Shown here: in pieces, positions 1-37,638 of the stretch
Layout of the letters: each line of letters begins with the position of its first letter
Numbering within the stretch: position 1 is the first letter of the stretch
Assembly (NCBI GenBank): GCA_008933025.1
Contig: WBXI01000012.1
Location: 1 to 37,638 of the forward strand
From: Verrucomicrobiota bacterium
Lineage (GTDB): Bacteria > Verrucomicrobiota > Verrucomicrobiia > Limisphaerales > UBA9464
Direction of reading: 5' to 3'
DNA: 37,638 nucleotides
Made by a program: the position numbers and the translations under genes
Notes under the pieces: generated by a model
The model's database searches: none
The model's input: the letters and a program-made list of their open reading frames with translations, nothing else
Told to the model about the DNA's origin: nothing

Positions 1-817
1 CACCGTCGTCGCGCAGCTTGCCGATGCCGACGCCAAGGACGACCTCGTCGTGCTCGACGACATCGAGCCCGCCGCGTGGCCGAAAGGGAACGTCCTCGCC
101 ATCCGCGTGGCACCGTCGAATTGGTTCGGCGGCGCGCCGGGCACGCTCGAGACGCCGCCCATCGTCAATTGGCGCAACACCCACCCGTTGCTCCGGTTCG
201 TTTCGTTCGACAACGTCCAGATCGCCCAGGCCCGCGCCGTCAAACTCCCGCCTTGGGGTCTGTCGCTCGTCGACGCCCCGCAGTCGCCGCTCGTCGTCGC
301 CGGCGAACTCGGTCGCCAGCGCGTGGTGTGGATCGGTTTCAATCCGCTCGAGAGCACGTGGCCCCTGCGGATCAGCTTCCCGATCTTCGTCGCGAACTGC
401 GTGGAGTGGCTCAATCCCGCGTCCGCGAAGTCCGGGCAATTTCAGGTGAAACCGGGCGACCCGTTCCGCTTCCCGCTTCCGGGAAGCATCGCGTCCGCCA
501 CGGTCACGGGGCCCGACGGCCAGACCCGCGGCATCGCCGTCGGCCCGCAGGCCTCGGAGTTCGTTTTCGCGGACACCTCGCGGCAGGGGATCTACCGCGT
601 GCAACTCGGCACGAACCGCGTCGCGTTCGCCGCCAATCTACTCGATGCCATCGAGACCAACATCCGGCCCCGCGAAAGCCTCGACCTCGGCCGGTTCGCC
701 CAGGTGAAGCCGACGGCCGAGAAAAAGGCGAACCTCGAGTCGTGGCGGTGGTTCGCGCTCGCCGCGCTTGGCGTGATGATGGGGGAGTGGTGGTGGTTCC
801 ACCGGCGCACCGCATGA
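1..817 (+). CDS. BatA-like membrane protein, C-terminal part (5' truncated)
   Basis: The frame is open from base 2, so the gene begins upstream; about 271 residues are visible. The segment reads as a globular domain, then a beta-rich domain (near residues 160-215), then one membrane helix close to the C-terminus (around WFALAALGVMMGEWWWF) and a short basic tail. This matches the C-terminal half of BatA/aerotolerance-type proteins, which begin with two membrane helices and a VWA domain and usually sit beside a MoxR ATPase and a DUF58 protein; those parts would lie outside the window. The stop overlaps the next start (ATGA, 814-817), so it is the first visible member of a coupled operon. The family call is by overall resemblance and by the VWA protein encoded at 4157; without the N-terminus I cannot confirm a VWA domain. 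Confidence 0.6.
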   Translation, partial: TVVAQLADADAKDDLVVLDDIEPAAWPKGNVLAIRVAPSNWFGGAPGTLETPPIVNWRNTHPLLRFVSFDNVQIAQARAVKLPPWGLSLVDAPQSPLVVAGELGRQRVVWIGFNPLESTWPLRISFPIFVANCVEWLNPASAKSGQFQVKPGDPFRFPLPGSIASATVTGPDGQTRGIAVGPQASEFVFADTSRQGIYRVQLGTNRVAFAANLLDAIETNIRPRESLDLGRFAQVKPTAEKKANLESWRWFALAALGVMMGEWWWFHRRTA

Positions 818-1785
818 GAGCGATCCCGCGCAGGTGGCTTTCGATCCTTTTGCTGGCGGCGCTGTGCGTGGCCGCGGCGGGTCTGTTGGCTTTCGTGATC
901 CCGAGCCTGATGGCGCCGGGGCCCGCGATCGTCGTCTACTGCGCGCAGGACCAGGCATTCGCCGAGCCGCTTTTGGGCGAGTTCGCGATGGCCACCGGGA
1001 TCCGGGTCCGTCCCGTCTGGGACAGCGAGATGGTCAAGACCGTCGGGCTTGCGAACCGCCTGCTGGGCGAGTCCCAATCGCCTCGGGCCCACGTGTGGTG
1101 GAGCAACGAGGAACTCCGCACCCGCCAACTCGCCGCCCGCGGTGTTTTCGGCACGAACCGGATCGGCCCGGACGGACTCCCCTTCCTGTCGTTCGGTTGC
1201 CGGCACCGGTGCATGGTCTTCGATCCCGGTCATCGCCCATCCACCGTTCTCCCGCGTTCCCTGGTCGAATTGACCAATGCGCGCTTCGCCGGCCGCGTCT
1301 CCATCGCCTTCCCGCTGTTCGGCACCACGGCCACGCACTTGCTGGCCCTGCGCGATGCCTGGGGCGACGCCGCATGGCGCGATTGGTGCCGGGCCTTCGC
1401 CGCCAACCGGCCGTTCCTCGAGGAAGGAAATTCCCATGTCGCCGGCCGCGTCGCCCGCGGCGAGGCCTGGATCGGCCTCACCGATTCCGACGATCTCGCC
1501 GCCGCGATCCGCGGGGGAATGCGGCTCGCCGAGATTCCCCTCGGCCGCGACGGCATGGCGATTCCCAATACCGTCGCCCTCGTCCGATCCGCGCCCGCCG
1601 ATGCGCCGGCCCGACGTTTTGCCGGGTATCTCGCGTCGGATGCGGTGGTGGCGCGGTTTGGGGCCTTGGGTGCGATCGACGCGGCCGGCACCGTGGCGAC
1701 GGGGGGCCTCGTGCCGGATTGGAACCGGATGCTGGCGACCCTCGATGTCGCGACCGTCGAGTTGGAAGGGATCTTCCGTCGATGA
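814..1785 (+). CDS. Iron-type ABC transporter solute-binding protein
   Basis: This 323-residue protein has a basic N-terminus and a hydrophobic segment at about residues 8-30, consistent with a signal anchor or export signal. After it comes the pattern typical of FbpA/AfuA-like binding proteins: VVYCAQDQAFAEPLL, then GIRVRPVWDSE, then TVGLANRLLGE and VWWSNE. Such proteins capture Fe(III) or a small anion or thiamine-like ligand in the periplasm and pass it to a double permease. The following gene is exactly such a permease, which supports the role. The start is fixed by the ATGA overlap with the preceding gene, and its own stop overlaps the next start in the same way (1782-1785). I see no lipobox cysteine. 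The ligand cannot be told from sequence alone. Confidence 0.8.
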   Translation: MRAIPRRWLSILLLAALCVAAAGLLAFVIPSLMAPGPAIVVYCAQDQAFAEPLLGEFAMATGIRVRPVWDSEMVKTVGLANRLLGESQSPRAHVWWSNEELRTRQLAARGVFGTNRIGPDGLPFLSFGCRHRCMVFDPGHRPSTVLPRSLVELTNARFAGRVSIAFPLFGTTATHLLALRDAWGDAAWRDWCRAFAANRPFLEEGNSHVAGRVARGEAWIGLTDSDDLAAAIRGGMRLAEIPLGRDGMAIPNTVALVRSAPADAPARRFAGYLASDAVVARFGALGAIDAAGTVATGGLVPDWNRMLATLDVATVELEGIFRR

Positions 1786-4160
1786 ACCTGTTGTCCAACA
1801 CGCTGGTGGTGTCCGCCGGCGCGACCCTGCTCGCGTTGGTTGCCGGGCTTGGCGTGGCGTTGTGGGCGGCGGGTTGCGGGCCCCGGGGGCGCCGCGCGCT
1901 GGTGATGGCGGCGGCAGGGTGCCTCGCGCTGCCGCCGTTCCTCGCGGCGAATTGCTGGCTCGAACTGACCGCCTCGTGGCGCCTCGCGTGGGGCGCCGAG
2001 CGGTCCGCCACCGCGTATCTTCCGCTGGTCGCCGGCGTGCTCGCGGGGTTGTCCTGGCCGCTGGTGGCGTTCCCGGTCCTCGCCGCATGGTCGCGGGTCG
2101 AGCGTGCCGACCTCGAATGCCTCCCCGGTCTCCGCGGCTGGCGGCTCTTCCGGGAGGTGCTATGGCCGGTCGCGCGGCCGGCGGTTGGCGTTGCCGCCGT
2201 CCTCGTGTTCGCCCTCGCTGCCGCCAACGTTTCCGTTCCCACGTTGTTTCAGGTCCGGGTCCTGCCCGAGGAAATGTGGATTCGGTTCAACACCCGACTC
2301 GACGCCGTCGGCGCGTGGCGCGCGGGGATTCCCCTGGCCCTCGTTTCCGGCCTGGCTCTGGCGTGGATCGCGCGCCGGTCGGTGGTCTGGCCGCAATCGC
2401 GCGGCGGTTCCGACGGCCCGGAATGGCGCCGCCGTCTCGGCTTTGCCTGGTGGGTGGCCGCGGCGACGGGCGCGCTGTCGATTGCCGGATCCGCGGGATT
2501 CCCCGTCGTGCATCTGTTGGCCTCGCGCCGCACCTGGTCCGAGCTGCCGGGCGCCATCGCGGCCGGGCACGGCGCGATCGCCAACTCCATGTCGGTGGCC
2601 GTGGGCGCGGCGACCCTGGTGGCGGCGGTGGCCGTGGGCGCGGCGTGGGCGCGCGTCCCGCGCTGGATGGTGCGCGTCGCCGTCTGGCTGTTCCTCGTCC
2701 CGGGAATCCTGCTCGCGTCGGCCTGGGTCCCGGTGCTGGCGTTGCCCGGACTGCGATGGCTCGCCGATTCGGTCCCGGTGCTGTGGATCGTGGTCGCGGT
2801 CCGGCTCGCGGGCATCGGGGCCGCGTTGTTGGTCGCCCGCCGGGACGCGGCCGATCCACTCGCGGCGGAAGCGCTGCGGTCCGCGGGCGCCGGCCCGGCG
2901 CGCGCGTGGTGGGCCGCCGTGTGGCCGCAGGTTGCCCCGACCGTCGCGGCGACGTGGTACATGGCGTTCCTGCTCGCGCTGTGGGATGTCGAGTCGACCG
3001 TGATGGTCCAACCACCGGGAGGCGAGACGCTCGCACTCCGGATTTTCAATCTCCTGCACTACGGCCACGCGGGGCAGGTGAATGCCCTGTGCCTGGTGTT
3101 GATGGCCGTCGCGGTCGTTCCCTCGGTGCTGTGGATGCTGCTCCCCCGCCGACACGCGTCGATCGGCATCGTCGCGGGGTGCCTCGTGTTGGCGGGTTGC
3201 GCGCCGAAGGAGGATCCCGGCGTCGTGCCGCTCGACGGCCGCTGGTTTTCCGGGGTGCGCGTCATCGGTTCCCGCGGCGTCGCGCCCGGCCAATTCAACA
3301 AGCCGCGTTCGCTGGTCTGCGACCGCGACGACAACCTCTACGTCTCCGACATCACGGGCCGCATCCAGAAGTTCGATCGGGACGGCCGGTTCGTCCGCCA
3401 ATGGCAAATGCCGCAGACGGATCTCGGCAAACCCAAGGGCATGGGACTCGATCCGCAGGGCAACGTGCTCGTGGTCGAACCGCACTACATGCGGGTGAAC
3501 CATTTCACGCCCGACGGCGTGTTGGTCGCGCAGTGGGGCGCGAAGGGAACCAACGCGGGGCAATTCATCCTGCCGCGTTCGATCGGCGTCACTTCCCGCG
3601 GCGAATACCTGCTCGGCGAGTACACCCTGGTGGACCGCATCCAACGCTTCTCGCCGCTCGTTCCCGGCACCAACGGCGCCGCGCGGGCCCTGCCACACTT
3701 CCTCCAGACGTGGGGCGGACCCGGCGACGGACCGGGCCGGTTCAACCGCGCCGAGGGACTCGGCGTCGGGCCGGACGACACCGTGTATGTGGCCGACTCC
3801 TGCAACCACCGGATCCAGGTCTTCGACGCCGCGGGCCGGTTCGTCCGCGAGCACGGCGTGGCCGGATCGGCCCCCGGCCAATTCAGCTACCCCTACGACG
3901 TCCGCGTCGACGGCCGGGGCAACCAGTTCGTGTGCGAGTTCGGGAACAGCCGCATCGCCATCCTCGACGCCAACGACCGCCCGTTGGAATCGGTGGGCGG
4001 GCCGGGTTCGGCGCCGGGCCGGTTCTCGAACCCGTGGGCCATCGCCCTGGATTCCCACGGCAACCTTTACGTCGCGGACTCGCAGAACCACCGCGTCCAG
4101 AAATTCCTTCGGCGCGATGCCCGGCCGACGGGGCCGGCGGGAACCGTAGCCACGCGATGA
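1782..4160 (+). CDS. Double ABC permease fused in frame to an NHL-repeat propeller
   Basis: One uninterrupted frame of 792 residues. Residues 1 to about 450 are a two-lobed ABC permease of the FbpB/ThiP type with many membrane helices; an EAA-like loop is visible in each half (around LECLPGLRGWRLFREVLWP and LRSAGAGPARAWWAAVWPQ). Without a stop, the frame runs into a hydrophobic segment ending VLAGC (Cys at 3198-3200, residue 473) and then six NHL repeats to the end (for example FNKPRSLVCDRDDNLYVSD and FSNPWAIALDSHGNLYVAD), making a six-bladed propeller. An internal ATG at 3135 would begin a complete lipoprotein signal of 21 residues, so a separate lipoprotein may also be made, although I see no good ribosome site before it. 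If fused, the extra helix would place the propeller in the periplasm. It overlaps both neighbours by ATGA. Confidence 0.78.
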   Translation: MNLLSNTLVVSAGATLLALVAGLGVALWAAGCGPRGRRALVMAAAGCLALPPFLAANCWLELTASWRLAWGAERSATAYLPLVAGVLAGLSWPLVAFPVLAAWSRVERADLECLPGLRGWRLFREVLWPVARPAVGVAAVLVFALAAANVSVPTLFQVRVLPEEMWIRFNTRLDAVGAWRAGIPLALVSGLALAWIARRSVVWPQSRGGSDGPEWRRRLGFAWWVAAATGALSIAGSAGFPVVHLLASRRTWSELPGAIAAGHGAIANSMSVAVGAATLVAAVAVGAAWARVPRWMVRVAVWLFLVPGILLASAWVPVLALPGLRWLADSVPVLWIVVAVRLAGIGAALLVARRDAADPLAAEALRSAGAGPARAWWAAVWPQVAPTVAATWYMAFLLALWDVESTVMVQPPGGETLALRIFNLLHYGHAGQVNALCLVLMAVAVVPSVLWMLLPRRHASIGIVAGCLVLAGCAPKEDPGVVPLDGRWFSGVRVIGSRGVAPGQFNKPRSLVCDRDDNLYVSDITGRIQKFDRDGRFVRQWQMPQTDLGKPKGMGLDPQGNVLVVEPHYMRVNHFTPDGVLVAQWGAKGTNAGQFILPRSIGVTSRGEYLLGEYTLVDRIQRFSPLVPGTNGAARALPHFLQTWGGPGDGPGRFNRAEGLGVGPDDTVYVADSCNHRIQVFDAAGRFVREHGVAGSAPGQFSYPYDVRVDGRGNQFVCEFGNSRIAILDANDRPLESVGGPGSAPGRFSNPWAIALDSHGNLYVADSQNHRVQKFLRRDARPTGPAGTVATR

Positions 4161-7051
4161 ACTTCCAATTCACCCATCCGTTGTGGCTGCTGGCCTTCGT
4201 GCCCGCCGCGGCCTGGACGCTGTGGCTCGCGGTCCGTTCGGACGCGTCGCTGTCGCCCTGGCGCCGCCGGGTGTCCACCGGCCTGCGGCTTTTGCTGCTG
4301 GCCTTGCTGGCGATGGGGATCGCCGGCCTCCAGTGGAAACGGCCGCAGGAGGGCATGAACGTCTTCTTCCTGCTCGATCGGTCCGACTCCGTCCCCTCGG
4401 GCCACCAAGAACGCGCCCGCGAACTCGCGAACAAGTGGGCGGGCGACAAGAAGAAGGAGGACAAGGCGGGTTACCTGGTGTTCGGGTCCGACGCCGCCCT
4501 GGAGACCACCGTCACGGACATCGCCAAGGCCGAGCGGATCGAGGCGATCGTCGGCGGCGAACGCACCGACATTGCCGGCGCCATCCGTCTGGGGACGGCG
4601 GCATTTCCCGAGAACGGGCAGAAGCGACTGGTGCTGATGTCCGACGGCAACGAGAACATCGGCGATGCCACGGCGGCGGCGCTGGCGGCACGGCCATTGG
4701 GCGTGACGATCGACGTGCTGCCGTTGGGGGCGGAGCGCGGCGGCGACGTGTCGGTGCAGCGCCTGGTCATTCCCTCGAACCTCAAGAAAGGGCAGACCTT
4801 CGACGCGAAGATCTTCGCGATGTCGGACAAGGTGCAGGCGGGCACGGTGCGGCTCTTCCGCAACGACCAGTTGCTGGGCGAGCAGAAGGTGCGGTTGGAC
4901 GCCGGGCGCAACCTGTTCAGCTTTCCCCAGACCCTGGGCGAACCCGGGTTCTACGGCTACCAGGTCCAGATCGAGGTCCCGGGGGACGCCGTGGCGCAGA
5001 ACAACAAGGCCGCGGGTTTCGCCAACGTGCGCGGCGACCCGCGGGTGTTGCTGGTCAGCGCGGATCCGAAGCAGGACGAACCGCTGGCCGCCGCGCTCCG
5101 CTCCGCGAAACTCGAGGTCAAGGTGGGGGAAGTGGGCGCGATGCCGGCGACGCTCGCCGAGATGCAGAGTTACGACGCCGTGTTCCTGTCGAACATTTCG
5201 GCCGGCGACCTCGGGCCGGACCTGATGCGGTTGCTCGAGAGCGCGGTGCGCGACTTCGGCGTCGGGCTCGTTTGCGTCGGCGGCGACAATTCCTTTGCCG
5301 CGGGCGGCTACCGCAACACCCCCCTCGAGGCGGCCCTGCCGCTCGACATGGAACTCAGTTCCAAGAAGGTGCTGCCGTCCGGCGCCCTGGTGCTCGTCAT
5401 GCACGGCATGGAGTTCGGCAACGGCAACCAGGTCAGCCGCGACATCGGCATCGCCGCGCTGGATTCCCTCGGGCCGCAGGACGAGATGGGGGTGCTGCTC
5501 TGGGACGGCACGGAGCACTGGCTCTTCGAGTTGCAGAAGGTCGGGGACAAGAAGGCGCTCGCGCGCACCATTGCCGGGATGAACCAGGGCGACCTGCCCA
5601 GTTTCCAGGGCCTGATGCAAATGGGACACGATTCGCTGGCGAAGTCCCACGCCAACCTGAAGCACATGATCGTGTTCAGCGACGGCGATCCGGGCGCGCC
5701 TTCCGACAAGCTCATGAAGGATCTCGTCGCGGCCAAGGTCACGGTGAGCACGGTGATGATCGGCGGCCACGTGCAGCCGACGACGATGGAAATGATCGCC
5801 GGTAAGGGCGGGGGACGCTTCTACGACGTGAAATCCCCGGCGCAATTGCCGCAGATCTTCATCAAGGAAGCCGCGGTGATCCTGAAGTCCGCGATCTTCG
5901 AGGAACCGTTCAAGCCGCAGGTGGCATCGCCCAGCGAATTGATCCGGGGGATCGGTTCCGGCGAGTTTCCCACGCTGCGCGGCTATGTCTCGGCGAGCCC
6001 GAAACCGCGCGCCGAGATCCCGCTGCTCAGCGAGAAGGGCGACCCGATCCTGGCCCACTGGCAATACGGTCTGGGCCGCACGGTGGCGTTCACCAGCGAC
6101 GCGAAGTCGAAGTGGGCGCAGGACTGGCTGGGTTGGTCGAAGTACCGCCAGTTCTGGACGCAGGTCGCCAAGTGGGCGCTGCGACGGATCGATGCCTCGG
6201 AGTTCAACACCGAGGTCGCCGTCGAGAACGGACAGGGCCGCGTCAACGTCGAGGCCCTCGATCGCGAGGGGAATTTCCGCAACTTCCTCCGGCTCCGCAC
6301 CTCGGTGGTGAGCCCGCGCGGCGTGCGGCAGGACGTGGTCCTCGAACAGACCGGTCCCGGGCATTACGAGGCGAGGTTCGACACCAAGGAGGTCGGGGCC
6401 TACCTGATGAACCTGCAGGATCTCGACGACCAGGGATTGGTGCGCGGTTCGCAGGTGCTCGGGGCCAGCGTCAATTACTCGCCCGAGTTCGATGCCAGCG
6501 AACCCAACCTGCCGCTGCTCCGGCGCCTTGCCGAACTCGGCGGCGGCAAAGTCCTCGATCCCGCCACCGAGAATCCCTTCCGCCTCGGGCGCCAGAAGAC
6601 TTTCCAGCCGCGCGATCTCTGGGAGTGGCTGCTCAGGATCCTCGTCTGCCTCTTCGTCCTCGACGTGGGCGTGCGCCGCGTGGACTTCGACCGCGAGGAA
6701 TGGGGCCGATGGCTGGACTCGGTGAAGCGTCGCCTCGGGTTCGGCGACGCACGCAAGGCCGTCGAGACCGAGGAATCCATGGCGGCTTTGCTCGCGCGAA
6801 AGAAAGAGGTCCGCGCCCAGCAGGCCAGTGGCGGCGACCCGCGGGCCGTCGTGGTCCTGCCGCCCAAGCCGTCCGCCGACTTGTTCCGGCCCAAGCAGTC
6901 CCCGGTGCCGTCGCAGTCCGACGCGGAAGGGCAGGGCGGGACCGGAGGCACGGTCTCCACGCCCCGGTCCGGCGGCGGGACGGCCGCGCCAACGGGCAGT
7001 CCGGCCGAGCGGTTGCTCGAGGCGAAACGACGCGCCCAAAGGAAGAAGTAG
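4157..7051 (+). CDS. VWA / glutamine amidotransferase-like membrane protein
   Basis: This 964-residue protein starts at the ATGA overlap. Two membrane helices (about residues 7-26 and 44-61) precede a VWA domain with a metal-site motif D74-R-S76-D-S78. Next comes a region resembling the glutamine amidotransferase-like fold (from about residue 291, VRGDPRVLLVSADP, with VGGDNSFAAGGY), then a second VWA-like stretch (GALVLVMHG... MIVFSDGDPGAPSD). A further membrane helix lies near residues 822-838, followed by a charged, Gly/Ser/Pro-rich cytoplasmic-type tail ending in Lys/Arg. Proteins of this architecture are common in Verrucomicrobiota and Planctomycetota beside BatA and MoxR genes; their role is poorly defined, perhaps in envelope stress or complex assembly. 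It closes the operon; a terminator candidate lies downstream. Confidence 0.82.
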   Translation: MNFQFTHPLWLLAFVPAAAWTLWLAVRSDASLSPWRRRVSTGLRLLLLALLAMGIAGLQWKRPQEGMNVFFLLDRSDSVPSGHQERARELANKWAGDKKKEDKAGYLVFGSDAALETTVTDIAKAERIEAIVGGERTDIAGAIRLGTAAFPENGQKRLVLMSDGNENIGDATAAALAARPLGVTIDVLPLGAERGGDVSVQRLVIPSNLKKGQTFDAKIFAMSDKVQAGTVRLFRNDQLLGEQKVRLDAGRNLFSFPQTLGEPGFYGYQVQIEVPGDAVAQNNKAAGFANVRGDPRVLLVSADPKQDEPLAAALRSAKLEVKVGEVGAMPATLAEMQSYDAVFLSNISAGDLGPDLMRLLESAVRDFGVGLVCVGGDNSFAAGGYRNTPLEAALPLDMELSSKKVLPSGALVLVMHGMEFGNGNQVSRDIGIAALDSLGPQDEMGVLLWDGTEHWLFELQKVGDKKALARTIAGMNQGDLPSFQGLMQMGHDSLAKSHANLKHMIVFSDGDPGAPSDKLMKDLVAAKVTVSTVMIGGHVQPTTMEMIAGKGGGRFYDVKSPAQLPQIFIKEAAVILKSAIFEEPFKPQVASPSELIRGIGSGEFPTLRGYVSASPKPRAEIPLLSEKGDPILAHWQYGLGRTVAFTSDAKSKWAQDWLGWSKYRQFWTQVAKWALRRIDASEFNTEVAVENGQGRVNVEALDREGNFRNFLRLRTSVVSPRGVRQDVVLEQTGPGHYEARFDTKEVGAYLMNLQDLDDQGLVRGSQVLGASVNYSPEFDASEPNLPLLRRLAELGGGKVLDPATENPFRLGRQKTFQPRDLWEWLLRILVCLFVLDVGVRRVDFDREEWGRWLDSVKRRLGFGDARKAVETEESMAALLARKKEVRAQQASGGDPRAVVVLPPKPSADLFRPKQSPVPSQSDAEGQGGTGGTVSTPRSGGGTAAPTGSPAERLLEAKRRAQRKK

Positions 7052-7110
7052 CGGGGCGCGGGGGCGTGGATCGGTTGGCCGGCTTCCGGCCTGGATTGTT
7101 CGACGCCCTT

Positions 7111-7147
7111 CCCGACCGCGGCGGCATCCGTGGCCGCGGCGGGTTTT
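7111..7147 (+). terminator. Candidate intrinsic terminator after the VWA operon
   Basis: A 7-bp stem, CCGCGGC (7116-7122) with GCCGCGG (7133-7139), has a 10-nt loop. It is extended by CCC (7111-7113) pairing with GGG (7141-7143) across a small internal bulge and is followed at once by TTTT (7144-7147). It lies 60 bp past the VWA stop on the same strand and just at the 3' end of the convergent gene, where a + strand terminator is expected. The T-run is short, so termination may be partial. Confidence 0.5.
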
Positions 7148-7982
7148 CAGGGCAGGGAGAGAAGGCGGAAAAACTTCGGGTTCGTCCCGGGCGCGACCCG
7201 GAATTCGGTGGTCGATCCCGATGCGACGACCGTGGGTGGGATGTCGCTCCAGGAGGGATCGGACAGCGCGTCCTTCGATTGCACGAGGTACTGGGATCCC
7301 GGGACGGAAGTCCACGACAACACCGCGTCGGATCCATCCAGCCGGATGCTCAGGTCGGCACCCACCGCGAGGGTCGTGGTGACGACGCCGAGATTGTCGA
7401 ATGCCCACGATTCGTCGTCGAGGGGTTGGATGCCCGGACCTTCCATGACGAAGGCAATCACGGCGGAAGTTCGGGCATGGGGCAGATTCGCGAAGCGGGC
7501 ATCGACGGCGAAGTTGTACGCGCTGTCGGTGTAGTAGGAGCCCGGTCCCCCGAATCCGAGATCGATGCGGCGCGCCAGTTGGCCCCCGGCGGGAGGGACA
7601 TAGCTCTGGACCTGGGATTCGGCGGCGTTGGCGAACGACTCCCGGAACACCACCTTGCCGTCGAGGGAAACCGAGAAAAATCGCCCTCGGGAAAAGTCCC
7701 GGTGCCATCCAGGGAATCAATGGCGGCGAACAACAACGAGAGGCTGAGCGCGGAGTGGGGTGGGAGACCTTCCAGAGTAAGCGTGACGGTGTTGCCCGTC
7801 GGGGAACGCAGGAATTGCCCGCCGAACCGGTTGCCGGAGGGACCGAGGCCCGCGTAGTCCTGGACCGGGGTCAACTGGGCCGAGTTCGGCTGGATCTCCG
7901 GGGGAATGGACACGTCGAAGGAGTTCGTGAAAACGGTCATCGAGCCGGCGTGCCCGATTGGGATCAGAAGGCAGGCCGCCAT
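7147..7982 (-). pseudogene. Secreted hypothetical protein, broken by a -1 frameshift
   Basis: Two overlapping minus-strand frames together make one coherent protein of about 277 residues. The N-terminal part (from ATG at 7982) runs to GTFPEGDF; the protein logically continues in another frame as FSVSLDGKVVFRESFANAAE and ends RLLSLP at 7147. The switch falls on a run of five A on the + strand (7676-7680), where six would restore one frame. The N-terminus has a short hydrophobic stretch ending GHAG that could be the end of a signal peptide, but no better start is found upstream before the glutamate dehydrogenase stop at 8076. The C-terminal region (LSWTSVPGSQYLVQS... FFRLLSL) resembles a beta-sandwich found at the ends of many secreted Verrucomicrobiota proteins. 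Either the gene is decayed or there is an assembly error in the A-run. Function unknown. Confidence 0.7.
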
Positions 7983-8075
7983 GCCGGCAAGAACGGAGGG
8001 GAACTCGGTCGGACGCCGCAGCGGACGGAACAGCCCACGGGGAAGATGCCGAATTGCAAGGGCGGAGCGGATGAA

Positions 8076-9332
8076 TCAGGGAAACAACCCGCGCGCCCGC
8101 TTCGCTTCCCACACCCGCTTCACGCCGAGCGACATCGCCGCCATGCGCATGGTGACGTTCCGTTTCCGCGCCGTCAGCAACGTCTGCTGGTACGCGCCCT
8201 CCAACAGCCGGAACAACCGGTCGGTCACTTCGGATTCGGTCCAGAAGAAGCTCTGGAGATCCTGGACCCACTCGAAGTAGCTCGCCACCACGCCTCCCGC
8301 GTTGCACAGGATGTCCGGAATCACGAATACCTCGGGCCGCCCCGCCAGGATGGCGTCCGCGTCGGGCGTCACCGGGCCGTTCGCGCCCTCGGCGAGGACC
8401 CGGCAGCGCAGGCGCCCCGCGTTTTCGCCCGTGATCTGCCGTTCCATCGCCGCCGGCACCAGCACGTCGCACGGCAGTTCCAGCAACGCCGCGTTGTCGA
8501 TCGGTTCGCCCCCGCCGAAATCCGCCATCGTCCGGTGCGCCGCCACGTGGGATTCCAGCGCGCGCAGGTCGAGCCCGGCCGCGTTGTACGTGCCCCCGCT
8601 CACGTCGCTCGCGGCGATCACCCTCGCGCCGTGCCGCGCCAGCGAGTAGGCCGCGTGCGAACCCACGTTGCCGAATCCCTGGATGACCGCGGTGGCGCCC
8701 GATTGATCGATGCCCAGCGTCTCGAAGGCGCGCCCGACCAGATAGCCGACCCCGCGCCCCGTCGCCTCGCGCCGTCCCAGCGAACCGCCCAGCACGATGG
8801 GCTTCCCCGTCACCACGCCCGGCACGCAATGCCCCATGTGCGTCGAGTAGGTGTCCATCATCCAGGCCATGGTCTGCTCGTTGGTCCCCAGATCCGGGGC
8901 CGGGATGTCGATCTGCGGCCCGATGAACGGGATCAGTTCCTGGGTGTACCGCCGCGTCAGTCGTTCGAGTTCGCCGGACGACAACGATCCCGGGTCGACC
9001 GTGACGCCGCCTTTGGCACCACCGTATGGCAATCCCATCAACGCGCATTTCCAACTCATCCACATCGCCAGCGCCGCCACCTCGCCGAGGCGCACGTCGG
9101 GATGATAGCGGATCCCGCCCTTGGTCGGCCCGAGCGAGAGGTGGTGCTGGACCCGGTACCCCGGGAACACCGTGGTGGTGCCGTCGTCGCGACGGAGCGG
9201 CACCGCCACGGTGAGCGAACGCTTCGGGTATTTGAGACGGTCCCGTTCCGCGACGGGAATCTCGAGGTGTTCGGCCACCAGGTCGAATTGCCGGACGGCC
9301 ATGTCGAAGGTGGGGTGGGCGTAGACATCCAT
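8076..9332 (-). CDS. gdhA: Glu/Leu/Phe/Val dehydrogenase, likely glutamate dehydrogenase
   Basis: This 418-residue cytoplasmic enzyme has the normal length for a hexameric NAD(P)-dependent glutamate dehydrogenase, which interconverts glutamate with 2-oxoglutarate and ammonium. Substrate-site motifs are present: GPTKGGIRYHP (Lys71), SWKCALMGLPYGGAKGG (Lys95 and catalytic Lys107) and PAPDLGTNEQTMAWMMD (Asp147). The nucleotide-binding loop GFGNVG is at 219-224, followed by an Asp near residue 243 at the end of the next strand, suggestive of NAD preference. The ATG at 9332 is preceded by AAGGAA at a good distance. It is transcribed divergently from the gene at 9468, and the broken secreted-protein gene lies 93 bp downstream on the same strand. 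Glutamate specificity over other amino acids is inferred. Confidence 0.93.
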   Translation of the reverse strand: MDVYAHPTFDMAVRQFDLVAEHLEIPVAERDRLKYPKRSLTVAVPLRRDDGTTTVFPGYRVQHHLSLGPTKGGIRYHPDVRLGEVAALAMWMSWKCALMGLPYGGAKGGVTVDPGSLSSGELERLTRRYTQELIPFIGPQIDIPAPDLGTNEQTMAWMMDTYSTHMGHCVPGVVTGKPIVLGGSLGRREATGRGVGYLVGRAFETLGIDQSGATAVIQGFGNVGSHAAYSLARHGARVIAASDVSGGTYNAAGLDLRALESHVAAHRTMADFGGGEPIDNAALLELPCDVLVPAAMERQITGENAGRLRCRVLAEGANGPVTPDADAILAGRPEVFVIPDILCNAGGVVASYFEWVQDLQSFFWTESEVTDRLFRLLEGAYQQTLLTARKRNVTMRMAAMSLGVKRVWEAKRARGLFP

Positions 9333-9402
9333 GGGTCGTGTTCCTTGGACCCAATCTGGTTCGCGCCGGCGCGGCGCGCCAGTCCCGCCTGGAACCGCCG
9401 GG

Positions 9403-9431
9403 GTCCCGGGGAGGACACCCAACCCCGGGAC
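9403..9431. promoter_or_regulatory. Perfect 9-bp inverted repeat between divergent genes
   Basis: GTCCCGGGG (9403-9411) and CCCCGGGAC (9423-9431) are exact reverse complements separated by 11 nt. The dyad sits in the 135-bp gap between the divergently transcribed dehydrogenase and the glycosidase-like gene, about 70 bp from the first and 36 bp from the second start. It could be an operator for either gene or a leader hairpin for the + strand gene. No T-run follows, so a terminator is unlikely. Confidence 0.4.
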
Positions 9432-9467
9432 TCGCCGGCGCGCCCGGCGCTTGTCAGGATGCGTCCC

Positions 9468-10937
9468 ATGTTCCCCCGCTTCCGCCGTTTCGTCGGATGT
9501 TGCCTTGCCGCCGCGGGCCTCGCCTTCGTCGTCTGCCGGGCCGCCGGTACCGCCGATTCCGAGGTGTGCATCATCGGTTCCCGGCTCGAGCTCTTCGCCG
9601 ACGACTCGCTGGTGGGGCGTCTCGACGGCACCGCGCTGCGGCTCCACGCACCCTGTCCGGCCGGCGAGGCGATCCGCTTCGACCAACCGTGGGAAGGCGC
9701 GTTCGCCGGTTACGTGACGGTGATCCAGGACGACGCCCGGTACCTGATGTACTACCGCGGTTTGCCGGTGTCGGTCGCCGACGGCACCACCAACGAGGTC
9801 ACCTGCCTTGCCACCAGCGACGACGGCATCCGGTGGCGGAAGCCCGCGCTGGGTCTGTACGAGGTGCATGGCACGCGTTCCAACAACGTGGTCTTGGCCG
9901 CGCAGCCGCCGTTCTCGCACAATTTCGCGCCGTTCCTCGACCGGCGTCCCGGGATCCCCGCGGACGAACGCTTCAAGGCCTTCGCGGGCACCTCGTCCAC
10001 CGGCCTCCACGTCTTCGCTTCGGCGGACGGCACCCGCTGGCGACGGTGGAGCCCGGGTCCGGTCATCACCCGGGGAGCGTTCGATTCGCAGAACGTCGGG
10101 TTCTGGTCGGAATTGGAGGGTCGTTACGTGGTCTACGTCCGGACATGGACCGGCGGGGAGTTCGCGGGCTTCCGCACCATCAGCCGCGCGGAATCCACGG
10201 ATCTCCTGCGATGGTCGAGGCCGATGGCCATGTCGTTCGGCGGGACGCCGATGGAACACCTGTACACCAGCCAGACGCACCCTTACTTCCGCGCGCCGCA
10301 CCTGTACGTGGCCACCCCCATGCGGTTCGTGCCCGGGCGCCGCGTGCTGTCGCCGGCACAGGCACGGGATCTGGGCGTCGATCCCGACTACGCGGGCGAT
10401 GCCGCGGAGACCGTGTTCATGACGTCCCGCGGCGGGTACCGCTATTTCCGCACGTTCATGGAGGGGTTCATCCGGCCGGGAACCGACCCCGGCAACTGGG
10501 CGTCGCGCGCGGGGATGTCGGCGTCGGGGGTGATCCCGACGGGGCCGGCGGAGATGTCGCTGTTCAAGCAGGCCCACTACGCGCAGCCGAGCGCGCGATT
10601 GGATCGCTACACGCTGCGGACCGACGGGTTCGCGTCGGTGCACGCGCCGTTCGAAGGCGGGGAATTCACGACCCGGGCGCTGCGGTTCACGGGGACGGAA
10701 CTGGTCCTGAACGTGGGCACGGGAGCGGCCGGCGGGGTGCGGGTGGAGATCCAGGACGCCGACGGGAATCCGGTTCCCGGACACGCGCTCGCGGATGCCG
10801 AGGAGTTGGCGGGGGACGACATCGCGCGCGTGGCGCGGTGGAAATCCGGACCCGGGCTCGGCGCGGCGGTGGGCCGGGTGGTGCGCCTTCGGTTCGCGAT
10901 GAAGGACGCGGACCTGTATTCGATGCGGTTCCGGTGA
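9468..10937 (+). CDS. Secreted glycosidase-like five-bladed propeller protein
   Basis: This 489-residue protein begins with a signal peptide (Arg-rich start, hydrophobic LAAAGLAFVVC, probable cleavage near CRAAG). The body has repeated propeller motifs such as ARYLMYYRG, ATSDDGIRWRKP, DERFKAFAGTSS and HVFASADGTRWRRW, typical of the GH32/GH43/GH68-like five-bladed fold and of sialidase-like proteins in Planctomycetota and Verrucomicrobiota. The last 90 residues form a small beta domain (FTGTELVLNVGTG to ADLYSMRF). I cannot assign the catalytic acids, so substrate and even activity are open; cleavage or binding of an external glycan is likely. ATG 9468 is chosen because AGGA lies 8 bp upstream; an in-frame ATG at 9459 is less well placed. 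It is followed 46 bp later by dgt, probably a separate function. Confidence 0.65.
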   Translation: MFPRFRRFVGCCLAAAGLAFVVCRAAGTADSEVCIIGSRLELFADDSLVGRLDGTALRLHAPCPAGEAIRFDQPWEGAFAGYVTVIQDDARYLMYYRGLPVSVADGTTNEVTCLATSDDGIRWRKPALGLYEVHGTRSNNVVLAAQPPFSHNFAPFLDRRPGIPADERFKAFAGTSSTGLHVFASADGTRWRRWSPGPVITRGAFDSQNVGFWSELEGRYVVYVRTWTGGEFAGFRTISRAESTDLLRWSRPMAMSFGGTPMEHLYTSQTHPYFRAPHLYVATPMRFVPGRRVLSPAQARDLGVDPDYAGDAAETVFMTSRGGYRYFRTFMEGFIRPGTDPGNWASRAGMSASGVIPTGPAEMSLFKQAHYAQPSARLDRYTLRTDGFASVHAPFEGGEFTTRALRFTGTELVLNVGTGAAGGVRVEIQDADGNPVPGHALADAEELAGDDIARVARWKSGPGLGAAVGRVVRLRFAMKDADLYSMRFR

Positions 10938-10983
10938 AACTGAACGCTTGAATCCGCGCGGCGCTGGGACGGCATAGTGGGGC

Positions 10984-12153
10984 ATGCCGGTAACGCGACC
11001 CGAACTGGAGGAGCGCGAGACCCGCCTGCTCGCGCCCCACGCGCAGACCAGCGCGGCGACGCGCGGCCGCGCGCATCCCGAGGAACCGCCCACGTGGCGC
11101 ACCCAGTTCCAGCGTGACCGCGACCGGGTCATCCACAGCCGGGCGTTTCGCCGGCTCGAGTACAAGACCCAGGTTTTCCTCAACGGCACCGGCGACCACC
11201 TGCGCACGCGGCTCACCCACACGATGGAAGTCGCCGCGATCTCGAGGAACATCGCGCGTGCGCTGCGGTTGAACGAGGACCTGGTGGAGACCATCGCGCT
11301 GGCCCACGACCTCGGCCACTCGCCGTTCGGGCACAAGGGCGAGTTCATGCTCGACCGCCTGATGCGCGATCACGGCGGGTTCGACCACAATCGCCAGAGC
11401 CTCCGGGTCGTCGACGCGCTCGAGCGGAAGTACCCGCGGTTCGCGGGGCTGAACCTCAGCTGGGAAGTGCGCGAGGGGTTGGCCAAACACGACGTTGGCT
11501 TCGAGGTGCCCGCGGGGCAGGCGCCGTTCGTTCATCTGCAGCCGTCGCTCGAGGCGCAGATCGCGAACCTGGCCGACGAGGTCACCTATTACAGCCATGA
11601 TCTGGACGATGGCCTGGAGTCGGGACTGCTCGACGAGCGGCGCCTGCTGGAGGACGTGGAGGTCTGGGCGACCGCGGCCGCCGAGGTCAAACGCCGGTTC
11701 GGCCGGTTGCCGGCGGAGAGTCGGCGCTACTACACGATCCGCGAGATCATCGACCGCCAGGTGACGGACGTGGTGCTGACGACCGAGGCGCGGGTCGCGG
11801 CGGCCGGGGTGAAGACGGCCGACGAGGTGCGCGGCTGCCGGCGCGCGCTGGCGAGCCACAGCCCGGAACGCCGGCGACAAAACCTGCAGTTGAGAAAGTA
11901 CCTCTACCGGAACCTCTACTACCATCCCGAGGTCGCCGAACCCAACCGCCGCGCCGTGAAGATGCTCGGGGAATTGTTCCAGCACTTCGCGAAGCACCCC
12001 GGGGAAATGCCGCGTGCCGACCGCGCGCGCATGGGGCGGGACGGTTTGCACCGGACGGTCTGCGACTATCTGGCCAGCATGACCGACCGCTTCTGCATCG
12101 AGGAACATCACCGCCTCTTCGGCCTCCACCTCGGCGGGTTCAAACCGCGGTGA
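10984..12153 (+). CDS. dgt: dGTP triphosphohydrolase-like HD-domain protein
   Basis: This 389-residue protein belongs to the shorter dGTPase family, which hydrolyses dNTPs to deoxynucleoside and triphosphate and so controls nucleotide pools. Family marks are visible: FQRDRDRVIHSRAFRRLEYKTQVF, GDHLRTRLTHT, the metal ligands His79, His108 and Asp109 in ALAHDLGHSPFGHKGE, and the late Asp198 in ANLADEVTYYSHDLDD. These make a complete H...HD...D metal site. The protein matches the 380-400 residue bacterial group rather than the longer E. coli enzyme. The ATG at 10984 lies just after GGGG. Its stop overlaps the GTG start of recG (12150-12153), so the two are probably co-transcribed. Confidence 0.93.
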   Translation: MPVTRPELEERETRLLAPHAQTSAATRGRAHPEEPPTWRTQFQRDRDRVIHSRAFRRLEYKTQVFLNGTGDHLRTRLTHTMEVAAISRNIARALRLNEDLVETIALAHDLGHSPFGHKGEFMLDRLMRDHGGFDHNRQSLRVVDALERKYPRFAGLNLSWEVREGLAKHDVGFEVPAGQAPFVHLQPSLEAQIANLADEVTYYSHDLDDGLESGLLDERRLLEDVEVWATAAAEVKRRFGRLPAESRRYYTIREIIDRQVTDVVLTTEARVAAAGVKTADEVRGCRRALASHSPERRRQNLQLRKYLYRNLYYHPEVAEPNRRAVKMLGELFQHFAKHPGEMPRADRARMGRDGLHRTVCDYLASMTDRFCIEEHHRLFGLHLGGFKPR

Positions 12154-14192
12154 AACCCGCGATCGGTTTGCCCGCCACCCATCCGGACGCCATCCTGCCC
12201 GCCGTGTCCGCGACCGACCGCACGACCGAACCCGGCGACTCGCCGATGGACCTCCCGGTGACCGCCATCCCGGGCGTCGGCGCGGAGCGTGCCGCGCAAT
12301 TGCGGCGGCTCGACGTCGTCACCGTGGGCGACCTGCTGTTGCACCGGCCGCGGCGCCACGAGGATCGCCGGGCATTCCTGCCGATCCGCGGGGTGAAACT
12401 CGGGGAACCCGCATTGGCCCGTGGCCGGATCATCGCCGCCGGCGTCAACCGGTTCCGCGGCGGGACCCGCTCGGTCTACGAGTTCATCCTGGACGATGGC
12501 ACCGCCCGTCTCCACTGCCGGTGGTGGAACCTGCCGTTCATGGAACGGTTCTTCGCCGTCGGCGACGAGGTGATGGTGTTCGGCAAACCCAATTCCCTGA
12601 GGCCGCCGACCATGGACCATCCCGAAACCGAGAAGGTCGAGGCCGGCGACGAGGCCCCGCTGCATCTGGACCGCGTCGTGCCGGTCCATCCCGCGACGGA
12701 GGGGCTTTCGACGCGGGTGTTGCGCTCGATCGTCTGGCGCGCCATCGAACGCTTCGGCGCCGCCGTGCCCGAGCGCGTGCCCGCCTTGGTCCCGGTGGGG
12801 CCGGCCCCGGATGGATGGCCATCCCGTGCCGAGGCCATCCGCACCCTGCATTTCCCCGTCGAACCCGCCGACGTCGAGCGGGCCCGGGAACGTCTGTCAC
12901 TCGACGAGTTCGTCGCCCTCCTGCTCGAGATCCGGCGCCGCCGCCGGAATCTCGAGCTCCATGCGCGGGCCATCCCTTGCGGCGGGGACAACCGATTCAT
13001 CCGTCCGTTCCTGGTGTCCCTCGGGTTCAGGCTGACCGACGCCCAGACGCGGGTGCTGCGCGAGATCCGGGCCGATCTGTCGGGTGCAGTCCCGATGCGG
13101 CGGCTGCTGCAGGGCGACGTCGGGTCCGGGAAAACCGTGGTGGCGGCGTGCGCGGCGCTCATGGCGGCGGAGGGCGGGTGGAACGTCGCGGTGATGGCAC
13201 CGACGGAAATCCTCGCCGCGCAATGGGCGGCCAATCTCACGCGCTGGTTCGTGCCGCTCGGCATCGCCGTCGATCTCCGGACCGGTTCGCAGAAGGAAGC
13301 GGCCGGGGCCCCCGGTTCCGCGCCCCGGATCACGGTGGGCACGCACGCGTTGATCCAACGCGGGGCGACCTTCGACCGACTCGGGCTCGTGGTGATCGAC
13401 GAACAACACAAGTTCGGCGTGGCCCAGCGCGAGGCGTTGGTCCGCAAGGGCCGCTATCCCCATCTGCTGGTGATGACCGCCACGCCCATCCCGCGCACCC
13501 TGGCCCTGTCGCTCTACGGCGACCTCGATGTCAGCGTCATCGATTCCATGCCGTCGGGACGCGGTCGCATCCGGACCCACGTGCGGGGAACCGACGCCTT
13601 GCCGAAAGTCTGGGAATTCGTCCGCCGCGAGCTCGAGGCGGGACGCCAAGCCTACGTGGTCTACGCGAGGGTGGACGAATCCGAGCACGACGAGGTGAAG
13701 GCGGTGACGCGCGAACTGGACCGTGTGCGCGCGGCCTTGGCTCCGCATTCGGTGGGGCTCCTGCACGGGCAGATGCCCCCGCGGGACAAGGACAAGGTCA
13801 TGGAATCGTTCCGCTCGGGGACGACCCGGGTGTTGGTGGCCACGACGGTGATCGAGGTCGGCGTGGACGTTGCCAATGCCACGGTGATGGTCATCGAGAA
13901 CGCGGAACAGTTCGGCCTCGCTCAATTGCACCAATTGCGGGGCCGCGTCGGCCGGGGTGCGCACGAATCCCACTGCATCCTGGTGGCCGAACAAAAGACC
14001 GACGCCTCGAAGCAGCGGTTGGCGATCATGGCGGCGACGAACGACGGCTTCGAGTTGGCGGAGGCCGACCTGCGGTTGCGGGGCGCCGGGGAGTTGGTGG
14101 GCAAGGCCCAGAGCGGCATGCCGCCGATGCGCTTCGGCGACCTGCAGGCGGACCGCGCGTTGCTCGAACGCGCGCGTGGATGGGTGGGGTAG
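12150..14192 (+). CDS. recG: ATP-dependent DNA helicase RecG
   Basis: A 680-residue superfamily 2 helicase that remodels stalled replication forks and branch-migrates Holliday junctions; length matches RecG (about 690). The N-terminal wedge region contains IPGVGAERAAQL and VGDLLLHRPRRHEDR. Helicase motifs follow: Walker A GDVGSGKT near residues 321-330, the DExQ-type box VIDEQHKFG near 413-420, MTATPIPRTLALSLYGDLD, and the late motifs TTVIEVGVDVANATVMVIENAEQFGLAQLHQLRGRVGRG. The GTG at 12150 overlaps the dgt stop; the first 32 residues look unconserved, and an ATG at 12246 (just before LPVTAIPGVG) is a reasonable alternative start. No damage is seen. Confidence 0.95.
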   Translation: MKPAIGLPATHPDAILPAVSATDRTTEPGDSPMDLPVTAIPGVGAERAAQLRRLDVVTVGDLLLHRPRRHEDRRAFLPIRGVKLGEPALARGRIIAAGVNRFRGGTRSVYEFILDDGTARLHCRWWNLPFMERFFAVGDEVMVFGKPNSLRPPTMDHPETEKVEAGDEAPLHLDRVVPVHPATEGLSTRVLRSIVWRAIERFGAAVPERVPALVPVGPAPDGWPSRAEAIRTLHFPVEPADVERARERLSLDEFVALLLEIRRRRRNLELHARAIPCGGDNRFIRPFLVSLGFRLTDAQTRVLREIRADLSGAVPMRRLLQGDVGSGKTVVAACAALMAAEGGWNVAVMAPTEILAAQWAANLTRWFVPLGIAVDLRTGSQKEAAGAPGSAPRITVGTHALIQRGATFDRLGLVVIDEQHKFGVAQREALVRKGRYPHLLVMTATPIPRTLALSLYGDLDVSVIDSMPSGRGRIRTHVRGTDALPKVWEFVRRELEAGRQAYVVYARVDESEHDEVKAVTRELDRVRAALAPHSVGLLHGQMPPRDKDKVMESFRSGTTRVLVATTVIEVGVDVANATVMVIENAEQFGLAQLHQLRGRVGRGAHESHCILVAEQKTDASKQRLAIMAATNDGFELAEADLRLRGAGELVGKAQSGMPPMRFGDLQADRALLERARGWVG

Positions 14193-14256
14193 CTTGGCCG
14201 CGACGCGGTGCCACCGGGAGGTTTGCCAATCGCCGAGGCTCTGCTAACCGTTGCCC

Positions 14257-15063
14257 ATGGCTCCCGACCGCTCGTTCGATTCCCGCCGGCAGGCCATGGC
14301 GTTCACGCTGATCGAGTTGCTGGTCGTCATCGCGATCATCGCCATCCTCGCCGGCATGTTGCTGCCCGCCTTGTCGAAGGCGAAGGCCAAGGCACTGGGC
14401 ATCGCGTGCGTCAACAACGGCAAACAGATGGGTCTCGCCACCTCGATGTACGTCCAGGAATCCGGCGTGTATCCCGGTTGCATCGACGTCCGGAACGGAA
14501 GCCCGACGTATGGCTCGTACCTGTGGCCACTGCGTCTGTTCTCCCAGATGGGCACCAACCGGCAGTCGTTCTGGTGCCCGGCCGGGCGACCCGAATGGCG
14601 TTGGGACACCAACGTCAACCGCACCCTCAAGAAGGGCATGAACTTCGTCGGCACCGGTCTCTCGCCCTTCCAGTCGGCGTTCTGCTACGGATACAACGAC
14701 TGGGGACTCCGCGATCCCGGCGTCCTGCCCCAGCTCGGACTCGGCGGCGACATCGGGCCCATGGCCGAGGTCAAGGAGTCCGCGGTGGTCGCGCCGTCGG
14801 AAATGATCATGCTGGCCGACAGCCGCACCGACACCAATTGGGACGGCAACATCGACCCCCGGCAGTCCGACCAATGGCCGGCCAAACGCCACACCGGCCG
14901 CACCATGCTGCAGTTTGCGGACGGCCATGCGGATACCGCGCGCCGAGCGGACGTGGTGAATCCCAAGTCCGAGCTGTGGCGCGCGCGGTGGTGCAACGAC
15001 AACCAACCGCACCTCGGCGACGGCGGCAACTGGGCCGGCGACCCGGGCAACACCAAGGACTGA
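14257..15063 (+). CDS. Prepilin-like H-X9-DG protein (type II secretion pseudopilin style)
   Basis: This protein of 268 residues has a short basic leader, then the prepilin cleavage and helix motif [16 protein letters not shown], followed by [16 protein letters not shown]. Near the C-terminus is [17 protein letters not shown], in which a His, nine residues and Asp-Gly fit the H-X9-DG element of the prepilin family expanded in Planctomycetota, Verrucomicrobiota and Lentisphaerota. It would be inserted in the inner membrane by its N-terminal helix and processed by a prepilin peptidase. These genes occur in many scattered copies per genome, and their roles are mostly unknown. The gene stands alone between recG and a secreted propeller gene. 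The ATG at 14257 is chosen; ATG 14296, directly before the helix, would leave too short a leader. A second family member is at 19703. Confidence 0.85.
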
Positions 15064-15202
15064 GCGCGCTCCGGAATCGCCGGAAGCATGGAATGGGTTC
15101 GGGGACGCGGGGTGCTTTCCCCATCCGTGACGTCATTCCAAGGGCCCATCTTTGCAGGCTTTGTCGTGGCGCGTTTCCGGATCCGGATACAAATTGCCCG
15201 CC

Positions 15203-16132
15203 ATGTCCCCCGCGTCCTCTGTCCCCCGTCCCCACGCATCCGTTTGGCGGACCGTCCTGCGGTTCGGTTTCGCCGCGTTTCTGTCGGTGGCCGCCCGCGC
15301 CGCCCATCCGTTCCTCTGTTGTGATCACAACGGCGGAAAGGTGTGCGTCGTGTCGGCTGCCGGTGCCATCGAGTGGGAGTATGCCTGCAAGCTTCCCCAG
15401 GACTGCTGGCGGCTTGCCAACGGCAACTACCTGTTCTGCTTCGTCAGCGGTGCCCTGGAGGTGACGCCCGACAAGAAAGTCGTCTGGGAATACAAGGCGC
15501 CGGACAAGGTCGAGGTGCATTCCTGCCAACCGTTGCCCAACGGGCGGGTGATGGTCCTCGAGTGTGGCACCAGTCGGATCGTCGAGGTCGACCGAAACGG
15601 CAAGGTGGCAAAGGAGATCAAGCTCGTCACCCTGCCGACCATCGGCGCCCACGGGCAGTTTCGCGGCGCGCGCAAGGCGTCCAACGGACACTATTTCGTG
15701 TGCTTCAAGGGGGAGGGCAAGATCGTGGAACTGGCCGGCGACGGCCGCGTGCTCCGCGAGATCAAGGTTCCGGGCGATCCCCACGAGGTCGTGCCCTTGC
15801 CCAAGGGACACTTGCTGGTCAGCTGCGGCGATGGGCACAGGGTCATCGAATTCGACAAGCACCTCAAAGTGGTGTGGGAACTCGCCGAGAACGATCTTCC
15901 GGGCAATCCCCTGCGTCTGACCACCGGTTGCCAGCGGTTGCCGAACGGCAACACCGTGGTCTGCAATTATCTCGGTCACGGGCATATCGGCGAACAACCG
16001 CAGTTCTTCGAGGTGACGCCGGGCAAGAAAGTGGTGTGGCAATTCGACGACCACGCCCATTTCAAGACGATCAACCAGATCCAGTTGCTCGATGTGCCCG
16101 GGAACGCCGCCAAGGGTGAACTCCATCGGTGA
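15203..16132 (+). CDS. Secreted PQQ/arylsulfotransferase-like beta-propeller protein
   Basis: This 309-residue protein has an N-terminal export signal (WRTVLRFGFAAFLSVAARA, cleavage probably after ARA). It then has repeated blades with the pattern LPNGRVMVLECG, SNGHYFVCFKG, LPKGHLLVSCGDG and LPNGNTVVCNYLG, each followed by a hydrophobic strand such as KVVWEYKA, KVVWELAE or KVVWQFDD. This is a propeller similar to PQQ-like and ASST-type repeat proteins. No catalytic histidine signature could be assigned, so an enzyme role is not claimed; a periplasmic binding or scaffold role is equally likely. ATG 15203 is chosen because it puts the signal peptide at the N-terminus; the frame is open further upstream. 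It stands alone, with 139 bp before it and a long gene-free stretch after. Confidence 0.7.
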   Translation: MSPASSVPRPHASVWRTVLRFGFAAFLSVAARAAHPFLCCDHNGGKVCVVSAAGAIEWEYACKLPQDCWRLANGNYLFCFVSGALEVTPDKKVVWEYKAPDKVEVHSCQPLPNGRVMVLECGTSRIVEVDRNGKVAKEIKLVTLPTIGAHGQFRGARKASNGHYFVCFKGEGKIVELAGDGRVLREIKVPGDPHEVVPLPKGHLLVSCGDGHRVIEFDKHLKVVWELAENDLPGNPLRLTTGCQRLPNGNTVVCNYLGHGHIGEQPQFFEVTPGKKVVWQFDDHAHFKTINQIQLLDVPGNAAKGELHR

Positions 16133-16473
16133 CGCCGCCGCGCGGTGATGTTCGGTAGCGGAGGCGTGGCGCCGGAGTAGTCCTTGTCATCGCCCATCTG
16201 GGTTGCGGCGGTCGGCCTGTCGGGATGCCCGCGATGGGAACCGGCCCAAGGCGTCCGACCGGGTGGATCCCGACGCTCTCGGGATGCGACCGCTCCGGCC
16301 GCGGCCGACGCCGGAGACCACATTGGCTCCGTTCGGGCCCCATCCCGGCTTCAGCCCCCCAAAGAGCGTTGGTCCGGCTTGGCGGTGCAGGCCGCCGAGT
16401 CGGAGCGATAGAAGCGGATGAAGCGGGATGGGCCGTCGAACCCCTGTCCCTGAGCCTTGGTCCGGAGAGCGGC

Positions 16474-16496
16474 CTCCCGCCGCCGCGGGAGTTTTT
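16474..16496 (+). terminator. Terminator-like hairpin in the gene-free interval
   Basis: CTCCCG (16474-16479) and CGGGAG (16486-16491) form a 6-bp GC-rich stem with a 6-nt loop, followed directly by TTTTT (16492-16496). This is the classic shape of an intrinsic terminator on the + strand. It lies 342 bp past the propeller gene stop, so it would end either a long 3' untranslated region or an unrecognised short transcript. Confidence 0.5.
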
Positions 16497-16977
16497 CCAG
16501 AGACCGCGTCTCCCCGGTGATTCCGTCCCTGCTTTGTTCCGGGAACCCGGTCGGCGACGGCCCGTGCGCGAGCCACCGCGTCCGACGTGGCGGCGTTTCC
16601 CATGTTTGTTGGACCACGATCCCGGTCGTTGCCTGGTCGTCGTCGCGGTTCCTTCGCCATCCGGCGGGGAAGATGTCCGGGTGGCACGCTCCTTTCAGGG
16701 CCGTCGAGGAGCGCCGCGATTGCGGGTGAATGTCCCCAGCGCCGAACCGGGGCGCATCCCGGTTCCGGGCGGGACCGACTTGGTCCAAGGTGTGTAAGGG
16801 AAACGACGACGTGCAATACGGGCAAAAAGCGTGGTTGCATGGGGCGGTCGTGGGGGTTGGCGTGGACGTTGCCCCGTCGTGTGTTGGACGCCATGGATCC
16901 CGAAAGGGTCTGGAAAAGACGTTTGGATTCCTTGAAACAAAGAATCATGGGATCCGTGAAAGGGAATATTGCCTGGG

Positions 16978-17021
16978 AACACGTGTTTCGATTGACCCTC
17001 GGGTTTGTGCACGTGTAAGGA
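16978..17021 (+). promoter_or_regulatory. Possible promoter flanked by two CACGTG palindromes
   Basis: TTGACC (16992-16997) could be a -35 element, with TAAGGA (17016-17021) as a weak -10 at 18-bp spacing. The palindrome AACACGTGTT (16978-16987) lies just upstream, and a second CACGTG (17010-17015) lies inside the spacer; their centres are exactly 30 bp apart, close to three helical turns. The tract is AT-rich compared with its surroundings and points toward the glycan cluster. The -10 match is poor, so the promoter is tentative. Confidence 0.3.
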
Positions 17022-17035
17022 TTACCTCGACGCAA

Positions 17036-17055
17036 GTAGTAATGGTCCATACTAC
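17036..17055. promoter_or_regulatory. 20-bp operator-like dyad upstream of the glycan cluster
   Basis: GTAGTA (17036-17041) and TACTAC (17050-17055) are exact reverse complements, and the centre contains TGGTCCA (17043-17049), itself a palindrome around one base. Only one extra A breaks full symmetry. It lies just downstream of the possible promoter and 81 bp before the preferred start of the first cluster gene, where a repressor site would fit. A leader hairpin is a second option. Confidence 0.4.
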
Positions 17056-17135
17056 ACCTCTTGATGCGTCGGTCAGGTGAAACGGGACCCTTCCGCCGGC
17101 CATCCGGCCGGCATTCCAAGTCTCGACGACCGTCG

Positions 17136-19706
17136 ATGATGTCCATGAGTCCGACAACAGAGCGGGAAACCGGAGTCCCTCACGGGATCATCCCGCTCCC
17201 GTGCGTCCGTCCCGAAGCGCGGGGGAAGTTCCTTTTCCTCGGCGGCGTCGAACTGTCGTTGCGGGGCGTGACCTACGGGACGTTCCGCGAGGATCGTCCC
17301 GGCGCGGGATGGCCGGATGTCGAGCGGGTGGAGCGCGATTTCGCGTCCATGGCGGCCCACGGGATCAATTCCGTGCGCGTCTACACCGTGCCGCCCCGCT
17401 GGGTCATGGACCTTGCGCACGCGCATGCCCTGCGGTTGCTCGTCGGTCTTCCGTGGGAACAACACGTCGCCTTCCTGTCGCGGGCCGACGGCATCGAGGC
17501 CGGGTTGCGCGCCGGGGTTCGGGCCTGTGCGGGACATCCCGCCTTGCTGGGATTTGCCATCGGCAACGAGATCCCGGCGTCGGTGGTGCGATGGCACGGG
17601 CGGCGGGCGGTCGAGCGGTTCCTCCACCGCCTGTACCGCGCGGCCAAGGAAGAGGATCCCGGGGCGCTGGTGACCTATGTCAATTACCCGTCCACGGAAT
17701 ACCTGCGGCTGCCGTTCCTGGATTTCTGCGCGTTCAACGTCTATCTGGAGGATCCTTCGTCGCTGGCCGCCTACGTCGCGCGGCTCCACCACGGGGCCGG
17801 CAACCGGCCGCTGTTGCTCGCCGAGGTCGGGCTCGACAGTCGCCGCCATGGACTGGCCGGGCAGGCGTCGGGAGTCGGCGAACAGATCCGGGTGGCCACC
17901 GCGGCCGGATGCGCGGGGGTCTGGGTGTTCGCTTGGACGGACGACTGGAACCGGGGTGGAGAGGATGTCCTGGACTGGGATTTCGGCCTGACGACGCGGG
18001 GGCGCGAGCCCAAGCCGGCGTTGGCGAGCGCGGCCGACGCTTTTCGGGCGGGCCCCGCCGTCGCCGGTGAGCGGTGGCCGCGGATCTCGGTGGTGGTGTG
18101 CACCTACAACGGCTCGCGGACGCTGGGCGAGACGCTCGCCCATCTGGGCACCCTCGGGTATCCCGACTACGAGGTCATCGTCGTCGACGACGGTTCGCGG
18201 GACGGTTGCGGCGAATTGGCGCGGCGCGCGGGGGTCCGGGTGATCCGGACCCCGAACCGGGGGCTCAGTGCGGCGCGCAACACGGGATGGCAGGCGGCGA
18301 CGGGGGAGATCGTCGCCTATCTGGATGACGACGCGTATCCGCATTCGCGCTGGCTACAGCATCTGGCAGTGGCATTCCGGGGCACGCGCCACGCGGCGAT
18401 TGGGGGGCCGAACATCCCGCCGCCGGGCGACGGTTGGGTGGCCGAGTGCGTGGCCAACGCGCCGGGCGGGCCGACCCACGTGTTGTTGACCGACACGGAG
18501 GCCGAGCACATCCCCGGCTGCAACATGGCATTCCGTCGGATCGTTTTGGAGGCGATCGGGGGATTCGACCCGCGGTTCCGGGTGGCGGGCGACGACGTGG
18601 ACGTCTGCTGGAAGATACACGAGCGGGGTTGGACGATCGGGTTCTGCGCGGCGGCGATGGTGTGGCATCACCGTCGGGACACGGTGGGAGGCTATTGGCG
18701 CCAGCAACGCGGGTACGGGCGGGCGGAAGCGCTTTTGGAACGGAAGTGGCCCGCGAAATACAACTCGATTGGCCATGTCCGGTGGAGTGGGCGGGTGTAT
18801 GGACCCGGGATACCGCGGGCGTTGCTGGGCCGGAGCCGGGTGTATCAGGGCGTCTGGGGGACGGCGCCTTTCCAGACCCTGGAAGAGAAGCCGCCGGGCC
18901 GGTTGGCGCTGTTGGCCACGATTCCGGAGTGGTACCTGGTGTGTCTGGGATTGGCGGGGCTCTCGGTCCTCGGTGGCGTCTGGCCGAAACTTTTGCTGGC
19001 GGTTCCCTTGCTGGTGCTGGCGGTCGGACTGATGGCCTGGAGCGCGGCGGCAAACGCGTTCGGGGCGGTGTTCGCCGGCGCTGCCGACGGCGGGCGGGGA
19101 CTGGCCGCCCGCCGCTGGCTCACTGCCTGCCTGCACGTGGTCCAGCCGCTGGCCCGGCTTCAGGGACGGTTTGGCAGCGGACTGCCGTCTCCCTGGCGCG
19201 GCCCCGGCGGCGGGTTCGCGCTGCCACTGCCGACGGAGGCCAGCGTCTGGTCCGAGACATGGCGGGCACCCGAAGCCGCGCTGGAGGCGGTCGCCGCCCG
19301 TCTGGCACGCGCGGGAGTCCCCGCGATGCCCGGCGGCGCCCACGACCGCTGGGACCTCGAGGTCCGTGGCGGATTGATGGGTGCCGCGCGGGTGCTCGCC
19401 CTCGCCGAGGAACACGGCCGGGGACGGCAACTCTTCCGGTTCCAATACTGGCCGCGCTTTTCGCCGGGGGGAATTGCCGTCGTCCTTGTCCTGTCGCTCC
19501 TGGGCCTGGGCGCGGCCGCCGACGGGCAATGGACCGCGACCTATGTCCTGGCCGGGTTGGCGGCGACCCTTTCCGGCCGGATGTCGCTGGAAGCGGGATC
19601 GGCGATGTCGGCGATGCGTCGCGCCATGCGCGTCGACGAGCCCAAGGCGTCGCCGGTGTCCCGGCCCCTCCACGCCCCCCTGCCGCCCGTGGCGGTCGAG
19701 TCATGA
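17136..19706 (+). CDS. Fusion of GH-A type glycosidase-like domain and GT2 glycosyltransferase, membrane-bound
   Basis: This 856-residue protein has three parts. Residues about 20-300 form a TIM-barrel like that of GH2/clan GH-A enzymes, starting LRGVTYGTFRED, with both expected acids: Glu145 in IGNEIP (acid/base position) and Glu230 in LLLAEVGLDS (nucleophile position). Residues about 316-560 form a GT2 domain: ISVVVCTYNGSRTLGETL, EVIVVDDGSRDG, a YLDDDA metal motif, a GDDVD stretch and QQRGYGRAE near its end. Hydrophobic helices at about 588-640 and 780-815 anchor it in the membrane. It begins the cluster and overlaps the next gene by ATGA. The start is uncertain: ATGs at 17136, 17139 and 17145 and one upstream at 17064 are all in frame, none with a strong ribosome site. 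Both activities may work on one membrane-linked glycan; the substrate is unknown. Confidence 0.85.
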   Translation: MMSMSPTTERETGVPHGIIPLPCVRPEARGKFLFLGGVELSLRGVTYGTFREDRPGAGWPDVERVERDFASMAAHGINSVRVYTVPPRWVMDLAHAHALRLLVGLPWEQHVAFLSRADGIEAGLRAGVRACAGHPALLGFAIGNEIPASVVRWHGRRAVERFLHRLYRAAKEEDPGALVTYVNYPSTEYLRLPFLDFCAFNVYLEDPSSLAAYVARLHHGAGNRPLLLAEVGLDSRRHGLAGQASGVGEQIRVATAAGCAGVWVFAWTDDWNRGGEDVLDWDFGLTTRGREPKPALASAADAFRAGPAVAGERWPRISVVVCTYNGSRTLGETLAHLGTLGYPDYEVIVVDDGSRDGCGELARRAGVRVIRTPNRGLSAARNTGWQAATGEIVAYLDDDAYPHSRWLQHLAVAFRGTRHAAIGGPNIPPPGDGWVAECVANAPGGPTHVLLTDTEAEHIPGCNMAFRRIVLEAIGGFDPRFRVAGDDVDVCWKIHERGWTIGFCAAAMVWHHRRDTVGGYWRQQRGYGRAEALLERKWPAKYNSIGHVRWSGRVYGPGIPRALLGRSRVYQGVWGTAPFQTLEEKPPGRLALLATIPEWYLVCLGLAGLSVLGGVWPKLLLAVPLLVLAVGLMAWSAAANAFGAVFAGAADGGRGLAARRWLTACLHVVQPLARLQGRFGSGLPSPWRGPGGGFALPLPTEASVWSETWRAPEAALEAVAARLARAGVPAMPGGAHDRWDLEVRGGLMGAARVLALAEEHGRGRQLFRFQYWPRFSPGGIAVVLVLSLLGLGAAADGQWTATYVLAGLAATLSGRMSLEAGSAMSAMRRAMRVDEPKASPVSRPLHAPLPPVAVES

Positions 19707-20368
19707 GACGCGACGCCAACACCCGGGAACGCGGGGCAAGGGAGCGTCTTCCCGCGTCGGCTTTCACGCTGGTCGAACTTCTGGTCGTCATCGCCATCAT
19801 CGCGATCCTCGCGTCGATGTTGCTGCCCGCGTTGGCGTCGTCGCGCCGCCGGGCGCATTCGGTCAAGTGCCTGTCGAACCTGCGGGGGATGGGCCAGGCG
19901 GTGATGGTGTACTGCGACGACAACGCGGACCAACTGCCGTTCGCGTGGGTCGACAACCCCGATCCGAAGGAGAACAGCTTCTATGCGTTGCTGTGCCCGC
20001 AACTGTTCGGCGCGGGGTTCGACGGCTACGGCGACTTCGAGTCGCGGGTGTACCTTTGTCCGGCGCGGCGCACGGAGCCGTTGCGCCCGGACCAACCCGT
20101 GCGGATCAGCTATGGGATGAACGCGTCCAACGCGGTGGAATTCCCGAAGCCGGCGACACGGCGGTTGGCGGCGGCCCAGGCGGGGAACCCGGCGGCCACG
20201 GTGCTGATGGCGGACATCCAGCACCGGTACAACCACCCGCCGCTGCGGTTTCTGGACGGCAGCCAGGTGGGCTACCGGCACGACGGCCGGGCCAACATCC
20301 TGTTCTACGATGGGCACTGCAGCGCGACCGCCGAGCGCGATACCAACCGCATCTCCCTCGAATTCTAG
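19703..20368 (+). CDS. Prepilin-like H-X9-DG protein inside the glycan cluster
   Basis: This 221-residue protein has a charged leader of about 19 residues, then [16 protein letters not shown] followed by ASMLLPALASSRRRAHSVKC, the prepilin cleavage and membrane-helix motif. Near the end, RHDGRANILFYDGHCS gives a textbook H-X9-DG element. It is translationally coupled to the GH/GT2 gene by ATGA and followed 8 bp later by the methyltransferase gene, so it belongs to the operon. Such pseudopilin-like proteins are inner-membrane proteins that can be released or assembled after peptidase cleavage. Its place in a glycosyltransferase operon suggests it may be a carrier, acceptor or surface partner of the glycan, but that is inference only. 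Confidence 0.85.
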   Translation: MRRDANTRERGARERLPASAFTLVELLVVIAIIAILASMLLPALASSRRRAHSVKCLSNLRGMGQAVMVYCDDNADQLPFAWVDNPDPKENSFYALLCPQLFGAGFDGYGDFESRVYLCPARRTEPLRPDQPVRISYGMNASNAVEFPKPATRRLAAAQAGNPAATVLMADIQHRYNHPPLRFLDGSQVGYRHDGRANILFYDGHCSATAERDTNRISLEF

Positions 20369-20376
20369 GACCCGCC

Positions 20377-21033
20377 ATGGCCCCCGCATCCCTTACCCAA
20401 CGTCCGATGGACGGTTCGAACATCAACACCCCGGAATATTGGGACGGCATCTACCGGCGGGAGTTCGAGTCCGGCCAGCCCGACGCGGGCGGTGGTTCCC
20501 GGGATTATGGCCCGATCCACGACGCCATCCTCGGATTGGTCGCGGACGGCAGCCGGGTTCTGGACGTCGCGTGCGGGCCGGGCCTGCTCTGCCGCAAACT
20601 CCGGTTGCGGCACCCGGCCATCCGGGTGACCGGCGTCGACCATTCCGCCTACCGCATCGGTTGCAACCGGGAGCGGGACCGCGATCTGGGCATCGAATAC
20701 CGGTGCGCGGACATCCGGACCGGACTGGCGTCGCTGGATGGGCGCTTCGACGTGGCCTGCCTGTGCGAGATCCTCGAGCATCTCGACGACCCCGAGCGGG
20801 TGGTGGAAGCGGTGGTGGAACGCTTGAGGCCCGGGGGCCGCCTGGTGGTCTCGTGTCCGCACGACGACGAGATCCCGGATCCCGAGCACGTCCGGGCCTG
20901 GGGACACGACGATCTGTTCCACCTGCTGGCGCGGTTCGGCTGGACGGTCTCGTTCCGCCACTTCGAGCCGCCCTATTTCAGCCCGTGGATGCTGGCCTGG
21001 GTGGATCTGGACCGCGGGGAGGCACGGGCGTGA
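20377..21033 (+). CDS. SAM-dependent class I methyltransferase
   Basis: This 218-residue protein has the methyltransferase fold: NTPEYWDGIYRREFE at the start, motif I VLDVACGPGLL, the acidic ribose-binding turn GVDHS, then FDVACLCEILEHLDDPERVV and LRPGGRLVVSCPHDD. This resembles UbiE/COQ5-like and glycan-modifying methyltransferases; in this setting the target may be a sugar, a lipid carrier or a small acceptor. Its GTGA overlap (21030-21033) couples it to the ABC exporter gene. ATG 20377 is chosen; ATG 20407 is a second in-frame option. The substrate cannot be read from the sequence. Confidence 0.85.
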   Translation: MAPASLTQRPMDGSNINTPEYWDGIYRREFESGQPDAGGGSRDYGPIHDAILGLVADGSRVLDVACGPGLLCRKLRLRHPAIRVTGVDHSAYRIGCNRERDRDLGIEYRCADIRTGLASLDGRFDVACLCEILEHLDDPERVVEAVVERLRPGGRLVVSCPHDDEIPDPEHVRAWGHDDLFHLLARFGWTVSFRHFEPPYFSPWMLAWVDLDRGEARA

Positions 21034-22874
21034 AGGCGATCCCGTTCAAGGATGTGGTGCGCACGGTGCGTTACCTGCGGAACTACCGCGGGTTGGCGGC
21101 GGGGTCGGTGGTGGTGACGTTGTTGTCGTCGCTGGCGGCGTTGCTGGCGCCCTGGCCGTTGAAGATCGTGGTGGACCACGTCCTGGAGCGGCGTCCCCTG
21201 CCGGGCGGCGCGGCGCAATGGTTCGGCCTGTTCGGCACGGAGCCCGGCACGTTGTTGCTGGTGGCCGTCGTGGCGGCCCTCGGCGCGGCGCTGTTGATCA
21301 ACGGGCTCCACGTCGTCGGCAACTACGCCAACACCAAGCTCGAGCAATTCATCACCCTGGATTTCCGCGGCGAACTGTTCCTGCACGCCCAGCGCATGTC
21401 GTTGGCTTTCCACGACCGCCGGCGCTCGGGAATGATCATCTACATGATCAACGGGCAGGGGGATGCCCCGGCCGGGCTGATCATGACCATCCCGCTTCTC
21501 GGCGAGAGCCTGCTCACGCTGGCGGGGATGTTCTGGGTGTCGGTGCGGATCGACGGGAGTCTCGCCCTGGCGTCCCTCGCGGTCGTGCCGTTCCTCTATT
21601 ACTCGGTCGGGTACTACGCCACCCGCATACAGGCCCGCCTGCAACACGTCCGCGGGCTCGAGTCCGAATCGCTGTCGGTCATCCACGAGAGCCTCTCGAT
21701 GATGCGGGTCATCGTTGCCTTCGGCCGCGAGGAGCACGAATACCGGCGGTTCCGGGCCCACACCTCGCGCGCGGTCTCGGAACGGGTCCGGATCACGGTG
21801 CGGCAAACCCTGTTCTCGCTGGTCGTGAACATGACCACCGCGGCGGGATCGGCCGCCGTCCTCGGCCTGGGTGCCCACCACGTGATGCAGGGTCGGCTCA
21901 CCCTCGGCCAGATGCTGGTGGTGATCGCCTACATCGCCGCGATCTACAAACCGCTGGAGATGATTTCCTACACGGTCGGCTCGCTCCAGGACCGGTTCGT
22001 CAACCTGCGCATGACGTTCGACCTTCTGGACACGCGTCCCGACATCGAGGATGCGCCGGGCGCGCGGTCCATCGGGCGTGCGGCGGGCCACGTGGTCTAC
22101 GAAAACGTCCAGTTCAGCTATTCGGGCCGTTCCGACACCCTGCGCGACATCTCGTTCGAGGCCCGCCCCGGCGAGGTCGTCGGCATCGTGGGCCCGACCG
22201 GTGCCGGCAAGAGCACCCTGCTCAGCCTGCTGCCCCGCTTCTACGATGCCATGGGAGGCCGGATCCTGCTCGACGGTGTCGACATCCGGGAACTCACCCT
22301 CCGCTCCCTGCGCGACCAGGTCAGCATCGTGCTGCAGGAGCCGCTGCTGTTCTCGGGCTCGATCGTGGAGAACATCCGCTACGGCCGTCTGGATGCCACC
22401 CGCGACGAGATCGTGGCCGCGGCCAAGGCGGCGAACGCCCATGACTTCATCATGGCGCTGCCGGAGAAGTACGAGACCCAGCTCGGCGAGCGCGGCGCCG
22501 CCATCTCCGGGGGCGAACGCCAACGCATCTCGGTGGCCAGGGCCTTTCTCAAGGACGCGCCGATCCTCATCCTGGACGAGCCGACGTCGTCGGTGGACTC
22601 GAAGACGGAGGCCGTGATCCTCGACGCACTGGACCGCCTCATGGTCGGGCGGACCACGTTCATGATCGCCCACCGGCTCTCGACCCTGCACCAGGCGGAC
22701 CGGATCCTGGTGCTCAACCACGGCCGCATCGTGGAACAAGGCACGCCCGCGGAGTTGCTGGAGAGCCAGGGATTGTACCGCCAGTTGCACGACGCCCAGA
22801 TGGCACGGGCACGGCGCCGCGCGGCGGCAAAGAACCCGGCGGCTGCCGGCGATGGCGTCCCCATCCCCGCATGA
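21030..22874 (+). CDS. MsbA-type ABC exporter (fused permease and ATPase)
   Basis: This 614-residue half-transporter probably works as a homodimer. The N-terminal half has about six membrane helices (from YLRNYRGLAAGSVVVTLLSS onward). The ATPase half is complete: Walker A GPTGAGKST near 386-394, Q-loop VLQEPLL, signature SGGERQ near residue 492, Walker B ILILDEPTSS and the switch His in IAHRLSTL. The family includes MsbA and PglK, which flip lipid A or lipid-linked oligosaccharides, and also drug and peptide exporters. Surrounded by glycosyltransferases, a flippase for a lipid-linked sugar is the best guess. It starts with GTG at the GTGA overlap with the methyltransferase. Confidence 0.9.
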   Translation: MKAIPFKDVVRTVRYLRNYRGLAAGSVVVTLLSSLAALLAPWPLKIVVDHVLERRPLPGGAAQWFGLFGTEPGTLLLVAVVAALGAALLINGLHVVGNYANTKLEQFITLDFRGELFLHAQRMSLAFHDRRRSGMIIYMINGQGDAPAGLIMTIPLLGESLLTLAGMFWVSVRIDGSLALASLAVVPFLYYSVGYYATRIQARLQHVRGLESESLSVIHESLSMMRVIVAFGREEHEYRRFRAHTSRAVSERVRITVRQTLFSLVVNMTTAAGSAAVLGLGAHHVMQGRLTLGQMLVVIAYIAAIYKPLEMISYTVGSLQDRFVNLRMTFDLLDTRPDIEDAPGARSIGRAAGHVVYENVQFSYSGRSDTLRDISFEARPGEVVGIVGPTGAGKSTLLSLLPRFYDAMGGRILLDGVDIRELTLRSLRDQVSIVLQEPLLFSGSIVENIRYGRLDATRDEIVAAAKAANAHDFIMALPEKYETQLGERGAAISGGERQRISVARAFLKDAPILILDEPTSSVDSKTEAVILDALDRLMVGRTTFMIAHRLSTLHQADRILVLNHGRIVEQGTPAELLESQGLYRQLHDAQMARARRRAAAKNPAAAGDGVPIPA

Positions 22875-22875
22875 C

Positions 22876-25383
22876 ATGAGGGAATCCATCGTCATCCTGG
22901 GTTTCCTGAGCCACTTCCCCGTCGCGGGCGTGGCTTGGCAGACACTGCACTATCTCGAGGGATTCCGGCGGTTGGGTTACGACGTGTACTACGTGGAGGC
23001 CCACGGTTGCACCCCGACCAAGGTGATGCGCCGGCACGACGACGACGGGGTGGCACTGGCGGCGGACCACATCGCGGGGGTGTTGGGGCGGTTTGGCTTC
23101 GGCGACCGCTGGGCCTACCACGCGCTCTACGAGGAACGGACCTTCGGCAGGACGGCGTCGCAGCTCCGCGACATCTATCGGTCCGCGTCGCTGATCATCA
23201 ACCTCCACGGCAGCCATCTGCCGACCCCGGAAATGGCGGCGACCAACCGGTTGGTCTACCTCGAGACCGATCCGGTCGACGTGGAGATCGATCTCCACAA
23301 CGGGCGGCGGGAGACGATCGATTACCTGGCGCCGCACTGCGCCTTCTTCACCTACGGGGAGAATCTGGGCCGGCCGGATTGCGGGGTGCCGTTGCCGGAG
23401 CGGTTCGTGTTCCGGCGGACACGGCAGCCGGTGATCCTGGATTTTTGGTCCGGGAGCGGACGGGGCGAGGGCGGGGCTTTCACCACGGTCGGGAACTGGC
23501 GCCAGCCGTGGCGCGAGGCGCGTCTGGGCGACCAGGTGTATGTCTGGAGCAAACACCACGAGTTCCTGAAGGTCCTCGACCTGCCGCGCCGCGTCCCGCG
23601 TCCCCTCGAACTGGCGCTGGCCAGCGTGGAGCCGGACGACCGGCGGATGCTCGAGTCGCACGGCTGGCGCGTGCGGTCGGCGGCCGAATTCTCCCATGAT
23701 CTCGACGGCTACCGATCCTATATCGGCGGGTCGCGGGGCGAATTCACGGTGGCCAAGGACCAGAACGTCCGGTTGCGCAGCGGATGGTTCAGCGACCGGG
23801 CGGCGACCTATCTGGCGGCGGGTCGGCCGGTGATCACCCAGGATACCGGGTTCGGAAACATCCTCCCGACCGGCGAGGGTCTCTTTGGCTTCGGCACGAT
23901 GGACGACATCGTGGAGGCGGTCGGCCGGATCGAGGGGGATTACGAGCGGCACCGGCGGGGCGCGGCGCGGCTCGCGCGGGAATGGTTCGCGCACGACGTG
24001 GTGTTGACCCGGATGCTCCGGGATCTGGGGATGGCGTGGCCCGCGTTGTCGCGGGCGCAGTCGGAGGCCCGGGCCCGGGCGAGCAAGGCGCGGGCGGGGG
24101 CATCGACGATCCCGCCGGGGCTCCTGTTGACGCCGGTGGGCCGTTGGCCGACGCGTTTGCCCGAGGAGACCCTTGCGGTCGCCGCGACGTTGCCCGTGCC
24201 GCCGTCCCTCCCGGAGCGACCGGGCCCGGTCATGGATCCCGGCCCGCGGACCAGCGTGGTGATCGTGGTCCGCGACGCCTTGCCCTATACCCGGCTTTGC
24301 ATCGCATCGTTGCTCGTGGAGGGGTGGGAGGACGGGGACGAACTCATCGTGGTGGACAACGCGTCGGGGGAACCGACCCGGGAATACCTCGGGGAACTGA
24401 AGGCGGCGCATCCGTGGGTCCAGGTGGTTTCCAACGAACGCAACGAGGGTTTCGCGGCGGCCAACAACCGGGGAATGGAATTGGCGTCGGGCACGGTGTT
24501 CGTGCTGCTGAACAACGACACGGTACTGCCGCCGGGTTGGAAGCAGACGCTGGCGGGGCACCTGCGCGACCCGGGTGTCGGCCTGGTGGGTCCGGTGACC
24601 AACCGCACCTGCAACGAGGCGCAGATCGACGTGCCGTACCGGACCCACGGCGAAATGCTGGCGTTCGCCGCGGACCGGGCGGCGATCCGGCGGGGCGGGG
24701 CGGGGGACATCCCGATGCTGGCCATGTTCTGCGTGGCCATGCGGCGCGACGTCTGGCTGCGGGTGGGACCCCTCGACGAGCGTTTCGAGATCGGGATGTT
24801 CGAGGACGACGACTACGCGCGCCGGGTCCGCGGGGCGGGATTGCGGGTGGTGTGCGCGGAAGACGCGTTCGTGCATCATTTCGGCCAGGCCTCGCTCGGG
24901 GAACTCTGCGCGACCGGCGACTACGACCGCGTGCTCGCGTCCAACCGCGAGCGGTTCGAGAGCAAATGGGGCGAGGCGTGGAAGCCGCACGGGCGCCGGC
25001 TGACGCCGGAATACGAGGCGGTCCGCACCGGTGCCCGCCATCTGGCCTTGGCGCACGTGCCGGTCGGTTCCCCGGTGGTGGTGATCAGCAAGGGCGACGA
25101 GGAACTCGTCCGTCTCGAAGGCCGTCCGGGCTGGCATTTCCCGCAGGGGTCCGACGGTGGCTATTCGGCGATCTATCCGGCGGACGGCGACGGGGCGGTG
25201 GCGCAGTTGGAATCGCTGCGGGCGTGCGGGGCGCGGTTCCTCCTGGTGCCACGGACGGCGGCGTGGTGGCTCGAACATTACGGCGCGCTGCGGGAACACC
25301 TGGGGCGCTTCGCCTCCCTGGTGGCCCGGGACGATCTGGCGGGATCGTTGTACGCGCTGGGGAAAGGAGACGGCCATGCCTAG
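22876..25383 (+). CDS. Double glycosyltransferase (GWFSDR-type GT plus GT2) with C-terminal WHFPQ module
   Basis: This 835-residue protein has three parts. Residues 1 to about 385 are a GT-B-like domain, recognised by FRRLGYDVYYVEAHG and by GWFSDRAATYLAAGRPVITQ with DTGFGNILPTGEGL near residues 303-330; the same domain makes up the whole proteins at 33817 and 36184. Residues about 458-690 are a GT2 domain: TSVVIVVRDALPYTRLCIAS, ELIVVDNAS, NEGFAAANNRG, VLLNNDTVLPPGW and an FEDDDYARRVRGAG motif. Residues about 730-835 are a module also found in three other proteins here (WHFPQGSDGGYSAIYPADG, LVPRTAAWWLEHY). ATG 22876 begins the conserved part (MRESIVILGF); ATG 22852 is an in-frame alternative that overlaps the exporter gene. 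It likely adds two sugars in turn. Confidence 0.85.
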   Translation: MRESIVILGFLSHFPVAGVAWQTLHYLEGFRRLGYDVYYVEAHGCTPTKVMRRHDDDGVALAADHIAGVLGRFGFGDRWAYHALYEERTFGRTASQLRDIYRSASLIINLHGSHLPTPEMAATNRLVYLETDPVDVEIDLHNGRRETIDYLAPHCAFFTYGENLGRPDCGVPLPERFVFRRTRQPVILDFWSGSGRGEGGAFTTVGNWRQPWREARLGDQVYVWSKHHEFLKVLDLPRRVPRPLELALASVEPDDRRMLESHGWRVRSAAEFSHDLDGYRSYIGGSRGEFTVAKDQNVRLRSGWFSDRAATYLAAGRPVITQDTGFGNILPTGEGLFGFGTMDDIVEAVGRIEGDYERHRRGAARLAREWFAHDVVLTRMLRDLGMAWPALSRAQSEARARASKARAGASTIPPGLLLTPVGRWPTRLPEETLAVAATLPVPPSLPERPGPVMDPGPRTSVVIVVRDALPYTRLCIASLLVEGWEDGDELIVVDNASGEPTREYLGELKAAHPWVQVVSNERNEGFAAANNRGMELASGTVFVLLNNDTVLPPGWKQTLAGHLRDPGVGLVGPVTNRTCNEAQIDVPYRTHGEMLAFAADRAAIRRGGAGDIPMLAMFCVAMRRDVWLRVGPLDERFEIGMFEDDDYARRVRGAGLRVVCAEDAFVHHFGQASLGELCATGDYDRVLASNRERFESKWGEAWKPHGRRLTPEYEAVRTGARHLALAHVPVGSPVVVISKGDEELVRLEGRPGWHFPQGSDGGYSAIYPADGDGAVAQLESLRACGARFLLVPRTAAWWLEHYGALREHLGRFASLVARDDLAGSLYALGKGDGHA

Positions 25384-26755
25384 GTGCAGCATCGTCATCC
25401 CGGTTTACAACCGTGCCGTGCTCACGGCCCAGTGCCTGGGACTCCTCGCGCCGCGGGACGACGTCGAGGTGATCGTGGTGGACGACGGGTCCAAGGACTG
25501 GACGCGGAGCCTGCTGGCGGCCCATGGCGACCGGATCCGCGTGGTGACCCACGGCAGGAACGAGGGCTTCGCCCGCAGTTGCAACGACGGGGCGGCGGTC
25601 GCCACCGGCGAGTTCCTGGTATTCCTGAACAACGACACCCTGCCGCGGACCGGGTGGCTCGACGCGTTGGTCGACCATGCGGACGCGCATCCGCGCGCCG
25701 CGGTGGTGGGAGCGAAGCTGTTGTTCCCGAACAACACCATCCAGCACGCGGGCGTGGCCGTCTGCCAGGACGGTTATCCCCGGCACCTCTATGCCGGCTT
25801 CCCGGCGAACCACCCCGCGGTCAGCCGCTCCCGCCCGTTCCAGATCGTGACCGGGGCCTGCATGCTGGTCCGCCGCCGGGTGTTCGAGGATGCCGGTGGA
25901 TTCGATCCCTCCTATATCAACGGATTCGAGGATGTCGACCTGTGCCTCCGGCTCGGGGTGGCGGGCCACGAGGTCCACTACTGCTGCGAGTGCGTGGTCG
26001 AGCATCTCGAGTCGGTTTCGCCCGGGCGGCATGCCCGCGACCGGCACAACGTGGACCTGTACCGCGGGCGCTGGATGGGCAGGGTCCGGCCCGACGACCT
26101 CGGGTACTACATCGCGGACGGCCTTCTGCGGATCCACTACGAGGGGCATTACCCGGTGGGCATCGAGGCGGCACCGGAGTTGGCGGTGGTCGGCGCGGAG
26201 GCTTCCCCGGGCGGGATGGAGACCGAACTGCGCGACCGAAGCCGCGAGGTGGCGGACCTGCTCCGGGAGAACGTGAAACTGCGGGCCGAGCTGGGACGCC
26301 GGTCGCCCGACTCGGAAGTGCTGGCCTACGACCGTTTGCGCCAGGAACTCCGCAAACTCGTCTGCGAGTCGGTGCCGGAGGGCGCGTCGGTGCTGGTCGC
26401 GACCAAGGGCGACGGCGCGCTGCTGCGGATGGGCAATCGTGCGGGCGGGCATTTTCCCCAAGGCCCGGGCGGCGTCTACAGCGGCTACCATCCTGCGGAC
26501 AGCGAGTCGGCGATCCGACATCTGGAAGCGCTGCGGTGCGCCGGCGCGCGCCATCTCGTGGTGCCCGAGACGATGCGGTGGTGGCTGGACCATTACCAGG
26601 GTCTGGCGCTGCACCTCGCGGACACGGCCGTCGTGGTGGCGCAACGCCCGGGGGTCGGCGTCGTGTACGCGCTCGGCGGCATGGCCGCGCCGCGGCCGAC
26701 GGCGACCGCGGCCCCCCAACTTTCCGATCCGACAACCGAAACTGTCACAACCTAA
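25376..26755 (+). CDS. GT2 glycosyltransferase with C-terminal WHFPQ module
   Basis: This 459-residue protein starts at an ATG preceded by GGAGA at good spacing and overlaps the previous gene by 8 bp. Residues 2 to about 250 are a GT2 domain: CSIVIPVYNRAVLTAQCL, VEVIVVDDGSKDW, NEGFARSCNDGA, FLNNDTLPRTGW, then INGFEDVDLCLRL with the catalytic-type ED. A charged, probably coiled-coil linker follows (about 275-315). The last part, about 325-430, is the shared module, here with GHFPQGPGGVYSGYHPADS and a WWLDHY motif; the usual Trp before HFPQ is replaced by Gly. The final 25 residues are Pro/Thr-rich. A cytoplasmic sugar transferase acting on the cluster product is likely. Confidence 0.88.
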   Translation: MPRCSIVIPVYNRAVLTAQCLGLLAPRDDVEVIVVDDGSKDWTRSLLAAHGDRIRVVTHGRNEGFARSCNDGAAVATGEFLVFLNNDTLPRTGWLDALVDHADAHPRAAVVGAKLLFPNNTIQHAGVAVCQDGYPRHLYAGFPANHPAVSRSRPFQIVTGACMLVRRRVFEDAGGFDPSYINGFEDVDLCLRLGVAGHEVHYCCECVVEHLESVSPGRHARDRHNVDLYRGRWMGRVRPDDLGYYIADGLLRIHYEGHYPVGIEAAPELAVVGAEASPGGMETELRDRSREVADLLRENVKLRAELGRRSPDSEVLAYDRLRQELRKLVCESVPEGASVLVATKGDGALLRMGNRAGGHFPQGPGGVYSGYHPADSESAIRHLEALRCAGARHLVVPETMRWWLDHYQGLALHLADTAVVVAQRPGVGVVYALGGMAAPRPTATAAPQLSDPTTETVTT

Positions 26756-26873
26756 CAAAACCATGTTCGCCAAGCCCGCCTGCCGTGTCCGCGGACTCCC
26801 GAAGCGAGGCCAAAAGCCCGCGCTTCCCGCCCTCCCCACGGCCTGCGCGCCCGGAACCGAAACCCCAGACGCC

Positions 26874-28646
26874 ATGAACAAGTCCATGATGCGGAAACCG
26901 ACCCTGGCGGCGGTACCCAAACCCCAACCCCGCCCCGATCCCGCGGAGGACCTCGTGCGCCGGAACGCCGACACGATCGACGTGCTGATGGCACGGTTGG
27001 AACGCGAATCCGAGCAGCGCGAGGAGATGTGGGCCACGATCCACGAACTCGAGCTGTCGCGCTCGACCGGAGCCTCCGTGGATCCCGGGACCGCGGCCCA
27101 CACGATCCGCATGCTTCGGTACCGCTCGATGGTGCGCGAGATGGTGCCGCGGGGAGCGACGGTGGCGGTGGCGAGCGACGGCGACCCGGCATGGCTGGAC
27201 CTGCCGTCGCGGACGTCGTGGCATTTCCCGCGCGACGCCGCGGGCAACCACACGCCGGGTCCGCTCGCGTGCGGGTTGTCCGCCCTGGTGCATCTGGAAG
27301 CCCTCCGGGGTTCCGGGGCGGAATTCCTCGTTTTGCCCGCGGCGACCGCCCCGATCCTCGAGGCCCTTCCGGAATTCCGGCAACATCTCGAGTCCCGGTT
27401 CCGACGGCTCCGGCAGGACGACGTCGGGACGGTCTACGGGTTGCAGACCGTGGTCGGCGGGAACGTGGCGACAGGCGACGGCGGCCTGGCCCGGGCATTC
27501 TCGGAATGCGAGGAGCACGTCGGCCGCGAACCCTCCATCCTGGACTGGGACACGGGGCTTGGTCTCGCCGCATGCCATCCGCAACGGAACGTCTTCGACG
27601 CGCGCATGGAGGCCGGTGGATTGCCCTATCTGGATGCGAGCGTGGACGTCGTCGTGCTGCGCTCCAAGGCGCCCCAGCACCTCGCCGAGGCGCGGCGGGT
27701 GGCGGCGGTGGCGTTCGTACGGGTGGAAACCCGGCCCGGGGAGACGGGCCCGCGCGGGATCGAGATCGACTGGAAGGCCCCGAGGACGGCCCCGGCCTAT
27801 CCGAGTTCCTCGATCGTCATCCCCACCTACAACGGTTGGAAGATCCTGAAGAATTGCCTCGTGGCGCTGGCGGAGACGCTGCCGGCGGACGCCGCGGTGG
27901 AGATCGTGGTGGTGGACGACGGCTCGAGCGACGGGACGCTGGACCGTCTCCGGGAATGGGCGCGCCGCGAACCCCGGCTCCGGCCGGTGGCGAGCCCGCG
28001 CAACGGCGGGTTCATCGCCGCCTGCAACCGGGGGGCGAAGGCCGCCACGGGAGACGTGCTGGTCTTCCTCAACAACGACACGCTGCCATTGCCGGGCTGG
28101 CTGGAACCGCTTCTCCGCGGCATCCGCGACTGGCCCGACGCCGGCGCCATCGGCGGCAAGCTCGTCTATCCGGACGGCCGGTTGCAGGAGGCGGGCGGCA
28201 TCATCTTCTCGGACGCCTCGGGCGCGAACTTCGGGCGCAACGACCCGCGCCCCGACGCGCCGCTCTACAACTTCGTGCGTCCCGTGGACTATTGTTCCGG
28301 CGCGCTGCTGGCCACGAGCCGCGCCCTGTTCAACGAGTTGGGCGGTTTCGACGCCTATTATTCCCCGGCGTACTACGAGGACACGGACTATTGCTTCCGG
28401 GTCCGCAAACACGGGCTCCGCGTCTATTACCAACCGGAAAGCCAGATCGTCCACCTCGAGGGAGCCACCTCGGGAACGGACCTTGCGAGCGGCGTGAAGA
28501 GCTACCAGGTGGTGAACCGGGGACGGTTCACCAAACGCTGGGAACCGTTCATGCAACAGCAACCGACGGCCCCCAAACGGTGGGATTTCGGCGTGATGCA
28601 CGGACTCGCCGTCGGCGGAAACATCATCCGGACGGAGGTCGCATGA
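26874..28646 (+). CDS. GT2 glycosyltransferase with N-terminal WHFP module and methyltransferase-like remnant
   Basis: This 590-residue protein begins with a Pro-rich stretch and a probable coiled coil (about 20-65), then a diverged copy of the shared module (about 82-190: GATVAVASDGDPA, SWHFPRDAAGN, LVHLEALRGSGAEFLVLP). Residues about 218-290 look like part of a methyltransferase: SILDWDTGLGLAA, LPYLDASVDVVVLRS, with the first glycine of motif I replaced. Residues about 313-560 are a GT2 domain: SIVIPTYNGWKILKNCL, EIVVVDDGSSDG, NGGFIAACNRGA, VFLNNDTLPLPGW and YYEDTDYCFRV. ATG 26874 is preferred; ATG 26763, in frame, would add 37 Pro/Arg-rich residues. It follows a 118-bp gap and overlaps the next gene by ATGA. 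The methyltransferase-like part is probably inactive. Confidence 0.82.
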   Translation: MNKSMMRKPTLAAVPKPQPRPDPAEDLVRRNADTIDVLMARLERESEQREEMWATIHELELSRSTGASVDPGTAAHTIRMLRYRSMVREMVPRGATVAVASDGDPAWLDLPSRTSWHFPRDAAGNHTPGPLACGLSALVHLEALRGSGAEFLVLPAATAPILEALPEFRQHLESRFRRLRQDDVGTVYGLQTVVGGNVATGDGGLARAFSECEEHVGREPSILDWDTGLGLAACHPQRNVFDARMEAGGLPYLDASVDVVVLRSKAPQHLAEARRVAAVAFVRVETRPGETGPRGIEIDWKAPRTAPAYPSSSIVIPTYNGWKILKNCLVALAETLPADAAVEIVVVDDGSSDGTLDRLREWARREPRLRPVASPRNGGFIAACNRGAKAATGDVLVFLNNDTLPLPGWLEPLLRGIRDWPDAGAIGGKLVYPDGRLQEAGGIIFSDASGANFGRNDPRPDAPLYNFVRPVDYCSGALLATSRALFNELGGFDAYYSPAYYEDTDYCFRVRKHGLRVYYQPESQIVHLEGATSGTDLASGVKSYQVVNRGRFTKRWEPFMQQQPTAPKRWDFGVMHGLAVGGNIIRTEVA

Positions 28647-30181
28647 GGACGCGTCGCGCCTTGGTGATGGCCCCGGTCATGCCGGAATTCGACCGCGAAA
28701 GCGGATCCCGGCGGATCCACGACCTCCTGATCTTCCTCAGGGACGCGGGCTGGGCGGTCACGTTCGTGGCCCAGCGCGCGCCCGACGGCGAGCGCTACCG
28801 CCGCCTCCTCCAGCAGGCCGGCATCGCCACCTTCGTGGGATTCGACGATGTGACCGACCTCATCATGAGCGGCGGCCACTACGACCTCGCGCTCTTCGAA
28901 TTCTGGAACATCGCGGAACAACACCTCGCCTTCATCCGGCGGGCCTCGCCCCAGACCCGCGTGGTCGTGGACAGCATCGACCTCCACTTCGTCCGCCATG
29001 CCCGCCGGGTCTTCCTTCCGACGACCCCGGGAGGGCAGGGCGGCCTGCTCGACAACGCGTACGGCGCGGAAATGGTCCGCGAACTCAACATCTATGCCGC
29101 GTCGGATGCCGTGCTGGCGGTGTCGGAGAAGGAAGCGGGCATGATCAACGATCTCCTCGGCGATTCGAACGCGGCCCGCTGCGTTCCCGACTGCGAGGAA
29201 TTCGCCGCGTCCCCGGTCCCCTGCGCGGAGCGCAAGGGAATCCTGTTCCTCGGCAGCTTCCGCCACACGCCCAACATCGATGCCATCGACTTCTTTTGCC
29301 GGCAGGTCGCGCCGCTCGTCGACCCGCGCGTGCTGGAGGCCGATCCGTTGCAGGTGGTCGGCACCGGCATGGACGACACCATCCGGGACATCGCGCGCAC
29401 CGTGCCCCATTCGCGGGCGATCGGTTGGGTGCCGTCGGTGGTGCCCTACATCGAGCGTGCCCGGATCATGGTGGTCCCGCTTCTCTACGGTGCCGGAACC
29501 AAGCGGAAGCTGGTCCAGTCCCTGATGATCGGCACGCCGACGGTTTCGACGACGGTCGGGATCGAGGGTCTGGGACTGAAGCACCGCAAGCACGCGTTGG
29601 TGGCCGACGATCCCCGGGAGTTCGCCCGGCACGTCGAGAGCCTCTGCCGCGACACCGCGCTCTGGGGCCGCATCGCGGCCAGCAGTCGCGAACACATCAT
29701 GCCCGTCCATGGCCGCGAGGCGGCGCGCCGGCGTTTTCTGGACGCGATCGAGGCGGTGATGGCGCGCGAGCCGAAAAAGCCGGAACTGGCGAGTCCGGAC
29801 AAGGACCACAACTACCGCATCAGCCTGCACTACCAGCGTCTGGCCCATCGTGTCCGCGAGGCGATCGCCTCGCACGTTCCGGAAGGCGCGACGGTGTTGG
29901 TGGCGAGTCGCGGCGATCCCGCGTTCGTGCAGGTGGTCGGCCGCCAGGGATGGCATTTCCCGCAGGACGAGGGCGGGGGCTATGCCGGTTACCACCCGGC
30001 GGACAGTGCCGCGGCGATCGTGCATCTCGAGCAGTTGAGGGCCCGCGGCGGGAACTACTTCGTGCTGCCGGGGACTGCGTTCTGGTGGCGGACGTTCTAC
30101 GGGGAATTCCAGAGGCACCTCGACGAGACCTACCAACGCGTGACCGGCGGCGAGGACGCCATCATCTACCGGTTGAACTGA
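28643..30181 (+). CDS. GT4-like glycosyltransferase with C-terminal WHFPQ module
   Basis: This 512-residue protein starts at the ATGA overlap, with GGAGG placed well upstream. Residues 1 to about 375 are a GT-B fold of the GT4 kind: FDRESGSRRIHDLLIFL, VVDSIDLHFVRHARR, SDAVLAVSEKEAGMI, ILFLGSFRHTPNIDAI, then GAGTKRKLVQSLMIGTPTVS and TVGIEGLGL, which form the nucleotide-sugar site. After a short linker, the shared module occupies about residues 392-512 and is the cleanest copy in the window (WHFPQDEGGGYAGYHPADS, HLEQLRARGGNYFVLP, FWWRTFYGEFQRHL). Retaining transfer from a nucleotide sugar is expected. It is the last of four successive module-bearing glycosyltransferases. Confidence 0.88.
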   Translation: MRTRRALVMAPVMPEFDRESGSRRIHDLLIFLRDAGWAVTFVAQRAPDGERYRRLLQQAGIATFVGFDDVTDLIMSGGHYDLALFEFWNIAEQHLAFIRRASPQTRVVVDSIDLHFVRHARRVFLPTTPGGQGGLLDNAYGAEMVRELNIYAASDAVLAVSEKEAGMINDLLGDSNAARCVPDCEEFAASPVPCAERKGILFLGSFRHTPNIDAIDFFCRQVAPLVDPRVLEADPLQVVGTGMDDTIRDIARTVPHSRAIGWVPSVVPYIERARIMVVPLLYGAGTKRKLVQSLMIGTPTVSTTVGIEGLGLKHRKHALVADDPREFARHVESLCRDTALWGRIAASSREHIMPVHGREAARRRFLDAIEAVMAREPKKPELASPDKDHNYRISLHYQRLAHRVREAIASHVPEGATVLVASRGDPAFVQVVGRQGWHFPQDEGGGYAGYHPADSAAAIVHLEQLRARGGNYFVLPGTAFWWRTFYGEFQRHLDETYQRVTGGEDAIIYRLN

Positions 30182-30218
30182 CCCGTCCCACGGAACGGCC
30201 GAACCAACCAACGACCCG

Positions 30219-33200
30219 ATGAAATACCCGACCCATTCACCGGCCCGCGCGACGCGGGCCGGGCTGCTCGCCGTTTTCCTGCTGCTCGCGGCGGCCCTTC
30301 GCGCCACCACGTTGCCGCCCGGCTTCGCGGAAGCCCGCCTTCCCCATGCCCTGTCGTTTCCCGCGACCATCGCCGTTGCCCCGGACGGGCGGGTGTTCGT
30401 GGGCGAACGCATCGGGCGGTTGCGGATCTTCAAGAACGACCAATTGCTGCCGACCCCGTTCGTGACGCTGAACGTCGAGAGCGCCGGCGAACGCGGCCTC
30501 GTGGGCGTGGCGTTGGACCCGAACTTCGCGTCCAACCAATATGTCTACGTCTATTACACGGCGACGACGCCGACCATCCACAACCGGATCAGCCGCTTCA
30601 CCGCCGGCGGCGACGTCGCCGTCCCGGGCAGCGAGGTGGTCCTGATGGACCTGGACGACCTCGTCGCGGACCAGCACAACGGGGGGACCCTGCGGTTCGG
30701 GTCCGACGGGATGCTCTATGTCGCGAGCGGGGACAATTATTACTCCCCGAATGCCCAGAGCCTCCAGACCGTGAAGGGGAAGATCCTGCGGATCCGTCCG
30801 GACGGGACCATCCCGTCGGACAACCCGTTCTATCTGGCGACGACCGGCATCAACCGGGCGATCTGGGCGCTGGGGTTGCGGAATCCCTATACGTTCGACA
30901 TCCAGCCGGGGACCGGGCGGATGTTCGTCAACGACGTCGGCGACATCAAATGGGAGGAGATCAACGAGGGCATGGCGGGGGCGAACTTCGGGTGGCCGGA
31001 GACCGAGGGGCCAACCGCGGACCCGCGTTTCGAGGCGCCGTTGCTGGCGTATGGCCATGGACCCGGCGACACGTCGGGATGCGCGGTCACCGGCGGTGCG
31101 TTCTACAACCCGGCCAACCCGCAGTTCCCGGCATCGTACCTCGGCAAGTACCTGTTCATCGACTACTGCAACGGCTGGATCCGCATGCTGGATCCCGGGG
31201 ACAATTCGGTGGTGCCGTTCGCGACGGGCATCGGGGTGCCGAACACGGTGCAGGTGGCGATCGCGCCCGACGGCGCCCTCTATTACCTGACGGTGGCCGA
31301 CGCGCAGGCCGTCGGGGGGATGTTCAAGATCACCTATACAGGCAGCCTGGCACCCCAGATCGGGACCCAACCGGTGGGCAAGACCGTCACGGTGGGCAAT
31401 GCGGCGAGTTTCTCGGTGACCGCCTATGGAAGCCCGACCCTGGGCTTCCAGTGGCAATCGGGCGGCTTGAACATCCCGGGTGCCACCTCGGCGACCTATA
31501 CCACGCCGCCGACCACCCTTGCGGACAACGGAAGCCAATACCGTTGCGTGGTGACCAACGCGCTGGGGACGACGACCAGCGCCGTCGCGATCCTGGCCGT
31601 CACCACCAAAAACGCGCCGGTCCCGACGATCACCCAGCCTTTGCCCGGGGCGTCGTATGCGTCACTGGACGTGGTGTCCTTCGCGGGGCAGGCGACGGAC
31701 GCGGAGGAAGGGCCGATGCCGCCATCGGCCCTCGTCTGGGACGTGGTGTTCCACCACAACGGCCACTCGCATCCCTTCATGGATCCCGTCGGCGGGATGG
31801 CCGATGGCACGTTCACGGTCCCGGACACCGGCGAGGTTTCCACCGACGTCTATTTCCACGTGACCCTGACGGCGACGGATTCGCAGGGCATGAGCGCGAG
31901 CAGCTCGGTCGACGTGCATCCCCGTCTGTCGCAGATCAACCTGTTGACCGTGCCCGGTGGTTTGCAGGCAACGCTCGAGGGCGCGCCGGTGACGACGCCG
32001 GCCTCTTCCGCGAGCGTGATCAACATGCAGCGGTTGATCGGTGCCGTGACGCCGCAGACCAACAACAACGTGGTCTATGACTTTGTGGGTTGGTCCGACG
32101 GCGGGGCCGCGCAGCATCTGGTCGCGACACCCGCGGTGCCGACGACCTATATAGCGACCTACCAGATCCGGACCAACGGCACGCTGTCGGCGAGTCCGAA
32201 TCCGGTGACGGTGACCGACGGCACGGGGCTTGGGGCGACGACGCTGACCTGGACGTCGACGGGGACCAGTGCCGTCGAGGTCCACGTGAACTCGCCGGGC
32301 GGACCGTTGTTCTCGCAGTCCGCAGCCGGCGCCTGGATGGCGACCACCGGCAAGTGGGTGGGCGACGGGACGACGTTCTATCTGCAGAACGTGTCGGGAG
32401 GTTTGCCCTTGGTGGCCGCGAACACCCTGGCGACGGCCACCGTGAACATCCGCGCCGGGACCATCGCCGCGAATCCGAACCCGGTGGCGGTCTCCGACGG
32501 GAGCGGGCTCGGCGCGACGCAATTGACCTGGAACACGACCGGCACCGCCAACGTGGAGGTCCACGTGGGTTCGCCCTCGGGACCGCTGTTCTCGCGCTCG
32601 ACCGCGGGCGGTTGGACGGCCACCACCGGCAAGTGGGTGAGCAACGGCATGGTGTTCTATCTGCAGGACGTGACCGGGGGCCAGCCACTCACGGCCGCGA
32701 ACACGCTCGCGTCGGTTCAGGTCGGCGTCGTCAACCGGGGAGGTTCGTTGGCCGCGGCTCCGAATCCCATCGTCGTCACCGACGGCACGGGGTTGGGCGC
32801 CACGACGCTGACCTGGAACACGACGGGAACCGCCTTGGTGGAGGTTCGGGTGGGTTCGCCCACCGGGCCGTTGTTCTCGCGTTCGCTCACCGGGGCGTGG
32901 ACGGCCACCACCGGCAAATGGGTGAGCAACGGCATGGTGTTCTATCTCCAGGACATCTCGGGTGGTTTGCCCCTGACCGCCGCCAACACCCTGGCAACCG
33001 TCCAGGTCGGGGTGGTCGCCCGGTCGGGTTCGATCGCCGCGAGTCCCAATCCGGTCACGGTCACCGACGGCACCGGGCTGGGCGTGACCACTCTCACCTG
33101 GACCAGCGTCGGGACCAAGGCGGTGGAAGTCCGCGTCGGATCTCCCTCGGGTTCGTTGTTCTCGCGTTCGGGTCCGGGGGGGTGGACGGCGACGACCGGG

Positions 33201-33305
33201 AAATGGGTGGGCAACGGGACCGTGTTCTATCTCCAGGACGTCTCCGGTGGCCTGCCCCTCACCGCCGCCAACACGCTCGGATCGGTCACGGTGACGATCC
33301 GCTGA
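30219..33305 (+). CDS. Secreted PQQ-type sugar dehydrogenase-like protein with Ig-like domain and four tandem modules
   Basis: This 1028-residue exported protein has a signal peptide (GLLAVFLLLAAALRA, cleavage near LRA). Residues about 30-370 match the glucose/sorbosone dehydrogenase propeller: APDGRVFVGERIGRLRIF, ERGLVGVALDPNFASN, QHNGGTLRFGSDGMLYVASG and AIWALGLRNPYTFD. An Ig-like domain follows (about 380-465), then a beta domain with HHNGHSHPF (about 468-570) and a linker region. Residues 654-1028 are four near-identical modules of 93-95 residues. It is 37 bp after a GT gene and 62 bp before a lipoprotein that carries a related module. It may oxidise a sugar of the exported glycan or bind it; PQQ ligands and activity are not proven. 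Confidence 0.85.
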   Translation: MKYPTHSPARATRAGLLAVFLLLAAALRATTLPPGFAEARLPHALSFPATIAVAPDGRVFVGERIGRLRIFKNDQLLPTPFVTLNVESAGERGLVGVALDPNFASNQYVYVYYTATTPTIHNRISRFTAGGDVAVPGSEVVLMDLDDLVADQHNGGTLRFGSDGMLYVASGDNYYSPNAQSLQTVKGKILRIRPDGTIPSDNPFYLATTGINRAIWALGLRNPYTFDIQPGTGRMFVNDVGDIKWEEINEGMAGANFGWPETEGPTADPRFEAPLLAYGHGPGDTSGCAVTGGAFYNPANPQFPASYLGKYLFIDYCNGWIRMLDPGDNSVVPFATGIGVPNTVQVAIAPDGALYYLTVADAQAVGGMFKITYTGSLAPQIGTQPVGKTVTVGNAASFSVTAYGSPTLGFQWQSGGLNIPGATSATYTTPPTTLADNGSQYRCVVTNALGTTTSAVAILAVTTKNAPVPTITQPLPGASYASLDVVSFAGQATDAEEGPMPPSALVWDVVFHHNGHSHPFMDPVGGMADGTFTVPDTGEVSTDVYFHVTLTATDSQGMSASSSVDVHPRLSQINLLTVPGGLQATLEGAPVTTPASSASVINMQRLIGAVTPQTNNNVVYDFVGWSDGGAAQHLVATPAVPTTYIATYQIRTNGTLSASPNPVTVTDGTGLGATTLTWTSTGTSAVEVHVNSPGGPLFSQSAAGAWMATTGKWVGDGTTFYLQNVSGGLPLVAANTLATATVNIRAGTIAANPNPVAVSDGSGLGATQLTWNTTGTANVEVHVGSPSGPLFSRSTAGGWTATTGKWVSNGMVFYLQDVTGGQPLTAANTLASVQVGVVNRGGSLAAAPNPIVVTDGTGLGATTLTWNTTGTALVEVRVGSPTGPLFSRSLTGAWTATTGKWVSNGMVFYLQDISGGLPLTAANTLATVQVGVVARSGSIAASPNPVTVTDGTGLGVTTLTWTSVGTKAVEVRVGSPSGSLFSRSGPGGWTATTGKWVGNGTVFYLQDVSGGLPLTAANTLGSVTVTIR
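32178..33302 (+). repeat. Four tandem copies of a 93-95 residue coding repeat
   Basis: Copies start at 32178, 32457, 32742 and 33027, with periods of 279, 285 and 285 bp. Each copy reads about ASPNPVTVTDGTGLG, TTLTW, VEVRVGSPSGPLFSRS, WTATTGKWV, VFYLQD and GGLPLTAANTLA. The last two copies are close enough in protein and DNA to suggest recent duplication. Each copy is likely a small beta-sandwich. Confidence 0.9.
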
Positions 33306-33315
33306 GCCGACCGTC

Positions 33316-33366
33316 CCCGGAGTCTCGCCGTGCCCGCGATCGGGCGGCGCGGCGGCACTCTCCGGG
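33316..33366 (+). promoter_or_regulatory. Nested stem-loop in the short gap before the lipoprotein gene
   Basis: CCCGGAG (33316-33322) pairs with CTCCGGG (33360-33366), and inside it GCCCG (33332-33336) pairs with CGGGC (33341-33345) around a 4-nt loop. The outer right arm ends just before ATG 33368, so it could hide that start. No T-run follows. In DNA this GC-rich it could be chance. Confidence 0.25.
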
Positions 33367-33367
33367 A

Positions 33368-33820
33368 ATGGAACCTTCGCAAATGACAAAGAACCAGCAA
33401 CAGGACGCGACCCAGCCGGGAATCCCGCGGCGGGGCAACGGGTCGCTCCCGACACGGATGGCCGGCATGGTGCTCGGATTGGTGGCATGCCTTTTCGGCA
33501 CCGGTTGCCGGCCCGGCGCGCCGCAGACGGGACCGGGAAAAGGTCCGTTCATCACGGCGCATCCCAACCCGGTGCCGGCCGGCAAAGGGGCCGGTGTCAC
33601 CACCATCGAATGGGACACCGGGAGCGACGAGGCCGGGGAGGTCTATGTCGCGGTCGACGGCGGCGAGGAGAAACTGTTCGCGGAACATGCCCGCGGCTCG
33701 GTGGCGGCGGACTGGATCCAAGACGGGCAGGGCTACGAGTTCAGGCTCTATGCCACGCCCGACCGCGCGAAGCTCCTGGGTTCGGTCAAGGTCGCGCGCG
33801 CAAAGCCGAGGACCCCATGA
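33368..33820 (+). CDS. Small lipoprotein with one SPNPV-type module
   Basis: This protein is 150 residues from ATG 33368 (145 from the in-frame ATG at 33383; neither has a clear ribosome site). It has a charged N-terminus, a hydrophobic stretch MVLGLVACLFG and a cysteine in FGTGC that fits a lipoprotein cleavage site loosely. The mature part is essentially one module: FITAHPNPVPAGKGAGVTTI, EVYVAVDGGEEKLFAEHARG, WIQDGQGYEFRLYA and LLGSVKVAR. This is the same layout as the four tandem modules of the dehydrogenase-like protein directly upstream, though much diverged. Its stop overlaps the next gene by ATGA. A periplasmic or surface partner of the dehydrogenase or of the glycan is a fair guess; the lipid anchor is inferred. 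Confidence 0.7.
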   Translation: MEPSQMTKNQQQDATQPGIPRRGNGSLPTRMAGMVLGLVACLFGTGCRPGAPQTGPGKGPFITAHPNPVPAGKGAGVTTIEWDTGSDEAGEVYVAVDGGEEKLFAEHARGSVAADWIQDGQGYEFRLYATPDRAKLLGSVKVARAKPRTP

Positions 33821-35046
33821 GGCACCGGGTCGACATCGCGGGGCGGGGCAGGCCGCCGCTGGTGGTGGTGGGCGGGGCGCTCGCCAACAAACCCTTCAAC
33901 GGCGGGAACGCGTGGACCCGGCTCAGTTGGGTGCTCGGATTCCGCCGGCTGGGACTCGAGGCCTGGTTCGTGGAACAGATATCCGCGGGCCAATGCACGG
34001 ATGCCATGGGCCGGCCCGCGACCCTGGCCGACTGCGTCCAAGCGGCGTATTTCCACTCGGTCATGGCCCGGTTCGGGCTCTCCGGAACCTCCGCGCTGGT
34101 TTGCGAGGAGACGGGGGAGTCGTACGGCGTGCCATCCCGCGAGTTGTCCGGCCGCGTCGGGCGCGCGGATCTCCTGTTCAACATCAGCGGGCATCTGACC
34201 CGGCCCGAGATCGCCGGAGGGGCACGGACAAAGGCCTACCTCGACGACGATCCCGGCCACACGCAGTTCTGGCATGAGTCCGGGACCGGGGCCGCGCGAT
34301 GTGAGGGCCACGACATCTATTACACCATCGGCGCGAACATCGGATCGAAAGGGTGCCGGATACCCACGGCCGGGCTTGCGTGGCATCCCGTGCGCCCGCC
34401 GGTGGTGCTCGCGGAGTGGCCGGCCATGCCCGCCGGGGAATTCGGCCGCTTCACGACCGTGGCCGGCTGGCGGGGCGCCTACGGGACGGTTGTCCACGGC
34501 GGACGGACCTACGGGCAGAAGGCACACGAATTCCGGCGCTTCCTCGATGTGCCCGCCCGCACCGGCGAGCGGTTCGAGATCGCCCTGCAAATCCATCCGG
34601 CCGACGCCGCCGATCTCGCCCGGCTCCGGGACCACGGATGGCGGGTGACCGACCCCATGCAGGCCTCCGCGACGCCCGATGCCTTTCGCCGCCATGTCCA
34701 GGGATCGGGCGCGGAGTTTTCCGCCGCGCAGGGCATGTACGTGGACACCCACAGCGGTTGGTTCAGCGACCGGACGGCACGGTATCTGGCATCGGGGCGG
34801 CCGGCCCTGGTCCAGGATACCGGGATCGGCCGGCACCTGCCGACGGGCCGCGGCCTGCTCACGTTCGGTACCGTGGACGAGGCGGTGGAAGGCGTGCGCC
34901 GCATCGTCGGCGAGTACGCGATGCACGCGGCGGCGGCGCGCCGGTTGGCGGAGGAATACCTGGATTCGGACGCGTTGCTCCGCGGTGTGTTGCACGATGT
35001 CGGCATCGACTGCGCGCCCGTCCCGGCGCATGGACATTCGGGATGA
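33817..35046 (+). CDS. GWFSDR-type glycosyltransferase, copy 2
   Basis: This 409-residue protein is homologous over its length to the N-terminal domain of the protein at 22876 and to the protein at 36184. Shared marks are the opening PFNGGNAWTRLSWVLGFRRL followed by GLEAWFVE, the QKAHEFRRFLDVP stretch, and GWFSDRTARYLASGRPALVQ followed by DTGIGRHLPTGRGLLTFGT near residues 312-350. The end AEEYLDSDALLRGVLHDVG is also shared. The fold looks like GT-B, with the SGRP...GLLTFGT segment in the place where GT4-like enzymes bind the nucleotide sugar. No signal peptide is seen, so it is cytoplasmic. The start is fixed by ATGA overlap with the lipoprotein gene. Donor and acceptor are unknown. Confidence 0.75.
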   Translation: MRHRVDIAGRGRPPLVVVGGALANKPFNGGNAWTRLSWVLGFRRLGLEAWFVEQISAGQCTDAMGRPATLADCVQAAYFHSVMARFGLSGTSALVCEETGESYGVPSRELSGRVGRADLLFNISGHLTRPEIAGGARTKAYLDDDPGHTQFWHESGTGAARCEGHDIYYTIGANIGSKGCRIPTAGLAWHPVRPPVVLAEWPAMPAGEFGRFTTVAGWRGAYGTVVHGGRTYGQKAHEFRRFLDVPARTGERFEIALQIHPADAADLARLRDHGWRVTDPMQASATPDAFRRHVQGSGAEFSAAQGMYVDTHSGWFSDRTARYLASGRPALVQDTGIGRHLPTGRGLLTFGTVDEAVEGVRRIVGEYAMHAAAARRLAEEYLDSDALLRGVLHDVGIDCAPVPAHGHSG

Positions 35047-35062
35047 CCGGTTCGCCCCCATC

Positions 35063-36187
35063 ATGATCTTCAACAAGGACGTCCTTTTCATCCACGTGCC
35101 CAAGACGGGCGGCATGGCGGTTTCGGAGGTCTTGCTGCAGGCACTGCCGAAACCGCTGCATTACTCGCATCCGCACCGGCCGGATCCGCGCCTCGCCGCA
35201 AGGGGGATCGTCGAATTCCCCGGGAGCCGGCACGAGACCGCGGCCATGTGCCGGGAGGCCATGGCACGCCACGGATACGACATCGGGGCCGTGAAGCTCG
35301 TCCTCGCGGTGGTGCGCGATCCCTACGAGATCGAGGTCTCGCGGTTCGCGTACCTGCAGAACGGCAACGCGTGGGATTCCGGGTCGAACCAGGAGCTCGC
35401 CCTGGACGGCGACTTCGAGGCGTTCGCGCGGGCCAGCGACGACCACGGCGGCGGGACGGTGCCGATCGAGGAGTATTTCGAACTCGACGGCGAGAGGATG
35501 CCGGCGCTGCGGGTATTGCGTCAGGAGAACCTGGCCGAGGATCTGCGCGCGGCGCTGGCCTCGGTGGGGATCGACGGCGGCCCCGCGTTGCGCCGGTTGA
35601 ACACCAGTCGGCACGGGGCGGTGCACGGATATTATACCCCCGGGGCCGAGGAAGCGGTGTTCCGCAGGTACCGCTGGATTTTCGAGCACGGGTATTATTC
35701 CCGGCTCGACCCGGGGATGCTGCCGGCCGGCGGACCGCGGCGGCGGTTCAACGACACGCTGGCCCTGGACGGGCCGGTCGAGCGGTTGGGATTGGCCCGC
35801 GATTGCTGGGAGGACACCTGGGTGGGCGAAACGTTGCGGTTTCCCGCGCGTCTCACCGCGCCGGTCCGGGGCGTGCGGTTGGCCGGCGGCACCCCGGAGC
35901 GCAACACCGCCCCCACCGAACTGGTGCTGCGACTGGGGCGACGCGAGTTCGCCGGGACTTTCCCGCCCGCGCGGTCTTTCGAATGGGAGGTCGCGTGTCC
36001 CTTCGCGCGCCACGAGGCGCTGGAGGTGGAATTGCGCGCCGGCCCCACCTTCTGTCCCCACGCGGTCGAACCCGGGTCGCCCGATCGCCGCGCCCTCGCG
36101 TTCCGTCTCCTGCGGTTCGAATTCCTGTCCGAAGACGGATCGCCGGTGCGGGGGCATGGCGCGTCGCCGGGAGGATCCCCGCCATGA
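35063..36187 (+). CDS. Sulfotransferase with C-terminal beta domain
   Basis: This 374-residue protein starts with FIHVPKTGGMAVSE, the PAPS 5'-phosphosulfate loop of sulfotransferases, and has the expected 3'-phosphate motif later in LVLAVVRDPYEIEVSRFAYL (Arg and Ser in place). It would move sulfate from PAPS to a hydroxyl of a sugar or lipid in the cytoplasm. The last 110 residues or so (WVGETLRFPARLTAP to RLLRFEFLSED) form a separate beta-rich domain with FCPHAVEPGSPDRRALAFRL; I recall similar tails in glycan enzymes of other phyla but cannot name the family. ATG 35063 is preferred; ATG 35030, in frame, would overlap the previous gene by 17 bp. It overlaps the next gene by ATGA. It is the main evidence that the cluster product is sulfated. 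Confidence 0.85.
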   Translation: MIFNKDVLFIHVPKTGGMAVSEVLLQALPKPLHYSHPHRPDPRLAARGIVEFPGSRHETAAMCREAMARHGYDIGAVKLVLAVVRDPYEIEVSRFAYLQNGNAWDSGSNQELALDGDFEAFARASDDHGGGTVPIEEYFELDGERMPALRVLRQENLAEDLRAALASVGIDGGPALRRLNTSRHGAVHGYYTPGAEEAVFRRYRWIFEHGYYSRLDPGMLPAGGPRRRFNDTLALDGPVERLGLARDCWEDTWVGETLRFPARLTAPVRGVRLAGGTPERNTAPTELVLRLGRREFAGTFPPARSFEWEVACPFARHEALEVELRAGPTFCPHAVEPGSPDRRALAFRLLRFEFLSEDGSPVRGHGASPGGSPP

Positions 36188-37347
36188 GGCGCCCCCGCAC
36201 CACCGTCGTCGTCAGCGGGATGATCGCGGCCGATCCCTTCCAGGGCGGCGCGTCCTGGGCCGTGCTCCAATACGTCCTCGGCCTGCAGCGCCTTGGGTAC
36301 GAGGTGCACCTCGTCGAACCCATTCCCACCGCCTCGATCCAGCCGCCGGGCACGCCGTTGGGGGAATCGCTGAACGAGGCGTATTTCCACCGCGTGGCCG
36401 AGGAGTACGGGCTGGAACGCCACGCCACCCTGTTGCACGCGGGCACCCGCGAGACCGTCGGGATGCCCTACGACGAACTCCGCGCCCTCTGCCGCCGGGC
36501 GGCGGTGTTGCTCAACGTCTCGGGCATGCTCGCCGATCCCGAGTTGGTCTCGCCCATCCCGATCCGCGTCTATCTGGATCTCGACCCGGCATTCAACCAA
36601 CTCTGGCATGCCGCCGAGGGCATCGACATGCGGTTCGCCGCCCACACCCATTTCGCGACCGTCGGGCAGGAGGTCGGGAGCGACGCCTGCCCGGTGCCGA
36701 CCTGCGGGCGGGATTGGATTCCCACGTTGCCTCCGGTGGTGCTCGACCGATGGCCGGTCGCCGGCGAGATCCGCCGGGACGCATGGACCACGGTGGCCAA
36801 CTGGCGGGGTTATGGATCGATCGAGCACGGCGGCGTGCACCACGGGCAGAAGGCGCATTCGTTCCGCCGGCTCATGGAACTCCCGGGCCGGACGACGGGG
36901 AAGTTCGCGGTGGCGCTCTCGATCCATCCCGGCGAGACCCGCGACGTGACGGCCCTCGGCGCGAATGGTTGGGAGATCCTGGATCCGATCGAGGCGGCGG
37001 GAACCCCGTGGCACTACGCCCGGTTCGTCGCCGGCTCGCGGGGGGAAATCGGAATAGCGAAGAGCGGCTACGTCGCCTCGCGGTGCGGTTGGTTCAGCGA
37101 CCGCAGCGCCTGTTATCTGGCGTGCGGCCGTCCGGTGATCGCGCAGGAAACCGGGTTCGGGCGGCATCTGCCCACCGGCAGCGGCCTGTTGAGCTTCGGG
37201 GACATCGAGGGCGCGACGGACGCGACCGCGAGGGTCCGTGCCGACTATGCCGTCCACGCCCGGGCTGCCCGTGCGGTGGCCGAGGAATACCTCGATTCCG
37301 ACAGGGTCCTGGGCCGGCTCCTGGGAAAGGTGGGTGCCCCATGCTGA
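36184..37347 (+). CDS. GWFSDR-type glycosyltransferase, copy 3
   Basis: This 387-residue protein is a close relative of the proteins at 33817 and 22876 (N-terminal domain). It opens with VVVSGMIAADPFQGGASWAV, then YVLGLQRLGYEVHLVEP; it keeps QKAHSFRRLMELPG and GWFSDRSACYLACGRPVIAQ, then ETGFGRHLPTGSGLLSFGD and AEEYLDSDRVLGRLL. It is the neatest copy of the family in length and motif spacing. Start ATG overlaps the sulfotransferase stop; its own stop lies inside the next start by 7 bp. The role is likely addition of one sugar to the same acceptor, perhaps around the sulfation step. Confidence 0.75.
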   Translation: MRRPRTTVVVSGMIAADPFQGGASWAVLQYVLGLQRLGYEVHLVEPIPTASIQPPGTPLGESLNEAYFHRVAEEYGLERHATLLHAGTRETVGMPYDELRALCRRAAVLLNVSGMLADPELVSPIPIRVYLDLDPAFNQLWHAAEGIDMRFAAHTHFATVGQEVGSDACPVPTCGRDWIPTLPPVVLDRWPVAGEIRRDAWTTVANWRGYGSIEHGGVHHGQKAHSFRRLMELPGRTTGKFAVALSIHPGETRDVTALGANGWEILDPIEAAGTPWHYARFVAGSRGEIGIAKSGYVASRCGWFSDRSACYLACGRPVIAQETGFGRHLPTGSGLLSFGDIEGATDATARVRADYAVHARAARAVAEEYLDSDRVLGRLLGKVGAPC

Positions 37348-37638
37348 CCGACGTCGCCGCGCCGGACTGCATCCCCATCGGGGAACTGCGGGCCGCGTTG
37401 GACTCGTTGTTGGGACGACGCGACGACGGCACCGCGAAGGTCCGGAACGTGCGCCGACGCCGGTCCGCGTATTCGTCGTCGCACGAGATCGACAATCTCG
37501 ATGTCCGGCTCGCGGACGGGCGGTCGCTGCGTCTCGTGGTCAAGAACCTGAGTCCCGCCTCGTTGTTGCCGACGGCACGGCGGGTCCGCCCGGAGTTCCT
37601 GTACGACGCGGGCCGCGAGATCCGGACCTATACCCGGG
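37341..37638 (+). CDS. Phosphotransferase-like protein, N-terminal part (3' truncated)
   Basis: The frame is open from ATG 37341 to the window end; about 99 residues are visible. It starts 7 bp inside the previous gene, with AAGG upstream. The visible part, SSSHEIDNLDVRLADGRSL then RLVVKNLSP and RPEFLYDAGREIRTY, looks like the N-lobe of an aminoglycoside-phosphotransferase or kinase-like fold, with VVKNL supplying a candidate ATP-binding Lys and REIRTY a helix Glu. The catalytic loop lies beyond the window, so activity is not shown. In this operon a sugar or lipid-carrier kinase is the likely idea. It proves that the cluster goes on past base 37638. Confidence 0.6.
   Translation, partial: MLTDVAAPDCIPIGELRAALDSLLGRRDDGTAKVRNVRRRRSAYSSSHEIDNLDVRLADGRSLRLVVKNLSPASLLPTARRVRPEFLYDAGREIRTYTR

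Follow-up and report, generated by a model that had tools for sequence, protein, structure and literature searches.

A recurrent module on four glycosyltransferases of a Verrucomicrobiota bacterium: kinship with GT-C enzyme tails and a possible role in acceptor holding

In the 37,638-nucleotide stretch of contig WBXI01000012.1 analysed here (the window), four adjacent glycosyltransferase (GT) genes carry homologous copies of a module of about 125 residues (Table 1). Why should unlike enzymes bear the same part?

Four copies of one module in the window

A preliminary description had located four copies of the module, and all were found near the positions it gave, on the + strand. In pairwise alignments of 119-123 residues they were 33-45% identical, and 25 columns were invariant. 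In a leave-one-out test, the profile of the remaining three copies recovered each copy, with E-values of 9.5e-34, 3.4e-37, 1.4e-24 and 6e-37, and neither another ORF of the window nor any shuffled ORF scored. When P0004 was searched against its own whole genome, the other three copies were retrieved (3.6e-27, 1.2e-25 and 2.6e-18) and no fifth copy was found. In related Verrucomicrobia each copy had a counterpart with which it grouped (support 95-100), so a recent tandem duplication was discarded as the origin of the four.

All 16 motif residues were present in copies 1, 2 and 4. The motif list of the preliminary description did not hold for every copy: copy 1 reads AIYPADG at the GYHPADS site, and copy 3 keeps 10 of the 16 motif residues and has TPGPLACG and APILEALP in place of GYHPADS and WWLxHY. 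The described arrangement was confirmed, with the module C-terminal in three proteins and ahead of the GT2 domain in the protein at 26763-28646. The GT2 and GT4 partners stood as well. The "GT-B" label of the first protein was less direct: Pfam gave no match for the N-terminus of the 22876-25383 protein, and the label is based on similarity to neighboring GT-B-like proteins and their relatives, the neighbors themselves matching PF13524 only weakly. In a hydropathy analysis, three of the four module proteins had no membrane segment and the fourth had one weak segment; the four enzymes look cytoplasmic.

Table 1. Module copies, host proteins and neighboring genes in the window
Feature	Position	Strand	Remarks
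GH2-like TIM barrel + GT2 synthase-like protein	17136..19706	+	
SAM-dependent methyltransferase	20407..21033	+	Between synthase and exporter
ABC exporter (ABC_membrane + ABC_tran)	21030..22874	+	MsbA/ChvA-like, yet under every curated cut-off
GT-B-like domain + GT2 domain + module	22876..25383	+	Alternative start upstream at 22852
Module copy 1	24982..25362	+	C-terminal in GT-B-like + GT2 protein; 16/16 motif residues (SGD, HFPQ, YPAD, P, WWLEHY, H)
GT2 + module protein	25376..26755	+	
Module copy 2	26297..26680	+	C-terminal in GT2 protein; 16/16 motif residues
Module + GT2 protein	26763..28646	+	Start inferred, from gene caller
Module copy 3	27069..27446	+	N-terminal to GT2 domain; GYHPADS and WWLxHY gone; predicted fold intact
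GT4 + module protein	28643..30181	+	Start 28643 inferred from ATGA overlap; gene caller: 28667
Module copy 4	29798..30178	+	C-terminal in GT4 protein; 16/16 motif residues
GT-B-like protein without module	33817..35046	+	PF13524 weak, below cut-off; homologues in other module loci
GT-B-like protein without module	36184..37347	+	PF13524 weak, below cut-off; homologues in other module loci

Relationship to the soluble tails of GT-C enzymes

The module lies outside all Pfam and NCBIfam models, a PDB sequence search returned no relative, and a plasmid search found no copy. A literature search on the motifs found nothing relevant. The preliminary description had allowed for a match to a well-described enzyme domain of unrelated role; none emerged from the Pfam, NCBIfam and PDB sequence searches. 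Isolated Pfam/NCBIfam matches (acVLRF1, 0.0017 in 2 of 47 members; DUF5818, 1e-4 in 1 of 47) were not family-wide, and acVLRF1 and 4-hydroxyphenylpyruvate dioxygenase were set aside because other members gave them no support. Four marginal genome matches (G185, G521, G1074 and G1110, E about 7e-4) were taken as chance.

The module profile did match the C-terminus of a PMT_2 protein (G167, 1.8e-21; Pfam PMT_2 at 9e-17) and about 30 relatives, down to 4e-24. L123, found separately in another phylum, likewise combined PMT_2 (2.2e-18) with a C-terminal module. Comparing module and GT-C tail profile to profile gave a probability of 99.9 (E 5e-31), and the reciprocal search with the GT-C-tail profile recovered the four window modules at 1.3e-21, 3.2e-18, 1.3e-14 and 7.3e-12. 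Tails of this kind, though more divergent, also occur on GT-C-like membrane proteins of Acidobacteriota. Judged by these sequence comparisons, homology between the module and the C-terminal soluble domain of PMT_2-type membrane GT-C glycosyltransferases is near certain. The same tail profile matched designed TIM barrels in the PDB (E down to 8e-10), which we regard as spurious, since the alignments spanned no more than a single helix-strand unit of idealised repeats.

The tails of the PMT_2 (PF13231) enzymes of Verrucomicrobiota and Acidobacteriota, for which Pfam has no model of its own, have GDP, GWHF, Y.G.P, AI..LE.LR..GA, WWL.YY and IY.L in common with the module, but read HFLE and GNPxDS where the module has HFPQ and GYHPADS. 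They also end a membrane enzyme, presumably on its extracytoplasmic side, whereas the window copies sit on soluble GT2, GT4 and GT-B-like proteins. As these have no attached GT-C membrane domain, the module is related to the GT-C tail domain and is not a GT-C enzyme.

Structure models of copies 3 and 4 (pLDDT 89-90, pTM 0.84) had an alpha/beta, Rossmann-like fold with the same predicted order of elements, so the structural similarity expected between copies was seen in the two compared. Foldseek against PDB and viral structures gave nothing under E 0.001. In second-look PDB structure lists, GT-C soluble domains (DPY19, AglB, AftD, STT3 and ArnT 448-568) came on top for both models. The best GT-C Z-scores were 6.3 and 7.1, modest values (below 8) closely followed by SAM methyltransferases, and the GT-C link is therefore carried by sequence and not by structure alone. 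Top matches were the C-terminal luminal domain of the DPY19 C-mannosyltransferase and the AglB/STT3 globular domains (Z up to 7.1; identity 6-14%). The ArnT periplasmic domain (Arnt_C, PF18583; PDB 5F15/5EZM, chain 448-568) had a similar fold, with Z 5.0-5.4 over 109-111 residues. The Arnt_C model itself matched neither the module nor its GT-C relatives: nothing exceeded the cut-off in window proteins, module members or six genomes, and the scanned GT-C tail proteins gave no match. The WWDYG acceptor motif of STT3 sits elsewhere in the fold than the WW of the module, and homology between the two was dropped for this reason.

Distribution, conservation and a possible acceptor-holding role

Members of four phyla (Verrucomicrobiota, Actinomycetota, Chloroflexota and Acidobacteriota) carry the module, but only about 1-2% of genomes do; the preliminary description was right that GT-related proteins of other phyla contain similar segments. 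Its fusion partners are GT2, GT4, GT-B-like, Sulfotransfer_3, Sulfotransfer_4, PIG-L deacetylase and Methyltransf_11 proteins. The module recurs in clusters, and an ABC exporter and a synthase of the GH/GT2 type often lie next to it, also in other phyla. The segments following strands 1, 2 and 4 had the highest information content (2.5-3.0 bits); the first helix had 1.3 and the other measured segments 1.3-2.3. The 16 motif residues, mostly placed after strands of the predicted Rossmann-like fold, are near-identical across the four phyla and most architectures.

The module-bearing enzymes use different donors or none. Having no common donor and only a glycan acceptor in common, the fusion partners point to an acceptor-holding role. 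The preliminary description had proposed a shared partner, scaffold or acceptor. A profile search for domain partners, which it had recommended, strengthened that idea by finding the module on sulfotransferases, PIG-L, a methyltransferase and GT-C membrane enzymes, and the evidence favors acceptor binding over protein docking. The reading we prefer, with about even confidence, is that the module is a non-catalytic acceptor-holding domain taken from GT-C enzymes. A GT-C soluble tail would have been split off from its membrane enzyme and joined to the soluble enzymes of a glycan pathway. The conserved loops after the strands (S-x-GD, HFPQ...GYxxGYHPADS and P...WWLxHY) would bind the growing oligosaccharide or its lipid carrier, and the module would offer it to the catalytic domain of the protein concerned. 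All enzymes of the cluster would in this way recognise a single acceptor, and the adjoining ABC exporter may later move the glycan out of the cell.

The C-terminal domain of Wzt is a carbohydrate-binding module of O-antigen ABC transporters; it too joins glycan recognition to one part of an export pathway, as suggested for the module, but it is a beta-sandwich and sits on the transporter rather than on GTs. Like carbohydrate-binding modules in general, the module is attached to carbohydrate-active enzymes, and its non-catalytic nature and glycan binding are predicted. In EmbC, a soluble GT-C tail binds acceptor through conserved Trp residues (PMC3044687); that domain has a lectin-like two-subdomain fold, and we do not claim homology to it.

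Some observations count against an acceptor role. Copy 3 has lost part of the proposed site, and would be expected to have a structural role or a different binding partner. By homology to ArnT the GT-C tails should lie outside the membrane, while the window GTs look cytoplasmic, which requires the domain to function on either side. The conservation could instead mark a protein interface.

Alternatives to acceptor holding

The latter point leads to docking, in which the modules self-associate as dimers or a ring and hold the pathway enzymes together as a single complex, which may be located at the ABC exporter or at the GH/GT2 synthase. We consider this possible but less likely than acceptor holding. 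It agrees with the presence of the copies in one cluster in most examined genomes with the intact type, with stand-alone module proteins (L013 and L131), and with the fold predicted for copy 3 despite its incomplete motif. Five adjacent doublets (L014, L015, L087, L088 and L131) pair one copy having 14-16 of the 16 motif residues with a decayed one having 4-8, as expected of a pseudo-dimer, but also of one site plus a spacer. Against docking, the most conserved positions are mostly in the post-strand loops, the usual ligand edge, and GT-C tails and a sulfotransferase cluster bear the domain although the other partners are missing there.

It is unlikely that the module is a structural cap that only lends stability to the catalytic domain next to it or covers the active site of that domain, with no ligand of its own. 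In most proteins it directly follows the catalytic domain, but it also occurs before GT2 (copy 3), between domains and alone, and surface-loop motifs need not be so invariant across unrelated catalytic domains. An unrecognised enzyme with a catalytic Ser/Asp/His/Trp set is very improbable: H53, D40, H66 and H107 are strongly conserved and the weaker structural matches of the Rossmann-like fold include SAM methyltransferases, yet the family searches above give no enzyme family, the PIG-L, sulfotransferase and several GT2 fusions keep WW but have other residues at the His and Ser/Asp positions, and about 125 residues are too few for a full cofactor domain.

Returning to acceptor holding, a more tentative extension is a portable pathway tag. 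A GT-C-derived acceptor reader on many enzymes of an exported glycan pathway (glycosyl-, sulfo- and methyltransferases and the deacetylase) might allow a single carrier-bound glycan to be modified in a programmed and iterative way, and pairs of intact and decayed copies might set the order of the enzymes. Sequence is a poor guide to the acceptors that GT2 and GT4 enzymes choose. If the acceptor role is true, the shared domain would mark the genes that belong together in the glycan clusters of little-known soil bacteria, GT-C soluble tails would gain a testable function, and the module could serve as a tool for steering glycosyltransferases to a chosen acceptor.

Four module copies on neighbouring glycosyltransferases

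One module of ~125 residues was found in each of four consecutive genes, and the module observation of the preliminary description is thereby confirmed. The copies share 33-45% pairwise identity, with 25 invariant columns. Leave-one-out profiles recovered each withheld copy (1e-24 to 6e-37) and gave zero matches to shuffled ORFs, and a profile search of the whole genome retrieved no further copy. Copy 3, which lies N-terminal to its GT2 domain, departs from the motif list proposed earlier in having lost GYHPADS and WWLxHY; both are also missing from its counterparts in two related Verrucomicrobia. Regarding the catalytic partners, Pfam identified GT2 (three proteins) and GT4 (one), and the additional N-terminal domain of the first protein was assigned as GT-B-like solely by similarity to adjoining proteins. 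Each copy grouped with its own counterpart in related Verrucomicrobia and not with the other window copies, hence the modules are old parts of their proteins.

Coordinates of the features in the window
Feature	Position	Context
VWA + GATase1-like protein	4157-7051	in a row of membrane proteins
Pseudopilin-like protein	14296-15063	upstream of the GH/GT2 gene
GH2-like TIM barrel + GT2 protein (GH/GT2)	17136-19706	upstream of the four module genes
Pseudopilin-like protein	19703-20368	just after the GH/GT2 gene
Methyltransferase	20407-21033	upstream of the four module genes
MsbA/ChvA-like ABC exporter	21030-22874	upstream of the four module genes
Module copy 1	24982-25362	
Module copy 2	26297-26680	
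Module copy 3	27069-27446	
Module copy 4	29798-30178	
Glucose/sorbosone dehydrogenase	30219-33305	
Single-repeat protein	33383-33820	next after the dehydrogenase

The dehydrogenase is soluble and carries an Ig domain and four near-identical C-terminal repeats of ~95 residues each (NPxxVxDGxGLGxTxLTW...TGKWV...FYLQ); a single related unit lies in the next protein, which looks like a lipoprotein. The VWA protein is large, with a few membrane segments.

Relation to GT-C soluble tails

Searches of Pfam, NCBIfam models and PDB sequences with the module gave no convincing match. The module profile matched a PMT_2 GT-C membrane glycosyltransferase at its C-terminal end, and also about 30 relatives of that enzyme. 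When 47 modules were compared profile against profile with 29 GT-C tails, the probability was 99.9 (E 5e-31), and reciprocally the tail profile detected 4/4 window copies. A separate search found the module on the PMT_2 architecture in a different phylum too (locus L123), and more divergent tails occur on additional Acidobacteriota GT-C-like proteins.

AlphaFold models of copies 4 and 3 (pLDDT 89-90) arrange their secondary structure in the same way: helix, strand, short helix, strand, helix, strand, helices, two strands. Both PDB match lists were topped by soluble domains of GT-C enzymes, with modest Z-scores (DPY19, 7.1 and 6.3; AglB, 6.0 and 5.7; AftD, 5.5-5.9; ArnT, 5.0-5.4) and methyltransferases closely behind. 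It is the sequence evidence, not the structure, that carries the proposed kinship. Derivation from a GT-C soluble tail, or common ancestry with it, is the best supported origin. Because the GT-C tails differ more among themselves, soluble enzymes may have acquired the domain from GT-C enzymes, a hint that comes with a weakly supported split (69). The module is a new, unnamed domain family, akin in kind to GT-C soluble domains and carbohydrate-binding modules.

Distribution and genomic surroundings

Scanning bacterial and archaeal species genomes yielded 18 loci, which belong to Verrucomicrobia, Chloroflexi, Actinomycetota and Acidobacteria. Several copies on adjoining genes are the rule in the larger loci, being present in most of them. 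Prevalence was low (Verrucomicrobiota 4/388, Actinomycetota 4/296, Acidobacteriota 5/199, Chloroflexota 4/251, counting a few marginal matches and the centre genomes). One genome of the window's own order contained 11 matches; a shortened copy there with an in-frame TGA (L035 1456-1725) is likely a decaying gene.

Exporter homologues (47-85% identical) were present in 11 of the 20 larger module loci, and GH/GT2 homologues (41-56%) in seven, plus one partial. The GH/GT2 family is more widespread than the module, occurring in 14/195 Verrucomicrobiota, mostly with the module absent. The window's genome encodes a second GH/GT2 protein (G000:C8:6547-7701, 44% identical), and no module copy was found on that contig, C8. 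A possible resemblance of the GH/GT2 protein and exporter to the cyclic-glucan pair NdvB/NdvA is a lead. Homologues of the second pseudopilin-like protein also adjoin module clusters L071 and L078.

Proposed acceptor holding and possible enzyme docking

Besides GT2, GT4, GT-B-like plus GT2, module-GT2 and PMT_2 proteins, the carriers comprised Sulfotransfer_3 (several genes of one Chloroflexi cluster), Sulfotransfer_4, PIG-L deacetylase and methyltransferase plus GT-B-like proteins; stand-alone modules occurred as singles and doublets. Tandem genes ending in a module were seen in the Chloroflexi cluster (L010, 2766-8902; L007, 1362-2720), the three scanned being of Sulfotransfer_3 type, and Acidobacteriota PIG-L and Sulfotransfer_4 proteins (L125 1492-2607, minus strand; L122; L126) had a divergent, HFPQ-less module type. 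These families draw on different donors, namely nucleotide sugar, lipid-phosphate sugar, PAPS, SAM or water; a glycan acceptor is what they can have in common. This partly supports the earlier proposal of a common partner, scaffold or acceptor.

The 16 motif residues (from SGD, HFPQ, YPAD, P, WWLEHY and H) were nearly identical in modules of four phyla on different enzymes. Mean information was 2.5, 2.8 and 3.0 bits after strands 1, 2 and 4, 1.3 bits in the first helix and 1.3-2.3 bits in the remaining listed segments. Loops that follow the strands are where ligands usually bind along the edge of a Rossmann-like sheet. HFPQ was altered, mostly to a PFxE type, in PIG-L, sulfotransferase and some GT2 fusions, with WW retained; GT-C tails have HFLE in its place.

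In all five adjoining doublets scored (L014, L015, L087, L088, L131), one copy is intact and its neighbour decayed, a pattern suggestive of a pseudo-dimer. Together with copy 3, these pairs speak for a serious rival, in which the modules dock enzymes through self-association. The domain seems to function on both membrane sides, and this fits a protein partner less well than a glycan or lipid-linked glycan. Acceptor holding has a solved functional precedent, of a different fold, in the C-terminal domain of EmbC: two of its tryptophans contact the acceptor, and activity depends on them (PMC3044687). In the best supported reading, the module would hold the acceptor for the attached enzyme, and the product of the cluster is likely an exported, enzymatically decorated glycan.
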